Assembly (NCBI GenBank): GCA_016795105.1
Contig: JAEUIH010000028.1
Span: 1 to 64,000 of the forward strand
Origin: Planctomyces sp.
GTDB taxonomy: Bacteria > Planctomycetota > Planctomycetia > Planctomycetales > Planctomycetaceae
Direction: 5' to 3'
Length of the DNA: 64,000 nucleotides
Shown: positions 1 through 64,000 of the stretch, in pieces
How positions within the stretch are numbered: position 1 is the first letter of the stretch
How the letters are laid out: every line of letters starts with the position of its first letter
Program-made: the position numbers and the translations under genes
Notes under the pieces: generated by a model
What the model was told of the DNA's origin: nothing
What the model saw: the letters and a program-made list of their open reading frames with translations, nothing else
The model's database searches: none

Positions 1-155
1 GAATGCCCAAGCTACGACTTGTCCCGCGCTGGTTCGAGTGCTGAAGCGGCGCAGGGGTGTGCTCGGGCAGGAATGCCCAAGCTACGACTTGTCCCGCGCT
101 GGCTCGAGTGCTGCAGCGGCGCAGGGGTGTGCTCGGGCAGGAATGCCCAAGCTAC
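1..155 (-). repeat. GTAG-headed REP-like tandem array (family A), 70-bp period
   Basis: Two 70-bp units (1-70 and 71-140) differ at only two visible positions (t/c and a/c near the middle) and are followed by a 15-bp partial third copy. Read on the minus strand each unit begins GTAGCTTGGGCATTCC and continues into TGCCCGAGC, so a GTAG head precedes a GGGCA/TGCCC hairpin. The array abuts the TAA stop of the neighbouring esterase gene and may continue beyond the left edge. Copies of the same element lie at 10908 and 46856. Confidence 0.85.
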
Positions 156-2345
156 TTATGGTGCAGTCACTTTGTGACCTGACCATGACGTTTGAGACGT
201 CAGTTCGAGGGTTGTGGCATAGGGTGGGATTGCTGGATCAGGGACTGTGATCGGCGTATGTGTGAGGGTGAGCAGGAGTAGTTCTGTGTCGGAGACAGTG
301 CGGCTGAGGTTCAGGATTGTTCGATCTTCATGCTGCATCGGGCGAGCATATGTAAGATCGAGCGACGTCCATGGCGGTCCCTGATCGAAGATTGCCGTAC
401 ACATCGCGACATCCGGTGAAGCGGCGGACGTTGAGACAGTCAGGTGAATGTCTTTGTTCATCAGATTGCGAATCACGTTGAGCATGACGAGGTTATCCCA
501 GACTCGCATCCCGTCTGCGGTCATTCCCAGTAGCTGAAACCTTCGCTGAATCTGAATTTGTTTGGATTCACTCCCATTCCATGCATGTGGACCAACTCCG
601 CGAGCAGCAAAGATTGCGACTGCTGTGTTGTCTTCTTTGTTGATTGAACCCAGCAGTTGACGGATGGAGACAGCGAATCGGTCCGCAGATGCCTGGCCCT
701 GCAAGATCTGTTGAGCGACATTCCAGCCGAGTTCGTCAAGCAACAGAACATGTACGTTTCTGACAGCGGATAGTTCGGTTTCCGGCTGACTGTAGACCGA
801 CAACGTCAAAGGAACGTGGCGCTGGCTATCGAACGACACAATCGTATGCTTCAGGACCAGCCCTTTATCGGTCTGCTGTGCGTTCAGAGGCTGATTGGCT
901 GATAGCTGATCAGCTGATGGCTGATCGTTGGGGGTGTCTTGAAGATGGATGTTGACGGATTCAACCTGAGTCAGGGCCTCGAACTTTACGGGACTGTCCA
1001 GAGTACCCAGGTTCGGCCATGCAGCGAACGATCGAAGTTGCAGCTGATTGCGAAGTTCCGACAGCCATGCGGGGTTTTCGGCGAGTCGAGCAGCAATTTG
1101 AGTGCCTTCCGGAACGGGAGCTTCGGGCACAAACTGTTCATCAATGTGAGTATTCTGCTCATCAGCAGGCAGATCCGAAAAGACTCGCAGCTGTTCCGGC
1201 TGAAAAAACGGTGTTGCGATTTCCGAAAACTGACTGGAGTTCTGTTTCAGGAAGCGATTCATCCAGACAAACGCATGAGTCCTTAATTCCTGAGTGTCCT
1301 TATGGGGACCTTCGGTGATACAGAGGCCCAGGTTTTCCGGCTTTCCGTAGAGTTGATAGATGTGGCGGACCTGACGATGGATTTCCACGACGCCTTCGAG
1401 AGGAAAGATTGTGTCCTTATCTGTATTTGAGATCAGAAGTGGACGCGGGGCGACGAGTGCGGCCAGTTTTGCATAGTCCCATTGGTATGTGTTCACAAAG
1501 AACATGCAGTCGCAATGCCCTTCAACGCAGCCATCGACAACATGATTGCGGAGTGTTGTGATACCGGCAACAGGAACTGCGCACTGGATCCGTTCGTCGA
1601 GTGCGGCAATCCACCAGCTATAAGCGCCTCCGCCGGATCGTCCGGTGACTCCCAGCCGGTTTCCGTCTACTTCATGCCGGGACTGCAGGTAGTCGAGTGC
1701 TCGGATGCAGTTCCATGCCTCGACACCCGCAGGCGTATATCCTCGTGAATTCCACCACCAGCGGTTATAGCGATGAGTCCCATGATGGATGCCTTCGATT
1801 TCTCCCATTTGCAGCGTATCAATTGTTAGACAGACATAACCGTTGCGGGCAAACCATGCTCCATGATGCTGATAAGTCACTTTATTCCCGAAGCTGATAT
1901 TGTCTTTCTTTGACGGGCCATGGCCACATACATACAGGACAGCAGGAGCCGGTTCGGTTTGTTGTTTGGGGAGATACAGACTGCCAGTGACATAGAGTCC
2001 GGGCATGGACTGAAAATGAATTTTCTCAACTGTAAAATCCGCTTCCGTCAGCGTGCCGGTGACAGTTGCCTGAAGAGGTGTTTTTTCCGGGAGAGGCGCG
2101 AGCCCCAGCATTTCAAAGAGCTGCTGACGGAGAATTGTTTGTGCAGCCTTCCATTCCTCGATCGACCGAAACTTTGTCAAATCACTTCGGTCTTTAATGA
2201 TGTCCACCTGTTCTCTGAAAAACGACTCAAGTTGCGGGTTTTCCGCCAATGACCAATTGGGATTCTGAGCACTGGCAATTCCGCAGATTGCAACACAGAG
2301 AAACTGCAAAAACCAGCGAAGTCCAGTGTGAAGAGAAGTCAGCAT
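156..2345 (-). CDS. Exported alpha/beta-hydrolase (acetyl xylan esterase / prolyl oligopeptidase-like)
   Basis: A 729-residue secreted serine hydrolase. Residues 1-26 form a signal peptide ending ASA-Q. The N-terminal half carries an alpha/beta-hydrolase fold: an oxyanion region VCGHGPS near 140 and a nucleophile elbow GRSGGG with Ser237. The Asp of SNTDKD and the His of EGPHKD near 310-350 are plausible partners for the triad. Planctomycetes hold many such predicted esterases used in polysaccharide breakdown. The C-terminal half (about 390-729) has no motif I recognise. It contains a short low-complexity stretch (about 475-490, DQPSADQLSANQ) that at DNA level is a repeated GCTGAT motif. The start follows AGGAACTCCGG. 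The gene is transcribed divergently from the RND efflux genes. The substrate is not predictable from sequence alone. Confidence 0.85.
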   Translation of the reverse strand: MLTSLHTGLRWFLQFLCVAICGIASAQNPNWSLAENPQLESFFREQVDIIKDRSDLTKFRSIEEWKAAQTILRQQLFEMLGLAPLPEKTPLQATVTGTLTEADFTVEKIHFQSMPGLYVTGSLYLPKQQTEPAPAVLYVCGHGPSKKDNISFGNKVTYQHHGAWFARNGYVCLTIDTLQMGEIEGIHHGTHRYNRWWWNSRGYTPAGVEAWNCIRALDYLQSRHEVDGNRLGVTGRSGGGAYSWWIAALDERIQCAVPVAGITTLRNHVVDGCVEGHCDCMFFVNTYQWDYAKLAALVAPRPLLISNTDKDTIFPLEGVVEIHRQVRHIYQLYGKPENLGLCITEGPHKDTQELRTHAFVWMNRFLKQNSSQFSEIATPFFQPEQLRVFSDLPADEQNTHIDEQFVPEAPVPEGTQIAARLAENPAWLSELRNQLQLRSFAAWPNLGTLDSPVKFEALTQVESVNIHLQDTPNDQPSADQLSANQPLNAQQTDKGLVLKHTIVSFDSQRHVPLTLSVYSQPETELSAVRNVHVLLLDELGWNVAQQILQGQASADRFAVSIRQLLGSINKEDNTAVAIFAARGVGPHAWNGSESKQIQIQRRFQLLGMTADGMRVWDNLVMLNVIRNLMNKDIHLTVSTSAASPDVAMCTAIFDQGPPWTSLDLTYARPMQHEDRTILNLSRTVSDTELLLLTLTHTPITVPDPAIPPYATTLELTSQTSWSGHKVTAP

Positions 2346-2459
2346 TCCGGAGTTCCTGATGAAAATGAACAGAAGCCGTTGAGGGGCGGTTGTTCGAAGT
2401 CTGCCTGATGTCGATACTTCAGACTCCTCCGAAGTGCATCTGAAACAGAAGGAATTACT

Positions 2460-3749
2460 ATGCGACGGCTGATTGACTCACGTTGGATGTCTGAATTGTT
2501 GTTGGATCAGGCGAATCGACTCAGACGATGCGATGTGATTTTTCGTAGCATCAGTCTGATCACATGGGCTGGAATGTCAATGCTGCTTGTGGGGTGTGGC
2601 ACCGAACAGGTTGTGGCACCGCAGTCGCAGCCAGCGCCATCCGTGAAGGTTGCAGGACCTCAGGTGATGACCGTCACTGATTATGAATACTTCACGGGCC
2701 GAGTTGAAGCATCAAGCGACGTTGAAATTCGGTGTCGAGTGACGGGCTTTGTGGAGTCAGTTCACTATGAGCCAGGGACGGATGTCGAGAAGGGACAGCT
2801 GTTGGTCACGATCGACAAGCGGCCTCTTGCTGCAGATCTCGCCCGATCAGAAGCTTTGCTTGTCCAGGCAAACGTGGAGGCAGAGAGAAAGCTGATTGTG
2901 AAGAACCGAGAGGAGAAGCTGCGAAAAGAAAATGCCAGTTCTGAGGATTCTCTTCTGCAGGCAACTGCTGATTACGATGCTGCCGTCGCTGCCGTGGCCC
3001 TTGCGAAAGCAGATGTTGAGGCGTCCACAATCAATCTCGGCTATTGCGAGATTCGCTCACCGTTATCAGGCCGCATCGGAGATACTCTGGTTGACGCCGG
3101 AGATCTCGTCACTGGCGGGCCGAGCGGTGTTCTGTCATCGACGCTGATTGCAACCGTTGTCTCGATTGATGATGTGAAGGTTTCATTTGAGATTGATGAG
3201 AACACAGTGCAGCGTTTGCAGCAGATGATTCGCGATGGCAGGCTGACGACAGGTTCCGAAGAAGGAAATCCGGTTGAAATTGGACTTGCGATTCATGGAG
3301 ACACTTACCCGTTGTCCGGCATACTGCAGTTTGTAAATAACACTTTGAATCCACAAACCGGAACAATCCTGCTGAAGGCGATCTTCAGCAATCCGAAACC
3401 CGACAACGGTCCTCGTATGTTAACGCCCGGGATGTTTGTTCGAGTACGCCTTCCACTGGGAAAGCCTCGCGAGGTCATGATGGTTCCGGAATCGGCGCTC
3501 ATGTCATCGAAGGGACAGCGAATGCTGTATCTGGTGGGGGCCGGCGACAAGGCTGAGCGAGTTTTCGCGGTTGTGGGTGCTCAGCTTCAGGGGATGCGCG
3601 AAATCGTTTCGATCCAGGCAGAAGGCAGCGAAGCAGTGCGTCAGTTAACAGCAGATGATCGAGTGATTGTTCGCGGACTGCAACGGGTGCGAACCGGGGA
3701 ACCGGTCGTTCCGGAAACAGAACAACCAGCCGGAGATGCTCAGCCATAA
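2460..3749 (+). CDS. RND efflux periplasmic adaptor (membrane fusion protein)
   Basis: A 429-residue adaptor of the AcrA/MexA/HlyD type that links an inner-membrane RND pump to an outer-membrane channel. The start follows AAGGAATTACT. A hydrophobic segment ends in LLVGC near residue 46, a lipobox, so the mature protein is probably a lipoprotein after a long N-terminal leader. A lipoyl-like half (VEIRCRVTGFVESVHYEPG, about 88-106), an Ala/Glu-rich hairpin (about 125-185), the second lipoyl half (EIRSPLSGRIG) and beta-barrel segments follow in the usual order. The end is acidic and Pro-rich. The pump gene follows after about 108 bp, so the two are probably one operon. No TolC-type outer-membrane gene is in the window. 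Confidence 0.93.
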   Translation: MRRLIDSRWMSELLLDQANRLRRCDVIFRSISLITWAGMSMLLVGCGTEQVVAPQSQPAPSVKVAGPQVMTVTDYEYFTGRVEASSDVEIRCRVTGFVESVHYEPGTDVEKGQLLVTIDKRPLAADLARSEALLVQANVEAERKLIVKNREEKLRKENASSEDSLLQATADYDAAVAAVALAKADVEASTINLGYCEIRSPLSGRIGDTLVDAGDLVTGGPSGVLSSTLIATVVSIDDVKVSFEIDENTVQRLQQMIRDGRLTTGSEEGNPVEIGLAIHGDTYPLSGILQFVNNTLNPQTGTILLKAIFSNPKPDNGPRMLTPGMFVRVRLPLGKPREVMMVPESALMSSKGQRMLYLVGAGDKAERVFAVVGAQLQGMREIVSIQAEGSEAVRQLTADDRVIVRGLQRVRTGEPVVPETEQPAGDAQP

Positions 3750-3857
3750 CGGCCTGAAGTCTTCTGATCGATTCTTTGATGTCGATAGTGTTGCTCGGTG
3801 TTCTGTTGACTCGGTGTTCTGTCTGCTCGGCTCTGAGTTCCTCATGGAGTTTATCAC

Positions 3858-6800
3858 GTGTCCGGTATTTCGAAGTTCTTTATTGATCGACCCGTGTTTG
3901 CGGCCGTCCTGTCGATCGTGATTGTGATTGCGGGAGCCGTTTCGGTTACGTCACTTCCGATTGCCCAGTATCCGGAAATTGCTCCACCAACGGTTCAGGT
4001 GACATGTATGTACCCAGGAGCCAACGCTGTGGTTGTTTCGGAGACGGTGGCAGCGCCGATTGAGCAGCAGGTGACGGGTGTCGAGAACATGTTGTACATG
4101 TCTTCTCAATGCACAAACGATGGCCAATACAGTCTGACAGTGACGTTTGACGTTGGCGTCAATCTTGACATGGCACAGGTGCTTGTTCAGAACCGAGTCA
4201 ACCTTGCATTGCCTTCACTACCGGATGTTGTGAAGCAAACGGGTGTCAGCGTCAAGAAAAAGTCACCCAGTATTTTGCTCGTAATCAATCTGTTTTCTCC
4301 CGACCAGTCAGTGGATCAGCTTGGACTGAGCAATTACGCCACAATTTATCTGCGAGACGAGCTCGCACAGGTGTCGGGCGTGGGCGACATCAGCATGTTT
4401 GGTCAGCAGGACTACAGCATGCGAATCTGGCTGGATCCGGATAAGGTGGCATCGCGCGGGTTGACGGTCGCTGAAGTTGTGGGGGCGCTTAAAGAGCAGA
4501 ATGTACAGGTGGCAGCGGGTTCTTTGGGACGTCCACCGGTACCGACAGGCCAGGCGTTTCAGTATACGCTCAGCACATTGGGGCGACTGACAACTGAAAC
4601 GGAATTCCGTGACATCATTGTTCGATCCGGCAAAGAAGGAGAAGTTGTTCGTCTGAAGGAACTGGTCTCAGACGAACGCTTTGAAGCGAACGGAGACAGA
4701 CTCGGAGGCGTTCAGCTCGGAGCAAAGAACCAGGATACGCTGTGTTTTCTGAATGGCCAGCCGTCAGTTGGGTTGTCGATCTATCAGCTTCCAGGGTCGA
4801 ATGCACTGGAGACTGCGGATCGGATTGAAGAGCGAATGAACGAGCTGAAGGCCTCATTCCCCAAAGGCATTGATTACGGGATTGTTTATGACACGACACC
4901 GTTTATTGATGAATCGATACATGAAGTGTTCAAGGCTTTGCGGGATGCGATTGTTCTGGTTGGGATTGTGGTGTTGATTTTTCTTCAGTCATGGCGTGCG
5001 ACTCTGATTCCATTGATTGCGGTCCCGGTTGCGATTGTCGGGACATTTGCTGTTATGGCAGGGTTGGGCTTCAGCCTCAATAACCTTTCGCTGCTTGGAC
5101 TTGTTCTGGCAATCGGAATTGTGGTAGATGATGCAATTGTGGTTGTGGAGGCTGTTGAACATCATCTGGAACATGGCCTTTCACCCGCGGAAGCTTCGCG
5201 AAAGGCGATGGATGAAGTTGCAGTACCGGTGATTGCGATTTCGCTGGTGCTGATGGCCGTATTTATACCGTGTGCCTTCATCAGCGGGATTACGGGCCAG
5301 TTCTTCAGGCAGTTTGCCGTTACGATTGCAGTGTCCACGTTCTTTTCAGCACTCAACTCTTTAACACTCAGCCCTGCACTTGCGGCTTTGATGCTCAAGC
5401 CGAAAGATCAGCAGCGGGATCCTCTGACGAGGCTCCTGAATCTGTCTCTGGGGTGGTTCTTCCGCCTGTTCAATAAGGCATTTGACAAAGCCAGCAGCGG
5501 ATATGCGTCTGTTGTTGGCTGGCTTTTGCGACTGAGTGTGATTTCTCTGCTGATCTACGGTGCGTTGCTCTATGGGACGTGGGAGAGTTTCACTCGTGTT
5601 CCGGTCGGCTTTGTACCGGCCCAGGACAAGGGATATCTGCTGGTCAATGTTCAATTGCCTGATGCGGCATCATTGGAACGGACGACGGCAGTCATGGAAC
5701 AGTTGGATCGGATCGCACGAGGGACTGGTGGAGCGGGTGAAGCGGACGGTGCATCCGGAGGAATTCCGGGAATCAGCGACGTGATTTCCATTCCGGGGAT
5801 GTCGGTTGTTCAGAACGCGAATGGTTCAAACTTTGGTTCGATGTTCATCATTCTGGATGAGTTTCACGATCGCCATGGGCCGGAGCTGACTTCGGATGCT
5901 ATTGCAGCAACGCTCCGGCGTCGCGCGTTTATGGAAGTGCAGGATGCATCAGTGGCCGTCTTTGGTCCTCCTGCTGTTGACGGGCTCGGCAATGCAGGCG
6001 GTTTCAAAATCATGATTCAGGACCGTGCAACGGCCGGGCTCCAGAGTCTTCAGGAGGCGGCGGACACAGTTGCTCAGGCGGGCAATCAGGTTCCAGGGCT
6101 TGTGGGGCTGTTCAATCCATTCCGAGCTGATACGCCGCAAATGTATGTGGACGTAGATCGAACGAAGTGCAAAACGATGGGAGTTGCTCTGAATGATGTC
6201 TTTATGACGCTGCAGGTCTATCTCGGTGGATTTTATACGAATGACTTCAATCAGTTTGGTCGCACATGGCAGGTCAATCTTCAGGCGGATCCTGCGTTTC
6301 GTCTGACTCCGGAACATGTACGTCAGCTGAAGGTTCGGAACAATCGACTGGAGATGGTGCCCCTTGGAAGTCTGCTGAAGATCTCGGAGACCGGTGGGCC
6401 CGGACTTGTGACTCGTTATAACGGAGTCACAGCAGCCGCTGTGAACGGTGGAACTCTGCCGGGAGTCAGCTCCGGAGACATGATCTCAATGGTGGAGGGT
6501 GTCGCGGACAGGGAGCTGCCCGAGGGCATGACATCCCAGTGGACCGAGCTTACGTATATGCAGATTCGTGCCGGCAACACCGCGATTGTTGTGTTTGCCC
6601 TGGCAGTTGTGCTTGTTTACCTCTTGCTGGCTGCACAGTACGAAAGTCTGCGACTGCCGTGGGCCGTGATTTTGGTGGTTCCGATGTGTCTGTTGTGTTC
6701 AGTTGTTGGAGTGATGATTGCTCGAATGGACCTGAATATCTTTGTCCAGATCGGACTTGTTGTTCTGGTGGGGCTTGCGAGCAAGAACGCGATTCTGATT

Positions 6801-7088
6801 GTCGAGTTTGCTCGTGAGAAACGAGCTGCAGGAGAATCTGCGTTTGATGCTACAGTGACAGCCTGTCGCCTGCGACTCAGGCCGATCCTGATGACCTCGT
6901 TTGCCTTTATTCTGGGTGTGATTCCTTTGGCAATTGCTACTGGGGCCGGTGCAGAGATGCGTCGGACTCTGGGGATCGGTGTATTCTCCGGAATGCTGGG
7001 TGTGACGGTCTTTGGTATCTTTCTGACACCAGTCTTCTATTATGTGCTGGAGAAATTTGCAGGCTGGTTTTCCAAAGCGAAGTCGTAA
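3858..7088 (+). CDS. RND efflux pump, AcrB/MexF-like (HAE1 family)
   Basis: A 1076-residue proton-driven exporter of hydrophobic compounds. The GTG start is preceded by GGAG. The first membrane helix is in the usual sequence context (FFIDRPVFAAVL) and is followed by the porter motif YPGANA. The proton-relay residues are visible: the Asp pair in GIVVDDAIVVVE in helix 4 and the Lys in GLASKNAIL in helix 10. The large periplasmic loops and 12 membrane segments match the usual HAE1 length of about 1040 residues. The gene is intact. Substrate range cannot be read from sequence. The nearby esterase and GH2 genes could mean the pump handles plant- or alga-derived aromatics, but that is only inference from context. 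Confidence 0.95.
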   Translation: MSGISKFFIDRPVFAAVLSIVIVIAGAVSVTSLPIAQYPEIAPPTVQVTCMYPGANAVVVSETVAAPIEQQVTGVENMLYMSSQCTNDGQYSLTVTFDVGVNLDMAQVLVQNRVNLALPSLPDVVKQTGVSVKKKSPSILLVINLFSPDQSVDQLGLSNYATIYLRDELAQVSGVGDISMFGQQDYSMRIWLDPDKVASRGLTVAEVVGALKEQNVQVAAGSLGRPPVPTGQAFQYTLSTLGRLTTETEFRDIIVRSGKEGEVVRLKELVSDERFEANGDRLGGVQLGAKNQDTLCFLNGQPSVGLSIYQLPGSNALETADRIEERMNELKASFPKGIDYGIVYDTTPFIDESIHEVFKALRDAIVLVGIVVLIFLQSWRATLIPLIAVPVAIVGTFAVMAGLGFSLNNLSLLGLVLAIGIVVDDAIVVVEAVEHHLEHGLSPAEASRKAMDEVAVPVIAISLVLMAVFIPCAFISGITGQFFRQFAVTIAVSTFFSALNSLTLSPALAALMLKPKDQQRDPLTRLLNLSLGWFFRLFNKAFDKASSGYASVVGWLLRLSVISLLIYGALLYGTWESFTRVPVGFVPAQDKGYLLVNVQLPDAASLERTTAVMEQLDRIARGTGGAGEADGASGGIPGISDVISIPGMSVVQNANGSNFGSMFIILDEFHDRHGPELTSDAIAATLRRRAFMEVQDASVAVFGPPAVDGLGNAGGFKIMIQDRATAGLQSLQEAADTVAQAGNQVPGLVGLFNPFRADTPQMYVDVDRTKCKTMGVALNDVFMTLQVYLGGFYTNDFNQFGRTWQVNLQADPAFRLTPEHVRQLKVRNNRLEMVPLGSLLKISETGGPGLVTRYNGVTAAAVNGGTLPGVSSGDMISMVEGVADRELPEGMTSQWTELTYMQIRAGNTAIVVFALAVVLVYLLLAAQYESLRLPWAVILVVPMCLLCSVVGVMIARMDLNIFVQIGLVVLVGLASKNAILIVEFAREKRAAGESAFDATVTACRLRLRPILMTSFAFILGVIPLAIATGAGAEMRRTLGIGVFSGMLGVTVFGIFLTPVFYYVLEKFAGWFSKAKS

Positions 7089-7125
7089 CGCCGAACCGGA
7101 CCAGCCAACTGAATGTTCCAGGGGC

Positions 7126-10100
7126 ATGTCCATGTTTCGGTTAATGATCCAGGTTGCAATCTGCTGGATTTACAGCATTGCTGCGCTGACGGTCGTTGCT
7201 CAATCGGTTCCTCAGCCCGTTCAGACGATTGGGGAGCAAACAACACCGTTTCGCCATTCTCTTACGCTCAATGGAGAGTGGGAGTTTCATCGAGACGGTG
7301 AGGCAGATCAGTGGAAAACGGTCACAGTTCCGTCGAGTTTTGAAGACCATGAGGGAGTCGGGTTTGACGGGATTGGCTGGTATCGAAGGATGCTGCCAAA
7401 GCTGAGCGTGCCTTCAGGGTATCGAGTAATCATTCGATTTCACGGCGTTGCCACCAACGCAACTGTCTCGTGCGACTCTGTAGCGGTCGGTGAACATCTT
7501 GGAGGATGGACGCCCTTTGACTGCGATGTGACGGAACAGGTCAGTGGTGGCAAATCAGTTGAGCTGAAGGTGCGTGTTGACGAGCTTGTGGGGCATAATT
7601 CACAGGGCTTTCTGCCGGTCTTTGCACCACACTTCGGGGGAATCTGGCAGGATGTGGAGCTGCTGATTGTTCCTGAGGTTCGGATTGACGATCTGAGTTT
7701 ATTCGTATCAGGAAATGTGGCCGCATCTACACTCGATCTTGGGTGCAGAGTTCTGAGTTCAAATCAGGCTGCGGGCAAAGACAGCAGTTCATTGTCCGTT
7801 GAAGTTCGTTACAAGCAAAGGTCTGCTGATGCAGGCTGGACTCCCTCTCAGCGATTCGAACTCAGGAGTATTGAAGCTCAGCACAGCGAACAACAATTTT
7901 CAGCAGGCGTACACTCCCCTGCCCTGTGGAGTCCGGAGCACCCTGAACTCTACGATGTCGAGCTAACGCTGGTTGACGGAGAATTGCCGATTGATCGGGT
8001 TTCGACTTATGGAGCGTTTCGATCCATTCGCGTTGATGGTGATAAGCTGTTGCTGAATGAGGTTCCCATTCAGATTCGAGGCATCCTGAACTGGGGTTAT
8101 GCGCCACCGCTGGTGACTCCATCCAGAGACCCGGCGTTCTGGAGAAAAGAGGTTGGATTGCTCCGCGGGTACGGATTCAATCTGATGAAGTTCTGTTTGT
8201 GGGTTCCGCCTCGACAATATCTGAAACTCTGCGATGAAGAGGGGATTCTGACATGGATGGAGTACCCCACCTGGCACTCTCAGTGGACCAGTGCTAACAA
8301 GCAGGAACTTGAACGCGAGTTTCGTGAGTTCTTTCATTACGATCGGAATTCGCCGAGTGTTGTGCTGAGGAGTCTGACCTGTGAGACCGGGCCCTCGGCT
8401 GATCTTGCTGTCATTCAGAGCCTTTACGATCAATGCCATCAGATGATTCCAGGTTCGATCGTGGAGGATGACAGCAGCTGGATTGAGTGGAATCGAGTTC
8501 ACGACTTTTATGACGATCATCCATACGGAAATAATCACACATGGCCTGGTACACTCGAACGGCTGACAAATTACATCAATGAACATGGTGTGAAGCCGCT
8601 TGTACTTGGGGAAGCGATTGCTGCGGATACCTGGGTCGCCCCTGAGTCTTTGCTGAGCGATTCTGTTGGCGACCATCCTTTTTGGTATCCCGGGTTTATA
8701 GATGACAACAAACGCTGGATATCTGAGCGACAGGAGTTGGACGGGGTTGTGGGTGTCGATCGCCTGCAGAGAGATTCACTGCGGTACGCGTTGCTCATGC
8801 GGAAGTACCAGATTGAAAAGTATCGACAGAGCGTACCGTTTGGCGGCTATGTGGTTTCAGTAATTCGCGACTTTCCGTTTGCCGGTATGGGGTTGCTGGA
8901 CTTCAAAGGTGAACCAAAGTGGGACGCCGCAGAGTGGTCATGGCACGGTGATGACATGCTGATCGTGGAAACTCCCGGGGATCGACGTTCGTTCTTTGGC
9001 GGTCGCTCTGTTCCGATGAAGGTTCAGCTCAGTGGCTTTGGGGCACAGAATTGGGATGAGGCTGTGCTGACTGTTGAGCATTCAGGTCGGGTTGTTCGCA
9101 AGGCAACGATCCAGGGACCTTCGGTCTCAGGGATTTGCAATCTGATGGAGTTTGACCTGACGTTTGGCAACGTTGATGCGCCAAAGCGAGAGACGGTTGA
9201 GTTGATTCTGCAGAAGGATGGGTTTGAAGTTCGAAACCACTGGGATTTTTGGGTATTGCCAAATCGTTCAGCGTCAGCGGGACAATTGGTTCGGATTGAT
9301 GCATCGGCTCAGGCGAAGTTTGCGTGGATCGCCGAACACCGCAAGTCAACTGTGGCTCCGGATGTCAGGGCGGTGACAGTTGCGACGAGACTGAGTGATT
9401 CTTTGCTGGATGATCTGGAACAGGGCGGACGGGTGCTGCTGATACCAGACGGGTCGGGAGGAAGTCTTCCGGTTCACAACCAGTGGTTCCTGAGAGGTGG
9501 CCCATATTTTGGAGGACATCAAATCCTGAATCGTCTGCCGCTCGACTGCCTGGCCGATCTTCAGCATTTCGATCTGGGGAGTTCCGTAGTAAGCGATCTC
9601 CAGTGGCTTGAACAAATCGATGCCGGATTGATGTTGTGGGATAACCACGACATTCGCTCAGTGAAGACGCATGGATTGTTGTTCGAGACAGGAGTTGGTT
9701 CCGGAAGACTGATGGTGAATACTCTGAATGTCAGTGATTCAGGCAACGACGCAGCAAAATGGCTGGTGGGTGAATTGATTGCCGAACTCTCCGGAGATCA
9801 AAAGCCTCGACGCAGTCTGTTGCCTGAACAGATTCAGGCGATGCGATACAAGTTGAATGAGCAGACGATTGACCTTACAGAAAAAACGTGGAAATTCCGC
9901 ATCGATTCGGAAAATACCGGACTGAAAAACGGATGGCATGAGAAAGAACTGAGGGAAGCCAGTGAATGGAAGCCGATTCAGGTTGGGCGGCATTGGGAGG
10001 GTCAGGGTTATGAGACTCTGGATGGCTGGGCCTGGTACCGTATTGATGTTGAGCTTGATGAGTCCTGGAAGGATCAGCCGATCTTTGTTTGGATTGAAGG

Positions 10101-10341
10101 GGCCGACGATCACTACGAACTTTATGTGAATGGTGAGTTTTCCGGAACGGCCGGGGATATTGCTGCGAAGCGAACCGCGTTTGAAGATCGACTGAGTTTT
10201 GATGTGACGGAGCATGTGAAGGATCACGATCAGATTCAGATCGCGATTCGAGTCTTTGATTGGTATGGTGCAGGCGGACTGTTTCGTCCAATCAGGTTGA
10301 GTACAACTCCGCTCAGCCCATCAGCGATGATCCTGAAGTAA
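7126..10341 (+). CDS. Exported glycoside hydrolase family 2 protein (beta-galactosidase/glucuronidase-like)
   Basis: A protein of about 1071 residues with a signal peptide (hydrophobic stretch after MSMFRL, ending VVAQS). I chose ATG 7126 because an upstream in-frame ATG lies inside the pump gene; ATG 7132 is equally possible. The order fits GH2: a sugar-binding jelly roll (SLNGEWEFHRDG, PSSFEDHEG; about 35-190), an Ig-like domain, and a TIM barrel beginning RGILNWG. The presumed acid/base is Glu420 in SLTCETG and the presumed nucleophile is the Glu of LVLGEA about 90 residues later. The residue before the acid/base is Cys, where most GH2 enzymes have Asn. A second galactose-binding-like domain (AWYRIDVELD, YELYVNGE) closes the protein. 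It follows the pump gene by 37 bp. Confidence 0.88.
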   Translation: MSMFRLMIQVAICWIYSIAALTVVAQSVPQPVQTIGEQTTPFRHSLTLNGEWEFHRDGEADQWKTVTVPSSFEDHEGVGFDGIGWYRRMLPKLSVPSGYRVIIRFHGVATNATVSCDSVAVGEHLGGWTPFDCDVTEQVSGGKSVELKVRVDELVGHNSQGFLPVFAPHFGGIWQDVELLIVPEVRIDDLSLFVSGNVAASTLDLGCRVLSSNQAAGKDSSSLSVEVRYKQRSADAGWTPSQRFELRSIEAQHSEQQFSAGVHSPALWSPEHPELYDVELTLVDGELPIDRVSTYGAFRSIRVDGDKLLLNEVPIQIRGILNWGYAPPLVTPSRDPAFWRKEVGLLRGYGFNLMKFCLWVPPRQYLKLCDEEGILTWMEYPTWHSQWTSANKQELEREFREFFHYDRNSPSVVLRSLTCETGPSADLAVIQSLYDQCHQMIPGSIVEDDSSWIEWNRVHDFYDDHPYGNNHTWPGTLERLTNYINEHGVKPLVLGEAIAADTWVAPESLLSDSVGDHPFWYPGFIDDNKRWISERQELDGVVGVDRLQRDSLRYALLMRKYQIEKYRQSVPFGGYVVSVIRDFPFAGMGLLDFKGEPKWDAAEWSWHGDDMLIVETPGDRRSFFGGRSVPMKVQLSGFGAQNWDEAVLTVEHSGRVVRKATIQGPSVSGICNLMEFDLTFGNVDAPKRETVELILQKDGFEVRNHWDFWVLPNRSASAGQLVRIDASAQAKFAWIAEHRKSTVAPDVRAVTVATRLSDSLLDDLEQGGRVLLIPDGSGGSLPVHNQWFLRGGPYFGGHQILNRLPLDCLADLQHFDLGSSVVSDLQWLEQIDAGLMLWDNHDIRSVKTHGLLFETGVGSGRLMVNTLNVSDSGNDAAKWLVGELIAELSGDQKPRRSLLPEQIQAMRYKLNEQTIDLTEKTWKFRIDSENTGLKNGWHEKELREASEWKPIQVGRHWEGQGYETLDGWAWYRIDVELDESWKDQPIFVWIEGADDHYELYVNGEFSGTAGDIAAKRTAFEDRLSFDVTEHVKDHDQIQIAIRVFDWYGAGGLFRPIRLSTTPLSPSAMILK

Positions 10342-10368
10342 GGTCCAATGAATCAAGGGTAAAACGGT

Positions 10369-10911
10369 ATGGCTCGGGAAGATGACCTGGCACTGGTTCG
10401 CGAATACACGAAAAATGAAGGTCTGGTTCGGCATATGCTTGCAGTAGAAGCTGCGATGCGAGCATATGCGGTGAAGTTTGGTGAAGACGTTGAGTTGTGG
10501 GGATCGGTTGGACTGCTTCACGACTTCGACTACGAACGCTGGCCGGATCCCCCGGACCACCCGCTTAAAGGGGCCGCGATTCTGAAGGAGCGAGGCTATT
10601 CAGATGTGTTGATCTATGCAATCAAATCGCATGCCGATTATCTTCCTGATTGTCCGAGAATCTCACGGCTCGACAAAACACTCTACGCCTGCGATGAACT
10701 CTCCGGCTTTATCACAGCATGCGCCCTTGTGCGCCCGGAACGGCTTGAAGGTTTAATGCCAAAGAGCGTTCGCAAGAAAATGAAGCAGACAACGTTCGCT
10801 GCCGCTGTAAAGCGTGAAGACATCATTCGCGGGGCCGAAGATCTGGGGGTAGACCTGGATGAACACATTGCTTTCGTGATTGCTGCTCTGCAGCCAATTG
10901 TTGTTATGTAG
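10369..10911 (+). CDS. HD-domain metal-dependent phosphohydrolase-like protein
   Basis: A 180-residue cytoplasmic HD-domain protein. The metal-binding set is visible in order: His near residue 22 (VRHMLAVEAA), the HD pair in GLLHDFDYE, His in IKSHAD and Asp in YACDELSG. Short stand-alone HD proteins of this form are widespread and their substrates (nucleotides or other phosphoesters) are usually unknown. The gene starts 27 bp after the GH2 gene and may be the last gene of the efflux/GH2 block. Its TAG stop lies inside the head of a GTAG repeat element (GTAG at 10908-10911). Confidence 0.88.
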   Translation: MAREDDLALVREYTKNEGLVRHMLAVEAAMRAYAVKFGEDVELWGSVGLLHDFDYERWPDPPDHPLKGAAILKERGYSDVLIYAIKSHADYLPDCPRISRLDKTLYACDELSGFITACALVRPERLEGLMPKSVRKKMKQTTFAAAVKREDIIRGAEDLGVDLDEHIAFVIAALQPIVVM

Positions 10912-11077
10912 CTTGGGCATCCCTGCCCGAGCACACCCCTGCCCGGCTACTGTGTCGAACCAGTGCTCGAACCAGTGCTCGAACCAGTGTGGAGACGGGC
11001 AGGAATGCCCATCCTACATTTGAGACGGGCAGGAATGCCCATCCTACATTTGAGACGGGCAGGAATGCCCATCCTGC
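10908..11077. repeat. Composite REP-like cluster: family A element, 12-bp triplet and 30-bp triplet
   Basis: Plus strand 10908 begins GTAGCTTGGGCATCCC, a family A element that supplies the TAG stop of the HD gene. Three 12-bp copies of TCGAACCAGTGC/T follow at 10955-10990. Then come three 30-bp copies (10992, 11022, 11052) of GAGACGGGCAGGAATGCCC plus a tail. Read on the minus strand the first two of these begin GTAGGATGGGCATTCC and the last begins GCAGGATGGGC. The last abuts the TAA stop of the next gene (11078). The cluster therefore fills the space between two convergent genes, with element heads at both gene ends. Confidence 0.85.
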
Positions 11078-12145
11078 TTAGGGCTGGAATTCGGCTTCGC
11101 AGATGCGGCAGTGATCCCAGGTGGAGAGATGCAGAATCAGGCCGGGGTCGTTCAGGAGGGGCGGAGCCACCGTTTCAGGAAGAAGTTTGCTGATCAAGAG
11201 GTTGATTGCGCGCTGAGGAGAACAGTGAGGGCACATGTCCAGCGCAATCCCGTTGAGGGCGAGTTGTGACAGAATTGAGCCCAGAGCTTCCCAGGCTTCT
11301 TCATCCGTCAGTTGATCGACGTTGAGTTCGCGGATTGGCGGTGTTTGAACAATTGAGGTCAGTGTTGGTTGTGAAATCGATGGAAGGTTGTCACTGGCGA
11401 AATCGAATTCCCAGAGTTCATCCTCTTCGATCGTCATTTCCGAATAGTCGTCGTCGTTCAGCCGAAATTCATCGATCTCCTGATCGAATAGAGGAGCATT
11501 GTCATCGAGGCCGAAACATCGGGCGGAATGTTCGGGTGCTGACGGACTTGCCAGGATGGAGTTTTTCTGATGGGTCTTTCCACCGGGAGGTCCTGACAGA
11601 GACTGCGATGTATCTGCTTGTCTTGACGCAGAGTGACTGCAACCCGACTGAATCACATCGAGGTGGCGCGAGGGTTCTTCGAGAAACTGAATTGTTGGGC
11701 GGACGATTTCAAGCACGATACGTCCATTTTGTCCGTACCACTCAAAGTACAGGCATAAGGCTGTTGGTTCGAGAGGTACCCTGACAGTGCCGGAAGCAAT
11801 CTCTTCAATCGTAACTCCATGGGGTACTTCGCGAATCATCCGAATTTCACCGTCCCCCATGGAGCCAACCTGACGCCATCTGAAATGATCATCAAGTCGT
11901 TGCGATGGAAACTGCTGAAAGTAACCGCCACATTCTTCGTGACACGAATCAAACCGGAAGGAGCGGCCGGCGAGTTCGCCTTTTAGATTGCCAGTCAGAG
12001 AAAAGTGAATGATTTCACAGCCGTGTTCCCTGGCATCGCGAGTATTTGCGGCTTCCTGCGCTACTACGAAATAGCCATAAACGGAGTTCTGAGTGGAATT
12101 CCGGATTTCACCGCGCAGGACGTGATTGTGCAGCCTAAGTGCCAT
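11078..12145 (-). CDS. Hypothetical protein with two C-terminal Cys pairs
   Basis: About 355 residues from ATG 12145, which has an AGGAGA ribosome site at the right distance; a longer frame upstream has none. I do not recognise a family. The N-terminal part (MALRLHNHVLRGEIRNSTQ, then YGYFVVAQE and HFSLTGNLKGELAGRSFRF) looks like a beta-rich cytoplasmic domain. The middle is acidic and Ser/Thr-rich, with a run of Asp/Glu (LNDDDYSEMTIEEDELWEF). The end carries CPHC and, about 35 residues later, CRIC. These four cysteines could bind zinc or another metal. There is no signal peptide or membrane helix. The stop touches the repeat cluster. Confidence 0.7.
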   Translation of the reverse strand: MALRLHNHVLRGEIRNSTQNSVYGYFVVAQEAANTRDAREHGCEIIHFSLTGNLKGELAGRSFRFDSCHEECGGYFQQFPSQRLDDHFRWRQVGSMGDGEIRMIREVPHGVTIEEIASGTVRVPLEPTALCLYFEWYGQNGRIVLEIVRPTIQFLEEPSRHLDVIQSGCSHSASRQADTSQSLSGPPGGKTHQKNSILASPSAPEHSARCFGLDDNAPLFDQEIDEFRLNDDDYSEMTIEEDELWEFDFASDNLPSISQPTLTSIVQTPPIRELNVDQLTDEEAWEALGSILSQLALNGIALDMCPHCSPQRAINLLISKLLPETVAPPLLNDPGLILHLSTWDHCRICEAEFQP

Positions 12146-12286
12146 TGAGCTTCTCCTGAGTTGTCCATCATGGTGTCTGGCTATTGGCAGGCGAGCCTTC
12201 CAATTCGCGGCGAATCTAGTGTGCTTAATGTGGGGTGTCAATGGAGTACACGTGTAGATCGCGGCATTCACAGCGATTTTCGAGGG

Positions 12287-12342
12287 CATCAGCCAGCTGT
12301 GATCAGCCAGCTGTGATCAGCCAGCTGTGATCAGCCAGCTGT
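12287..12342. repeat. 14-bp tandem repeat, four copies, over the DUF1501 stop codon
   Basis: Four consecutive copies of (g/c)atcagccagctgt run from 12287 to 12342. The last copy contains the TGA stop (12331-12333) of the adjacent DUF1501 gene, so the array appears to have expanded out of the gene's 3' end. Confidence 0.9.
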
Positions 12343-13734
12343 GTAAAGCTGGCGAAGCGGGGTTCCCGGGCAGATAATATGGGGTCTGCCGGAGTTGTCA
12401 GTGAGCTGCAGATCGAGCGGAACGCCGAGAAGATCATAGACAGTGGCAGCGAGATCAATCGGCAGGACGGGGTTCTGTGACGGATAGGCTGCATGGCGAT
12501 CGCTTGCGCCATACACCTGGCCGCCCTGAATTCCGCCGCCGGCAAGGACGGAAGTGAAACAGTTCGGCCAGTGATCTCGACCATCTCGTCCCGCCCCTGC
12601 ATCACTGTTAACCTGACCGATGCGAGGTGTCCGGCCGAATTCTCCTGTCCAGATGACAAGCGTATCATCAAGCATCCCTCGTTGTGAGAGATCGTCAAGC
12701 AATGCAGAAAATGCCTGGTCCGCGACAGGCATCAGTCGGTCACGGTGATCGACGAAATTGCGGCTGTGAGTATCCCAGTAGACGCTCACATTTTTGATTC
12801 CGTCATTAGGCCAGAAGACGGTGACCAGTGGAACGCCGCGTTCCACCAGTCGACGCGCCTGCAGTACAGACTGGCCGTGGGGATTTCGGCCATAGCGATC
12901 TCGAACTGAGTCGGGTTCAGCGTTGAGATCAAATGCAGCCCTACCCACGGCAGATTCCAGCAGCTGGAATGCTCGATGGTAGTGTCCCTGCATCGTCTGC
13001 ATCTGAACATTTCGTTCCGTGGCGGCAAGTGTAGCTTCGAGAGACCTGAGCAGTGCCTGCCGATGCGACATTCTGGGATCGGTGATATCAACCAGAGGTT
13101 CCATTTCACCCACACGGAAATCAGGTGTTGATGGATCCGCATCAATCGTCAACGGGTCCCAGGCAGGTCCCAGCCATCCTGCCGATTGCCCATGAGATTG
13201 TTCAACAAATCGTGGAACATCATTGTTGAGTTTCGGACGCATGGAAACGAATGGTGGCAGCGGCTGTCGTCCATATCCGAGTTTTGACAGCACTGCACCG
13301 TAGTGTGGCCAGTCCTTGCGAAGGTCTCCCGGAAGCGGCGGTTTTCCAGTCAACAGATAATGAGTTGCCGAAGTGTGGTTGACGTCTGAGTGAGTCATTG
13401 ACCGAATGATGGCCAGCTGATGAGCCCTTTGAGCCAGCAGTGGAAAGTGCTCGCAGATCTCGATCCCGGAAACATTCGTTGCAATCGGATTGAATTCTCC
13501 GGGAATTTCGGCCGGCGCTTTCGGTTTGAGATCCCAGGTATCCTGATGAGCAGGTCCGCCCCACATAAACAGCAGAATGCAGGCTTTGGCCCTTGCGGGA
13601 CGTGTCTTTTGCTGAACGACAGCTGCGTGACCCTGCAGCAAACGAGACAGGTTCATGCCAAGCAGACTTAATGATCCGGCCCGGAGCACTGTTCTGCGGC
13701 GAGTTCTTGATGTTTGTGATCCAGCTTTGCTCAT
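12331..13734 (-). CDS. DUF1501 family protein with twin-arginine leader
   Basis: A 467-residue protein of the DUF1501 family, related to the sulfatase/alkaline phosphatase superfamily and very common in planctomycetes. The N-terminus has Arg-rich TSRTRRRTVLRAG followed by a hydrophobic stretch, fitting Tat export of a folded protein. Family motifs are visible: LLFMWGGPAHQDTWDLKP, THSDVNHTSATHYLLTG, and WTGEFGRTPRIG with GRDHWPNCF. The ATG follows GAGG. In most planctomycetes DUF1501 genes pair with DUF1549/DUF1553 cytochrome genes; here it stands alone between unrelated genes. Biochemical function of the family is not established. The stop lies within a 14-bp tandem repeat. Confidence 0.93.
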   Translation of the reverse strand: MSKAGSQTSRTRRRTVLRAGSLSLLGMNLSRLLQGHAAVVQQKTRPARAKACILLFMWGGPAHQDTWDLKPKAPAEIPGEFNPIATNVSGIEICEHFPLLAQRAHQLAIIRSMTHSDVNHTSATHYLLTGKPPLPGDLRKDWPHYGAVLSKLGYGRQPLPPFVSMRPKLNNDVPRFVEQSHGQSAGWLGPAWDPLTIDADPSTPDFRVGEMEPLVDITDPRMSHRQALLRSLEATLAATERNVQMQTMQGHYHRAFQLLESAVGRAAFDLNAEPDSVRDRYGRNPHGQSVLQARRLVERGVPLVTVFWPNDGIKNVSVYWDTHSRNFVDHRDRLMPVADQAFSALLDDLSQRGMLDDTLVIWTGEFGRTPRIGQVNSDAGAGRDGRDHWPNCFTSVLAGGGIQGGQVYGASDRHAAYPSQNPVLPIDLAATVYDLLGVPLDLQLTDNSGRPHIICPGTPLRQLYTAG

Positions 13735-13808
13735 GGTGAATACCTCAAACTGATTTCGCCATTACCGGATTCCAGGTCTGATCATGCAGTCACTGTATGC
13801 ATCAGAGT

Positions 13809-14297
13809 TTACTTCTGGTATTCAACCTGTTGTCCCGGAGTCGAGTAAACCGGGAGACAGAGTGCCCGAATTCTGCACTCGTGATGTTTCACAAGATACA
13901 TGAACATCAGGACGAGCGAAGCCAATGCGGCGATGGATCCGAAAAATGGTATCAGTGTTGAAATCGAAAGGATGGACCACCACAGTCCCAGCGACTCACC
14001 ACAGTCGTCGGATTCCTGACCAAACGTGTTGAACAGACTTCGATAATTTTGTGACAGCTCTTTCGTGTAGATGAATTTCCAGATCAGATCAAAACAGGGG
14101 ATCAACAGCAGGAAGGCCTGTCCAGAGCTGACTGTTCGATAAGGCTCAGGAATGGCGGACGCACATCGGTACAGCAGATAACAGATCACGGCCCTGAATG
14201 TCAGGATGATGATAAAGACACAGCCATAAATGGCGGCAATAATCATGAGTGGAATTGCTGGATCCACTCCACCCGACGGAGGCCCAAACTGCTGCAT
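13809..14297 (-). CDS. Small multi-pass membrane protein, hypothetical
   Basis: A 162-residue protein with four likely membrane helices: near 12-45 (MIIAAIYGCVFIIILTFRAV), 70-90 (SGQAFLLLIPCFDLIWKF), 118-135 and 135-155. The pattern of a hydrophobic helix followed by IPCFDLIWKF(I)YTKELSQN recalls DUF4328-like membrane proteins, but I do not assign it. The start follows AGGAAAAATACAG. The gene lies upstream of the DUF1501 gene on the same strand, 74 bp away; whether they share a transcript is unclear. Confidence 0.75.
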   Translation of the reverse strand: MQQFGPPSGGVDPAIPLMIIAAIYGCVFIIILTFRAVICYLLYRCASAIPEPYRTVSSGQAFLLLIPCFDLIWKFIYTKELSQNYRSLFNTFGQESDDCGESLGLWWSILSISTLIPFFGSIAALASLVLMFMYLVKHHECRIRALCLPVYSTPGQQVEYQK

Positions 14298-14570
14298 CTG
14301 TATTTTTCCTGACTGGTTCCGAGGATTGATTCACGGAGTCTGTTTCAAGTTCTGGTGTCGGGTCTGAAAAGGGATGGGGCAACATTCGTTGAGAGAATCA
14401 GCTGACGAGAGAATAGCTCATTGACGTTTTCGCGGATACAATTCGTGTGGAATTTTGGACTCTTTCAAGTGGTTGATCCCTGATCGCCAGCCCGAGTTCA
14501 GGGCTACGAGTATAACCACCGGAAGATTGCATGATTTGCAGCAGAACTCAGCCAGCAAAGCAGAATACTC

Positions 14571-15443
14571 GTGAACCTGTCCGAATATCAACGTCCTCAA
14601 CTACCACCCCGTCCCGCCGATGGTCACAAGGGAACTTTCGGACGCGTTGCTTTGATTGGGGGATCACATGGAATGAGTGGTGCAGTCACGCTTTCGTCTG
14701 TGGCAGCACTGCGAAGCGGGTCAGGTCTCGTTACAGCGGTTGTACCTGCCTCCATTCAGGGAATCGTAGCAGCATTTGAACCATCGATAATGACGTTCGG
14801 GCTGAAGTGCGATGCGGAAGGACAGTTGAGTTCGCCGTTTGAAACTCAACTTACGAGTTTTCTGAAAGTCTGGGATACCATTGGAATTGGGCCGGGATTG
14901 GGGCGAAGTCAATCTGCTTCCGAACTGGTCCGATGGGTTCTGGAGTCCTTTGAGGGTCATGTGCTACTGGACGCTGATGCATTATTTCATTATTCGCTGC
15001 TCGATCATACTTCGCGGAGTTGCACAACTCACTCTGTGGTTATGACACCACACCCCGGTGAGTTTGCTCGGCTTGTCGGACAGAGTGTGACAGCGATCGA
15101 GTCCGATCGAGTGAAATGGGCGGCGGGTTATGCCAGTGAGCATCGCGCTGTAATTGTACTCAAGGGGCACCGTACGATTGTGACTGACGGAGTCACAGTC
15201 TATATCAATACGAGCGGAAATTCCGGGATGGCAACCGGTGGAAGTGGCGATGTACTGACGGGAATGATCACTTCGCTGCTGGGTCAGGGGATGTCTGCCA
15301 TGGACGCGGCTGTGCTCGGTGTGTTTGCCCACGGCACGGCCGGTGATATCGCAGCACGCGATCTGACGGAACGAGGGATGATTGCGTCTGACCTTTTGAA
15401 ATACCTTCCGGCCGCATGGCGTGAATGTGGGACATCGATATGA
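14571..15443 (+). CDS. nnrD: ADP-dependent NAD(P)H-hydrate dehydratase
   Basis: A 290-residue enzyme of the ribokinase-like YjeF C-terminal family. It repairs the hydrated, damaged forms of NADH and NADPH. Motifs seen are GHKGTFGRVALIGGSHGM near the N-terminus, DADAL, the phosphate region VVMTPHPGEF, and the ATP/ADP signature ATGGSGDVLTGMI. Only this dehydratase domain is present; the NnrE epimerase domain often fused to its N-terminus is absent. The start is GTG with a weak ribosome site. The stop overlaps the next gene's ATG (ATGA at 15440-15443), which suggests translational coupling. Confidence 0.92.
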   Translation: MNLSEYQRPQLPPRPADGHKGTFGRVALIGGSHGMSGAVTLSSVAALRSGSGLVTAVVPASIQGIVAAFEPSIMTFGLKCDAEGQLSSPFETQLTSFLKVWDTIGIGPGLGRSQSASELVRWVLESFEGHVLLDADALFHYSLLDHTSRSCTTHSVVMTPHPGEFARLVGQSVTAIESDRVKWAAGYASEHRAVIVLKGHRTIVTDGVTVYINTSGNSGMATGGSGDVLTGMITSLLGQGMSAMDAAVLGVFAHGTAGDIAARDLTERGMIASDLLKYLPAAWRECGTSI

Positions 15444-16039
15444 TTGAATCGGTTTTTGCAGGTGGTCTTCTGATCGCTGCCTTTGGGCTGTTGTACCTTG
15501 TCCTCGCCGCAATTCGTGCGAGATTTCGGAATACCGGCGTCTTAAAGTCAACAAAAACTCCGTTGATGGTGACTGCGATTGGGCTGTTCGTCGCATTTAG
15601 TCCGGCCATCTTCACTCGAATTGTCCCAATAGACCTGGGACCGTATGAAGATACCGTAGACGGAGAACGTCATTTGACTCTGACTGGATGGGATCGCAAG
15701 GACTATTCTGTCATTGCTTCACGACCGGATACCGTTGTGCTGCAGATGGCCAATGAAGATGTTTCTGACGAAACAATGAAACACCTTGAGGGCCTTAAGA
15801 AGCTTCGAGAGCTCGATCTGAGTTTTACAAAGATTACGGACAAAGGTTTGTCGGTTCTCCTCAACCTGCCAGAGCTGGAAAGACTCAGACTTCAGGACGT
15901 GCCTATTACTGATAACGGATTCAGGACATATGTGATGCCGCACCCGAAACTGAAACAACTGGTGCTCCAGGGGACACAGGTTTCCGAAGAACTCAAGCAA
16001 CAATGGTTATCAGAAAATCCGGAACGAATGGCAATGTAG
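15440..16039 (+). CDS. Membrane protein with leucine-rich-repeat-like tail, hypothetical
   Basis: About 199 residues from ATG 15440, which overlaps the nnrD stop. Two hydrophobic helices (about 2-25 and 42-62) anchor the protein. The rest contains three short leucine-rich-repeat-like units (LKKLRELDLSFTKITDKGL, LPELERLRLQDVPITDNGF, HPKLKQLVLQGTQVSEEL), a pattern frequent in planctomycete proteins. These would lie outside the membrane and could bind a partner. No catalytic motif is seen. Confidence 0.72.
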   Translation: MIESVFAGGLLIAAFGLLYLVLAAIRARFRNTGVLKSTKTPLMVTAIGLFVAFSPAIFTRIVPIDLGPYEDTVDGERHLTLTGWDRKDYSVIASRPDTVVLQMANEDVSDETMKHLEGLKKLRELDLSFTKITDKGLSVLLNLPELERLRLQDVPITDNGFRTYVMPHPKLKQLVLQGTQVSEELKQQWLSENPERMAM

Positions 16040-16092
16040 TTGGGTTCACAACCCGCCAAGTCACTGTCTGGTGATCAAAAGGAGACATGTCA

Positions 16093-16947
16093 ATGTCGAA
16101 GTTAAATACCAGGGTTGGACGCGATTTTCAAAATGCTCTGTTGCTCGCGAAGGCCTGCGATCTTGCTTATTACCCCGAAGCAGAGGGACGCCCGAAGTTT
16201 CAGCAGGATCTTGGAATGGATGCTCACCTGATCAGTGTCGACAACACTCAAGCCTATGTCGCACATGACGATGGTGCGATTGTGGTTGCGTTTCGAGGAT
16301 CTGAATCTCCGAGTTCGATCGATGGATTCAAAGACTGGCTTCTCACCAATGCCAAGAACTTCCTGATCCTGCCGGAAGGCCGAGCGGGAACCGATTTCGT
16401 CGCAGCCGGGGTCGGTGCGAGGTTTCATAAGGGATTTATTGAAGCACTTGAGGAAGTCTGGGCACCACTTCTGGCGGAGGTACAGAAAGTCGTCAAGGGG
16501 AAGGCTCGCCCTGTATTTGTGACGGGACATAGTCTTGGCGGAGCGCTAGCATTGTTGGCTGCCTGGCGGATGCATCGCAGTTTCATACCAATCCATCAGG
16601 TTTATACGTTTGGGGCTCCCATGATTGGAAACGACAAGGCTGCCGCTGCATTCCAGAAGTCGTTTCCCGGCAAGATCTTCCGCTTTGTGGATCGACGCGA
16701 CCTTGTTCCTCGTCTGCCAACAGTCAGTTTGCAGACGAACGAGTATCTTCATTGTCAGGAAGAAGTCCCGCTGGGGCCGCAGAGCGTTACGGATGCAATT
16801 CGAGATTTGGCGACCTCCACACCTCAGGCGGCGTTCACCACAGCCATCATTGATCAGTTATGGGGGAAGGTCAATACCGGTGTGAGTTCTCACCTGATGC
16901 CAAACTACCTCGCTCAAATCACAGAGGGACTCAGCGGAAAAGGCTGA
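16093..16947 (+). CDS. Class 3 lipase-family hydrolase
   Basis: About 284 residues of the lipase class 3 alpha/beta-hydrolase family. The nucleophile elbow VTGHSLGGALALL has the catalytic Ser. The preceding oxyanion strand VVAFRGSES and the later TFGAPMIGN and DLVPRLP (candidate catalytic Asp) follow in the expected order. No signal peptide is seen, so it is probably cytoplasmic. I prefer ATG 16093 to ATG 16087 because the AAGGAGAC ribosome site ends only a couple of bases before 16087. The substrate is unknown; the family acts on acylglycerols or phospholipids. Confidence 0.9.
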   Translation: MSKLNTRVGRDFQNALLLAKACDLAYYPEAEGRPKFQQDLGMDAHLISVDNTQAYVAHDDGAIVVAFRGSESPSSIDGFKDWLLTNAKNFLILPEGRAGTDFVAAGVGARFHKGFIEALEEVWAPLLAEVQKVVKGKARPVFVTGHSLGGALALLAAWRMHRSFIPIHQVYTFGAPMIGNDKAAAAFQKSFPGKIFRFVDRRDLVPRLPTVSLQTNEYLHCQEEVPLGPQSVTDAIRDLATSTPQAAFTTAIIDQLWGKVNTGVSSHLMPNYLAQITEGLSGKG

Positions 16948-16954
16948 TTTTTTT
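16931..16954 (+). terminator. Candidate intrinsic terminator after the lipase gene
   Basis: TCAGC pairs with GCTGA across a seven-base loop and is followed by seven T residues. The stem includes the stop codon and is short (5 bp), so termination may be partial. Confidence 0.4.
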
Positions 16955-17002
16955 CGTTTGTGCGATTTTTTGCGCAGCAGATGACTTTGGGGACACACAA
17001 AG

Positions 17003-18730
17003 ATGTCAACTATGACTCAAACATCCCCCAATCATCCCTGTGAACAAACTTCGACCTGCGAAATCGCTGAGTTGTCCGATTCCGTACTTGTCCGACGCTT
17101 TGTTCAGGATGGTGATCCAGTTGCGTTCGGGGAGATTGTGCGACGTTATAGTTCACTGGTCCTGTCAGTTTGCCGGCGCGTAACCGGACAGACGGCAGAT
17201 GCCGAGGATGCGTTTCAGGCCACATTTCTGGCAATGGCTCGCCGTCCTCGCAGTGTTCGAAACTGTCGTACTGTGGCCGGCTGGCTGTATGCAGTGGCGT
17301 TTCGAACGGCCGTGCATTCCGTGCGACTGAAAAGGCGAACTGCCATGGCCGATCTTCCGGAGATTCCTGCTACATCTGAACCCGATCCTCTGGAGATCAT
17401 CGCCGCAAGTCGTGATGCGTCTGTTTTGGATGAAGAGTTGAGTCTTCTGCCGGAGAAGTATCGGGACGTGCTTGTCCTGACTTACTTCAATGGTCAGACG
17501 AGTCAGCAAATCGCTGATCAGCTGCATGAAAGCAAGGGCGTTATTGATGGTCGACTCCGGCAGGCACGGAACATGCTGCGAGTTCGACTGGCTCGACGGA
17601 GCGTGGCAATCGGAGTTGTCGCTGTTGTTGCATCTGCATCCACAGCTTCAGCATCGGCTGCTTCTTCCGAACTGGTGAATTCCACCATCACACTTGGAAC
17701 CCAGGCACTCGGCTATCCCGTGCCTGATCCTGTTGAAACATCACATCTTGAACCCCTGATTCCAGCGGAGACAATCATGATCAGTACGAAACTTATTGCG
17801 GGCAGTCTGTTGAGTATACTCGCGGCATCAGTTGGATTTTCTGCGTTTGGAAATCTGTCCGCCGGAGATTCAAACTCAGGTGAAGCCATTGTTGAGCAGG
17901 TTGCTGAGGGCTCAGCATCCGGGGAGCAATCTTCAGCCGTCAATGTGCAGGCTTCCAGTACATCTCCTGAGATTAGCGTTAGTCGAGGTGCAGTCGTATC
18001 CAGTGAAACCGCGGTATCAACCCAGGTCAATCTACCGACTGTAAAGGACTCGGTTCGAGCGGCTGTGAGTCATCAGAGAAAGGTCACTGAAAAGATCAAT
18101 GGGGCGTTGTCAGAGACCGTTTCACTTCAGTTTTCAGGAAAAACGCAGCTGGCCGACATCATTCGTCTTCTCAACGATGAGCTCAGTCATGCCATACCAG
18201 GGAGAACTGAAGTGATTCAATTCGATAAAAGCGGGCTAAATGCCGCTGGGGCGAGCTCTGAGGAGTTTTCAGTTGAAGAGATCAACCTTGAAGGTGTTTC
18301 GATGGAAAGCGCCCTGAAGTTTGTTCTTGCTCAGGCGTCTGTAGATGGGCCCGGCGCGAAATTGGACTTCATCATCCGCGATGAACTTTTGCTCATTACG
18401 ACTGAGGAGGTTGCAGATTCAGAACTGTACACACGAGTGTATGATGTTGAGAAGATTCTGCCGTTGTTCAGGTCAGAGATGTTTCATACGGCGGAAGGGA
18501 GCCTCAATGCTGATGGAACATCAGTCACAACGTCTTCAGTTCCAGCGGCAGGTTCGCAGCTGATTGAGGCCGTAACGCGGCTTGCCGAACCTGATTCGTG
18601 GTCGTCGAGTGGTGGATCTGGCGAGTGTGTTGCTGCCGATCGGCATCTTGTGGTTCGACAGTCTCGGCGAGGCCATCGTGCTGTGGCTGATATTCTTGAG
18701 CAGCTTTCTGAAGTGGCTGTCGAACTGTAG
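17003..18730 (+). CDS. ECF sigma factor fused to membrane segment and secretin-like (STN) module
   Basis: A 575-residue protein. Residues 25-110 are sigma region 2 (DAEDAFQATFLAMARRP, GWLYAVAFRTA) and 140-195 are region 4 with a helix-turn-helix (TSQQIADQLHESKGVIDGRL). A hydrophobic Ala-rich stretch follows at 200-222 and a clear membrane-helix candidate at 259-283. Residues about 370-470 resemble the short N-terminal (STN) domain of secretins and TonB receptors (VSLQFSGKTQLADIIRLLN, then SMESALKFVL and LLLITTEE). A second subdomain (VYDVEKIL, then EPDSWSSSGGSG, VVRQ, ADILEQL) matches in order the corresponding stretch of the secretin at 58535. Ordinary ECF factors are about 200 residues. The TAG stop is the head of a GTAG repeat. 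Confidence 0.88.
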   Translation: MSTMTQTSPNHPCEQTSTCEIAELSDSVLVRRFVQDGDPVAFGEIVRRYSSLVLSVCRRVTGQTADAEDAFQATFLAMARRPRSVRNCRTVAGWLYAVAFRTAVHSVRLKRRTAMADLPEIPATSEPDPLEIIAASRDASVLDEELSLLPEKYRDVLVLTYFNGQTSQQIADQLHESKGVIDGRLRQARNMLRVRLARRSVAIGVVAVVASASTASASAASSELVNSTITLGTQALGYPVPDPVETSHLEPLIPAETIMISTKLIAGSLLSILAASVGFSAFGNLSAGDSNSGEAIVEQVAEGSASGEQSSAVNVQASSTSPEISVSRGAVVSSETAVSTQVNLPTVKDSVRAAVSHQRKVTEKINGALSETVSLQFSGKTQLADIIRLLNDELSHAIPGRTEVIQFDKSGLNAAGASSEEFSVEEINLEGVSMESALKFVLAQASVDGPGAKLDFIIRDELLLITTEEVADSELYTRVYDVEKILPLFRSEMFHTAEGSLNADGTSVTTSSVPAAGSQLIEAVTRLAEPDSWSSSGGSGECVAADRHLVVRQSRRGHRAVADILEQLSEVAVEL

Positions 18731-18920
18731 CAGGCAGTCTCCGACTGCCGTCCGCGCCGCCGCTGCTGGGATTCTTGCGGACGGCACATGGAATGTGCCT
18801 GCTACGGTAGCAGGCATTCTCCGAATGCCGTCCGCGTCGCTGCTGTGGAACTTGCGGACGGCACATGGAATGTGCCTGCTACAGTAGCAGGCATTCTCCG
18901 AATGCCGTCCGCGCCGCGGT
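18727..18920. repeat. Mosaic of GTAG-headed REP-like elements (family B)
   Basis: Three plus-strand elements start GTAGCAGGCA at 18727, 18807 and 18884 and run to TGCCGTCCGC. Two inverted copies end at 18805 and 18882 (GCGGACGGCACATGGAATG to GCTAC). The elements alternate in orientation, as in bacterial interspersed mosaic elements. The first supplies the TAG stop of the sigma-factor gene. The block fills the space between the convergent sigma-factor and proB genes and could fold into several strong hairpins. Confidence 0.9.
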
Positions 18921-18927
18921 AGCTAAA

Positions 18928-20070
18928 TCAGCGGAGAGCGAGATTATCGCGGTGAATGACCTCGCCGTATTGACCGTGCGTTCCTGAGGGCAGTTGATCC
19001 TTACGACGCCCCTGAATGCCTCGGAGTTCATCAGAAGAATAATTGGCAAGTCCGCGTGCGAATTCGATGCCTTCCTTTGACTGAAGACCTACAACGGATC
19101 CTGGCTCGAACTCCCCCTGCACTGCCGTGATACCGACAGCGAGTAAAGATTTTCCGCCATCCCGCACTGCTCGACATGCTCCATCATCCAGGGTCAGCAT
19201 TCCGGCCGGGGCTGTGGTGAAGCCGATCCAGCGTTTCCATGCCGGCATTGATCCACCCGAAGCGAGGAACAGCGTGCCGGTGGCTTTTCCATGGCGAATA
19301 TCGTCGAGGACTGCGTCATTTCTTCCACTGGCAAGGATGACCGATTCGCCCATCCCCGTTGCTGACAGAATTGCTCGCAGCTTTGAATGCATGCCTCCGC
19401 GTCCGCGCGTGCTGGTTTCTGAGGAAGCCAAACCCAGAACAGATTCGTCAGGCTTTTTCACCAGCGGAATCACAGTGCTGGCAGGATCAGATGGCGGACC
19501 TGAAAAGAGACCAGCGACACCGGAAAGGATCACAAGGAGAGGGTTAGGCACCAGGGTTGCCAGCATGGACGCCAGCTGATCGTTGTCGCCGACCGCAATC
19601 TCTTTGATGCTGACGGTATCGTTCTCGTTCACAATCGGAACAACTCCGAAATCGAATAATGTCCGGATTGTGTTTCGGACATTGAGATACCGTTGACGAC
19701 TGCGAAAGTCGTTTCCGGTGAGCAGCACCTGGGCGGTTCGGTGCCCTGTTTCAGCCAGTGCATCATCCCAGGTCCGCATCAGATGAGGCTGCCCGATCGC
19801 GGCTGCAGCCTGAAGTTCCGGAAGTGAATCTGGTCGACGGTGAAGTTCGAGGATTCCAATACCGGCACCCACCGCACCGCTGGACACCAGGACGACTTTA
19901 CGTCCGGTCTTCAGAATCCTGTCAATCTGGTCAGAAAGACACTGAATGCGTTGTTTGTCGAGTCGATCGTCGTCTGTCGTCAGCACGTTGGTGCCGATTT
20001 TTACGATTACCGTTTCGCAGGACTGAAATACTTCCTGTCGAATCAAATCATCCATCTGATGTTCCATCAT
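18928..20070 (-). CDS. proB: Glutamate 5-kinase
   Basis: A 380-residue enzyme for the first step of proline synthesis, ATP-dependent phosphorylation of glutamate to gamma-glutamyl phosphate. The amino-acid kinase domain (about 20-260) shows VVKIGTNVLT, VSSGAVGAGIG, AAAIGQPHLM, the substrate loop PIVNENDTVS, GDNDQLA and GRGGMHSKL. A C-terminal PUA domain follows (about 290-365, AVRDGGKSLLAVGITAVQG). Several in-frame ATGs exist; 20070 is the most upstream plausible one. It lies 26 bp after an exported hypothetical gene and may be carried on the same long transcript as the ExbB/ExbD run. proA is not in the window. Confidence 0.95.
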   Translation of the reverse strand: MMEHQMDDLIRQEVFQSCETVIVKIGTNVLTTDDDRLDKQRIQCLSDQIDRILKTGRKVVLVSSGAVGAGIGILELHRRPDSLPELQAAAAIGQPHLMRTWDDALAETGHRTAQVLLTGNDFRSRQRYLNVRNTIRTLFDFGVVPIVNENDTVSIKEIAVGDNDQLASMLATLVPNPLLVILSGVAGLFSGPPSDPASTVIPLVKKPDESVLGLASSETSTRGRGGMHSKLRAILSATGMGESVILASGRNDAVLDDIRHGKATGTLFLASGGSMPAWKRWIGFTTAPAGMLTLDDGACRAVRDGGKSLLAVGITAVQGEFEPGSVVGLQSKEGIEFARGLANYSSDELRGIQGRRKDQLPSGTHGQYGEVIHRDNLALR

Positions 20071-20096
20071 TCACTGAGCTTTGGGAGCTGCGGCGA

Positions 20097-21827
20097 TTAC
20101 TGTTGTGGCGCAGCTGCTGGCGGGTTCTGCTTCCGTTCTTCTGCCAGTGCCCGAAGTTTCTCAATGTCTTCCATTTCCTTCAACTGCTTTTCCGTCTTAA
20201 AAAACTCTTCAAGAGATGATCCCATTGCATTGCAGAGTTTTTCAATATTTCGCTGGGCACTTCGGTTTCTTAATGCTTTGGCCTTGTCCACAGCTGGAAC
20301 TCGAACAGTGTTCAGGTCTGTATCAAACTCTTTCTTACCTTTCAGGCTCTCGATTGCTTTGAGAGATGTCTCAAGTTTGGCTTCATCTCCCGTCTCTGCG
20401 GCCTTCTTGGCCATACCTTTGAATACGGCACGGCGAGCCACAACATCTACGAGTTCATCTCGAAACAGATACAATTCACCTTCAACTCCCAGCCGCAGCG
20501 AATCGTCGGGAAGTTTCACGGTGTCGGTCGGCAAAATACCTGGCGCATACGGGACTCGAGCCAGCAGCATTCCGCCGCTGTAGACATACAGCCAAAATGT
20601 GGGATTTGCGGGATCTGTCGGAACGACAATTTCACCATTTCGATCACTCACGTGTCGAACCGGCTCACCCACACCCTCGTCCTTGTATCGTAGCTTGGAC
20701 ACTCGATCCACTCGATGGCACACCAGAGGCCTGTCCGTGCGGTTACTCAAGACCAGCCGCACCCTGCTCTCCTTTGCCATCGGACGCTGCCGCAATGCAA
20801 TCTGCTGAACGTTGCGACCTCTGCCGCCAAAGGGAGCCATACCGTGCGAAATCAAAACACCCGTGACGCGGCTGCGGTCAATGTAGTTCGCGGACGCCTC
20901 AGCCTGAGCTCCGTTGTCGGTAACATCCTGATCCGACGAAGACACACCTTCACTCAGATACTGGGTATCAAACCGAGTGACTCGTATGTACGTCAGATCG
21001 AGCTTTTGAAGTGACTTCAGCAACTTTGGGTCTCGGCGATCGAGATGCCTGAGGAAAGGACGCAGGACATCGCCTTCAGCAATCTGGGCTGCCGAAGGAT
21101 CGCGCGGTGGCAGGTCTCCAGCCTGGAGAAAGAGTTCCAGCTCTTCCGTTGCCGGCAAAGCCTGCGACAACATCAGCACCGGCCGGAAAGAGTCTCTCAT
21201 CAGACCGGCCGCGATTGACCCCAGTGATCGATAATCCATCGTTGACGATGAATACAGCGGTGTCAGTTCCTGTACTCGGCAATCGAATTCTCGACATCCA
21301 ACGTTCCAGAGATTCCCGGATTCTGTGAAGGAGATCAACATCACCTTTTCCGGATCAGAAGTGGGAAAGCGGGACTTCATTTCGTCTTCTGTCAGGCGTT
21401 CCAGTCGGGAGATTGACCCCGGCGCAAACCAGTCACTGAACACGACGGTTTCGTCCCACATGTGTCCATACATGCGGTCAATCGCATTGCTGACATCACG
21501 GAGGATCAGCGATCGAATGTGTTCTGAAACCGGTGCTGATGCGGAAATCCCGATTTCCACCCGAACGCTGTAGGGCTTTCGGGAAAGTGGTAGAACGGGC
21601 GCCTGCGGAATTTCCTGAGCAGCCGGCGCTGCCTGGGGAGCTGAGGCTGTTGCAGCAGCAGCGGGTTGTGTTGTCGCTTCAGGAGTCTGCGTCGTCGAGC
21701 CTGCAGGTGCTTCCTGAGGTGCAGCGGTCAGAGTCGAACAGCAAAACAGTCCAAGAAGCAATCCGCCAAGTGCTGGCAGCAGAGTCCTGAAGCTCGTTAG
21801 ATGAATTCTTATGGTTTGATCAGCCAT
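20097..21827 (-). CDS. Exported hypothetical protein of the ExbB/ExbD-kinase run
   Basis: About 576 residues from ATG 21827. A signal peptide (hydrophobic LLPALGGLLLGLFCC, ending LTAA) is followed by an Ala/Gln/Thr/Pro-rich linker (to about 75). The body shows mixed alpha/beta segments without a motif I can name. The central part (about 330-470; VRLVLSNRTDRPLVCHRVDR, NPTFWLYVYSGGMLLARVPY) looks like a beta-sandwich. The final 110 residues are charged and helical, with a Pro/Gln end. The start overlaps the end of the upstream solute-binding gene by 19 bp, so the two are very likely co-translated. Longer start sites upstream lie inside that gene and give a frame without a signal peptide at its N-terminus. 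Confidence 0.78.
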   Translation of the reverse strand: MADQTIRIHLTSFRTLLPALGGLLLGLFCCSTLTAAPQEAPAGSTTQTPEATTQPAAAATASAPQAAPAAQEIPQAPVLPLSRKPYSVRVEIGISASAPVSEHIRSLILRDVSNAIDRMYGHMWDETVVFSDWFAPGSISRLERLTEDEMKSRFPTSDPEKVMLISFTESGNLWNVGCREFDCRVQELTPLYSSSTMDYRSLGSIAAGLMRDSFRPVLMLSQALPATEELELFLQAGDLPPRDPSAAQIAEGDVLRPFLRHLDRRDPKLLKSLQKLDLTYIRVTRFDTQYLSEGVSSSDQDVTDNGAQAEASANYIDRSRVTGVLISHGMAPFGGRGRNVQQIALRQRPMAKESRVRLVLSNRTDRPLVCHRVDRVSKLRYKDEGVGEPVRHVSDRNGEIVVPTDPANPTFWLYVYSGGMLLARVPYAPGILPTDTVKLPDDSLRLGVEGELYLFRDELVDVVARRAVFKGMAKKAAETGDEAKLETSLKAIESLKGKKEFDTDLNTVRVPAVDKAKALRNRSAQRNIEKLCNAMGSSLEEFFKTEKQLKEMEDIEKLRALAEERKQNPPAAAPQQ

Positions 21828-24379
21828 CGTTCCACATTCTGATACGGTGTCACAGGGCGACTCGAGTATCCTGAGATATCTTTTTGAAATGCCGCAAACT
21901 CGTCGAACTCCCACAGGGGGATCAGGAATGCCTGAGCGGCCATATGCCGATGGATCGTAAACAGCTTTGCCTGAGCATCGACAAAGCTTGGTGCATAATC
22001 GAGGTTGATCAGCTCCTGCCTCATCCAGTCCGGGAAGACATCGAGACGTCTCACATCAAACGTAGTGTCATTGGTCATGACCTGCCAAAGGTCGAACAGC
22101 GGCTCTTCCATACGGACAGTGCGATACATCAGGTCCCATTCGGAATCGGGAAGAGGATTGCCGGCCTGGTCTCCAATGACAATGTCGACATCAAACTGAA
22201 TCTTTCGCCAGTAGTTGACGATCCTTTCGGCGGAGAGTTTTGCCAGTTCATCCGGCTCGACGACGAGTCTGAGTTTTGGCAGTTTGATGTAGCTCACATC
22301 TGTCGCAGCGCGAAACGCTTTTGGATCAAAAGGCTCTGTACTCTTCTCTTCTTTGGCTTTTGCTTCAGCGATGGCCTGCAGCTTTGCAAGTTCGGCGATT
22401 TGAAGTTGCTTCTCTGCGGCAAATCGGAGAGCGAATGCGAGTCGAATATCGTATGGAGGCGATGTTTCAAGGGGGTTTGTGGCGTAACTGCGTTTTCTCC
22501 AGGCAGAGCTGGTCGTGCGACCATACTTCATGGTCTGGTCCCGCAGAACGACGTTCTTGAGAATGGCTTCGCGATCGATGGCGAGTGACAGTGCTCGTCG
22601 CTGCTGTGCGCTTGTTATGTTCTTTGAGTTTGGGTTAAAGACAATTACATGGTTGACGGGAATTGCATAGGGCTCAACATGAAAATCGGGCGATGCTCGA
22701 ACGGCATCAACTTCCCATGGTCTCAAAGACGGGATGTAGTCAATCTCACCTCGGACAAGTGCCTGAATCATCTGATGCCGGTCAGCGAACTTTCGCTCTT
22801 CGATTTCGGCGACATGATACTGAGTCGCTGCAAGTCCTTCGGGTTCCGGCTGTACTCGTACATACAGCCGTCGATTTTCTTCATTTACGCTTTGTTGAAA
22901 GCGGGTCGAAAGAAGAAGGTGCGGTTCCTGTTCCCCAACTTCCTTTTGCTCGACGTCCGTGTCTGCGGTCTGTGAAAGCTCCGGGTTGGCAACGACGACT
23001 GGAAATCGAAGCAGAGATTCAATGCTCAAAGGGACGCGACTGAACTTGAGTTTCAATTCGGTCGGAGATCGCACCGAAAACTCTTTTACAAATGAGGCGA
23101 GTCTCGGATTGTAAAGTGGGTCGTCCATGTCGAGTTGATGACTGATTGCATCTGCAATCTGATTCGCTGTGAGAACGGGTTGTGACTGCCAGTGAGGTCT
23201 GGATTCCCTAAGCGTCATGACCAATTCGCGGCCGAGGTCTGAAGGCACCCATTTTTCGAAGAAGCTGGACTTGTAGAACACAATTTCATCGGCAGTTGAT
23301 GGCTCAAACAGCGGGACTTCTACAAGTTCGAGATGGCGAGCCTGTGCGGGCTGCGGACCCGGATAGACGATCTGATCACTGGAAAAAGAGTCCACTCCAA
23401 CTCTGAGCCGTTGATTTCGGGCAATAATCTGAGCGTATGAGCCGCGTTGATTGCCTGTCAGGGGCCAGATGGTATCCGCTTCGGTCGCCTTGATCGCGGC
23501 TTCTGAAAGTTTACCCTGGCTGACAAGCATCATGGCCTCATTCAGAGTTTGTCCGGAGAGCTGTGTCAGGCGTTTCGTCCATTCAGAAATCGTCAGGTGA
23601 TCCGGATAGTATCTCTGCAGACGATTCATCAGGAACCGGGCTTTGCGATACTGTTTCTGCTCGACAGCTGTGGCAATCATTCCGCCGATAATTGTGCCAA
23701 ACCGGAATTCAACCTCAGCGTTTTTACTCTTTCTTGCGGCAAGTTCATCGAGCAGTGCCAGCGCGGTGTAGATATCTCCGGCCTGAGCTCGTTTCTCTGA
23801 ATCCGCCAGAAGCACATTTTCGAAACGAGGGAGAGACTGTTCCCAGTTCGGGATCTGAGAGTCGACGACCAGCAACAGGTCATAAGCCTTTCGAATTTCT
23901 CCGGCCTGTGTGAGCTGATCGACCTGCTGCAGACAGAGCTCTTCGAACAGGATTACTCGTTCGATCGCTGTGACGGGGATCTTATATTCCGTTACCGCAT
24001 CTCCGGGGAGATTGACCACAAAGCTGCGAAGTTCCGCGAGACGTTCTGTCCGTTCTTTTCGTTCTTCGGCGGTTTTGGGGTTACTGCTTTCGAGACTTGA
24101 CCGTTCTTCTTCGCGTCTCTTCAGCGTATCGGGACGCGGATAGAGCGGACTCACCACGAGAACCCGGTTTTCAGGTTTGAGGACCAGCCAGTCGAAGGTC
24201 CGGTCATCGAGATTCGCTTTCTGCAGCATCTCTGCCGTCGGCAACTGCATTTGCTCCAGCAGAGGCAATTCTTCCTGATCAGGGCGTTCATCCTGAGCGA
24301 AAGATTGATTGCTGTCCGCTGCAATCACCGTCAAGGCAATCAGCATTGAAAATCTGAGGAAGAAAAGTGTTCTGTTCAT
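21809..24379 (-). CDS. Exported solute-binding protein, peptide-binding (SBP_bac_5) type, with helical N-terminal extension
   Basis: About 856 residues. The preferred ATG (24379) follows AGGAAG; a GTG lies one codon upstream. A signal peptide ends near FAQ. Residues about 40-340 are helical and repeat-like (FEELCLQQVDQLTQAGEIRKA, ALLDELAARKS), probably TPR-like. Residues about 340-857 resemble extracellular family 5 solute-binding proteins (OppA/DppA type): LTANQIADAISHQLD, EIDYIPSLRPWEVDA, HVIVFNPNSKN, QQRRALSLAIDREAIL, and near the end AQAFLIPLWEFDEF. A charged insertion (about 660-705) is present. No ABC permease or ATPase is nearby, so a sensing or presenting role in the surrounding run is more likely than simple uptake; this is inference. 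Confidence 0.82.
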   Translation of the reverse strand: MNRTLFFLRFSMLIALTVIAADSNQSFAQDERPDQEELPLLEQMQLPTAEMLQKANLDDRTFDWLVLKPENRVLVVSPLYPRPDTLKRREEERSSLESSNPKTAEERKERTERLAELRSFVVNLPGDAVTEYKIPVTAIERVILFEELCLQQVDQLTQAGEIRKAYDLLLVVDSQIPNWEQSLPRFENVLLADSEKRAQAGDIYTALALLDELAARKSKNAEVEFRFGTIIGGMIATAVEQKQYRKARFLMNRLQRYYPDHLTISEWTKRLTQLSGQTLNEAMMLVSQGKLSEAAIKATEADTIWPLTGNQRGSYAQIIARNQRLRVGVDSFSSDQIVYPGPQPAQARHLELVEVPLFEPSTADEIVFYKSSFFEKWVPSDLGRELVMTLRESRPHWQSQPVLTANQIADAISHQLDMDDPLYNPRLASFVKEFSVRSPTELKLKFSRVPLSIESLLRFPVVVANPELSQTADTDVEQKEVGEQEPHLLLSTRFQQSVNEENRRLYVRVQPEPEGLAATQYHVAEIEERKFADRHQMIQALVRGEIDYIPSLRPWEVDAVRASPDFHVEPYAIPVNHVIVFNPNSKNITSAQQRRALSLAIDREAILKNVVLRDQTMKYGRTTSSAWRKRSYATNPLETSPPYDIRLAFALRFAAEKQLQIAELAKLQAIAEAKAKEEKSTEPFDPKAFRAATDVSYIKLPKLRLVVEPDELAKLSAERIVNYWRKIQFDVDIVIGDQAGNPLPDSEWDLMYRTVRMEEPLFDLWQVMTNDTTFDVRRLDVFPDWMRQELINLDYAPSFVDAQAKLFTIHRHMAAQAFLIPLWEFDEFAAFQKDISGYSSRPVTPYQNVERWLIKP

Positions 24380-24390
24380 CACGAATCTTC

Positions 24391-27300
24391 CTATTTCAGC
24401 AGTTCAGCGGGGATGACATGCAAACTTCCATCGATCGCGAGCAGCATAGGAATTCCGCCGATCACCACTGGTCCCTGGCGGAGAGCCTGTCCGATCGACG
24501 TGCTGTCACCTTCCTGAACGCCGTCGCCATTGATTCTGAGCAGTGTTCCATCAGAGAATGCGGCGAGGAAACCATCGGAAGGAAGCCTGAGTGGCACACC
24601 AGCCAGACTTCTGCCATCGATTCGAATTCGCCCGGCTTCCCGAAGTCCATTGTCAATCACGAACGTTCTCAGTTCTGTACCCCCTACCTCCAGAAACAAT
24701 CGATTACCGCTGATTCGAGGAGAAGCACTGGGGACTGCGCCGAGGTCAACATCTGCCAGTATTTCAAGTGTGGTCGCCTGGAGCGCCAGCAAGTGTCCGT
24801 CAGCGGTTGCAATGTAGAGCAGTCCGGCATCAGCTGCAGGGGGCAGTTCAATGGGGTGCTCGATTCGGCTGATACCAACTTCTGCCAGTTGAGGACGCGG
24901 ACTCGGGCGATACTCGACTCGGATCAATTCATTGGCGGAGTTCACTGCGAGTACCATGGTATCGCTGAGTGCGGTCAGAGATTTCCATCCGCCCTGCTCT
25001 CCCGCGGCCTGTGCTGCACGGTAGTCTTCGGCGGGATTACCGTCTCGGGTTGCGGTGAGATGCAGTCGACCCGGCAAAGGCATGACGATACCGGCCGCAA
25101 TGGCAACGGGCTTACCCTGAGGAGCATCGGGCAGGTTCCATCTTCGTTCGAGTTGACCGACTGGAGAAATCGTCCACAACGCCGGTTCGGGCGCCCCGCA
25201 GTACGCCACAAGACGATTGTCGAGTGTCGCAAGTCCATCGACGGGTGATGCCAGCTTGTCGGGCAGCCGGAACTCACTGACAGATTCCAGCAGAAATCCA
25301 CCCTTCTGAATGTCGGAAAGAGAAGCTCTGTAGACTTTTCCAAAGTCGCCAACTGCGAGCACATTTCCTTCGTTGGTACTTCCGCCGAGAGCCACAACGT
25401 TCGTCGCCAGAACGGTTCGCCATACTCCCTTCATCTGATCTTTATCGGCGCAGGTGAGGTAGACCGAAGACAGGGTCGCTTCGCGACTTGTGATGTAGAC
25501 ATTTTCCCCTGCGTCCTGAATGGGCTGAATGTGAATCCCTTCAGCGGTGGCAGCAGAGTTCAGCATCAAGGCGTTGGTTTGAGTATCAAACTTCCGGAGG
25601 TTTCGTCCACTCAGCCACAGCTGACCTCCTGAACCTGCCAACAAAAACATCCGAGTCTGAATGCCATCTTCAAGCTGATTTGCCCCCACTTTGGACAGCG
25701 GCGCCTGATCCGGATCATCCGTGATTCGAAAGACTGTAACCCGCTGTGGAGACGAAGGAACATAAAGTTGACCGCCCCAGAGCAGACTTGGATCACGGAC
25801 CTGTCCGTCGACAGACTCCGTTGCACGTACGGAAAGCTGTCCAGTTGCCGCGTCCTTCTGAAGAACTCGGACACGGCATGCACCAGGAGTATCATTGTCA
25901 TACAATACAAAGACTTCACCGGCGGTAATCATCGGGGCTTCAACAGAACCCGGCCGATAGTTGATGTAGGACACTGTAGTGCATGCGAGCGGACTGATTG
26001 AGAGTGAGTAAACAAACATTTGATCGCCCGGGATCAGCAGCGACTTTGCATCGCGTGACAGAGTCGGTGGGCCGATGACTCGCTGAGTGAACTTAATGCG
26101 TGCAATGGCGCGCCCATTGGCAACCGCAATCTGCAGGAGTTCTCCGGCATCCGTGGTGACATACAATTGCTGTTCAAACAACAATGGTTCACCGGACGGA
26201 CGTGATCCGACCGCCTGTCGCCACAGGAGTTTTCCGTCAGATTGTCGCAGAAGCACAAGTTCGTTGAGATTTGAGTCATGAACGAGGACAGCGGGGTCCG
26301 AGCCATTGACCTGAATTGGAGAGAAAGCGGGCGACGATCCGATCACGCGTTTCCAGCGAGGTTCTCCGGTCACGGTATCGACGGCAAAGCAGCTGTCGAT
26401 GCCCATCGAAAACACAAGCTGTCCCTGTGAGACCTGATCATTGGTGGCACTGGTTCTGAGAGTGAGCGAAAGACCATTTGAAGGAACACGTGGATCATCC
26501 GTCTTTGCATCGACGCCGATATCAGACCGAACAGTCAGTTCCAGTTCGCGTTTCAGAATTTCCTGAAGGAGTGCAGCGATATCCTTGTCATCACGGAAGA
26601 CCTCGTATTGTTCAATCAGGTCCTGACGCGAGGTGACGGCAGAAGTGGTGTTCCCTGCGTCAAGGAATCCGCGAATCTGTTTCTTTGCATCTTCAAAAAC
26701 GGTTCGTTTGAGGATTGCGGCTTCAGCAATTCTCTGTCTTCGGATCAATTCTTCTTCTCGATCCTTTGGGATTTGGTTTTCCGGAGAGAAGCGTTTCAGG
26801 ATTGCCATAGCCTCAATGCTGACGTTGAGGTGTTCCTGTTTCTGGCTGATTTCGGCCACACGAGCCCCTGCGAATGTCAGTCGATCGGCATAGCGTCGAA
26901 TATTGTCACGCTGTTCTTCAAAGCCCGAAAGTTCTTTGCCGATTCGGACCATTTCGTCCAGCTGTTTGAGCCCTTCAACGACATCTACGGTTGCCGTCAT
27001 GATGTTTTTTTCGACTCGAGTCCGGTGGAGCCCAAGTCTGGCCGTATCACCTGACTTGCTTTTGGCGTAGTTCTCGAGAAATTTTATGAAGAGTTTTTCA
27101 GCTTCGCTGTATTTCTGTGTTTCCAGCGCGGTCATGCACTGCTTCAGCGAACGGCTTTCGTTTTCGCTGAAGTACATAAACAGAAACAAAGCGGCAAGCA
27201 GGCTCACGGCGATGGTACTTCCGAACAGCACCATTACCGCCGGTGATCGGACCACATCCTGTTCACCGGGACGCGAAGCGCCTCCGGCAATTGTGTCAAA

Positions 27301-27429
27301 CAGCCGTGTGATCGGGCCACGTTCGAGTTGACGTCGAGCGCGTTCGTTTTCTTTTTGTCGGCGTTCGATGTCTCGGTCATCATTTCCGGGATCATCATCA
27401 TAGTCTTCGGCTTGTACGTTCCTGGCCAT
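24391..27429 (-). CDS. Membrane-anchored PQQ-like beta-propeller protein
   Basis: A 1012-residue protein. Residues 1-60 are charged and cytoplasmic (Asp-rich, then ERRQKENERARRQLERG), and 64-88 form one membrane helix. Residues 90-300 are helical with TPR character (LETQKYSEAEKLFIKFLE). From about 330 to the end, propeller blades recur (SDGKLLWRQAVGSRPSGEPLL, TDAGELLQIAVANGRAIARIKF, ATADGHLLALQATTLEILADVD). The propeller would sit in the periplasm. Structurally this resembles BamB-like or sensor propellers fused to an anchor. It starts 34 bp after the kinase-ExbD gene and ends 11 bp before the solute-binding start. Confidence 0.85.
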   Translation of the reverse strand: MARNVQAEDYDDDPGNDDRDIERRQKENERARRQLERGPITRLFDTIAGGASRPGEQDVVRSPAVMVLFGSTIAVSLLAALFLFMYFSENESRSLKQCMTALETQKYSEAEKLFIKFLENYAKSKSGDTARLGLHRTRVEKNIMTATVDVVEGLKQLDEMVRIGKELSGFEEQRDNIRRYADRLTFAGARVAEISQKQEHLNVSIEAMAILKRFSPENQIPKDREEELIRRQRIAEAAILKRTVFEDAKKQIRGFLDAGNTTSAVTSRQDLIEQYEVFRDDKDIAALLQEILKRELELTVRSDIGVDAKTDDPRVPSNGLSLTLRTSATNDQVSQGQLVFSMGIDSCFAVDTVTGEPRWKRVIGSSPAFSPIQVNGSDPAVLVHDSNLNELVLLRQSDGKLLWRQAVGSRPSGEPLLFEQQLYVTTDAGELLQIAVANGRAIARIKFTQRVIGPPTLSRDAKSLLIPGDQMFVYSLSISPLACTTVSYINYRPGSVEAPMITAGEVFVLYDNDTPGACRVRVLQKDAATGQLSVRATESVDGQVRDPSLLWGGQLYVPSSPQRVTVFRITDDPDQAPLSKVGANQLEDGIQTRMFLLAGSGGQLWLSGRNLRKFDTQTNALMLNSAATAEGIHIQPIQDAGENVYITSREATLSSVYLTCADKDQMKGVWRTVLATNVVALGGSTNEGNVLAVGDFGKVYRASLSDIQKGGFLLESVSEFRLPDKLASPVDGLATLDNRLVAYCGAPEPALWTISPVGQLERRWNLPDAPQGKPVAIAAGIVMPLPGRLHLTATRDGNPAEDYRAAQAAGEQGGWKSLTALSDTMVLAVNSANELIRVEYRPSPRPQLAEVGISRIEHPIELPPAADAGLLYIATADGHLLALQATTLEILADVDLGAVPSASPRISGNRLFLEVGGTELRTFVIDNGLREAGRIRIDGRSLAGVPLRLPSDGFLAAFSDGTLLRINGDGVQEGDSTSIGQALRQGPVVIGGIPMLLAIDGSLHVIPAELLK

Positions 27430-27463
27430 CTGGTTTTACACCGTTTCTGCTGACTGCTTCGTG

Positions 27464-29017
27464 CTACAGAGGCTGAATCTTGTTTTTAATTCTTTGATAA
27501 CCGGCCTGAGTTGCGGCGTCGATTACGATGATCCGCATTTCATGGATGGAATCCGGATCGATGACCAGGTCGAGGTCAGTGATACCGGTTCCATTATTTT
27601 TCTCCTGCTCAAGCAGGTCATAAATCTCGTCATAGCTTTTTGCCGGCTTTCCTTCGACATACATCACATTGTCTTTATCAATTTCAACTCGAATGGCACC
27701 GGTCTCCGGAGGTTCGATTGTGAAACTTGTGGCACCGTCCTGCGTTTTTGCCGGGGGGACATCGAAACACTTTTGGAGAGTGAAAGAGGCTGTGATCATG
27801 AAGAAAATCAGTAGAAGAAATGTAACGTCGACCATTGGGGTCAAGTCCATTTCGTCATTATCAACGCGGGGTTTGCGCGGAGTATACGATTCTTCGTCGT
27901 CGTCCCAGGAAGGGAGATGTTCCACGGGCCGTCGGCCGGACGGCTGCGCATCGTCTTCGAATTCAAGCTCCTCAACAGGGACGTCAGCATTGTCATCGGA
28001 GAGTCTTTGAGTTTTTCCGATGGGTGCGTTCCTGTCGAGTTCAAATCCGGGCGACTTCATTGTTCCCGGGGCGGGTTTCGCCTGAGGCGCATCGGCTCGC
28101 AATTTTTCTTCTTCAGCAAGCCTTTCCAACTCTTCCAGTCGGGGAAGCTTGACGAGATCGAGTGACCGCCCCTGTTTTTGTGCGTTAGACAGTGCTTTCA
28201 GATCCGTCAGAATTTCGTCGGCCGACTGATATCTGAGTGATCTCCGTTTGGCCATCATTCGATGGACCATGCGACACAGCACATCGGGCACTGCCGGATT
28301 TTTCTCCTTTAATGGAGGCGGCGCATTATTCAGGTGCTGAAGTGCGATCGCCATCGGGGTCTTTCCCTGAAACGGGGTCTGACCACTCAACAGCTGATAA
28401 CACGTGACTCCGAACGAATAAATATCAGATCGTGGATCCAGCTCCTTACCGCTGCACTGTTCCGGACTCATGTACAATGGGGTTCCCATTGTAAAGCCCT
28501 CACGTGTGATGCCCCCGGCATTTTCTGGGTCGTGCAGCTGAGCAAGTCCGAAGTCGGCGACTTTGACATCGCCCTTTTTTGTGACAAGTATGTTTTCGGG
28601 TTTGATATCCCTGTGAACGATTCCTGCCTGCCCGGATGCTTTCAGTGCGGCAGCAACCTGACGCATTACGTGCATCGCCGAATTGATATCCGGTTTGCCA
28701 CGGGATTCAAGGATGCTGGAAAGGTCCTTCCCCTGAACGTATTCCTGAGCAATGTAATGCAGGTCGCCTTCCTGGCCGATTGTATAGACCTGAACGATGT
28801 TGGGATGATTGAGGCCGGCCGCCATCATCGCTTCCTGTTTGAAGCGGGCCAGCATCACATCGCCCGACAACGCCATCATCGCAGGCTTCATGACCTTGAC
28901 GGCGACATACCGCTGCAGCGTTGTTTGCTCTGCCAGATAAACATCGGCCATTCCACCGCTGCCGAGATGCCTCAGCAGATGGAATTCACCCAGAGTTTTG
29001 TCCGTTAGATCACTCAT
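27464..29017 (-). CDS. Ser/Thr protein kinase fused to ExbD/TolR domain
   Basis: A 517-residue two-part protein. Residues 10-275 are a complete Hanks-type kinase: Gly loop LGSGGMADVYLAE, Lys41 in VAVKVM, Asp137 in VHRDIKPEN, Asp155 of DFG, and the APE-like MSPEQ. A charged, partly coiled linker (about 285-385) follows. Residues 390-517 are an ExbD/TolR unit: DLTPMVDVTFLLLIFFM with the conserved membrane Asp397, then a periplasmic ExbD fold (IRVEIDKDNVMYVEGKP, DLVIDPDSIHEMRIIVIDAA). ExbD has its N-terminus in the cytoplasm, so the kinase would face the cytoplasm where ATP is. All key kinase and ExbD residues are present. A continuous frame across the linker argues against an accidental fusion by sequencing error. 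Confidence 0.93.
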   Translation of the reverse strand: MSDLTDKTLGEFHLLRHLGSGGMADVYLAEQTTLQRYVAVKVMKPAMMALSGDVMLARFKQEAMMAAGLNHPNIVQVYTIGQEGDLHYIAQEYVQGKDLSSILESRGKPDINSAMHVMRQVAAALKASGQAGIVHRDIKPENILVTKKGDVKVADFGLAQLHDPENAGGITREGFTMGTPLYMSPEQCSGKELDPRSDIYSFGVTCYQLLSGQTPFQGKTPMAIALQHLNNAPPPLKEKNPAVPDVLCRMVHRMMAKRRSLRYQSADEILTDLKALSNAQKQGRSLDLVKLPRLEELERLAEEEKLRADAPQAKPAPGTMKSPGFELDRNAPIGKTQRLSDDNADVPVEELEFEDDAQPSGRRPVEHLPSWDDDEESYTPRKPRVDNDEMDLTPMVDVTFLLLIFFMITASFTLQKCFDVPPAKTQDGATSFTIEPPETGAIRVEIDKDNVMYVEGKPAKSYDEIYDLLEQEKNNGTGITDLDLVIDPDSIHEMRIIVIDAATQAGYQRIKNKIQPL

Positions 29018-29035
29018 TGAGTCAGTACTTCCCGT

Positions 29036-29470
29036 TTACCGCTTTTCCTGAACAGCGAAGTGATACACAACGTTCTGTACTTCGGCGATCGCCGTTTCGA
29101 CCTCACTCACTGTTCCGCTCGATACAAATCTCTCAGCAATGATCATCACTTCGATCTCACCGGCAGATGCTTCCTGCGTTAGTTCTGTTTTGAGTTCCGC
29201 GAGTGTTACGTTGCGGCCATCGTTTGTGATGGCAGCTTCAGCTCCGGGAGTCAATGGTGAGCTGACAACAAGTTCCACCATACCGGCTGCGTTGCGTGAA
29301 AGTCCGGACCGTGCTGTCGGAATATCCTTATCCGGCGCTCCCTGCATGGTTGATGTAACCATGAAGAAGATCAGCAACAGGAAGGTCACGTCGATCATTG
29401 GAGTGATATCGAGGTCAGCTTCGTCAAGCTTCGATTTTTTGGGTTTACGAACTTCATCTTCGTCAAACAC
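29036..29470 (-). CDS. ExbD/TolR-family biopolymer transport protein
   Basis: A 144-residue ExbD. A charged cytoplasmic N-terminus is followed by DLDITPMIDVTFLLLIFFMV with Asp27, the residue that carries protons in ExbB-ExbD motors. The periplasmic domain (about 55-144) ends EVQNVVYHFAVQEKR. The start is GTG, with GGGAG eight bases upstream. It lies 18 bp before the kinase-ExbD gene and 33 bp after the ExbB/TolQ gene. The window thus encodes two different ExbD chains that could form one heteromeric motor with ExbB. Confidence 0.93.
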   Translation of the reverse strand: MFDEDEVRKPKKSKLDEADLDITPMIDVTFLLLIFFMVTSTMQGAPDKDIPTARSGLSRNAAGMVELVVSSPLTPGAEAAITNDGRNVTLAELKTELTQEASAGEIEVMIIAERFVSSGTVSEVETAIAEVQNVVYHFAVQEKR

Positions 29471-29503
29471 GAATGCGGCTCCCGTTGTATCTCATTGAGG
29501 CGG

Positions 29504-30214
29504 CTATCGCCGATCTGTTCGCATTTTGGCGGCTTCAATGTCATCCAGAATCTGTCCAAGACTTTCACTGACAGCATCCTGAAGTTTCGCAATCCGCACA
29601 GACACCGCGGAGCCAAGTGTGACCAGCGGAACTGCAATCAGGAGCCCGGCGGCCGTTGTCCAGAGTGCGAAGCTGATGTCACCGGCCAGAGCAGCGGGAT
29701 TAATGCCGGACGTAGCGGCAGCAGCAATTTTCCCGAAGGCGTTGATCATCCCAACCACTGTTCCAAGCAGCCCCAGCATTGGAGCGATTTTTACCATGGT
29801 TCCAACCCATGACCCCGTGTGCTCGAAGCTTGAAAGTATGTCGCGTTCGAAACGCTGTCCAACAAGCTGACGAATCTTCTTCATTGGCAAACTTCGGTTC
29901 TCCACAGCAACCATTGTCAGCTGCGGAATCGCCTTTGCCCAGACTTCCGGAGTGTCGCAGACTTTCGTGACTGCCTCGAAGTCTCCTCGGTCCAGCCGTT
30001 CAGCAATCGCGTCGACAAAAGTTCGCTCGGCAATAAGACTCGGAAACCGCTTCTGAGATACTCGACGCCACAACAGGATGATAAAGAACATCCCGAAGAT
30101 GGCACACAACGCAATGCCGAGCCAAATGGCATTTTCGGCGAAGGTCAAAATTGTCGTAACGTCCATCTGTGCCAGCATGGGCGAATCTTTCGCGTTCAAA
30201 ATACTCATGTGCAT
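29504..30214 (-). CDS. MotA/TolQ/ExbB proton-channel family protein
   Basis: A 236-residue inner-membrane protein with three helices in the ExbB layout: one near 20-48 (WLGIALCAIFGMFFIILLW), then a cytoplasmic stretch, then a helix near 140-165 containing PMLGLLGTVVGMINAF, then one near 178-205 (LWTTAAGLLIAVPLVTLG). Both last motifs are family signatures. A second ATG two codons in is also possible as start. It belongs to the run of eight genes and is preceded by the TonB-like gene 32 bp upstream. Confidence 0.95.
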   Translation of the reverse strand: MHMSILNAKDSPMLAQMDVTTILTFAENAIWLGIALCAIFGMFFIILLWRRVSQKRFPSLIAERTFVDAIAERLDRGDFEAVTKVCDTPEVWAKAIPQLTMVAVENRSLPMKKIRQLVGQRFERDILSSFEHTGSWVGTMVKIAPMLGLLGTVVGMINAFGKIAAAATSGINPAALAGDISFALWTTAAGLLIAVPLVTLGSAVSVRIAKLQDAVSESLGQILDDIEAAKMRTDRR

Positions 30215-30246
30215 TGAATTGACTGTCCTGATTTCCCGTTGAACTC

Positions 30247-31176
30247 TTATTTCAGCTTCTGACTGGTGACGACAAACTGGAATCCGCCGCCGGATGGCCG
30301 AACCTCAAAAAACGTTCGGCGGATTTGTTCCGGTGGTCGACCGCCTGAGTATTCCGATTCGAGCTGGGCCAGCTGCTGCTCGACCGCAGAGGGATAGAAA
30401 TGCAGGATTGCGGCATTCTTCGCATCAATCCCGGCTTTTTGAAACAACTCGACGTCCGCCTCTTTTCGATTTCCACCTTCCCAGTTCATAAACAGCCGCT
30501 TTTCACTGTCGCCTGTGGTGACTTCGCGCGTCGTTGGTCGATCGGCCGCCATATTAGACAGATAGACAAGCCTGTTCTCAGTCGCGAACAGAGCACCAAT
30601 TTCGATTTTGAAAAAGTCCAGCTGTGAGGCGTATGTCTTCAAATCACCTGTATTTGAAAACTGCACAAACCAGCGGTTCTCTCTGCGAACACCGCCCCCA
30701 GTTCCCCCGCCGCTGCCGAATGGGCGTCCCCCGGTTCCTTCTGCACTTCCGGGATTGCCGGTGTTCTTCTGATCGGAAAACTCCGTGGGCTCCACCAGTT
30801 GAGCCGCATTCTCAGCAACTTCCACAACGGGATCCGTGATCTCCATCAGTTCCGTGACTTCCTGCTGATCATTGGCAACCGATGGGTCGTCCGTGGGATC
30901 TTCCGGAGAATCGACATCCGGGGTCGCGTCCGGAGTTCCATCTTCATATCCGCCACCCCCAGACTCCATGAATGGCTCTTTGACGACGTCAGTAGTCAGT
31001 CGATTGGCAAGCCAGATCGCAATCAAAATGGCCAAAGCCGCGGCTGCCATTGAGAGCATGGCCATCAGTCCAGCGGTCGCGATGTCGTAACGGTTGATCG
31101 TGAGTTTGGGGAGTTTGCGACTTGAGGCTCCGCGTTCTGCAGTACCGGATCGCCCAGATGTTGTAGATGTAGACAT
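30247..31176 (-). CDS. TonB-like single-pass membrane protein with acidic linker
   Basis: A 309-residue protein, first of the run. Its start follows a GGGGGGAGAAT ribosome site. A short cytoplasmic N-terminus precedes a membrane helix at about 33-58 (GLMAMLSMAAAALAILIAIW). Next comes an acidic Pro/Asp/Glu linker (about 75-135), a Gly-rich stretch (about 145-165) and a compact C-terminal domain (about 168-309; RWFVQFSNTGDLKTYASQLDFF, ending FFEVRPSGGGFQFVV). This is the architecture of TonB or TolA. I see no direct TonB signature, so the assignment rests on layout and on the ExbB/ExbD genes next door. The periplasmic C-terminal domain is the likely partner-contact part. Confidence 0.75.
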   Translation of the reverse strand: MSTSTTSGRSGTAERGASSRKLPKLTINRYDIATAGLMAMLSMAAAALAILIAIWLANRLTTDVVKEPFMESGGGGYEDGTPDATPDVDSPEDPTDDPSVANDQQEVTELMEITDPVVEVAENAAQLVEPTEFSDQKNTGNPGSAEGTGGRPFGSGGGTGGGVRRENRWFVQFSNTGDLKTYASQLDFFKIEIGALFATENRLVYLSNMAADRPTTREVTTGDSEKRLFMNWEGGNRKEADVELFQKAGIDAKNAAILHFYPSAVEQQLAQLESEYSGGRPPEQIRRTFFEVRPSGGGFQFVVTSQKLK

Positions 31177-31362
31177 ATTCTCCCCCCCTCTGCCGACTCA
31201 TTCGGCTGCCGTCAGTGAATACAGGCTGAACAGCCTCTTTCGGCTCTCGACGTGCAGGTTTGACGCGGCAAGATGCTAGTCGTTGTCCATCTGAAATGTC
31301 AACGAATTGAGCACGCGTTTAGGGCAGCAGTCACACGATTCTTTGTTGGGTCAGTGGAGAGA

Positions 31363-31752
31363 TCAGTGGCCCTGAGGGCGGCTTCGTCCCAATTGAGCCA
31401 CCTCAAAGTCCCACGCCATCTGTTCCGCAGCCTCCCATTCCTGTGATTCTGCAAACTGAAGAATCTTTCGAAAGTGACTATGCTCAGCTTCGGTCATCTC
31501 TCCGTTCTTTAGTCGTCGCTCCAGAGCCGCGGACAGGCGCGAGACCTGGTCCTGTGACCTTGACGACACCGCAGTACGCGTCATCTGAATGTATCTGAGG
31601 TTTTCCAGGCCGGCGACTGGAGGCTCCGTCCACCATCGAAATCCCCAAATCACGCCGGCAATCAACAGAGCAGCTCCCATTATGAACTGCCACCTGGGCT
31701 TCTGCTCTTCATGTTGGTTGCGGCTGCTTCGAAAACCTGCGATTCCCGACAT
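31363..31752 (-). CDS. Small membrane-anchored hypothetical protein
   Basis: About 129 residues from ATG 31752, preceded by GGGAGAAA; a longer frame overlaps the upstream DUF1559 gene and has no ribosome site. A membrane helix (about 24-42, WQFIMGAALLIAGVIWGFRWW) is followed by a charged helical region (SRSQDQVSRLSAALERRLKNGEMTE is the longest part, cut here to its positions about 62-86). No family is recognised. It starts 16 bp after the DUF1559 stop and is probably co-transcribed with it. About 186 bp separate it from the TonB-like gene downstream, which probably has its own promoter. Confidence 0.7.
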   Translation of the reverse strand: MSGIAGFRSSRNQHEEQKPRWQFIMGAALLIAGVIWGFRWWTEPPVAGLENLRYIQMTRTAVSSRSQDQVSRLSAALERRLKNGEMTEAEHSHFRKILQFAESQEWEAAEQMAWDFEVAQLGRSRPQGH

Positions 31753-31768
31753 CGTTGATTTTCTCCCG

Positions 31769-32731
31769 TTAATATTCCCCAAGCGGCTCACCCTCGGAAA
31801 TGCCCGAAAGTGCAGCCCACGTCGGCTGATGAATAAACTGCGATGCAAATCGGACACTGCCGTCGCCCAGGAGAATCATCGCTCCGCCTGAATGTTCCGA
31901 ATACATCTGGCAGACATGCGCCAATGGGCTGTTCGGGGGATGAATGGGTGCAAATCCGGTCTCGGGATCGATTTCAGCAGTTGCCGGACCGCTGTGGACA
32001 TTGACCAGGGTGGCTGCTCGATCACAGGCGGTAATAGGAAATCTGTCCGGCCGGTTTGTACAGACAACTGCACCCGGAACCACACCTACCCAGGTCTTGT
32101 CACTCAGCAACGGAACGTGTTCCCCCATAAAAACTGTGTTGGATAATCCGTCAGTGACATCGGCCACACGAGTTGCGGAATTCCGGTAAAACGGGCCATC
32201 GGCGATCTGTCGGTAGTCGTCCGCAGTGCTGCCCCACGGCTCTTCTCGGCCTGCGTTCATCACATACGTGGTCCGCCCAAATTCCGCGAGCTGTGCACCA
32301 GAGTCATCCCGAACCAGAACGGATGTTTCCGCCGACGTTGCAGACGGACATATGAACACTGGAACCTTAACGCGGGTCGAAGTCGAATTCTCGGTGGCCC
32401 AGGATGCCGTCTGAAAGTTCAAGGCATGATACAGGCCTGACTGCTCCACATATGGCAGTATCAAAGCACCCCACGCAAAGCCGGACGGGCCGTCGAATGT
32501 TTCCAGATGTCTTTGAGCATGGTGAGTATCTGCGATCCATGCGGGTGGGAAGACTCGATGAGCCTCTTCGTAGTTATGCAATGCAATCCCGATCTGGCGA
32601 AGCTGACTTCGACACTGGGTTTGCCGAGCCGCTTCACGGGCCTGCTGGACGGCAGGAAGGATCAGCGAAACAAGCACTGCAATAATGGCAATTACCACTA
32701 ACAACTCGATGAGTGTGAAACCCCGCCGCAT
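31769..32731 (-). CDS. DUF1559 protein with prepilin-type N-terminus
   Basis: A 320-residue protein of a family greatly expanded in planctomycetes. The N-terminus MRRGFTLIELLVVIAII is a type IV pilin-like methylation and cleavage motif (cleavage before FTLIEL). Family features follow: LPAVQQAREAARQTQCRSQLRQIG, ALHNYEEAHRVFPPAW, VFICPS, and near the end ILLGDGSVRFASQFI. I choose ATG 32731 because GGAGGGAAG sits eight bases upstream; a TTG six codons earlier would place that site inside the gene. Family function is unknown, though a pseudopilin-like surface role is likely. Confidence 0.93.
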   Translation of the reverse strand: MRRGFTLIELLVVIAIIAVLVSLILPAVQQAREAARQTQCRSQLRQIGIALHNYEEAHRVFPPAWIADTHHAQRHLETFDGPSGFAWGALILPYVEQSGLYHALNFQTASWATENSTSTRVKVPVFICPSATSAETSVLVRDDSGAQLAEFGRTTYVMNAGREEPWGSTADDYRQIADGPFYRNSATRVADVTDGLSNTVFMGEHVPLLSDKTWVGVVPGAVVCTNRPDRFPITACDRAATLVNVHSGPATAEIDPETGFAPIHPPNSPLAHVCQMYSEHSGGAMILLGDGSVRFASQFIHQPTWAALSGISEGEPLGEY

Positions 32732-32780
32732 TCCGCTTCCCTCCGACAAACTCCTGAATTCTCACTGGAAAACTCACCGT

Positions 32781-32816
32781 GTAGCCATGGCTACGGCGGA
32801 TTGTAGCGTCGGCTAC
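32781..32816. promoter_or_regulatory. Two 14-bp palindromes between divergent genes (operator or REP-like pair)
   Basis: GTAGCCATGGCTAC (32781-32794) is a perfect palindrome. GTAGCGTCGGCTAC (32803-32816) is a close copy 22 bp downstream, about two helical turns. They lie between the divergent DUF1559 and MntR-like genes. Spacing and symmetry fit a dimer operator pair. The GTAG heads also fit the repeat families elsewhere in the window, so a REP-like origin is equally possible. Confidence 0.5.
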
Positions 32817-32913
32817 GGTCTGGTCAAGGCCGAGGTATGTAGACATGTGGCGACGACTTGTTTACTGTCTCCGGGACGAACAAGGAGCTTCTTGATATGG
32901 AAACCTGTCCCCG

Positions 32914-33351
32914 ATGACTCGACGTACTTCCCCAGCCAATCCCCACGCAAGAACTCGACGCGATCACGCTTCTGAGACGGCAGAAGATTACGTAGAGGCG
33001 ATTGACGATATTGTTATGGAGCAGGGAGTCTGTCGGGTTGTGGATTTGTCGAAGCGATTTGGGGTGACTCATGTAACGGTGAGTCGAACAACGTCGCGTC
33101 TGGTTCGGGACGGGTTAGCAGAAACGGAGCCATACGGCCCTATCGTACTCACTGAAGCCGGCCGCCAGCTGGCTGAAACGTCCAGACGACGCCACGGTAT
33201 CGTGGTTCAGTTTTTGCTGGTGTTGGGAGTGAGTCCGCCGGTTGCGGCGGTGGACGCGGAGGGGATCGAGCATCACTGTAGCGAGGAAACCCTGCAGAGG
33301 ATGCAGATCTTCATTCATCAATCCCGGACGGAGGGCTCCGCGGATTCCTGA
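32914..33351 (+). CDS. mntR: DtxR-family manganese-responsive regulator (MntR-like)
   Basis: A 145-residue DtxR/MntR-type repressor. A winged helix-turn-helix (about 24-85) contains TAEDYVEAIDDIV, where Asp and Glu are expected metal ligands, and the recognition helix VTHVTVSRTTSRLVRDGL. The dimer/metal half has RRRHGIVVQFLLVLGV and DAEGIEHHCSEET, matching the His and Glu-x-x-Glu/His ligands of MntR. There is no SH3-like third domain, as in MntR rather than DtxR. It would control manganese uptake or export; no Mn transporter gene lies nearby. The end runs into a 28-bp repeat shared with the convergent GGDEF-EAL gene. Confidence 0.85.
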   Translation: MTRRTSPANPHARTRRDHASETAEDYVEAIDDIVMEQGVCRVVDLSKRFGVTHVTVSRTTSRLVRDGLAETEPYGPIVLTEAGRQLAETSRRRHGIVVQFLLVLGVSPPVAAVDAEGIEHHCSEETLQRMQIFIHQSRTEGSADS

Positions 33352-33354
33352 CCA

Positions 33355-33427
33355 CTCAATTTTGGTCGAGCTGACTGCCGAGCTCAATTCTGGTCGAGCT
33401 GACTGCCGAGCTCAATTCTGGTCGAGC
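33355..33427. repeat. 28-bp tandem repeat at the 3' end of the GGDEF-EAL gene
   Basis: Two complete 28-bp units (33355-33382, 33383-33410; ctcaattYtggtcgagctg then actgccgag) are followed by a 17-bp partial copy at 33411-33427. The partial copy contains the last codons and TGA stop of the GGDEF-EAL gene. The array therefore looks like duplication of that gene's 3' end into the space before mntR. Confidence 0.9.
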
Positions 33428-35664
33428 AATCGCGCTGCGTGATCGAGTTGAGCGTTGATTTGGTCGTTTGTGCGAAGTGACCATTGTGAGGCGGGTTTGG
33501 GCTGATATTCTCTGACGAATGCGCCAACTTCCTGAGGAAGCATGGGACGAGCGTAGAAGTAGCCCTGAGCGTGAGTACACCCGAGCTGGAACAGCAGATC
33601 GAGTTGTGCCTGTGATTCGACGCCTTCGGCCACGATATCGAGTTCGAGGTTCTGGCCGAGAGCGATAATGGTGCGAACAATTTCCCTCGTTTCAGGGCAA
33701 TTCATCATGTCACGCACGAACGATTTGTCGATTTTCAGGACATCGAGTGGAAGTCGGTGAAGATATGCGAGTGACGAGTAACCGGTACCGAAGTCATCGA
33801 TTCCGATTCGAACGCCGAGTTCCCGGAGTTCGCTCATGATGATTTGAACGGATTCCGGATTTTGCATCAGAGTGCTTTCCGTCACTTCGATGCTGAGTCG
33901 AGCGGGATCAACGCCTGTCTGCGAAATGAGCATCAGCAGATCGTTTTTGAACTGAGGATGTCGAAACTCGCCGGACGAACAATTGACCGTAACATTCCAG
34001 GACTTCGGGATTTGTCCCTGTTGATCCCAGTGGACGAGATCTCGTGCCGCAATTTCCATGATGTTCTGGCCGAGTTTTCCAATGAGTCCGAGCGCTTCGA
34101 GAACCGGCACGAATTCATCGGGTCCGACCAGAGTACCACGGGGGTGGTTCCATCTGCAGAGAGCTTCAAAGCCTTCAACCTGCCCGTTAGACATGCGGAT
34201 GACCGGCTGATATTCGAGGTGGAACTGATTCGACTTGATGGCCGTTCTCAGATCGCATTCCAGTTGTAACCGGAGTGATGCTTCGGTCTGCATTTCGGGC
34301 GTGAAGGTTCGAAATTGTCCTCGCCCCGAAGTCTTCGCGTAGTACATGGCAGTATCTGCTTCGCGGATTGCATCGGCCACATTCTTTTCTGCCGGGGAAC
34401 CGAAGGCGATTCCGATGCTGACGCCGACGGAGACATCATTGGCGCCGATGGTGATCGGTTCCGAGAGGATGGAAATAATCCGTTCTGCGATGAACTCTGC
34501 ATCTCGTTCAGAATGAAGATTCTGAAGAAGCACGGTAAATTCGTCCCCGCCATGACGCGCGACGCACCAGCGTGACTGTTGACGGGCCACGATATCGGAC
34601 GTTCTGAGTGAGCTTTCGAGTTTTCTTGCAACCTGGCACAGGAGCAGGTCCCCGGCATCGTGTCCGAGGCTATCGTTGACAAGTTTGAAGTTGTCGAGGT
34701 CCAGAAACAGGACAGCGCAGTAGCCGTGAGTTGCGGGATCGAGTCGCAGGACTTTGCTGAGTTGTTCTTCGAACAGCAGTCGGTTGGGAAGTCCCGTCAG
34801 GATGTCGCGAACTTTTGCATCGGTGACGTCGGCCAGCGATCCGGCCATTCGATAGGGGTTACCGGAAGAGTCAATCTGGAGGACTCCGCTGCACAGCATC
34901 CAGCGAAATGTACCGTCGCGGTGCAGCATACGGATTTCAGTTTCAAACCGTTGTTGTTCAAGAGTCAATCGGCTGCTCAGAAGAAGAGCAAACGGGTGTC
35001 TGTCATCCGGGTGGATGCGTTCGAACCAGGAATCGATGGTAGATTCCAGTTCATTGTTCTGGTATCCCAGCATTTCTTTCCAGCGGGATGAGAGGAAGAT
35101 CTGCCTGCGAGCCACGTCCCAGTCCCAGAGCCCGATGCGTGAGCCCTGTGCAGCCAGCGCGTATCGCTCCTGACTGCGTTTCAGTTCAGCTTGTGCTCGG
35201 TGAAGTCTGAGCTGCAGAGAGACTCGAGCGATCGTGATCTGTGCATCGAGTGGTTTAGTCAGGTAGTCATTTGCACCCTGTTCGAAAGCCTGAACGACAT
35301 TCGTGCGTTCGGATTCGGCAGTCACCATGATGACAGGCAATTCGGCCTGAGGGAATCGTGCTCGAATCTGCTTCAGAGTTTCAAAGCCATCCAGTCCATC
35401 CATAATCACATCGAGGAGGACGAGGTCAGGAAGCTCGGATTCCAGTTTCTGAATGGCATCGGAACCACTGAGAGCCGTTCGGACTTCATGCCCAAGGCGG
35501 CTTAGCATACGGGACAGAATTTCCCGGTTGACACGTTCATCGTCCACCACAAGAACTCGATAAGGAGGCTCTTCTGAAGGTGTGTCGATCCGTGAAGAGC
35601 CGCCGTTGGGCAGCCAGTCCGGTAGTTGATTCATGCTGATCATCAGTGGGGAGTTCCGGTTCAC
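33412..35664 (-). CDS. Response regulator with PAS, GGDEF and EAL domains
   Basis: A 750-residue c-di-GMP-related signalling protein. An N-terminal receiver (about 33-150) shows VLVVDDERVNRE, the phospho-Asp motif VLLDVIMDGLDGF and the Lys of NDYLTKPL. A PAS domain follows (about 165-285; LWDWDVARRQIFLSSRWKEMLG). GGDEF (about 290-450) keeps an intact active-site motif CVARHGGDEFTVLL. EAL (about 465-720) keeps GFEALCRWNHP, ESTLMQNPE, IDDFGTGYSSLAYL and DKSFVRDM, so both synthesis and hydrolysis of c-di-GMP are possible. The start codon is uncertain: GTG 35664 or ATGs within the next ten codons. Confidence 0.92.
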   Translation of the reverse strand: MNRNSPLMISMNQLPDWLPNGGSSRIDTPSEEPPYRVLVVDDERVNREILSRMLSRLGHEVRTALSGSDAIQKLESELPDLVLLDVIMDGLDGFETLKQIRARFPQAELPVIMVTAESERTNVVQAFEQGANDYLTKPLDAQITIARVSLQLRLHRAQAELKRSQERYALAAQGSRIGLWDWDVARRQIFLSSRWKEMLGYQNNELESTIDSWFERIHPDDRHPFALLLSSRLTLEQQRFETEIRMLHRDGTFRWMLCSGVLQIDSSGNPYRMAGSLADVTDAKVRDILTGLPNRLLFEEQLSKVLRLDPATHGYCAVLFLDLDNFKLVNDSLGHDAGDLLLCQVARKLESSLRTSDIVARQQSRWCVARHGGDEFTVLLQNLHSERDAEFIAERIISILSEPITIGANDVSVGVSIGIAFGSPAEKNVADAIREADTAMYYAKTSGRGQFRTFTPEMQTEASLRLQLECDLRTAIKSNQFHLEYQPVIRMSNGQVEGFEALCRWNHPRGTLVGPDEFVPVLEALGLIGKLGQNIMEIAARDLVHWDQQGQIPKSWNVTVNCSSGEFRHPQFKNDLLMLISQTGVDPARLSIEVTESTLMQNPESVQIIMSELRELGVRIGIDDFGTGYSSLAYLHRLPLDVLKIDKSFVRDMMNCPETREIVRTIIALGQNLELDIVAEGVESQAQLDLLFQLGCTHAQGYFYARPMLPQEVGAFVREYQPKPASQWSLRTNDQINAQLDHAARLLDQN

Positions 35665-36144
35665 GAAACCTGTCTTTTACTGAAGGCTTCATGGAGCGAA
35701 CGAAGAACATAGTTGTTCAAAGTGACGTGAAAATTTAGTTCGTAAATCCGCGCGGGGACCGGAATCCCTCGACGTTTGTTCCAGTCACGTTCCTGAGGTC
35801 CGGCTGATATGGATTGATTCGAAAAGTCAACATGGAACTATTCGAAGGGCTGAATCGAATTGCCTGGTTGTGTTGAATACTCAACTGGCGCTAAGCGAGA
35901 ACGAGGCTGAAGTGGGAGCGGCCGCATTATGAGTCGCAGATCGTCGTTCGTTGAATCCGAAATCACCGCTGGAATCCTCAGCCCTCTCACAATAGTGCAC
36001 TTGAGACTAATCTGGCTGAAGTGACGATTTCCGTGATTGTTCAGCTCTGTGGAGCTGCGGTTCCGAAGATCAGTTGAAGTGAAACCAAACAGGCCGACGC
36101 CAGTCTATGCAGGCCAGTGACATCTGACGGGAGTATAGAGTGAG
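35665..36144. other. Intergenic region between divergent signalling genes
   Basis: About 480 bp between the GGDEF-EAL protein and the hybrid histidine kinase, which are transcribed away from each other. It should contain both promoters. I see no convincing gene, RNA structure or repeat in it. Confidence 0.5.
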
Positions 36145-39117
36145 ATGCTGCAGGTGATCCTGGAATGGAATCTGGATGTCGCAGGGTTTGCACTGTTTGT
36201 CATCAGCTTCATGATCTTCATTGACCAGCGTTATATTAAGCTGCATTTCGATGAGCGTCGACGCGGAGCATTGCGGGCGGCCGGGCTGATCATGGTGTTC
36301 GCCAGCATGTATCTGGCTGTCGGGCGCGGGGAAACAGAGCGCGAACAGCTTCAGAAGGCGATTCAAGGTTTTGCGCCGACATACGCTGACGAATTTCGTG
36401 AGCATGGCCACGAGATGATCAATCCGGACACAAATCCGGAAGATCCGTTATATCGGGAACTGATTGAGAAGGAAAAGACCTGGCTGTCTCTGAGTCGTGT
36501 GGTTCACGACATCTATACGATGCGGAGAGATCGGGACGGAACTGTACGCCTGATCGTTGATTCGGAAACCGATTATGATCGCAATGGGCGGTTCGAGGGT
36601 GATCGGGAGTCCCGAACTGAGATTGGGGAAGAGTACACAGAAATCACTCCTACAATGGAGATTGCTCTGCGAGGCTTTGAGTCATTCGACGGACACCCCC
36701 ATACCGATCGCTGGGGGACTTGGGTGAGCGCATATTCGCCGATTCTGAATTCCGCTGGTCAGATTGATGGGATTGTCGGTGTGGACTTTGATGGCAGCGA
36801 ATGGATTTCATCAATGTTGTGGGCTCGAGCATCTGTGCTTGGGTTCGCTACAGCCCTGATCCTGACGGTCCTTGGAAGCAGTGGCTCTGTGGCATTACTT
36901 GAGGCAGAGCTTCGGCAGAAAGCTGAGCTGAGTGGAGAGCTGCAGCGTAAGAGTGAATCTCTGGAGCAGATGAACGAGCAGTTGGTGAAGGCACGCGATG
37001 CCGCCGAGAACGCGAATCGGGCCAAGAGCGAATTTCTGGCGAATATGAGTCACGAAATTCGAACACCTATGAACGGAATTCTGGGGCTGACCGAGCTCCT
37101 GCTGCAGTCGAGTGTAAGTCCTGACCAGAAGCGAAGTCTGGAACTTGTCGTTTCCTCGGGCGAGGCACTGATGACGGTGCTCAACGACATTCTGGACTTT
37201 TCAAAAATTGAAGCCAATATGCTTCAGATCGATCCAACACCGTTTGAGCCTCGCGAGGTTGTTGGAAACGCGATGAAACTGTTGGGGCTGCGAGCAGAGC
37301 AAAAGCGAATCGAGTTGACCTGTCGGATACTTCCCAGTGTTCCGAATGTGGTTGTGGGCGATGCCGGCAGAATTCGACAGGTTCTGGTGAACCTCGTCGG
37401 CAATGCCATCAAGTTTACTCATCACGGTGAGGTCGCTGTGACAGTGGCTGACATCCGGGATGGCAGTCGTCCGGCTGAGTTGCTGTTTTCGGTGCGAGAT
37501 ACCGGAATTGGGATTTCAGGGGAGCGTCAGGCGTCGATTTTCGAGCCGTTTATTCAGGCTGATGGAAGTACAACTCGACACTACGGAGGCACGGGACTTG
37601 GCCTCGCGATTTGCACTCGACTGGTCGAACCTATGGACGGTCGAATCTGGGTGGAAAGCGAGCCGGGGGTTGGGAGTATATTCTACTTTCAGATTCCGTT
37701 TTCTGCGGCACCGACGTCAGAGCATGATCAGGTCAACGATGATGCGGGAACGATTCCCAGACAACATGTGCTTGTGGTGGATGATCATCCCACGAACCGA
37801 CTGATTCTCGAGGAAGTACTGACTGCATGGCGCATGGATGCCAAAGCCATCGGACACGGACAACTGGTGCGTGAAACTTTGCTCGAGGCCCGCTTATCAG
37901 GGAATCCATACAGTTTGATTCTGCTTGATGTTCACATGCCGGATATGGATGGGTTTGATGTTGCAGAGATGATCCGACAAATTCCGGAAGCGAGCGATGT
38001 ACCGGTGATTCTGCTGAGTTCTTCTGATGCGGTACACCACAGTCGATCTCTCAGGGGGGCCAGGATTTCTGGCTATCTGACGAAGCCCATCAAACAGTCG
38101 GAACTCCTCGAAGCAATTCTGAAAATCAGCAGTACCGATGCCGCTTCGACTTCGAGCACAACGAACTCCGGCAGTGCGACTTCCGAGCGAACAAAGCCAG
38201 CCGAGCCTGTTGCTGGTTCTGCGTCAGGAGAGAATGGCGATCAGCCGGTAAATCGTGGACGGCTTCTGGTTGTGGAAGACAACTATGTAAATCAGCAGTT
38301 GATGCAGAGGGTGCTGACGCGCAGAGGTTATGACGTCGTGATTGCTGCCGATGGAAATGAAGCTGTCATGCAGCTTGCTGCAGACGATTTCGACGTCGTT
38401 CTGATGGATTGCCAGATGCCGGTAATGGATGGCTACGAAGCAACGAGGGTGATACGCCGAGCAAATCGGCAATCACGTTCCGGGCAGCGTCTCCCCATCA
38501 TCGCACTCACGGCGAATGCCATGAGCGGTGATCGACAAAGATGTCTCGACGCAGGGATGGATGACTTTGTAACGAAGCCGATTTCGTTTGCATTGCTCAG
38601 CCAGACTCTCGAAAAATACTTAGTCCTTCCGAGAGCACAGGTCCTTCCGAGCCCTGGAGATGTGGAACCGGTAGATCCAGGTACTCCGTTACATACAGAT
38701 TCAGCGACGGTCGTGGATCATGGTCAGAAACAGCCGGCCGTCAACGATTCACTGATGGTGTTGAATCGTGAAGAGCTGCTCGGGCGAACCGGGGGGGATG
38801 CAGACCTGATCGAAATTCTGGCAGGCGCGTTTCGAGAAGATTCGCCTAAGCACATAAACGCATTGTGCGTCGCATTGGCTGACGACAATGCGGCGGACGC
38901 AAAACGCATTGCGCATACAATCAAGGGCTGTGCCGGAAATCTCTCGGGCATTCGTCTGTTTGAGTTTGCGAAGACTCTTGAACAGATGACGATTCGTGGA
39001 GATCTGACATCAGCGAGAATGTGTATTCCACAGCTTGAAGTTGAGATCAGCAATCTCATTCAGGAGATCGAGGAATTCTCAGCGTCGCTCCATGTGGACC
39101 GGTGTACTCGGTCCTGA
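36145..39117 (+). CDS. Hybrid sensor histidine kinase with two receivers and Hpt domain
   Basis: A 990-residue membrane sensor. Two N-terminal helices (about 8-28 and 45-63) precede a periplasmic sensor region (about 65-215) that contains a PDC/Cache-like core (GTWVSAYSPILNSAGQIDGIVG). A third helix (about 225-250) is followed by a coiled coil. HisKA has His303 in SHEIRTPMNG. HATPase_c (about 405-530) shows LVNLVGNAIKFT, DTGIGI and GGTGLGLAI. Two receivers follow with Asp595 (LLDVHMPDMDGF) and Asp755 (LMDCQMPVMDGY). A C-terminal Hpt domain has His924 in AHTIKGCAGN. This is a full BarA-like phosphorelay in one chain. The response regulator it feeds is not identified; the divergent GGDEF-EAL receiver protein is a candidate. 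Confidence 0.95.
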   Translation: MLQVILEWNLDVAGFALFVISFMIFIDQRYIKLHFDERRRGALRAAGLIMVFASMYLAVGRGETEREQLQKAIQGFAPTYADEFREHGHEMINPDTNPEDPLYRELIEKEKTWLSLSRVVHDIYTMRRDRDGTVRLIVDSETDYDRNGRFEGDRESRTEIGEEYTEITPTMEIALRGFESFDGHPHTDRWGTWVSAYSPILNSAGQIDGIVGVDFDGSEWISSMLWARASVLGFATALILTVLGSSGSVALLEAELRQKAELSGELQRKSESLEQMNEQLVKARDAAENANRAKSEFLANMSHEIRTPMNGILGLTELLLQSSVSPDQKRSLELVVSSGEALMTVLNDILDFSKIEANMLQIDPTPFEPREVVGNAMKLLGLRAEQKRIELTCRILPSVPNVVVGDAGRIRQVLVNLVGNAIKFTHHGEVAVTVADIRDGSRPAELLFSVRDTGIGISGERQASIFEPFIQADGSTTRHYGGTGLGLAICTRLVEPMDGRIWVESEPGVGSIFYFQIPFSAAPTSEHDQVNDDAGTIPRQHVLVVDDHPTNRLILEEVLTAWRMDAKAIGHGQLVRETLLEARLSGNPYSLILLDVHMPDMDGFDVAEMIRQIPEASDVPVILLSSSDAVHHSRSLRGARISGYLTKPIKQSELLEAILKISSTDAASTSSTTNSGSATSERTKPAEPVAGSASGENGDQPVNRGRLLVVEDNYVNQQLMQRVLTRRGYDVVIAADGNEAVMQLAADDFDVVLMDCQMPVMDGYEATRVIRRANRQSRSGQRLPIIALTANAMSGDRQRCLDAGMDDFVTKPISFALLSQTLEKYLVLPRAQVLPSPGDVEPVDPGTPLHTDSATVVDHGQKQPAVNDSLMVLNREELLGRTGGDADLIEILAGAFREDSPKHINALCVALADDNAADAKRIAHTIKGCAGNLSGIRLFEFAKTLEQMTIRGDLTSARMCIPQLEVEISNLIQEIEEFSASLHVDRCTRS

Positions 39118-39157
39118 CAAGCGATGTTTGACTGCGAGGAAAATCCTGCGTTAAGTC

Positions 39158-39820
39158 TCAGCGCCGTCGGCGACGTTGAGGGGGTTTTGTGGAGCCCAGG
39201 AAGTCGAGATCATCCACAACTTCGACATCATCCACGATTTCCACGTCGTCAATAATCTCAACACCATCCTCGATGATTTCTGCAACGTCGAGGACTTCGG
39301 AATCATCAATGACTTCGACGTCATCCAGGATTTCAACATCGTCTACAACTTCAACATCGTCTACAACTTCGATGATATCGACGTCGTCCACAAGATCGCG
39401 AACGGCTGTCTCCGGTTTGAGGCGAATATCATCTTCTATGATGAGTTTCGGAGCTGGTCGGCCTGTCGGAGCTGGTCGACCTGCCGGGGTGGTCCCCTTT
39501 TTGGCAGCCTGAGTGGCGACCTTGACAAGTTGTCCATTTTCGATGAACTGAAACTGCACATCACCGATGACGACGTTGTCCTGATTTCTGATCTGTCGTT
39601 CGTTGTCGACACGATCTCCATTCACCCAGACCCCATTCATGCTTCCGAGATCGCGCATGAAGTAGGTGTTGTCGACCTGAACGATGGCGCAATGGAGTCT
39701 TGAGATTTTTGTACTGACATCGAGTACAAAATCGCAGTCCGGACTTCGACCGACGAGCACAACTGCCCGATCGACCGGGATTTGTTTTCCCGGACCCAAA
39801 GGTTGGAGTAACGCCACCAT
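39158..39820 (-). CDS. FHA-domain protein with Val/Asp/Glu repeat tail
   Basis: A 220-residue cytoplasmic protein. Residues 15-95 are a forkhead-associated domain that binds phosphothreonine: GRSPDCDFVLD, SRLHCAI, and GSMNGVWVNGDRV carry the conserved Gly-Arg, Ser-x-x-His and Asn-Gly. A Pro/Ala/Gly linker (TPAGRPAPTGRPAP) follows. Residues about 137-208 are a low-complexity series of (V/I)(V/I/L)DD(V/S)E units, about ten copies, then a basic end of five Arg. An acidic repeat ending in a basic cluster is unusual. The FHA part suggests a partner of a Ser/Thr kinase; one such kinase is encoded at 27464-29017. Confidence 0.88.
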   Translation of the reverse strand: MVALLQPLGPGKQIPVDRAVVLVGRSPDCDFVLDVSTKISRLHCAIVQVDNTYFMRDLGSMNGVWVNGDRVDNERQIRNQDNVVIGDVQFQFIENGQLVKVATQAAKKGTTPAGRPAPTGRPAPKLIIEDDIRLKPETAVRDLVDDVDIIEVVDDVEVVDDVEILDDVEVIDDSEVLDVAEIIEDGVEIIDDVEIVDDVEVVDDLDFLGSTKPPQRRRRR

Positions 39821-40061
39821 ATCTGCGGAGCTCAGGACTGAAATTCAACGGTCGATCTGAACACTCGATTCTGTCAGTTTAGGGGAATTCCTGCTACAAA
39901 AATCCGGATTTCCGGCCTTAAAAATCCCGGAATGGGTCCATAGATTCATCTTTGGTCCGGGTTTCGTAGAATTCGCGGCGGGTCGCATCATTGGGTGAGG
40001 CGGATTGCAGGGAATATTCGGGGTATCGTCTGAGGATCGACGAGCAGGGGTTCAGGAACAC

Positions 40062-41408
40062 ATGAGTTTGTTTGCCGGGCAGGAAAAACAGAATCGGGAG
40101 CGTGCGAAACCGCTGGCTGCACGAATGCGGCCTCGACAGTTATCCGAGTTCGTTGGCCAGACCCACATTCTTGGGGAGGGTAAGCTGCTGCGCCGGATGC
40201 TGGATGCGGATCGACTGGGGTCGATGATTTTTTACGGTCCGCCGGGAGCAGGCAAGACATCACTGGCCGAGCTCATTGCAAAACATACTCGACGAAAGTT
40301 CGAACGACTTAATGCAACAACCGCCGGAGTGAAGGAAGTTCGCGAACTGCTGTCGGCAGCGGAGCAGCGGTTGTCAGTAAGTGGACAGCAGACGGTTGTG
40401 TTTATCGATGAGTTGCATCGCTTCAGTCGAAGCCAGCAGGATATTCTGTTGCCGGACGTGGAGAATGGTACGATTTCACTGATTGGTGCAACGACCGCCA
40501 ATCCATTTTTTTCGCTGGTGGCACCGTTGATCAGTCGCAGTCAGGTGTTTGAGTTTCGAGAGCTTGAGCGGGATGATCTTCTGCAGTTGATGCGTCGAGC
40601 CCTGATGGACATTCATTATGGGCTGGGTGATCAGAAAACAGACGTGGATGAAGACGCGCTGACGCTGATCGCAGAACTGTCTGACGGAGATGCTCGACGA
40701 GCCCTAACGGCCCTTGAAATTGCCGTTCTGAGTGTGTCGCAGACAACTCGGCATGTTGATCGCGGGACTGCGGAAGAGTCATTGCAGCGACGCGTTGTCA
40801 GATTTGATCCGGGTGGAGACGACCACTACGATGTGACAAGTGCCTTTATTAAAAGTATCCGGGGTACGGACCCGGATGCTGCGTTGTATTGGCTGGCGCG
40901 GATGCTTGAAGCCGGCGAAGACCCCCGCTTTATTGCTCGCCGTCTGGTCATCGCCGCATCAGAGGACATTGGAAACGCAGATCCACTGGCATTGTTGATC
41001 GCAACGGCAGCGTTTCAGGCGACGGAGACAATCGGAATGCCCGAATGTCGGATCAATCTTGCACAAGCCACCACGTATCTGGCATCGGCTGCGAAGTCGA
41101 ACGCGGCCTATGTTGGTATCGATGCGGCGATCTCGGATATCAGAAACCACACGGTGCTGCCGGTACCAATGCACTTGCGTGACGGACACTATGCGGGCGC
41201 TGAGCGACTTGGACATGGCAAGGGGTATCAGTATCCACATGATGCTCCCGACGGATGGCTTCCTCAGGACTATCTCGGCATTGATCGGACCTACTATCAC
41301 CCGACAGGTCGAGGCAAGGAATACGAATTTGCTCAGCGACTGGCCGCCGTGCGTGCCCACAAGGCAAAGTCTTCGGGAAGCAACACGGATGGAAAGGAGA
41401 ATGCGTGA
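40062..41408 (+). CDS. rarA: Replication-associated recombination protein A (AAA+ ATPase)
   Basis: A 448-residue AAA+ ATPase of the RarA/MgsA/WRNIP1 family, which acts at stalled replication forks. ATG 40062 follows AGGAAC and begins MSLFAGQEKQNRERAKPLAARMRP as expected for the family (positions 1-24). Visible motifs are Walker A GPPGAGKTSL, Walker B VVFIDELHRF, sensor 1 IGATTANPFF and sensor 2 GDARRALTAL. The C-terminal region has the family's HYDVTSAFIKSIRGTDPDAA and PMHLRDGHY stretches. The stop overlaps the start of the next gene by one base. Confidence 0.96.
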   Translation: MSLFAGQEKQNRERAKPLAARMRPRQLSEFVGQTHILGEGKLLRRMLDADRLGSMIFYGPPGAGKTSLAELIAKHTRRKFERLNATTAGVKEVRELLSAAEQRLSVSGQQTVVFIDELHRFSRSQQDILLPDVENGTISLIGATTANPFFSLVAPLISRSQVFEFRELERDDLLQLMRRALMDIHYGLGDQKTDVDEDALTLIAELSDGDARRALTALEIAVLSVSQTTRHVDRGTAEESLQRRVVRFDPGGDDHYDVTSAFIKSIRGTDPDAALYWLARMLEAGEDPRFIARRLVIAASEDIGNADPLALLIATAAFQATETIGMPECRINLAQATTYLASAAKSNAAYVGIDAAISDIRNHTVLPVPMHLRDGHYAGAERLGHGKGYQYPHDAPDGWLPQDYLGIDRTYYHPTGRGKEYEFAQRLAAVRAHKAKSSGSNTDGKENA

Positions 41409-42094
41409 TGGCTGGCAATCAATGGCAGCCTGCGCAAGTGCTGAGAATCTTCCCGGCGGTACTGGCATTGATCGCCGCCGCATGGGTTGCATTCGAAGGT
41501 ATTTCAAGACTGGTCCCGGAATCCGGGACGGATCTGGATCATCGAGTCGTTTTGTCACTTCGCTCGTCGTCTGACCCCGGTCGGATGGCGGGCCCGGAAG
41601 TGCTTGAGGAGATGATGCGGGACTTCACTGCTCTGGGAGGTTACGCTGTCCTCGTCTCCACAATTCTCTGTTTTTCGACATACCTGTCGATACGTTCGGA
41701 CCGCTACATGGTGCGTTTTTTTGTCGGGACATGCGTGACAGGATATATCGTGAGCATGTTGATGAAGAAACTGGTTGGCAGAGATCGTCCGTCCATCGTG
41801 CCGCACCTGTCACACGTGGAGACGAGCAGTTTTCCGAGCACACACTCGATGATGTCCGTGATTACCTTTCTGACAATTGGAGTCTTGGTTGCGTGGCATG
41901 CGGAAGATCGCCGTCTGCAGCGACTGGCTTTGGGAACTCCACTGTGCCTGACACTCTTTGTTGGAATCAGCCGCGTGTGCATGGGAGTGCACTTTCCCAC
42001 GGATGTGCTGGCTGGCTGGTGTGCGGGGCTGTTGTGGTCATGGGCATGTTTCTCATTTGCGGGCAATCGGCTGCAGAGCAGTTGGAAGAGTTGA
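41408..42094 (+). CDS. PAP2-family membrane phosphatase
   Basis: A 228-residue integral membrane protein of the type 2 phosphatidic acid phosphatase family. The three catalytic motifs are present: KKLVGRDRPS (K-x6-RP), the PSTH in SSFPSTHSMM, and SRVCMGVHFPTD (SR-x5-H-x3-D). Five or six membrane helices surround them. It probably dephosphorylates a lipid phosphate such as phosphatidate or undecaprenyl diphosphate at the outer face of the inner membrane. ATG 41408 follows AAGGAGAATGCG, which lies in the rarA 3' end, so translation is coupled. Confidence 0.9.
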   Translation: MAGNQWQPAQVLRIFPAVLALIAAAWVAFEGISRLVPESGTDLDHRVVLSLRSSSDPGRMAGPEVLEEMMRDFTALGGYAVLVSTILCFSTYLSIRSDRYMVRFFVGTCVTGYIVSMLMKKLVGRDRPSIVPHLSHVETSSFPSTHSMMSVITFLTIGVLVAWHAEDRRLQRLALGTPLCLTLFVGISRVCMGVHFPTDVLAGWCAGLLWSWACFSFAGNRLQSSWKS

Positions 42095-42311
42095 CTGTTT
42101 TAGCCAGATTCTCATCGCCCCTGAAGGAATCAAAAAAGGTGTGAGCAACTCGGCAGAAATAGTTGGAACTGGCCTGCACAATGACATCTTGCGAGTGTAT
42201 TCTCTTCGGAGCTGGGACAAAAACGGGGTTTACATGTGGTGATCCGCAGGTGAACTCAACAAGCCGGTTTAAGTTTTCGCCCACCCCAAGTGAGATTCAC
42301 GGAGGATTCAG

Positions 42312-42542
42312 ATGTCTATTCCCCCTCGGACGAGTCCGGAAACGGACCGATGCATGGACCTGATCCAGCAACTGGCGAGTGTCGTTGTTCACGATCTGCA
42401 TGTGGATGTTGGTTTCGAGAATGTGAGACTGACAGGTCGTGCCGGTTCGTGGTATGCCAAGCAGGTTGCAACAACGGCTGCTCGAAAAATGTATCCTGAC
42501 CTGAGAGTGGACAATCAGCTGCAGGTCATAACGATTCGCTAA
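42312..42542 (+). CDS. Small BON-domain-like protein
   Basis: A 76-residue protein with a GGAGGA ribosome site. The pattern VDVGFENVRLTGRAGSWYA followed by AARKMYPDLRVDNQLQVI fits a single BON domain, which in other proteins binds lipid or other surfaces. There is no signal peptide, so it is probably cytoplasmic or lacks classical export. It ends 42 bp before the beta-helix gene. Confidence 0.7.
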   Translation: MSIPPRTSPETDRCMDLIQQLASVVVHDLHVDVGFENVRLTGRAGSWYAKQVATTAARKMYPDLRVDNQLQVITIR

Positions 42543-42584
42543 GTACCTGCAAACTTCCGGCAATCAATCAGAAGGCGAACAGCC

Positions 42585-44003
42585 ATGACGACGGTTGCAG
42601 ATTTTGGAGCGGTCGGAGATGGCGTCACGGACGACACGGAAGCGATCCAGCATGCGATTGATGAATCTATCGGTGAGGTTCTGTTTGGTCGTGGCGTTTT
42701 TCGGATTACTCGATCCATCCTGATCGACCTCGAACGAATTGGATTGACCTCGATTCGAGGGCGAAGTGGCACGGCCACCATTGTCTCCGAAGCGCGAGGC
42801 CCGGCATTCATTCTGAAAGGTACTCACAGCGGGAGTGCCGATCCAGCTTCCTTCAAAACGGAAATCTGGGAACGCGAACGGATGCCCTGTCTCGCGGATT
42901 TGGAGATCACCGGAAAGACTCCCGAGTCCGATGGAATCCTGGTTACCGGCGCCGTAATGCCCACGATCACGGGAGTCTTGCTGCGGAAACTTCGGCACGG
43001 CATTCAGATCACCGGTCGTGCAAGGAATGTGCTGATTGATCATTGTCATATTTACCACAATCTGGGGATCGGCGTATTTCTGGATCGCGTCAATCTGCAC
43101 CAGACGATTATCAGCAATTCCCATATCAGCTATTGTCGGCTTGGCGGGATTCGGATTGAAGGCAGTGAAATTCGCAATCTACAGATTACTGGTAACGACA
43201 TTGAGTACAACAACAATCGTGCCCATGCGGTGCCGGAAGCGGATGCTGAGCCTACGGCAGAAATCTATCTGGATGCTCGCGTTGGCAGCATTCGCGAAGG
43301 GACGATCTGCAGCAACACGATTCAGGCCACTTACAGTCCTGGTGGTGCAAACATTCGGATGATCGACCAGGGGTCGGGCAAGCACCCTCAGGTTGGGATG
43401 TGGACAATCTCCGGAAACCTGATTGGGAGTCAGTGGAACAATATCCATTTGACAGCGGCACAGGGCGTGACCATCACCGGCAACTATATTTACTCCGGAC
43501 ATCACAGAAATCTGCTTTGTGAAGACAGCTTTCAGATTGTTGTGGGTGACAACTGCTTTGGACACAACGCTGACTATGGAGTTGAGCGAGAACTCTGTAC
43601 CGGAGTGACGTTTGAGCGTTGTCAGGACACGATCTTTAATGGCAACATACTTCAGGATTGTCAGACGGGGCGGCATCTGTTTCCTGATGCCCCGGAATTG
43701 CAGCGAGAAGCGCTGCTGGAACTAAAGAATTGTCACAACTTCATCGTCAGCAATTGCCAGATTCTTGATTCGGCGCCCTATGGAATACGTCTTGCCAACT
43801 GCCATGACATGACGCTGACGGGGATTACAGTGACAGATCGCAGAACGCCACCTCTGATGAAATCGGCAGTTTTCTGGACTGGTACCAATAAGGACTCAAT
43901 GATCACGGGAAGCCGACTGGGCCCCTGTCTTGAAGATGTGATTCAGAGCGAGCAACCTCCCGAGGTGACCAGTTGTATTCTGAAAGCGACAGCTGCTCAG
44001 TGA
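42585..44003 (+). CDS. Right-handed beta-helix protein (pectate lyase superfamily type)
   Basis: A 472-residue protein. The N-terminus has the pectate-lyase-superfamily signature VADFGAVGDGVTDDTEAIQ. Parallel beta-helix rungs follow throughout, with repeated I-x-N and G-N positions (IDHCHIYHNLGIGVFL, ISNSHISYCRLGGIRIEGS, LQITGNDIEYNNN, ITGNYIYSGHH, NFIVSNCQILDSAP). No signal peptide is seen at this start, although such proteins are usually secreted. It may act on, or bind, polysaccharide; no catalytic residue can be assigned. Confidence 0.88.
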   Translation: MTTVADFGAVGDGVTDDTEAIQHAIDESIGEVLFGRGVFRITRSILIDLERIGLTSIRGRSGTATIVSEARGPAFILKGTHSGSADPASFKTEIWERERMPCLADLEITGKTPESDGILVTGAVMPTITGVLLRKLRHGIQITGRARNVLIDHCHIYHNLGIGVFLDRVNLHQTIISNSHISYCRLGGIRIEGSEIRNLQITGNDIEYNNNRAHAVPEADAEPTAEIYLDARVGSIREGTICSNTIQATYSPGGANIRMIDQGSGKHPQVGMWTISGNLIGSQWNNIHLTAAQGVTITGNYIYSGHHRNLLCEDSFQIVVGDNCFGHNADYGVERELCTGVTFERCQDTIFNGNILQDCQTGRHLFPDAPELQREALLELKNCHNFIVSNCQILDSAPYGIRLANCHDMTLTGITVTDRRTPPLMKSAVFWTGTNKDSMITGSRLGPCLEDVIQSEQPPEVTSCILKATAAQ

Positions 44004-44184
44004 GTCAAACCAGCACAGTGTGCGGATGTGCTCACTGCGTGTCTCGTAAATCAATGAGGTTCACGGTTCAAAAGCGACATTTATAGGTTCGGCGCGACGT
44101 TTGCTTGAGAAGATTGTCAGTGCAAAAAGAGTACGTCCGTGATCTGTGTTTGGCACGAGCAGAGAATTGAACGGGAGCATCATT

Positions 44185-44709
44185 ATGTCACGTCGAAACG
44201 GAATGATTCGGATTACGGCGTTGTTTGGGCTGATTGCAGCCAGCCTTGGACTTTGGTTTCTGAGCCAAAAGGGCGAAGCTCTTGCTCAGAAGAAAGACGA
44301 TGAGCCGGCACTCAGAGCGTTTATGCGGCTGAAGCTGGATGCCTCGAACAAGATTCTGGAAGGGTTGTGTACCGACGATCTGTCTATGGTAGTTGAAGGG
44401 TCGGATGTGCTGCTCAAGATGAGTAAGGAAGAGAAGTGGAGAGCATCGAACGACATGCTTTACCGCCGGTACAGTACGGAATTCACTGATGCCGTAAGTG
44501 ATCTCCGGGAAAAGGCGGTTGAGCAGTCGGTCGACGGAGCTTCATTGGCATGGATCAATGCCACGATGAAGTGCCTGAAGTGTCATGAGTGGGTTCGCAA
44601 TACGATTATTGCTGATGGTGGCAATCCGGATGCGATTCGGGAAACGGATCGCTCCGTTCTGTCGGGACTCTTTAAAAGCAAGGCAACTGCTCAGCAAACC
44701 GTAGAGTGA
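44185..44709 (+). CDS. Cytochrome c'-like protein, paralogue 1
   Basis: About 174 residues from ATG 44185, preceded by GGGAG; an upstream in-frame ATG lacks a site. A signal peptide or anchor (ITALFGLIAASLGLWFL) is followed by a helical domain. A single haem-binding CLKCH lies near residue 132 in MKCLKCHEWVRN. A four-helix protein with CxxCH near the C-terminus is the layout of cytochrome c'/c-556. Two related genes follow within 2 kb. The protein would be periplasmic and carry one c-type haem. Confidence 0.8.
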   Translation: MSRRNGMIRITALFGLIAASLGLWFLSQKGEALAQKKDDEPALRAFMRLKLDASNKILEGLCTDDLSMVVEGSDVLLKMSKEEKWRASNDMLYRRYSTEFTDAVSDLREKAVEQSVDGASLAWINATMKCLKCHEWVRNTIIADGGNPDAIRETDRSVLSGLFKSKATAQQTVE

Positions 44710-44758
44710 GGTGAGCAGAAGACCGCAATGATTCAGGGCCAGATGCGGGAGACGAGAG

Positions 44759-45229
44759 ATGCTGAATATTCTGGATGACAATTTCAAAGAGGAGTCCGGT
44801 GATGATTTGTCTGGTGACGGTGTCCTGCTGAAAAGCAGCGGTCGTACAGACGGCCGGACACCGGATGTCAGTGGAGAGTTGAATCTGATACGCTGCTGGG
44901 CGCTTCAGGTGAGTGACTATGGATGGCCGCAGTTTGGAGAATTCTCTCATCGGCTTGCGGCTTTGCGAGGTGTTCTGGCAGCCAGTCTTACTCGGCCAAG
45001 AAACTGCCACTGTGAGAATTGCTCAAATGCCGTCTGTGAAGATGATGGGCATGATGATGCGGAGCCGCTCAATCGGGCCGTTTCATGTTTTCTGGCCGAG
45101 TATGATGAGTTAACTGCTGTAACAGGTGACGCCAAATGCGAGAACCTTTCGTGGCTTGAAGCGTTTCGAAGATTTGAGAAACTGACTTCGGTGTATCAGG
45201 ATCTTCGGGACGCGGTTGCCTCACGATGA
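44759..45229 (+). CDS. Hypothetical protein between two cytochrome c'-like genes
   Basis: A 156-residue frame with a plausible GGAGACGAGAG site just upstream. No signal peptide or membrane helix is apparent. It has several Cys residues, including CHCENCSNAVC near 83-93, and acidic stretches, and ends in a helical segment (LEAFRRFEKLTSVYQDLRD). I recognise no family. Same-strand position between two haem-protein genes (50 bp and 35 bp away) suggests one operon. The short length and lack of homology I can name leave it uncertain. Confidence 0.5.
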   Translation: MLNILDDNFKEESGDDLSGDGVLLKSSGRTDGRTPDVSGELNLIRCWALQVSDYGWPQFGEFSHRLAALRGVLAASLTRPRNCHCENCSNAVCEDDGHDDAEPLNRAVSCFLAEYDELTAVTGDAKCENLSWLEAFRRFEKLTSVYQDLRDAVASR

Positions 45230-45264
45230 TGTAAAGCCGCAATTGACAGAAAAAGGATGGCTCA

Positions 45265-45813
45265 ATGAAACGTTTGCGGATTTTCGGATGGCGACTGTTG
45301 GCTGCTGTTGCTGTCATGCTGGGTGTTTATGGTATCGCCGACCGAGGATTACTCCTCGACAGTGCGTTCTCAAGCCCCGGCCCGGTCTCCGCACCTCAAC
45401 TTCAAACCGGCGACGATGAGATTGCAGCGCAACCTCAAAAGCAGGATGTCGAAGAGTTCATGGCTCGAAAGCTCAAATCATCGCAGCGGACGATTGAGGG
45501 AGTCATGACAAACGACTTTCAGCTGATTCGCGATGAATGCTCAAAGATGGTTGATCTCAGTCGACATGCAGCATGGAAGCAATTGGCGAGTCCGGTTTAT
45601 ATTCAGGACACCGCCGATTTTGTTGCAGCAGCTGAATTCCTTGAGAAGATGGCAGCCGCGGAAGATGCAGAAGGAACGTCGATGGCATTTTCACGATTAA
45701 CGGCATCTTGTGCGAACTGTCACCTGCATGTGCGTACTCCACGAGTTGCACAGCTGAAGTACAACGGTCTGCCTGAGGGCAGACAACTTCTGGAGATTGC
45801 TCGACTCCCCTGA
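45265..45813 (+). CDS. Cytochrome c'-like protein, paralogue 2
   Basis: A 182-residue exported protein. The ATG follows AAGGA. A signal segment (LLAAVAVMLGVYGIA) precedes a linker and a helical domain beginning EEFMARKLKSSQRTIEGVMT, parallel to the corresponding start of paralogue 1 (RLKLDASNKILEGLCT). The haem motif CANCH sits near residue 152 (TASCANCHLHVRTPRV). One c-type haem is predicted. Confidence 0.8.
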   Translation: MKRLRIFGWRLLAAVAVMLGVYGIADRGLLLDSAFSSPGPVSAPQLQTGDDEIAAQPQKQDVEEFMARKLKSSQRTIEGVMTNDFQLIRDECSKMVDLSRHAAWKQLASPVYIQDTADFVAAAEFLEKMAAAEDAEGTSMAFSRLTASCANCHLHVRTPRVAQLKYNGLPEGRQLLEIARLP

Positions 45814-45856
45814 CAGTCCGTGAAGAAGGCTGGCAAGCAACGACCGGGAGCAATCG

Positions 45857-46327
45857 TTATTTGTTGGCATTGAGTTCAAAGTCGCGGATATAGTCGTGGC
45901 AGGCGATGCAGGTTGCCGTCAGATTCTGCTGATAGTAGGCCGCCCCTGCCATGTTCTCTTCCTGAGCCATTTTCTCCAGACGAGCTGCCTGTCGCATGAA
46001 TTCCATGCGAAAATGTTCGTAGACTTCATCGTCCGTATCGCCCTTTTCCCAGCCGGATGGTGGGTCGAGGCTCATCAGTTTCATGGCTCCGGCAGCATCG
46101 GCGATTCGTTTGTAGTCGTGAGTCACGAGGCCTTCGAGAACACGTTGTGCATTGCTCAGCTTTGCAAGCATCAGCGGGCCGACGGGTTGCTTGATGATGC
46201 GTTCCTGCGACGATTCGACGGGAATTGGAGTGACTCGGTCCTGGGCCTCTGCATTCCATGCCGACCACACCCCAAACGAAAGCACACTCAGGCCCGCCGC
46301 CACTCCGAGTTTGGCCATATTGATCAT
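45857..46327 (-). CDS. Cytochrome c'-like protein, paralogue 3
   Basis: A 156-residue exported protein on the opposite strand to its two relatives. A signal peptide (LGVAAGLSVLSFGVWSAWNAEA) leads into MLAKLSNAQRVLEGLVTHDY, matching the helix start of paralogues 1 and 2. The haem motif CIACH lies six codons from the well-matched end (TATCIACHDYIRDFEL). It converges with paralogue 2, with 43 bp between their stops. This arrangement suggests an inverted duplication. Confidence 0.82.
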   Translation of the reverse strand: MINMAKLGVAAGLSVLSFGVWSAWNAEAQDRVTPIPVESSQERIIKQPVGPLMLAKLSNAQRVLEGLVTHDYKRIADAAGAMKLMSLDPPSGWEKGDTDDEVYEHFRMEFMRQAARLEKMAQEENMAGAAYYQQNLTATCIACHDYIRDFELNANK

Positions 46328-46490
46328 CTGAAACTCACCTTTAGAAAAACCGGATTGCCAAATCCACTTCTGACTTCCTGGAATTTGAATGGATTTGAGA
46401 CCAATACCGCAAGACCGGGTTGGTCATTCGGTCGAGAATTCCAGGTCCGGGTTCTTTATTGCCAAGTCTTTATTCAGGATTGAACTTCCC

Positions 46491-46859
46491 ATGCTGGCGA
46501 TTATTGCACACGACGCGAAGAAAGAAGACATGCTTCAGTTTGTAAGAGCTCATGTGGATTTCTTTCGCACAAAACAACTGGTCGCAACCGGGAATACCGG
46601 ACGCATGTTGTCAGAGAATCTGGGACTGACCATTGAAAGGGTCGCCCATGGGCCGTACGGAGGTGACCTGATTATTGGAGGACGTGTGGCAGAAGGACTG
46701 ATTGAGGCAATTCTCTTCTTCAGAGATCCTCTGACCGCCCAGCCACATGAGCCAGACGTATCGGCACTGATGCGAGTCTGTGATGTTCACAATGTGCCGC
46801 TGGCAACCAATCAATCCACAGCCCACGCCGTTGTCCAAATGCTGCAGACAGCAACCTAG
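46491..46859 (+). CDS. mgsA: Methylglyoxal synthase
   Basis: A 122-residue enzyme that converts dihydroxyacetone phosphate to methylglyoxal and phosphate, a bypass of lower glycolysis. ATG 46491 gives the normal N-terminus MLAIIAHDAKKEDM; a longer frame upstream adds unrelated sequence. The family elements TGNTGRML, the catalytic Asp in GPYGGD, FFRDPLTAQPHEPD and CDVHNVPLATN are all visible. Its TAG stop lies in the head of a family A repeat (CTAGCTTGGGC). Confidence 0.95.
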   Translation: MLAIIAHDAKKEDMLQFVRAHVDFFRTKQLVATGNTGRMLSENLGLTIERVAHGPYGGDLIIGGRVAEGLIEAILFFRDPLTAQPHEPDVSALMRVCDVHNVPLATNQSTAHAVVQMLQTAT

Positions 46860-46880
46860 CTTGGGCAATCCTGCCCGAGC
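46856..46880 (+). repeat. REP-like element (family A), single copy
   Basis: CTAGCTTGGGCAATCC continues to CTGCCCGAGC. It is the same element as at 1-155 and 10908, with CTAG in place of GTAG as head. It contains the mgsA stop codon. Confidence 0.8.
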
Positions 46881-46960
46881 CCGCGCCGGTCCGTCCATGG
46901 CGGGCATCACCTGCGCTGGGAGGATTTCGTCGAGCGTGCGCAGGAGTTGCCAGGATTCGA

Positions 46961-47003
46961 CATCACGGCGGAGCGTCATGAGTATAGTGTCGTGATGGCT
47001 ACT
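46961..47003 (-). repeat. REP-like element (family C), copy 1
   Basis: On the minus strand AAAGTAGCCATCACG begins at the methyltransferase stop (TAG at 46999-47001), and the inverted arm CGTGATG lies at the far end. The plus-strand core CATCACGGCGGAGCGT (46961-46976) is identical in copy 2 at 47824-47839. Confidence 0.75.
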
Positions 47004-47643
47004 TTGTCTGCAGGTGCTGAACCCACGCACTTGGTATGTTGATCCAGATATTGTCGCGACGAATTCGATACTGATCGCAGTATGCTCGAAGCAAATCGTC
47101 AATCGCACAGATTCGTTCGCGTTCTTTTCCTCGAGTAATCACGCGGCGAATTGGTCGTACATACATGTATTCGAAGTAACTCAGCACTCCACCTTTGCGC
47201 AAGAGACGAAAGTACGCATCAGTGATGACTCGTACGAGATCCACCGGGAAATTGTTCAGCGGCAATCCGGAAATCACAAAATCGTAGGGTTCGGAGGTCT
47301 GAAACTCCTGCACCGGAAGTTGATGCACGGTGCACTGCGATGCAACGCGTTTCCAGTGGGGTTCCGATTCAAAGCGAGCCTTGAGAATTCGAACGAACTC
47401 GTCATTCAGCTCAACCAGATCAAAGTGGTCACCAGGTTGAAGTGTCCGAACAATTTCGTCAGTCACCGGCCCAGTACCAGGCCCAATCTCCAGAATGCGG
47501 ACTGGAACCCCCGGAACCCTGGCAGCGAGATAGCTGGTCATCGATCGAGCAAGAAACCGACTGCTTGGGGCAATTGCACCTGTCGTTTCAAATCGCTTTC
47601 GAAACTGTCCGAAAAATGCAAGCTGATTCTTCAGTGTCGACAA
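46999..47643 (-). CDS. SAM-dependent methyltransferase (phospholipid N-methyltransferase-like)
   Basis: A 214-residue class I methyltransferase. The SAM-binding motif I is ILEIGPGTGPVTDEI and motif II is HFDLVELNDEF; a later FVISGLPLNNFP fits the NPPY-like region seen in rRNA adenine and phospholipid methyltransferases. The N-terminus FFGQFRKRFETTGAIAPSS resembles PmtA-type enzymes that methylate phosphatidylethanolamine. The start is TTG with AGGA eight bases upstream. It lies 26 bp downstream of the tRNA-Leu gene on the same strand. The stop is in a family C repeat. Confidence 0.82.
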   Translation of the reverse strand: MSTLKNQLAFFGQFRKRFETTGAIAPSSRFLARSMTSYLAARVPGVPVRILEIGPGTGPVTDEIVRTLQPGDHFDLVELNDEFVRILKARFESEPHWKRVASQCTVHQLPVQEFQTSEPYDFVISGLPLNNFPVDLVRVITDAYFRLLRKGGVLSYFEYMYVRPIRRVITRGKERERICAIDDLLRAYCDQYRIRRDNIWINIPSAWVQHLQTK

Positions 47644-47669
47644 TGTGATGTCCTGCAGACGGAAGAAAA

Positions 47670-47753
47670 TGCGAGAGGGGGGAGTCGAACCCCCACGCCA
47701 GTGAAGGCACAGGATCCTAAATCCAGCGCGTCTGCCAGTTCCGCCACTCTCGC
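47670..47753 (-). tRNA. tRNA-Leu (anticodon UAG)
   Basis: The minus-strand sequence folds into a class II tRNA. Acceptor arms GCGAGAG and CTCTCGC pair fully and the discriminator base is A, as expected for leucine. The D arm, long variable arm and T arm with TTCGA are present. The anticodon loop reads TTTAGGA, giving anticodon TAG (decodes CUN, mainly CUA). The anticodon stem CTGGA/TCCTG has one U-U mismatch. CCA is not encoded. Confidence 0.93.
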
Positions 47754-47821
47754 GTTCGGGGAAGAATAAGCACTCAGACCACGAACCGCAACTCTGCTCG
47801 CAACATTCTCATCGCAAAGTA

Positions 47822-47848
47822 CTCATCACGGCGGAGCGTGATGGTTAC
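47822..47848 (-). repeat. REP-like element (family C), copy 2
   Basis: On the minus strand AAGTAACCATCACG begins at the lysA stop (TAA at 47845-47847). CATCACG and CGTGATG form a 7-bp stem with a 6-base loop. The head is GTAA, one base different from copy 1. Confidence 0.75.
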
Positions 47849-49107
47849 TTTTGCGAGAACTCGCTGAAATCCAGCGTTGCAAAGTAGTCGTCAACGGTTT
47901 CTGCTCGACGGATTTTCTTGACACTGCCATCTGGTCGGACGAGCAGTTCAGCACTGCGGAGTTTTCCGTTGTACTGAAAGCCCATTGCATGACCATGAGC
48001 GCCGGCATCATGAATGACGAGCAGATCTCCGCGTTCGACCACGGGCAGAGGTCGATTGATGGCAAACTTATCGTTGTTTTCACAGAGTGAGCCGACCACA
48101 TCGACGATGCGGTCGTGCGGTGCAGATTCCTTGCCAAGCACGGTGATGTGGTGATAGGCACCGTACATGCCTGGACGCATGAGGTTCGACATACAGGCAT
48201 CAACCCCCACATAGTCGCGGTATATGTGTTTGTGATGGACGGCGCGAGTCACAAGGAATCCGTGAGGGCCGGTGATCATGCGACCGTTTTCCATGAAGAC
48301 TTTGAGTGGGTCGAGTCCTGCCGGAACGACGATCTGGTCGTAGAGTGCCTTCACACCCTTTCCGACGACGTCCAAATCTACAGGCTTTTGCTCCGGTCGA
48401 TATGGGATGCCAATGCCTCCTCCCAGATTCACAAATTCGATCCGCACCCCGATCTCTTTTGAAATGCGGACTGCCAGATCAAACACCATCCTGGCAGTTT
48501 CGACGAAGAAATCGCCGTTGAGTTCATTCGAAGCGACCATGGTGTGAAGACCAAACCGCTTGACTCCGAGATCCCTCAGTTTCCTGTAGCCTTCAAACAG
48601 CTGAGCTTCCGTGAAGCCGTACTTGGCTTCTTCGGGCTTTCCGATGATGACATTGCCTTCGCGAGCTGAACCGGGGTTGTAGCGAAAGCAGAGGATATCC
48701 GGGAGGCCGACACCTTCGCGCAGATAGTCGATGTGCGTAATGTCATCGAGGTTGATAATCGCGCCAAGCTTTTTCGCAGCGGCGTATTCATGAGCCAGAG
48801 TATTGTTCGACGTAAACATGATGTCTTCGCCAGTGATGCCCACTGACTCGGACAGCAGCAACTCAGGAAGACTCGAACAATCCGCTCCCAGGCCTTCTTC
48901 CTTCAGCAGATTGATAATATGCGGATTCGGAGTTGCCTTGACGGCAAAATATTCTTTGAAGTGCGGGTTCCACGAAAATGCTTTCAGCAGGCGTCGCGAT
49001 GTTTCTCGCATACCTCGTTCGTCGTACAGATAGAACGGGGTTGGATATTCCGAAGCGATGCGGGCGATTGTTTCAGCTGAGAACGGGAGTGGCTTTGCAA
49101 TTGACAT
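47845..49107 (-). CDS. lysA: Diaminopimelate decarboxylase
   Basis: A 420-residue PLP enzyme of the alanine-racemase fold that makes lysine from meso-diaminopimelate. The PLP lysine is Lys57 in YFAVKATPNP. Further family motifs are GLGADCSSLPEL, the phosphate loop NLGGGIGIPY, the C-terminal MRPGMYGAYHHI and VGSLCENNDKFA (the usual motif has CESGD). The latter carries the Cys and Glu that come from the partner subunit in the dimer. The gene lies upstream of tRNA-Leu on the same strand. There is no lysine riboswitch that I can see in front of it. Confidence 0.93.
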   Translation of the reverse strand: MSIAKPLPFSAETIARIASEYPTPFYLYDERGMRETSRRLLKAFSWNPHFKEYFAVKATPNPHIINLLKEEGLGADCSSLPELLLSESVGITGEDIMFTSNNTLAHEYAAAKKLGAIINLDDITHIDYLREGVGLPDILCFRYNPGSAREGNVIIGKPEEAKYGFTEAQLFEGYRKLRDLGVKRFGLHTMVASNELNGDFFVETARMVFDLAVRISKEIGVRIEFVNLGGGIGIPYRPEQKPVDLDVVGKGVKALYDQIVVPAGLDPLKVFMENGRMITGPHGFLVTRAVHHKHIYRDYVGVDACMSNLMRPGMYGAYHHITVLGKESAPHDRIVDVVGSLCENNDKFAINRPLPVVERGDLLVIHDAGAHGHAMGFQYNGKLRSAELLVRPDGSVKKIRRAETVDDYFATLDFSEFSQK

Positions 49108-49301
49108 ATGGATTTCTGAGCAAGTTCAAACGGAGGATCAAACACGAATTTCAGCAGCCTCATCAACCGGTGATCAGCTACATCTGCTGTGAGAGGTTTC
49201 AAACCGCAGTGTCGCCGGACACTTCACAGTTTTCAACACAGTTACCCTTCCGGTTTCTTCGAAACTGGCGGACAAGTGGCCTGCAGAATGGCCGCGCTGA
49301 A

Positions 49302-49817
49302 CTATTCGTTCAGGGGGAGCAGTAGCCCGGCGAAGAATCCAGGCCAGTTTCCAATTCCGCTGAGCGGATGGCAAATCAACATTGATGGCTCGGTGTACTC
49401 GACACAGATCGATTCTGTATTTTGGGAGACCGAACTTTCTGAACAGGGTGCACCGAGTTCAATCCAGCGTCGAAAATCGGCAATCACCGACTCTGACAAC
49501 GGCTCGGACGGTGGCATTTCAAGGCCGTCGTAGCAGATCGCCTTGAACAGCAGGCTCTCATCCGGGTCTCCGTCTACAATTGCCGGACCCAGGTCACCGC
49601 CCTGCTTCATGTGTTCAACACTGTCAAGACGCAAACCGCCTGCGGGCTCTTCAACAGAGTCAGAATGACATCGATAACATGAGTCCATCAACACTGGGCG
49701 GATGCGGTTCTCGTAAATGTCCGCTCCGTCTTCGATTCCAGCAAACGTCATGACCGGACTTGTGGGACCAAGTCCGATTGCGATTGCCAAGAAGAATCGT
49801 TGAACGCGAGAAGTCAT
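49302..49817 (-). CDS. Short exported planctomycete-type cytochrome c protein (PSCyt1-like)
   Basis: About 171 residues. ATG 49817 has AAGG upstream; GTG 49820 is the alternative. A signal peptide is followed by YENRIRPVLMDSCYRCHSD, with haem motif CYRCH, and the family stretch GGLRLDSVEHMKQGGDLGPAI and EMPPSEPLSESVI, FRRWIELGAPC. In planctomycetes this domain is nearly always the N-terminus of a much larger DUF1549/DUF1553 protein. Here the frame stops about 45 residues after the domain. No DUF1549-like sequence follows in any frame I could read. It may be a genuine short cytochrome or a truncated relic. Confidence 0.8.
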   Translation of the reverse strand: MTSRVQRFFLAIAIGLGPTSPVMTFAGIEDGADIYENRIRPVLMDSCYRCHSDSVEEPAGGLRLDSVEHMKQGGDLGPAIVDGDPDESLLFKAICYDGLEMPPSEPLSESVIADFRRWIELGAPCSESSVSQNTESICVEYTEPSMLICHPLSGIGNWPGFFAGLLLPLNE

Positions 49818-49837
49818 CACGGTTGCCTTGAACGGAT

Positions 49838-50230
49838 TCAGCCACCAACCATCAGGCCGAGGATAACGAGTCCACCGAACAAAAGGATAGCCCCAACACT
49901 GAACACTAGTCCAAGGATTGCGAAAATCTTCTTCCGATCAGGTTGAAACAGAGCGACAAAACCAAAAATTGCCGCAAACAGTTCCATCAGGCCGATCCCA
50001 ATGACTCCGAAACCGAGCAGCATCAGCTGTGGCGAGTCATCCGGGAGATTTTCAGATTCCATGACTACAGCAGCGACAATCAGAACCACCATGCCCAAAC
50101 CGGACACCAGTGAAAGCAGAAAGGAAACGATGCCGAAGCCCGAGTGTTTTAGTTCCTGGTAAGCTCGTTTCGGTCCGCCATTGTCGTAGGCCGAAGATTG
50201 AGAATACGGGTTCGGAGGATAATCGGGCAT
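49838..50230 (-). CDS. Small membrane protein, hypothetical
   Basis: About 130 residues from ATG 50230; a longer frame reaches 50371 but has no signal for starting there. An N-terminal Tyr/Pro/Ser/Asn stretch (MPDYPPNPYSQSSAYDNGG) is followed by three membrane helices (SFLLSLVSGLGMVVLIVAAV, MLLGFGVIGIGLMELFAAIF and FSVGAILLFGGLVILGLMV). The layout recalls DUF4190-like membrane proteins, where short N-terminal tails precede two or three helices. It ends 17 bp before the small cytochrome gene. Confidence 0.75.
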   Translation of the reverse strand: MPDYPPNPYSQSSAYDNGGPKRAYQELKHSGFGIVSFLLSLVSGLGMVVLIVAAVVMESENLPDDSPQLMLLGFGVIGIGLMELFAAIFGFVALFQPDRKKIFAILGLVFSVGAILLFGGLVILGLMVGG

Positions 50231-50669
50231 CTTGAGACTCACGGGAAACCAACGAAGGGGGCTGTTGTACAGATGATCGCGATTGAAAACTCGGCGGTCA
50301 GATGAAGTATTCCCTCTAAACAAAGAGTACACAAGCGGGTTCAGGGGAAATGCGATGCGATTTGGTTCCACATGCAGTTCAGAATCAGCTTGACGATCAT
50401 TCCGTTTCCGAACAAATGTGGAGGAAAGGGAATGGAACGGCGGAGGTTTGTAGCAGTCGTAGGAGCGTGTAATGCGATCTGCGGTGAATCGTTTCGGGAA
50501 ATTCGATCCCTCATCTCCCGCGAATGGTCGATGAAAGAAGCAGGAAAATTCCGCGTTTTCTCGATTAGCCCGAGTGTTTTGAAGAGCTCCCTCTGGTTTC
50601 CGGAGGTCAACTCGCCCACCATATCGAGATCAAGTTTCCTCAGAAGGTCCGTTGAACGGGTGATTTCCC
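50231..50669. other. Intergenic region between divergent genes
   Basis: About 440 bp. Two overlapping frames can be read across it (105 codons on the plus strand, 145 on the minus strand), but neither has a ribosome site or recognisable composition. No repeat or RNA fold was noted. It should contain promoters for the flanking genes. Confidence 0.5.
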
Positions 50670-52538
50670 ATGTCGCATCGAGTGATTGAAGCCCCTGCAT
50701 TCCGTCGTGGTTTGTCGCGAGCACTGAAGCTTGTGTTAAAGAGCAGTCTTCCGGGTCTTTTGCTGACGACTTGTGCACCGGCAGTTGTCGGATGGCAATC
50801 TGGTCCGGCTGTCGGGATCACCGGGAATGGTGCGGATGGTCAAAGCCGAAGTCAGTCGGTTTTCACGTTTCCACCGGATTCGCCGCGGCGCATTGTTGAG
50901 GGAATCCTGATTGCGCAGGAGCGTGACAGGACTCCGGCGGCTAAGAACTACCTTCGAATGCTGCTTGATCGACAGCTGAGTCCGGGAGAACTTCTGTCTC
51001 TGAAAGAAGAATTTGGGGTCGGAGTATTCCTGCAATTGAATGCTGACCAGTCACTTCAGCCAGATGCTTCGATACTACTGAAGGCGATAAACGATGCGAC
51101 TCAGAAGTCTGTACCGTCGGATGAAAGACTACTGCAGCTTGCTGCTGGTCTGGGGCAAAAAGGACCACAGGAAGAAGCCGCAATCGAGGAGCTGTTTACC
51201 GCCGGCAATCGAGCGGTTGTGCCATTGCTGAATCTGGATCCTTCATCCGCTGCCGGGCGCGTTGGAACTCAGATTCTTGCGTCGAACGTTTACGAACTGC
51301 GCCATGGTTTGGTTGCTGCTCTGGAAACATCAGATGATTCCACTCGTGTTCGAATTGTACGGATGCTTGGACGATGTGGAGATCATGAAGTGGCATTCGA
51401 TGTCATTTCATTCATCCATGCGGCGGACTCTTCGGACGAGTTGCGACAGGTGAGTATTGCAGCTTCGGGCCGACTGCTTGGCAAAGATGTGTCTGAGTGG
51501 ACGGTTCAGAATGTCGCAGATCTGTTAACGGATAAGTCTCTGGAACTACTGCGGACTGCAGGACGGAGACTGCCAAAGACATCTTCGTTCGGTGATCGAC
51601 AGTCCGTACCCTCACTTCCGCAACGGCAGGCTGCCGTCGAGAGAGCGACTGTATTGTCAAAGAAGGCTGTGCAGATTCAGCCTCCAATGATATTGCGTGC
51701 TCAGGCAATCCAATTGCTGGCGGATCTGTCGCTCAAGCCAGTCGATATGACCTCTGCCAGCGTAGCGAACCCGCCTGAGGTGGTTGCTTCAAGTCAGTTC
51801 GGGGAGATCTGTGAGATCGCAATGTTGGAGTCATCGTCGATCGAGATTTCTCCCGGCGTTGTTGCACTCCTGATGCTGGTGCAGGATCGAATTCGAACCG
51901 ATGACTCCTTTACAATTCGTTCAGAGACGCTGAGACATGTGGTAAATTCCACAGATCCGCGAGTTCGACTTTTTGGTGCTCTTGTCAGTCAGCATCCTCG
52001 GGTTGGTGGGAACGGTGGCAGAGTGAAACAGACACTGAGTGCTGTAGCCCATGGAGCAACTGTTCCGGAAGCTGTTGTCATTGACGCAGATCTGCGAACC
52101 GCGCGAGAGCTTGCAGAGTCACTGAAAGATTCCGGCTACCGGGCTCTCGACGCAACCACGGGGATTGACGGGTTCGAATTGGCCGCCGGACAAATGAATT
52201 GTGAACTGATCCTTGTTCACGCAAACTGCGTCTCATGGGATTTGTCACTGACGATTACGAATTTGAGAGCGGATGCGCGAACTCGAATGACGCCGATCGT
52301 GATTTATGGTCCCGAATCGGCAACACGATCGGCAGAGCGGCTGGCTGCGACAATTCCGGGGGTATGGTTTATTTCTGAACCATTGTTTTCCATTCGCACT
52401 GTGACGAATCCTCCGGTCACTCTTGCTGATCAGCTGCTTCTGGAAGGTGTTCCTCTGCCATTACTGTTCGAAGAAGAGCGAACTGTTCTGAAGACACTGG
52501 TTCCTGACGCGACATCGAATGACGTTGCGAACCAGTGA
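50670..52538 (+). CDS. Exported HEAT-like protein with degenerate receiver domain
   Basis: A 622-residue protein. The N-terminus has a basic segment and hydrophobic stretch (SSLPGLLLTTCAPAVVGW), a probable signal or anchor. Residues about 75-440 are helical, with HEAT-like repeats (EEAAIEELFTAGNRAVVPLL, STRVRIVRMLGRCGDHEVAF). Residues about 468-590 resemble a response-regulator receiver: VVIDADLRTARELAESLKD, GYRALDATTGIDGFELA, then the strand CELILVHANCVSW where the phospho-acceptor Asp would be expected but is missing, and MTPIVIYGP. This would be a pseudo-receiver. If exported it would be in an unusual place for such a fold. The N-terminal topology is therefore important and undecided. Confidence 0.78.
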   Translation: MSHRVIEAPAFRRGLSRALKLVLKSSLPGLLLTTCAPAVVGWQSGPAVGITGNGADGQSRSQSVFTFPPDSPRRIVEGILIAQERDRTPAAKNYLRMLLDRQLSPGELLSLKEEFGVGVFLQLNADQSLQPDASILLKAINDATQKSVPSDERLLQLAAGLGQKGPQEEAAIEELFTAGNRAVVPLLNLDPSSAAGRVGTQILASNVYELRHGLVAALETSDDSTRVRIVRMLGRCGDHEVAFDVISFIHAADSSDELRQVSIAASGRLLGKDVSEWTVQNVADLLTDKSLELLRTAGRRLPKTSSFGDRQSVPSLPQRQAAVERATVLSKKAVQIQPPMILRAQAIQLLADLSLKPVDMTSASVANPPEVVASSQFGEICEIAMLESSSIEISPGVVALLMLVQDRIRTDDSFTIRSETLRHVVNSTDPRVRLFGALVSQHPRVGGNGGRVKQTLSAVAHGATVPEAVVIDADLRTARELAESLKDSGYRALDATTGIDGFELAAGQMNCELILVHANCVSWDLSLTITNLRADARTRMTPIVIYGPESATRSAERLAATIPGVWFISEPLFSIRTVTNPPVTLADQLLLEGVPLPLLFEEERTVLKTLVPDATSNDVANQ

Positions 52539-52567
52539 GTGAACAAGCCCGTGAGTGAACGAGGCTG

Positions 52568-52726
52568 TCATCGCGGGCCGCGCAGCATGATGAACCCGAT
52601 CACAATGACGACGATCAGGCCTATTCCGTATTCCTCCGGACTCAGGTTCGAAAGTCCTCGACTGACGATGACTCGAACCTGATACATCCACGACGTGAAA
52701 TCGCTCCAGACTCCTGCCACCAGCAT
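52568..52726 (-). CDS. 52-residue single-pass membrane protein
   Basis: The start ATG 52726 is preceded by GAGGAGG, one of the strongest ribosome sites in the window; an upstream in-frame ATG lacks one. The protein has a soluble N-terminal half with W, F and S residues and a C-terminal membrane helix (YGIGLIVVIVIGFIMLRG). The last residues are RGPR. No family is recognised. A very short gene with such a strong start signal deserves keeping. Confidence 0.7.
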   Translation of the reverse strand: MLVAGVWSDFTSWMYQVRVIVSRGLSNLSPEEYGIGLIVVIVIGFIMLRGPR

Positions 52727-52864
52727 GACGTGCCTCCTCAAAAGTTGAATGAGTGAAGCCTGGAACAGAAAACCGGGCAATGCGGCTGATTTTGTGACAA
52801 CGAAGAGTCGGATCGACAGGATTTCGTCACGGATGACGACTTTAGCGACTTTGCCGCCTCGCTG

Positions 52865-53560
52865 TTAGTTGAGCGATTTCAGAGACTGAATTCGCAATGA
52901 TTCTCGATTGACGAGAGGTTCGCCGAAAGCGGCACCAATCGCCCATCCCCAATAGCGAGCCCGATCCCGGATGTCGTCGATGATGGTTGGGAATTCCTGA
53001 GGTTTGCCCTGAATCAGTTGACTCTGATAGCAGCAGACCGCCTTCATTTTGGTATCGATGTCCTGAGAGATATCCAGCACGAATGTGGGTGTTGGGTGAA
53101 TTCTCAGGTGGATACTGAAGAAGTGCAGCAGCATTGGGGGCCAAAAGGGTGCTCCATCAAGATCGGACCGGCTGAGTTTGGACCAGAAGCGAGCATCATC
53201 GCAGAGACTGCTGGCTGCCACGTGGTCGGGGTGAGCATCCTGCCAGTACGGAGCGAGAATAATGCCAGGTCGCGTCAATCGGAAAACTTCCGCCAGTTTG
53301 CGCCGGGCTTCAAGGGTTGGCTGAAGGCTACGGTTAGGCAAATTGAGACAGGTTCGCCATGCGACACCAAGCACCTCAGTGGCCGCGGCAGTCTCTTTTT
53401 GTCGAACTTCGATTGATCCATTCGGAGTGGGCTCGCCGTTTGTTAATTCAACAATCCCCACTCGCATTTTTTGCCGAACGCATGACGCGACTGTGCCTCC
53501 TACGCTGATTTCAGCGTCATCGGGATGTGGGGCGACAACCAAAACGTCGAGTGGCTGCAT
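52865..53560 (-). CDS. bshB1: LmbE/PIG-L deacetylase, bacillithiol BshB1 type
   Basis: A 231-residue zinc deacetylase. ATG 53560 follows AAGGA and matches the family start ([19 protein letters not shown]). The zinc ligands are in PHPDD and in AHPDH. BshB1-type landmarks follow: [42 protein letters not shown] and [15 protein letters not shown]. BshB1 removes the acetyl group from GlcNAc-malate in bacillithiol synthesis. The related Mca and MshB of mycothiol differ in motif context. The gene is divergent from a small lipoprotein gene; a longer frame upstream would overlap that gene. Confidence 0.88.
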
Positions 53561-53672
53561 TCCTTGATTCCTCTCATCTGGGCGCCAGCCTATAAAATCT
53601 GTTAAGTCTGACATTGTCTTGTCGTTTGCGTGGCTGGCTGTGTCAATCGTCAGCAAGTTAAGGGTAGATAGA

Positions 53673-53960
53673 ATGAGCCGCTTCTCAATTTTACTTACGG
53701 GTCTTGCGATCACCGGCAGTCTCACCGGTTGTGCGGTCATGGACATTGGACGTGATGCAATGACTCGAACGACAAGTATGTTCAAGCCGGACGGTCGGGA
53801 CTACGCCGACGGCACGGACGAAGACGGCAGCGAGTGGAACTTCGTGGGTGACGAAGGTCGCGCTGACCAAAAGCGTGAACGCGACCCGGATCCATGGTGG
53901 AAGTCATCCATCATGTCTGACAAAGCCAGGAATATTGAGCACAATCTGGGGATTGACTAA
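53673..53960 (+). CDS. Small lipoprotein, hypothetical
   Basis: About 95 residues from ATG 53673 with AAGGGTAG upstream. A signal peptide ends in LTGC, a lipobox (Cys near 18). The mature part is charged: Asp/Glu/Lys/Arg-rich with ADGTDEDGSEWNFVGDEG, then DPDPWWKSSIMSDKA. No family is recognised. It is probably anchored in a membrane facing the periplasm. Confidence 0.75.
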   Translation: MSRFSILLTGLAITGSLTGCAVMDIGRDAMTRTTSMFKPDGRDYADGTDEDGSEWNFVGDEGRADQKRERDPDPWWKSSIMSDKARNIEHNLGID

Positions 53961-54159
53961 TCGGCAATTTCTGCAGTTTGGGTGATCTCATCGGCAAAAG
54001 ACGTATGGACACGTTTTGCAGGATTGATTAAATCTCGGGTCAAAGTTGCTGAATGATGCCGCACTGCGGTGATTTCTGCTGCTTTTCTGCCGAGTTTGCT
54101 TTCCCTTCGTATGTCCTGTCTGTTTGCCCACGGTTTCCCTTCTGTCGGGAAGTGTCTTT

Positions 54160-54558
54160 ATGTCCTCCAGTCATTCGAAAACCTGCAGTCTGCTCATGTT
54201 TTGCGGGATCGTGTCTCTGGGGCTTGCTGGTTGCATGCACCCCGCCGGAATGGGACCAGGTTATGCAAGTCCCTATCAGCCAATGTACGGTGCTCCCGGG
54301 ATGATGAACGCTCCGGGAACTTATGTGGTTCCTCAGACGGATGCTCCATTGTATGCACCTGCAAACGGGGGGGCTGGAAGCAGCACGTTTGAAGCGAATC
54401 CTGGCGACGGCTTTGATGCGCCCGGCGGTTCCGGGGCAAATGACGGCGGCGTCCCGGCTCCTCGGGATCCAGGCGCTGGGGGCTCTGGCGGCACGAACGG
54501 CAATTCCAACAGTCCGTTCTTTCAGGACATTCCGTCATCCGGTGGCGGCGGGGTTTAA
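54160..54558 (+). CDS. Gly/Pro-rich lipoprotein, hypothetical
   Basis: About 132 residues from ATG 54160, preceded by GGGAAG. The signal peptide ends GLAGC, a lipobox. The mature protein is low complexity: Pro/Gly/Met/Tyr first (GMGPGYASPYQPMYGAPGMM), then Gly/Ala/Ser/Asn, ending GGGG-V. No domain is seen. Such proteins are usually surface or cell-wall associated. Confidence 0.72.
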   Translation: MSSSHSKTCSLLMFCGIVSLGLAGCMHPAGMGPGYASPYQPMYGAPGMMNAPGTYVVPQTDAPLYAPANGGAGSSTFEANPGDGFDAPGGSGANDGGVPAPRDPGAGGSGGTNGNSNSPFFQDIPSSGGGGV

Positions 54559-54621
54559 GTTCTGATTACGAAAGGTAATCCGAGTCGCAGACACCAGCTC
54601 GCTTGTGCGTGATTATGGGGG

Positions 54622-56364
54622 CTATCGGACGGGAATGGCGTAAAGCGTTGAACGATCGGCAACGAACATCACTCCGCTGGCGATGGCCGGTGTCCCGGAA
54701 ACCGCAGACGGAAATGTGAACTCGGCTGTCTTCTCAAGAGTGCTCGATGCATTAAACACAGACAGCGTGCCGTTCTCGTCTGCGATCAGGACTCGACGGT
54801 CGACCAGCAACGGAGATCCCCAGATCGACGCGAAGCAATCATGCTGCCAGTACTGTTGTCCGGTATGAAAATCCAGGCAGTGCAGAAATCCACTCGTGTT
54901 GGGAATAAACACCAGACCCTGGCTGACGACGGCTGACGAGATTGTTCGTCTGAAAATGTAACCCTCTTTTTCTCCAGTGATTGATCCATCGACATCGATC
55001 CCTCCAAATCGCCACTGTTGACCATTTCTGGGATTCGGCTGCCAGCCGCCGTTTTGATCCGGAATCAGCGGGCTGATGTTGCCAGTTCGAGTTGCATCGA
55101 CGCGATATACAAAGCCAACACCGTCTCCATGTTCAGGATCCTGACCGGTGGCGATGACAACACTGTCGTCCACAAACACCGGAGTTGCCACCACTTCCGA
55201 ACGATCTCTCGGGGCGATGTCCGGCGGATTGAGATCGAACCACCAAACGAGTTCTCCGGTTTGAAGGTCAAATCCATACAGGACTCCGTCTCCTCCCGTA
55301 AAGAAGGCCTGAATCTTTCCTTTGACGACGCCGATTGCAGGCGAGCTCCATTGACCGTGAAGAAGTCGATTGAAGGGAGATGGAGCCTTCGAGGCTTTCG
55401 ATGGAATATTGCTCGACCATGCAATCTGCCCCGTCAGCCGATTCACCGCCAGGAAACTGGGAGCATCTGGCGCCGGAACTGTTTCGTGGTCTTCTCCGAT
55501 TCCGTTAGAAGTGTTGATCAGTACGAGGTCACCAGAAACCACGGGTGAACTGGTTGCGAGATTGTGAGGGTAGACACCAAGATCGCTGATCATGTCAACG
55601 GACCAGATGATATCGGCATCGAAAACCTCACTGTCTGTTTCGCTCTGCTCGGGGCCATCGTTTTCACCGTCATGAAAACCGTCTAAGTCCAGGCACATCA
55701 GCTCGCAACGATTTGTCACAACGTAGACTCGATCTTCATGCACCGCAGGCGTGGAACAAATTCCCTGCTCGGGCCAGTCATTTGCTGCCCCCGATTCAAG
55801 TTTCATACGGGTCAGCTGCCAACGCAGATTTCCCTGATCCGTATCGAAGCATAATAGGACGCCTCGATCTCCTGAGTGCTTTGGGCTGTATTCGCCCCCA
55901 TTGTTGGTTCCGACGAGCACACACCCGGAAGAAATCACGGGACTGGTGTAAGTGACTGAACCGAGACGACTTTTCCAGAGAATTCCGCGGCCGGGTGTAT
56001 CGCCCTGCCCGGTTTCAAAATCCAGCTTCAGATTCGTTGTGGGATTCACAGCGTTCCGGGTACCGGAGCCACCCAGCATTGCCCAGTTGAGCTTAATGAT
56101 ATCTGACTGAGCATCTTCGGATTCGTCACCCGGCAACTTCGGGACTCGAGCTCGATCTGCAGGACTTGCATCGAGTGTTGCAACAGCGACGGTTCGAGGG
56201 CCTCGACGAGGGAAAGTGCGATCCGAGTCAGAGTTCTTAGGAGATTCTTCACGGTTAGCGGATGGTTGGTTGTCGCTTCGCTTTGGTTCCGATGTCGAAT
56301 CGCTGCAGCCGGAAAGGGTCAGGCTACCGATGAGCAGCCACAGGGATTTGGACTTCCAGTTCAT
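54622..56364 (-). CDS. PQQ-like beta-propeller lipoprotein
   Basis: A 580-residue exported protein. The signal peptide ends LSGC, a lipobox, followed by a charged Ser/Asn/Lys linker. From about 90 onward propeller blades recur (GILWKSRLGSVTYTSPVISS, VLLCFDTDQGNLRWQLTRM, FLAVNRLTGQIAWSSN, LYGFDLQTGELVWWFDLN, FLHCLDFHTGQQYWQHDC). Asp-x-x-T/Q-G-x-L/Q-x-W repeats are the typical PQQ-like signature. There is no quinoprotein dehydrogenase active-site motif, so a binding, not a catalytic, role is likely. Confidence 0.9.
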   Translation of the reverse strand: MNWKSKSLWLLIGSLTLSGCSDSTSEPKRSDNQPSANREESPKNSDSDRTFPRRGPRTVAVATLDASPADRARVPKLPGDESEDAQSDIIKLNWAMLGGSGTRNAVNPTTNLKLDFETGQGDTPGRGILWKSRLGSVTYTSPVISSGCVLVGTNNGGEYSPKHSGDRGVLLCFDTDQGNLRWQLTRMKLESGAANDWPEQGICSTPAVHEDRVYVVTNRCELMCLDLDGFHDGENDGPEQSETDSEVFDADIIWSVDMISDLGVYPHNLATSSPVVSGDLVLINTSNGIGEDHETVPAPDAPSFLAVNRLTGQIAWSSNIPSKASKAPSPFNRLLHGQWSSPAIGVVKGKIQAFFTGGDGVLYGFDLQTGELVWWFDLNPPDIAPRDRSEVVATPVFVDDSVVIATGQDPEHGDGVGFVYRVDATRTGNISPLIPDQNGGWQPNPRNGQQWRFGGIDVDGSITGEKEGYIFRRTISSAVVSQGLVFIPNTSGFLHCLDFHTGQQYWQHDCFASIWGSPLLVDRRVLIADENGTLSVFNASSTLEKTAEFTFPSAVSGTPAIASGVMFVADRSTLYAIPVR

Positions 56365-56449
56365 GATTTCATTCCGAGTGAGCGCGTACCGAACCGTTGG
56401 GACTGCAAAGTTGTCTCAGTGAGTGAATTGAAAGTCCAGTCAGCGCATG

Positions 56450-56475
56450 AAAAAAGCGGCATCCCTGCCGCTTTC
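56450..56475 (-). terminator. Intrinsic terminator downstream of the Cys-rich gene
   Basis: On the minus strand AAAGCGGCA pairs with TGCCGCTTT around a GGGA loop and runs into TTT. It lies 95 bp beyond the Cys-rich gene's stop and before the propeller lipoprotein, so it ends that transcript. Confidence 0.75.
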
Positions 56476-56569
56476 AGGTTTATCGAAGTTTGAGATTCGC
56501 CGCGAGTTGAGGGCGGCCCTGGAAGATTCACTCCCAACCCGTTGATCTCGCGATTCTCAGACCGAAAAA

Positions 56570-57088
56570 CTACTTTGCTGGTTCTGCGGCTGGTGCAGCT
56601 GGAGCCGGAGCTTCAACTGGTGGAGCCGGAGCATCTTCAACTGCTGGTGCAGCTGGAGCGGCCGCTGGAGCAGCGGTAGCACAGCCGGTGCTGCATCCTG
56701 TTGTTGCTGTTGCACAGCCACCACAAGAAGACTTGCAGCTGGACTTGCATGAAGACTCACACGCTGGCTGGCAGCTTGTGTGACAAGCTGGAGCTGCATG
56801 ACAAGCAGGCTGGCAGCTTGTGTGACAAACTGGTGTTGCGTGGCAAGCTGGTGCTGCATGGCAAGCTGGCTGGCAGCTGGTTTCACATGCTGGAGCAACG
56901 TGGCAAGCTGGCTTACAGCTTGTTTCGCAAGCTGGTGCAGCATGACAAGCTGGAGCACAGGATGAGACATGATGGTAAACCACATGTCCGCAATTCTTCT
57001 GCTTGTGGCAGTGGTTCTTTTTCTTTGCTTCTGCGGTGCCTGAAAGCAGCATAACGGCTGCCAGCGCCAGAATTCCAAATCGGTTCAT
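56570..57088 (-). CDS. Exported Cys-rich repeat protein
   Basis: About 172 residues from ATG 57088; AAGGA lies eight bases upstream, while it abuts an ATG two codons earlier. A signal peptide (ILALAAVMLLSGTAEA) is followed by a lysine/His stretch and then an array of short units of the form C-(Q/K)-P-A-C-H-A-A-P-A-C-(E/H)-T-S (about 45-125), followed by CESSCKSSCKSSCGGC. The end is Ala/Pro/Glu-rich. There are roughly 30 Cys in the repeat zone. No catalytic domain is seen. Cross-linked envelope or metal binding are both possible. Confidence 0.85.
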   Translation of the reverse strand: MNRFGILALAAVMLLSGTAEAKKKNHCHKQKNCGHVVYHHVSSCAPACHAAPACETSCKPACHVAPACETSCQPACHAAPACHATPVCHTSCQPACHAAPACHTSCQPACESSCKSSCKSSCGGCATATTGCSTGCATAAPAAAPAAPAVEDAPAPPVEAPAPAAPAAEPAK

Positions 57089-57251
57089 CGACATCTTCCT
57101 TCAACCAAGACCAAATCTATCTCGCCCTGCCGTACATGACACGGCGCAAGCAGGACAAGCTGAGCGTGTCTCCAGCTTTCCTGCTTTTCGTGAATTCACA
57201 GGGCACCGTAGCTTGTGTGACCGGCATTTGTCAAACAGACAGCCCTTCTTT

Positions 57252-57677
57252 TCAGTTGTGGCTAACCCCTGGGGAGCGAGTAATTTCAACGAGATTTTCG
57301 GGAATTCGCTGTAAATCGCCATTTGAATCGACGCAGGCAATAACGGAATTCGCTTCGGCAAGCAGTTCAGGGCCTCGAAACAGCTGGTACGAATGTTCCA
57401 GTCTGGCGGGCGTTGTCCTTGAGATTTCTGTTTTGAGCTGAAGTACATCGTCGTAGCGTGCTGGTTTTCGGTAGCGAACATCGATGCGCACTACCACGAG
57501 GAACAGTTGAAGTTCTTCGAGCCGTCGGTAGCTGCCACCCTGAGCTCTGAAGAGTTCTGTGCGGCCGATTTCGAAATATGTCAGGTAATTTGAATGATGG
57601 AGGAATCCCATCGCGTCTGTTTCGCTGTACCGAACGCGGATTTCAGTGGTGTGCTGGGTGAGAAGCGGTTGATTCAT
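57252..57677 (-). CDS. Hotdog-fold acyl-CoA thioesterase (YbgC/4HBT type)
   Basis: A 141-residue thioesterase. The family motif VRYSETDAMGFLHHSNYLTYFEIGR (positions about 15-38) contains the catalytic Asp, here in TDAMG, and HHSNY. The following strands (VVRIDVRYRKPARYDDVL, AEANSVIACVD) match the fold. It hydrolyses short or aromatic acyl-CoA esters; the YbgC group is often linked to the Tol-Pal system in other bacteria. No such gene sits directly beside it. Confidence 0.9.
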   Translation of the reverse strand: MNQPLLTQHTTEIRVRYSETDAMGFLHHSNYLTYFEIGRTELFRAQGGSYRRLEELQLFLVVVRIDVRYRKPARYDDVLQLKTEISRTTPARLEHSYQLFRGPELLAEANSVIACVDSNGDLQRIPENLVEITRSPGVSHN

Positions 57678-57802
57678 AGGGGCGTCAATACTGTGTCAGC
57701 AGAGCGGTTTGAGGGCCCGGTAGCGGGCAGGCGGCCCGGCAGCGGGTAGACTGAGTGAGGATCGTATTCTGTGGTGGAGCAGCTGCAAGGAGCTGGGGGG
57801 CG

Positions 57803-58168
57803 ATGAAGAGCGTGATTTTCGTGTATGGATCGCTGAAGCGTGGCTATGCGTTACACGGGCTGCTTGAAAAGCAGCTTTTCATGGGAGAGGCGGAGTCAGT
57901 GGCGTGTGGCCGTCTATTTGATTTAGGCGATTATCCGGGCCTTGTAGCTTCGGAATCCGGATATCGAGTGCGGGGGGAATTGTATGCCGTGACAGCGGAA
58001 TGTCTGGCAGCACTGGACGGGGTTGAGGGTGTTGAGGACGGTGTTTATGAGCGGCGTCGGATTGAACTTGTATCACCGAATGAGTCAATTTCTGCGGAGG
58101 CCTACTTTTATCGGCTTTCGGTAAACGGATGTCGGGAAATTGGATCGGAGTGGCATCCCGAACGGTGA
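57803..58168 (+). CDS. Gamma-glutamylcyclotransferase (AIG2-like)
   Basis: A 121-residue protein from ATG 57803, preceded by AAGGAGCTGGGG. The fold signature VFVYGSLKRG (here IFVYGSLKRG) and the acidic catalytic stretch LDGVEGVEDGVYERR fit the GGCT family, which releases 5-oxoproline from gamma-glutamyl amino acids or peptides. The residue usually acting as base is a Glu in GVEGVEDG. It is divergent from the thioesterase, with a duplicated CCCGG(T/C)AGCGGG motif in between. Confidence 0.85.
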   Translation: MKSVIFVYGSLKRGYALHGLLEKQLFMGEAESVACGRLFDLGDYPGLVASESGYRVRGELYAVTAECLAALDGVEGVEDGVYERRRIELVSPNESISAEAYFYRLSVNGCREIGSEWHPER

Positions 58169-58534
58169 TGCAGAGGTGTCCCGGAAGGTGTCAAAGAGGG
58201 GAATTCAAGGCTAAAACTGCTGAAATCCCGTGGTTAGCAGTGGTGAATAGCTGCCATGGCCCGTGTGTCATCGGCATAGGTTGCCGAAAGTGGAAGGAGC
58301 CGGGGAAATTGGAGAAAAAAAGGTTCTCAGAGGGATTGCCATCGTATTGACCGTTCCTGAAAGCCTCGGCTATCAACCCGTCTGATCGTCGAAAGGCCGC
58401 GCATCCCAGGGGTGCGTTTTGCCTGGACGCGAAAGAAGAAAACGACACATTGAAACACATGGCTAATACGGTCATGGATGATCGCTGACAGGGGTAAAGA
58501 GCCTCTGTCGAGCATTCCTGAAGGAGGAACTACA
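58169..58534. other. Leader region upstream of the secretin gene
   Basis: About 366 bp without a convincing gene. It holds a candidate promoter (58347-58376) and the AAGGAGG ribosome site at 58521-58527. No other structure was noted. Confidence 0.5.
58347..58376 (+). promoter_or_regulatory. Candidate sigma-70-type promoter for the secretin gene
   Basis: TTGACC and TATCAA are separated by 18 bp. The match is moderate, and planctomycete promoters are poorly described. Confidence 0.3.
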
Positions 58535-61500
58535 TTGCACAAGGCCATCGGACTCATCACGTGCGCTTCGGTGATGGCCGTGTCGCTGTACATGTTCAGC
58601 GGCGGCGACCCATCTCGAACGCTGTCAGCCCAGACTGACTCTGCAGGCGGAGACAGCTACAGCTCAGCCGCCCGAAGCCTGCTGCAGGATGCCAGACAGC
58701 AGGCTGCAGAAGGTAATCTTGAAGAAGCTCGTCGGCTGGCAGAGACTGCAGAGTCTCTGTCAAAGGACTGGCCGGCCGGAGAAGAGACACCGGCTGAATT
58801 CCTGAAGTCACTGGAATCAGCAGCAGGCAGCCAGGCGGCTGCGGTCGCTGATTCGGGTGAAGTGAACCCATTCGCTGAGGCCGCCGCGGCAACGACGGAG
58901 GCGGCTTCGGAAGTTTCGGGAGCACCAACCAGTAATCAGGTGCTTCGGAAGAAGCAGGCTCAGCGGCTTGTTCGGGAAGCCCGACAGGCTCTGACAGCCG
59001 GCGACATTCCGATGGCGCGATCGCGAGCCATGCAGGCCCGTCAGCTGAATGCTGCATGGGGACTGTGGGATGATCGGCCGGAGCATGTCATTGCTGAGAT
59101 TGACCGGACTACAGGAACGAACACGTTTGTTGCTCGAAATGCGGCTCCGGCGGCACAGGGGCAGGCTGGCGGCGCTGATGCTCAGTATGCTGAAGCTGCT
59201 GAACTTCTCCGCCAGGCTCGATTGGCAATGGATGCACGCAAGCTGACAGAAGCGCAGCAGCTTGCCGAGCAGGCCGCGAAGATCGATGTTGCCTTTGGAA
59301 TGTTTGAAGATAGTCCTCAGCTTGTTCTGCGAGACATTCAGCGTCTGGCTCAGACATCCGGCAGCGAAGACATCGCGTTCGGTGAAACGTCAGCTGCATC
59401 TGATGAACTTCAGCAGGCTCGTGCTCTTCTTAAAGATGCACGAAATGCACTCGTTCAGGGACGTTTGTCAGCGGCACGTGAGAAAGCCGATCAGGCTCGT
59501 CAGCTGAATGTCACTTATGATTTGCTCGACGATCGACCAGAACTTGTTCTGAACGACATTGATCTTGCCATGCGTGGTCAGGGAAATCAGAAGACCGGTG
59601 CTGAAACAGGAAACCTGGCTGCAAATGAATCGGCAGAATCACAGAATGCACGTCAGCTGACAACTCAGGCCCGACAGGCTCTGGCTTCCGGCGACCTGCA
59701 GAAGGCACGAGCTCTGGCTGTACAGGCACAACAGCAGGATGCAGCATATGGACTGCTTGAAGATCGACCGGAAATTGTGCTTGAAGACGCCGAGTTGATT
59801 GCTCGACGAGAAATGCAGAATGGTTCCAACGCGTTTGCTCAGGCCAATCCAATCGACCTGACACCAGGCGAAGCGGGTGAAGGACGAACAGCATCCGGCA
59901 ACAGCGTGGCACCCGCGAATTTCAACAACACGATGGAATTGTCGGTTCTGAATCCGGAAGGTGAGTCTGCGGATGCCGCCTATCGCCGAGGTCTGGATTT
60001 GTTCCGCAAGGGAAATCGTCCGGCTGCCAAGTCGGCTTTCCAGGTTGCGTGGAAGAATGCGGGAGAACTGGATGGTCAGCGTCGTCGGCAGCTTCAGGAC
60101 TTCCTGCAGCAGCTCGCTGATACTAAGGCAACTGATGTCCAGCTGGCGTCTGCTCGTCAGGATGAAGTTCCTGTTCTTGAACTCGGAGCTGCCCAGGAGC
60201 CAGCACCGGCTGGAACAGACTCTGAAGACCCAATGGCACCAATGGGTGATTCAAACCCACTCAAGGCTGCGGCCGATGTTTCAGATGTTCGTTACGATCG
60301 ACTTCGAACCGAAGTGATGAACAGTCTGTTCCGGGCTGAGAAGCTGAAGGAAGAGAATCCTGATGAAGCTCTTCAGATTCTGGACAACACACTTGCCACG
60401 GTTCAGGCAGCTCCGCTGAGCCCTGAAGCAATCGAATCTCTGTCTGGTCACATTCAGAGAAGCCAGACTTCGATCCGTCAGTGGAAAGAACAGCTGGCTC
60501 CACGGTATGAGCAGGAAGAGAAGAATCGAAATACGAAGGAAGCCATCGCAGCTGACGTCAAAGCTCAGATGCGAATGGAGAAGGAGATGAAGGAACTGAC
60601 AGATGAGTTCAACAAACTCATGAAAGAACGTCGGTATCCGGAAGCTGAACTGATTGCCAAGAAGGCTCGAGACCTCAATCCTCGTCTGCCGGAAGTGGTG
60701 ATCATGGTGGAAAAATCCAAACTCGCACGTCAGAACGCCTTCAACGACGAACTGCGTGAGAAGAAAGCAGATTCCTTCCTGAAGACGCTCAACGACGTCG
60801 AAATCGGTCTGGTGACTCCGGGAACTGACTATGCAATGCCGGACGCCAAGTCATGGAAGGAAATGACGGCTCGTCGCGAACACCTGGGCCGATCGGATGC
60901 TCGTGAACGAACTGACAGTGAACTTCAGATCGAGAAGAGTTTGAATTCAAAGGTATCTCTCCACTTCCACGATGTACCTCTGGCCGACGTGATTCGTCAC
61001 ATCTCAACGGTCCATGGAATCAACATTTCAATGGACACGCGAGCTCTGGAAACGGAAGGTCTGACAGCCAGCCAGCCGGTCAGCATCGATGTGGATGGAA
61101 TTCTGCTGAAGAGTGCACTGAATCTGCTGCTTGATCAGGCCGGTGGTCTGGTCTACTCCATCAAAGACGAAACGTTGCGGATCAGCAATCGTCTGGATCA
61201 GGAAACAGAGTTCTCAATTCGAACCTACAACGTCGCCGACCTTGTTGTTCCTCTCGATGCTCCACGTTCCAACGACGTGAAAGCCGGGATGAAGACGATG
61301 TCCGGCGGAATGACAGGAAACAGTGGTGGTTTGTTCCAGATCAACGACGACCTGACTCTCGGAATTGGCCCAAGTGGCTCACCAAACGGAGATCGAACGT
61401 CTTCCGGAAGTCGTGACAACATTGACTTCTCAGGACTTGTCGATCTGATTACGACAACGGTTGAGCCAGGTTCCTGGGATGTTGACGGTGGTTCAGGCAC

Positions 61501-62899
61501 AGTGGGTTCAGACGAGAACACTCTGAGCCTTGTGATTCGACAGACTGCTCCGGTTCATGACCAGATCAGCGACCTGCTGACCCAGCTGCGTAAGCTTCAG
61601 GACCTTCAGGTCACAGTTGAAGTACGATTCATCAGCGTGTCTGACCGGTTCTTCGAACGAATTGGTGTGGACTTCGACTTTAACATTCAGGATACGCTTG
61701 GTGATCCTCCTGGTGTACCAGCCTTTGGTTCTCGACAGCTCACCTTCCCAGGCGGTGGAACGACCGGTGGTGGTGGTGGTCAGAATCAGGGTGGAGGAGA
61801 CCTGCGAGGTAATACGAACCAGGGTGGTGGTCAGGGTGGTCAGGGTGGTCAGCAACAGCAGCAGGGAGCTTCCACTGGTCTGTTTGACCCTGTTAACCGA
61901 GTCCGTTCTCCTCGAGATGACTTCCGGAATACAACCGTCGGTCTGGCATCTCCAGGTCAGTTCACGGATGACATGGACATTCAGTTCCGTCAGGGATCAT
62001 TTGAAATCGGTGTACCGGACTTTGGTAACTTCAATCCGGATGCAGGTATTCAGGTGGGTATGGCAATTCTGAGCGATATCGAAGCGTTCTTCTTCATCCA
62101 GGCTGCTCAGGCGGATGAACGATCGAACATCCTGTTTGCTCCGAAGGTCACACTGTTCAATGGTCAGGAAGCATTCATCAACGACAACGTCAACCGAGCA
62201 TTCGTTGCTGGTCAGATTCCTGTTGTCGGAACGGGTGCTGTCGGATTCCAGCCGATCATCTCCTTCATTCCTGAAGGGATCAACCTGTCAGTGATTGCGG
62301 TCATCTCTGCGGATCGACGTTACGTACGACTGTCACTCAGCCCATCCTTCACAAACATCGTTGATGTGCAGACCTTTACTCAGGTCAGCTTTGGTGGAGG
62401 TGCTGGGATTGGTGGTGGTGGTGGCGGTGGCTTCGGTGGTGGTGGTGGCGGCTTCGGCGGCGGTGGTGGTGGATTTGGCGGCGGCGGCGGTGGTGGCGGC
62501 CAGTTCGGCTTCGGCGGGATTGGTGGTGGCTTCGGCGGCGGCGGCGGTCAGGGTGGATTCGGTGGCGGTGGTCAGGGTGGTCAGGGTGGTCAGCAACAGC
62601 AGCAGGGTGGCGGTAATCAGGCCGGTACTCTTCAGCTCCCAACCGTTGCTCAGGTCACAGTTTCCACAACAGTCAGTGTTCCGGACGGCGGTACGGTACT
62701 CCTCGGAGGAGTTAAGCGGCTGCGTGAAGGACGAAACATGGCCGGTGTTCCGATTCTGAACAAGATTCCTTACATCAGCCGACTGTTCAAGAACAGTGGT
62801 GTGGGGCGTGAAACAGAAAGCATTATGCTGATGGTCACTCCTCGTATCATCATCCAGGAAGAAGAAGAAGAACTGATCATCGGAACTGCCGCTCAATGA
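58535..62899 (+). CDS. Large secretin with repeat-rich N-terminal half
   Basis: About 1454 residues from TTG 58535, with AAGGAGG seven bases upstream; an in-frame ATG at 58478 has no site and spoils the signal peptide. Residues 1-33 are a signal peptide. Five repeats of about 50 residues occur between about 40 and 430 (pattern ARxLxxxARQAL..G....A...A.QA......Y.L.DDRPE.VL.D). A TPR-like stretch follows (about 480-525). An STN domain lies at about 804-890 (LHFHDVPLADVIRHIS, KSALNLLLDQA). The secretin domain (about 1020-1445) shows VEVRFISVSDRFFERIGVDF, ILFAPKVTLFNGQ and VPDGGTVLLGGVKR, PYISRLFKN. Two Gly-rich stretches (about 1075-1112 and 1286-1366) lie within it. It should form a large outer-membrane pore. 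Confidence 0.92.
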   Translation: MHKAIGLITCASVMAVSLYMFSGGDPSRTLSAQTDSAGGDSYSSAARSLLQDARQQAAEGNLEEARRLAETAESLSKDWPAGEETPAEFLKSLESAAGSQAAAVADSGEVNPFAEAAAATTEAASEVSGAPTSNQVLRKKQAQRLVREARQALTAGDIPMARSRAMQARQLNAAWGLWDDRPEHVIAEIDRTTGTNTFVARNAAPAAQGQAGGADAQYAEAAELLRQARLAMDARKLTEAQQLAEQAAKIDVAFGMFEDSPQLVLRDIQRLAQTSGSEDIAFGETSAASDELQQARALLKDARNALVQGRLSAAREKADQARQLNVTYDLLDDRPELVLNDIDLAMRGQGNQKTGAETGNLAANESAESQNARQLTTQARQALASGDLQKARALAVQAQQQDAAYGLLEDRPEIVLEDAELIARREMQNGSNAFAQANPIDLTPGEAGEGRTASGNSVAPANFNNTMELSVLNPEGESADAAYRRGLDLFRKGNRPAAKSAFQVAWKNAGELDGQRRRQLQDFLQQLADTKATDVQLASARQDEVPVLELGAAQEPAPAGTDSEDPMAPMGDSNPLKAAADVSDVRYDRLRTEVMNSLFRAEKLKEENPDEALQILDNTLATVQAAPLSPEAIESLSGHIQRSQTSIRQWKEQLAPRYEQEEKNRNTKEAIAADVKAQMRMEKEMKELTDEFNKLMKERRYPEAELIAKKARDLNPRLPEVVIMVEKSKLARQNAFNDELREKKADSFLKTLNDVEIGLVTPGTDYAMPDAKSWKEMTARREHLGRSDARERTDSELQIEKSLNSKVSLHFHDVPLADVIRHISTVHGINISMDTRALETEGLTASQPVSIDVDGILLKSALNLLLDQAGGLVYSIKDETLRISNRLDQETEFSIRTYNVADLVVPLDAPRSNDVKAGMKTMSGGMTGNSGGLFQINDDLTLGIGPSGSPNGDRTSSGSRDNIDFSGLVDLITTTVEPGSWDVDGGSGTVGSDENTLSLVIRQTAPVHDQISDLLTQLRKLQDLQVTVEVRFISVSDRFFERIGVDFDFNIQDTLGDPPGVPAFGSRQLTFPGGGTTGGGGGQNQGGGDLRGNTNQGGGQGGQGGQQQQQGASTGLFDPVNRVRSPRDDFRNTTVGLASPGQFTDDMDIQFRQGSFEIGVPDFGNFNPDAGIQVGMAILSDIEAFFFIQAAQADERSNILFAPKVTLFNGQEAFINDNVNRAFVAGQIPVVGTGAVGFQPIISFIPEGINLSVIAVISADRRYVRLSLSPSFTNIVDVQTFTQVSFGGGAGIGGGGGGGFGGGGGGFGGGGGGFGGGGGGGGQFGFGGIGGGFGGGGGQGGFGGGGQGGQGGQQQQQGGGNQAGTLQLPTVAQVTVSTTVSVPDGGTVLLGGVKRLREGRNMAGVPILNKIPYISRLFKNSGVGRETESIMLMVTPRIIIQEEEEELIIGTAAQ

Positions 62900-63000
62900 C
62901 GGCATAAAGGTTGACTGGTCTGACATCTGATGTTGGTCCCGCTGCTCGTCTCAGGTGCGGTCTGAGCGAGCAGCACTGGTCAAAACCCAAATGTCGTTCC

Positions 63001-64000
63001 TCACTGCGGTCGAGCAGTTTCGGGGTCTGAGCCGTCGCGAAGTGCGGGTTTCGCGACGGCTTTTTTTATGCGCACTCGCTTTAGCACAATAAAGAATCCT
63101 TCCGTCACGTCCGGCAATACTTCCCACTCCTCTGGCTGCTGTTGAAGTTCCGGAACGTCTGCCACTTGCCGAATTTGGCTGTACGGATGCTGTGTGTCCA
63201 GAACAATGTAATCTGTATCCTGCGGCACACCCGGCTGATAGTCGTTCACGGCTCGCAGATATTCGCTGTAGTCGTACGATCGCTCAAAGTGAGTCAGCCT
63301 TGTGTGGATGTAATCCGTAGAAGCGACTCGAGCATCCGCAGGCAGTTGGTTAAGCACGCGAGGAAGCATTTCTGCCCGTTTCCCGGGCACGAACAGCTTC
63401 GAGTATCCGGTCCGAGAATCTCTGGACCAGAATGCGGTTCCGACGGGCATCATTGAGCTCACAATGCATGTCATCAGCCCACATGCAAACGCGAATCGAG
63501 CCGCCTGAACAGGTTCTGGTGACCAGCAGTTGCAACTGTTCTGCACCCACGCCTGAAAATGCTTTGATTGCACGCTGCTGACTGAACTCAAGCCGGCTGC
63601 GGCGGCCCAGAATAACACCGGGAGCATTGGTGCGTGGAAGTGATGATACGGAACAACCATGTCAGCGATGCTGCCATCACCCAGCTGGATCAGACTCAGC
63701 ATCACAAAAGTCCCGGCTGCTGCTGCCAGTCGGACTGGCGACCGGAAAAACAGAAATCCTGCCGGCACGCTCAGCGCCGCGACATAAAACAATGTTCTCC
63801 AGCTGGCAAATTGTCCCAGAACTTTCAGTGGATCTCTAAGTGTTGTTCGAATCAGATCGCCCGGGCTGTTTCCCAGGTCTCCAAAATAGCGGCTGTAATG
63901 CACGACAGCACCACCACGAAACGCGGGAATGATGACGGTCACGGCGGCAAGCAGGTATATCACAGAAAATAATAGAACGCCTAGCGACCATCGCGATGAT
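63001..64000 (-). CDS. DUF2079-like multi-pass membrane protein, cut at the right edge
   Basis: A partial gene. The frame is open to the window edge (64000) and a GTG at 63961-63963 is therefore probably internal. At least 332 residues are visible. Membrane helices (YLLAAVTVIIPAF, TLFYVAALSVPAGFLFF, AAAAGTFVMLSLIQLG, FAFACGLMTCIVSSM) alternate with periplasmic loops. RYFGDLGNSPGDLIRTTL and YHHFHAPMLPVLFWAAA are DUF2079-like. The family is related to membrane glycosyltransferase-like proteins of unknown function. The C-terminus is charged. The last codons overlap the secretin terminator. Confidence 0.85.
   Translation of the reverse strand, partial: SSRWSLGVLLFSVIYLLAAVTVIIPAFRGGAVVHYSRYFGDLGNSPGDLIRTTLRDPLKVLGQFASWRTLFYVAALSVPAGFLFFRSPVRLAAAAGTFVMLSLIQLGDGSIADMVVPYHHFHAPMLPVLFWAAAAGLSSVSSVQSKHFQAWVQNSCNCWSPEPVQAARFAFACGLMTCIVSSMMPVGTAFWSRDSRTGYSKLFVPGKRAEMLPRVLNQLPADARVASTDYIHTRLTHFERSYDYSEYLRAVNDYQPGVPQDTDYIVLDTQHPYSQIRQVADVPELQQQPEEWEVLPDVTEGFFIVLKRVRIKKAVAKPALRDGSDPETARPQ
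63030..63067 (+). terminator. Intrinsic terminator of the secretin gene, inside the convergent gene
   Basis: AGCCGTCGCGAA pairs with TTCGCGACGGCT, with a short GTGCGGG loop, followed by seven T residues. It is about 130 bp beyond the secretin stop. The same bases code for the end of the convergent DUF2079 protein (AVAKPALRDG). Confidence 0.9.

Follow-up and report, generated by a model that had tools for sequence, protein, structure and literature searches.

A conserved seven-gene module of planctomycetes with an ExbBD-type motor and candidate links to Ser/Thr kinases

Organization of the Locus

The window analyzed here is a stretch of 64,000 nucleotides from Planctomyces sp. (assembly GCA_016795105.1, contig JAEUIH010000028.1). 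A sequence-only reading had described a tight run of eight leftward genes within it, and this arrangement is borne out: all eight open reading frames lie on the minus strand between positions 31176 and 18928. The family assignments in the following list are matches above the Pfam cut-offs (22.9 bits for MotA_ExbB and 25.4 bits for ExbD).

31273..31302, minus strand: TTGACA-18-TAGCAT, resembling a promoter by consensus only, about 96 bp upstream of P0001
30247..31176, minus strand: P0001, membrane anchor, 309 aa (topology by hydropathy, class-wide profile)
29504..30214, minus strand: P0002, ExbB/TolQ-type subunit, 236 aa (MotA_ExbB, 74.5 bits)
29036..29470, minus strand: P0003, ExbD1, 144 aa (ExbD, 53.4 bits)
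27464..29017, minus strand: P0004, kinase-ExbD2 fusion, 517 aa (Pkinase and ExbD)
28235..28984, minus strand: Hanks-type kinase domain of P0004, residues 12-261 (Pkinase, 167.2 bits)
27485..27862, minus strand: ExbD domain of P0004, residues 386-511 (ExbD, 64.8 bits)
24391..27429, minus strand: P0005, anchored propeller protein, 1012 aa (PQQ_2, 50.5 bits)
21809..24382, minus strand: P0006, exported solute-binding protein (SBP_bac_5, 61.8 bits)
20097..21827, minus strand: P0007, exported protein, 576 aa from ATG 21827 (class-wide profile)
18928..20070, minus strand: P0008, proB, glutamate 5-kinase (AA_kinase and PUA; NCBIfam ProB, 368.7 bits)

The successive intergenic gaps are 32, 33, 18, 34, 8, -19, and 26 bp when P0007 is taken to start at ATG 21827, which is its likely start; a start at GTG 21914 would overlap P0006 by 106 bp. 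Seven promoter-like sites were found in the region, against 6.3 expected by chance.

Conservation of Gene Order

The conserved unit comprises seven genes (31176-20097, with proB excluded) in the order anchor-exbB-exbD1-exbD2-propeller-solute-binding protein-exported protein. Among loci fetched around ExbD2, the complete order was found at 29 of 40 loci in the host family and at 14 of 25 loci from ten other families, six of which (f5, f7, f9, f11, f14, and f19) contain it. Synteny in other planctomycete genomes had been suggested as a check on the system, and the retention of the seven-gene order across families indicates that the arrangement exceeds chance. A profile of the anchor matched 211 of the 248 genomes of the host class and a profile of P0007 matched 210; both were present in 200 genomes, the anchor without the exported protein in 11, the exported protein without the anchor in 10, and neither in 27. 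When genomes were drawn from the whole phylum, the anchor profile matched 27 of 294, all of them members of the class. The ExbB/ExbD genes are missing at seven loci (f2, f13, and two of three in f14), and the anchor is separated from the other module genes in six host-family genomes (L169-L174).

The earlier claim that the eight genes form one unit therefore stands for a conserved multi-gene module of seven, and fails for proB. Among the G-numbered genomes, proB adjoins the module only in genera g1 and g11. We considered proB as a functional member and rejected it, as it is a close neighbor only in part of the clade that carries the kinase-ExbD fusion. We found no published description of this system among the matches listed in the open-licence literature searched, and, as regards essentiality, a transposon study of Planctopirus limnophila does not use the terms TonB, Tol, biopolymer, proton, or solute in its main text (PMC10632474).

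The Motor Subunits and the Tether

Residues T152 and T187 of P0002, which lie within stretches aligned to the transmembrane threonines of ExbB, are invariant in 60/60 sequences, as is the pore Asp27 of P0003 (60/60); Asp397 in the ExbD part of P0004, a part with a single transmembrane window from residue 396, is invariant in 62/62 (each count includes the window; propellers scoring 200 or less were dropped beforehand). The glutamate in TM3 of E. coli ExbB, which we take to be E176, is replaced here. By its family matches and its conserved pore aspartates and transmembrane threonines, the predicted motor is of the ExbBD/TolQR type, and ExbD1 and ExbD2 may together form one axle built from two ExbDs. 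The module shares with the Ton and Tol systems ExbB and ExbD proteins that retain the pore aspartate and the transmembrane threonines, as well as an operon that also encodes a single-pass tether. It differs from them in having two different ExbDs, with a kinase or a zinc ribbon at the N terminus of ExbD2, and in having propeller and solute-binding partners.

P0001 has a cytoplasmic N terminus bearing a conserved juxtamembrane motif, [ST]-x-[YF]-D, one transmembrane helix (window from residue 36), a low-complexity periplasmic linker, and a conserved C-terminal domain (approximately residues 169-309). Its former label of TonB-like anchor fits this topology, but P0001 has no match above the cut-off in Pfam and no TonB match in Pfam or NCBIfam. 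The transmembrane histidine of the Ton tether sits in an SHLS motif; the tether described here, unlike those of Ton and Tol, has neither a transmembrane histidine nor a TonB_C or TolA match. Of 70 anchors and paralogues, 67 lack any histidine within or close to the transmembrane segment, and the three that have one have it at other positions (the anchor counts leave out sequences with scores of 130 or less and those lacking a transmembrane window of 1.6). Because the histidine of TonB and TolA is missing, docking of the tether on the motor is putative.

The model of the C-terminal domain has a pLDDT of approximately 74-92 in most ten-residue blocks from residue 171 on and of 59 in one, and fold searches with it returned no convincing match (best Foldseek E value 0.1; VIA Z at most 3.2). 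The ends of TonB and TolA did not appear in these searches, an absence that does not by itself point to a new fold. The vWA force-transducer clusters of the PVC group, with the order TPR-tolQ-tolR-tolR-vWA (PMC12204202), resemble the module in their heterologous TolR/ExbD pair, in a tether with a linker and a globular end, and in their occurrence in planctomycetes. The tether end in the module differs from theirs in having no Pfam vWA match and no transmembrane histidine, and its model gave no convincing fold match; the section of that paper on vWA clusters does not describe propeller, solute-binding, P0007, or kinase modules.

A juxtamembrane [ST]-x-[YF]-[DE] motif is present in 62 of the 70 anchors and paralogues, with Thr as its first residue in 45 and Ser in 17. 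We considered T28-x-Y-D31 of the tether as a phosphothreonine site, and the replacement of Thr by Ser in those 17 anchors weakens this idea. The anchors with Ser include those of f2 genomes whose propellers bear an FHA-fold domain.

Periplasmic Partners

P0005 combines a short acidic cytoplasmic N terminus, a transmembrane window from residue 65, a weakly TPR-like stretch, and a BamB/PQQ-type propeller (best PQQ_2 stretch, residues 349-441). P0006 has a hydrophobic N terminus, judged by eye to be a signal peptide, and a family-5 solute-binding domain at residues 375-751; its first 370 or so residues have no match above the cut-off and are weakly TPR-like (TPR_19, 15.2 bits, below the cut-off). 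P0007 has no family match above the cut-off. It appears to consist of an N-terminal domain with a weak resemblance to the TolB-N/PelC/PqiC fold, a transthyretin-like sandwich, and a C-terminal helical bundle. The N-terminal domain resembles TolB-N with a Foldseek E value of 8e-5 and a VIA Z of 7.8 (rmsd 3.1 over 107 residues), a likeness tied with those to CT253 (8.5), PqiC (8.2), and others.

Kinases at the Motor and in Other Lineages

The kinase domain of P0004 is joined to the N-terminal, cytoplasmic end of ExbD through an acidic linker (approximately residues 285-385). Lys41, Asp137, Asn142, and Asp155 are present, and the nearest solved relatives are StkP and PknB. The in-frame kinase-ExbD fusion that had been noted before is real and is retained within a clade: it was found in four genera, its kinase domains are 55-91% identical in pairwise comparisons, and the Lys, the HRD Asp, the Asn, and the DFG Asp are kept in 14/14 fusions. 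Judged by these residues, P0004 is a Hanks-type Ser/Thr kinase with an intact catalytic site, and it is presumably active. It resembles PknB and StkP in being membrane anchored with a periplasmic part. What sets it apart from them and from the planctomycete Ser/Thr kinases is its anchoring in the membrane through a motor subunit, ExbD, a term absent from the main text of the paper on planctomycete Ser/Thr kinases (PMC11032199).

Elsewhere the kinase takes other forms. A zinc ribbon replaces it in 28 of the 43 ExbD2 proteins read in the host family. In family f14, a full kinase is carried by the propeller protein, which is the plain layout of membrane-spanning Hanks kinases and of planctomycete repeat-domain Ser/Thr kinases (PMC11032199). 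The N termini of 18 of 66 propellers, from f14 and from other families, match a kinase-associated domain (by our own HMM, built on three f14 sequences, which match by construction), and three of these 18 propellers also carry a full kinase; the same domain is found on 5 of 34 kinase open reading frames of the fetched loci. Outside the host family, 8 of 20 loci have an orthologous kinase gene that converges on the gene for the exported protein and is no more than about 60 bp away from it (kinases scoring 100 or less were dropped); within the family, such a gene was counted at 0 of 38 loci, most of whose stretches end 0.6-2.6 kb downstream. At one host-family locus (L080), a cut open reading frame about 200 bp downstream has a kinase match. 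In a tree of the kinase domains (those spanning fewer than 180 residues or scoring below 80 bits were dropped), the three types form separate clades (14 rows, 99/98; 8 rows, 100/99; 3 rows, 100/99).

These sequence comparisons support the proposition that the putative complex is linked to Ser/Thr kinases by different forms in different lineages. The host genome has 152 kinase matches (pieces counted apart), and with so many kinases some of the associations may be due to chance. Most of the host family has no kinase fused to the module or seen adjacent to it, so the kinase may be dispensable at the complex. The view that the kinase is part of the complex is accordingly upheld by the recurrence of such links in other families and limited by their not being universal, given the zinc ribbon in most ExbD2 proteins of the family.

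The cytoplasmic part of P0005 orthologues carries an FHA-fold domain, a kinase, or the kinase-associated domain. The FHA-fold domain was found on 25 of 29 nonfusion propellers of the host family (by our own HMM, built on two sequences); of all 66 propeller N termini, 25 match Pfam FHA and 24 also match the YscD cytoplasmic family. FHA domains prefer pTxxD. Their phosphothreonine contacts, which we take to be an Arg after the first Gly and a Ser three residues before the His, are mostly missing on the propellers: by eye, the Arg is present in 9 of 29 matched domains and the Ser in 1 of 29. Because most of these contacts are lacking, the domain is a weak argument for a kinase link, and the idea of a phosphothreonine site on the tether is weakened further; the domain may be structural. 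Kinase fusion and absence of the FHA-fold domain coincide in one clade only, and four other host-family loci (L076, L077, L093, and L094) lack both.

Discussion

The interpretation that we favor, tentatively and with a probability of roughly 0.43, is that the seven genes encode a proton-driven trans-envelope machine of one planctomycete class, with Ser/Thr kinases coupled to the machine on its cytoplasmic face. ExbB and an axle of ExbD1 and ExbD2, driven by protons, would engage the single-pass tether P0001, which reaches into the periplasm, and the anchored propeller protein, the solute-binding protein, and P0007 would form the periplasmic working or sensing part. In the clade of the window, the periplasmic part would set how the motor is engaged or loaded, and the motor-borne kinase would read it; elsewhere, the propeller protein would bear the linking kinase, or a gene beside the operon would encode it. 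The fusion of a kinase to the motor axle suggests that envelope state and intracellular signaling are connected. The sequence-only reading had put forward a model of this kind, in which periplasmic sensing of a ligand or of the envelope would act through the motor to control a kinase, and we regard that model as a hypothesis. We infer that the proteins assemble into one complex and that the signal probably flows from the periplasm to the cytoplasm.

Control could instead run from the inside out, with the kinase regulating the motor: by phosphorylating the cytoplasmic tails of the tether, ExbD, or the propeller, it would switch the motor on or off, for example with the stage of growth or division. 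Tethering places the kinase beside its likely substrates, and the juxtamembrane motif of the tether is widespread; the periplasmic solute-binding domain and propeller, however, are typical of input modules, and the motif, whose first residue is not always Thr, adjoins the membrane and may be structural. We consider this direction of control unlikely.

It is more improbable that the module is a Tol-Pal-like system for constriction or integrity of the outer membrane in bacteria without TolB, the kinase being a lineage-specific addition. A TolQ/TolR-type motor, a single-pass tether, a propeller, and TPR-like stretches would all fit such a system, as would the resemblance of the P0007 N-terminal domain to TolB-N in a genome with no TolB_N (PF04052) match, in P0005, P0007, or elsewhere. 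Yet no TolB_N, TolA, or TonB_C match occurs in the operon, the TolB-N likeness is shared with other comparisons such as CT253 and PqiC, Tol-Pal has no role for a solute-binding protein, and more than one lineage has kinases attached to the complex. Pal is a lipoprotein with an OmpA domain; two OmpA-domain matches in this genome score above the cut-off, on other contigs. Ton-type nutrient uptake, with an imported ligand passed on to the solute-binding protein and with an incidental kinase fusion, would explain why one operon combines an ExbB/ExbD motor, a protein of TonB topology, and a solute-binding protein, but is very improbable, as no TonB-dependent receptor was found in the genome (PF00593, 0 matches; controls registered in 3/14), P0001 has no TonB_C domain or conserved transmembrane histidine, the eight genes include no ABC permease, and the fusion is kept across its clade. 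The absence of both TonB-dependent receptors and TolB argues that the module is neither Ton nor Tol-Pal as these are known.

The kinase-coupled trans-envelope machine that we favor also has a more specific form, which we regard as doubtful. Proton-driven rotation or load of the ExbB-ExbD1/ExbD2 axle, set by a periplasmic ligand or by the state of the envelope, would directly gate the axle-borne Ser/Thr kinase, making the machine a mechanochemical receptor that became coupled to kinases more than once across the class by different means (on the axle, on the propeller, or through a neighboring gene).

Known 5:2 motors power uptake, maintenance of the envelope, and motility. If our interpretation is correct, one with a kinase-bearing axle would combine motor action with signaling. 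The module is present in most of the sampled genomes of a class with an unusual envelope biology for which good explanations are scarce. As the pattern of conservation names candidate partners (the kinase, the tail of the tether, and the propeller), it makes the coupling of the envelope to the large kinase repertoire of planctomycetes approachable at the bench.

Operon Layout and Topology

The sequence-only reading had placed eight closely packed leftward genes in the window, and all eight open reading frames were found where it put them. The successive gaps of 32, 33, 18, 34, 8, -19, and 26 bp (which assume that P0007 starts at 21827) bear out the tight or overlapping spacing. Pfam matches above the cut-off are listed, and for P0001 and P0007 the scan gave nothing above it.

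Features of the operon, 31176-18928 (-), and its flanks
P0001: membrane anchor (tether)
P0002: ExbB; MotA_ExbB
P0003: ExbD1; ExbD
P0004: kinase-ExbD2 fusion; Pkinase and ExbD
P0005: anchored propeller protein; PQQ_2
P0006: solute-binding protein (SBP); SBP_bac_5
P0007: exported protein
P0008: proB; AA_kinase/PUA (ProB by NCBIfam)
31769-32749 (-), upstream of the operon: DUF1559/prepilin-like protein (SBP_bac_10, H-X9-DG C terminus), of a kind ordinary for planctomycetes
17003-18730, convergent with proB: ECF-type sigma factor (match 41-196), 575 aa, with a long C-terminal extension

By hydropathy, P0002 has three transmembrane (TM) windows and P0001, P0003, and P0004 have one each; P0005 has one near its N terminus and a second, weak window at 988 that is probably not a TM segment. 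The sole window of P0004 belongs to its ExbD part, and so the kinase lies on the N-terminal side of ExbD, which in known ExbD proteins is cytoplasmic. An acid-rich linker of about 100 residues joins the two parts.

All 60 sequences compared have both T152 and T187 of P0002, threonines from the regions that align with solved ExbB. The ExbD pore Asp likewise does not vary in ExbD1 (60/60) or ExbD2 (62/62), and each set includes the window. The TM3 glutamate of E. coli ExbB (E176) is replaced, with Phe in the family rows shown. Judged from its residues, the motor looks functional.

Conservation of the Seven-Gene Module

Synteny in other planctomycetes had been proposed as a check on the layout, and it was found. 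For 40 of the 120 genomes searched, all of them from the window's family, we mapped the region surrounding an ExbD2 hit, and the 40 regions were recounted with profiles. The first seven genes were present in the same order in 29; five others lacked only the anchor at the locus, three had four or five genes, one had ExbD2 only, and two were cut by contig ends. Fifteen named fusion loci (L039-L053) have the same gene order, several being cut at contig ends; they were left out of the count because several contigs are shared with the 40-locus set (e.g., JALHMY010000034.1, Fuerstiella sp.). Ten further families of the class (f numbers) supplied 25 more loci, which were picked around anchor hits and mapped. 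The seven genes were in order in 14 (f5, f7, f9, f11, f14, f19), and three more kept the order up to a contig end. Seven (f2, f13, and two of three f14) had the anchor and propeller without ExbB/ExbD at the locus, six of them with the SBP and exported protein, and one (f4) had the anchor and motor only. Membership of proB did not hold up: it follows the exported-protein gene in genera g1 and g11, whereas those g13 and g20 loci that extend far enough to show it do not have it there.

The anchor profile matched 211 of 248 class genomes, including all 73 family genomes listed, and in a phylum-wide draw it matched 27 of 294 genomes, all within the class. The exported protein matched in 210 of the 248; both occurred in 200, the anchor only in 11, the exported protein only in 10, and neither in 27. 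Apart from G262 (f5), the discordant genomes all belong to f3 or f8, two families with low scores. Anchor hits also led to 15 more loci of the family (L162, L168-L181): two were complete, four were partial, and nine had the anchor alone in the stretch, so the anchor is unlinked in some family genomes; L162 and L168, among the nine, are second anchor copies. Second, diverged anchor genes, 29-32% identical, adjoin the operon in L056, L057, and L063 (two genomes of g1 and one of g20); others lie away from it in genomes G018 (g11) and G066 (g20), at L162 and L168.

Comparison with Ton and Tol-Pal

Searches of the window's genome for TonB-dependent receptors (PF00593) and TolB_N (PF04052) gave no matches; OmpA gave two above the cut-off and MotA/ExbB nine. 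TonB_C was sought in P0001 and gave no match. According to one study, an SHLS motif with its histidine marks TonB, TolA, and vWA transducers (PMC12204202), whereas a TM-region histidine is missing from 67 of 70 tethers and tether paralogues here. The same study describes TolR-like genes that occur as pairs in the PVC group (PMC12204202), so the presence of a second ExbD is not novel in itself. The system is neither Ton nor Tol-Pal as known.

P0006 has a family-5 solute-binding domain, and the operon contains no permease gene. P0007 was modeled from 12 sequences (mean pLDDT 64.5). The N-domain of the model resembles TolB-N (Foldseek E 8e-5; VIA Z 7.8), a match that ties with those to CT253 (8.5) and PqiC (8.2); a transthyretin-like sandwich, whose best Z is 8.5, and a helical bundle make up the other domains. 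We treat these modeled likenesses as leads. A fold search with the tether end domain gave no convincing match.

Kinases and Other Domains Attached to the Machine

The kinase noted on ExbD is borne out by P0004 and by fusions across four genera (g1, g11, g13, and g20 only, among the matches listed and loci read). Its nearest solved structures are StkP and PknB, and none of the 14 fusion kinases lacks the catalytic Lys, the HRD Asp, the Asn, or the DFG Asp. The fusion kinases form one clade (support 99/98). Of the kinases sampled, the closest to it is a further one encoded in the window's genome, 54% identical and followed by a TM segment and a repeat-like region (by eye). The gene for this paralogue (contig C330, L196) lies about 2.4 kb from another kinase-like stretch, whose match spans three TGA codons and which is possibly a decayed kinase gene. 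Relative to the window, 11 of the 13 complete family loci have kinase domains that are 69-85% identical and the remaining two have 62 and 65%, while the propellers are 39-60% identical; in these loci the kinase is thus the most strongly conserved part of the operon.

Family ExbD2 proteins (n = 43) carry the kinase in 14 cases and a CxxC...CxxC zinc ribbon in 28, one being cut by a contig end. Thirteen of 18 from other families fit the ribbon pattern and five do not, although L160, one of the five, has a closer-spaced ribbon. In genome G080, a 2326-residue open frame (L193:1174-8151) contains a zinc-ribbon ExbD2 and long repeats of the type SMDGVVALPEADG, and this axle protein thus bears a very long extension.

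We compared 66 propeller N termini, each taken as the cytoplasmic part and the TM segment. The fusion clade contributes 15 of them, including L058, whose contig ends inside ExbD2. Pfam FHA matched 25 at E 1e-3 or better, and an HMM built here found an FHA-fold domain in 29 (25 family, 4 f2). By eye, Arg follows the first Gly in 9 of the 29, and one of the 29 has Ser three positions ahead of His. Because these residues are mostly missing and the YscD cytoplasmic family is also matched by 24 of the 66 N termini, phosphothreonine binding by this domain is doubtful. Another domain, of about 60 residues, is common to 18 N termini, all from other families. In f14 the propeller protein continues behind it into a complete kinase (3/3 fetched; 173 Pfam bits in L144). 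Outside propellers it occurs in six ORFs of the fetched loci: five have a kinase domain directly behind it, and the sixth (L166), cut by a contig end, sits at the expected propeller gene start. It is absent from 29 of 34 kinase ORFs in fetched loci; the kinases that it precedes are in L144, L150, L151, L152, and L159. Propellers without a kinase carry it too, and single Pfam scans of two of these (L151, L154) gave no match above the cut-off. Neither domain is present in 19 N termini, 15 from the fusion clade and four others.

In 8 of 20 non-family loci (f5, f9, f11, f13, f14), a convergent kinase gene is separated from the exported-protein gene by no more than about 60 bp. The eight kinases are orthologues of one another (52.6-96.5% identical) and group in a clade of their own (100/99), apart from the f14 propeller kinases (100/99) and the ExbD2 kinases. 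As the three types are distinct, three separate kinase lineages attach to the same machine, which supports a functional tie to Ser/Thr phosphorylation that may run in either direction.

A Possible Mechanism

A limited search of open-licence literature found no description of an ExbD-kinase fusion or of this operon. In Rhodopirellula baltica, high salinity is reported to induce exbB (RB12053) and exbD (RB12055), which may belong to this operon (PMC2754498). The main rival to our reading, in which signals flow in reverse and the kinase switches the motor, we consider less likely. The reading that we judge most likely, at a tentative probability of about 0.43 for the statement as a whole (lowered once the FHA residues had been checked), is that the kinase reads the motor: the periplasmic proteins would determine how tether and motor engage, and a kinase kept at the axle's cytoplasmic end would read the state of that engagement.
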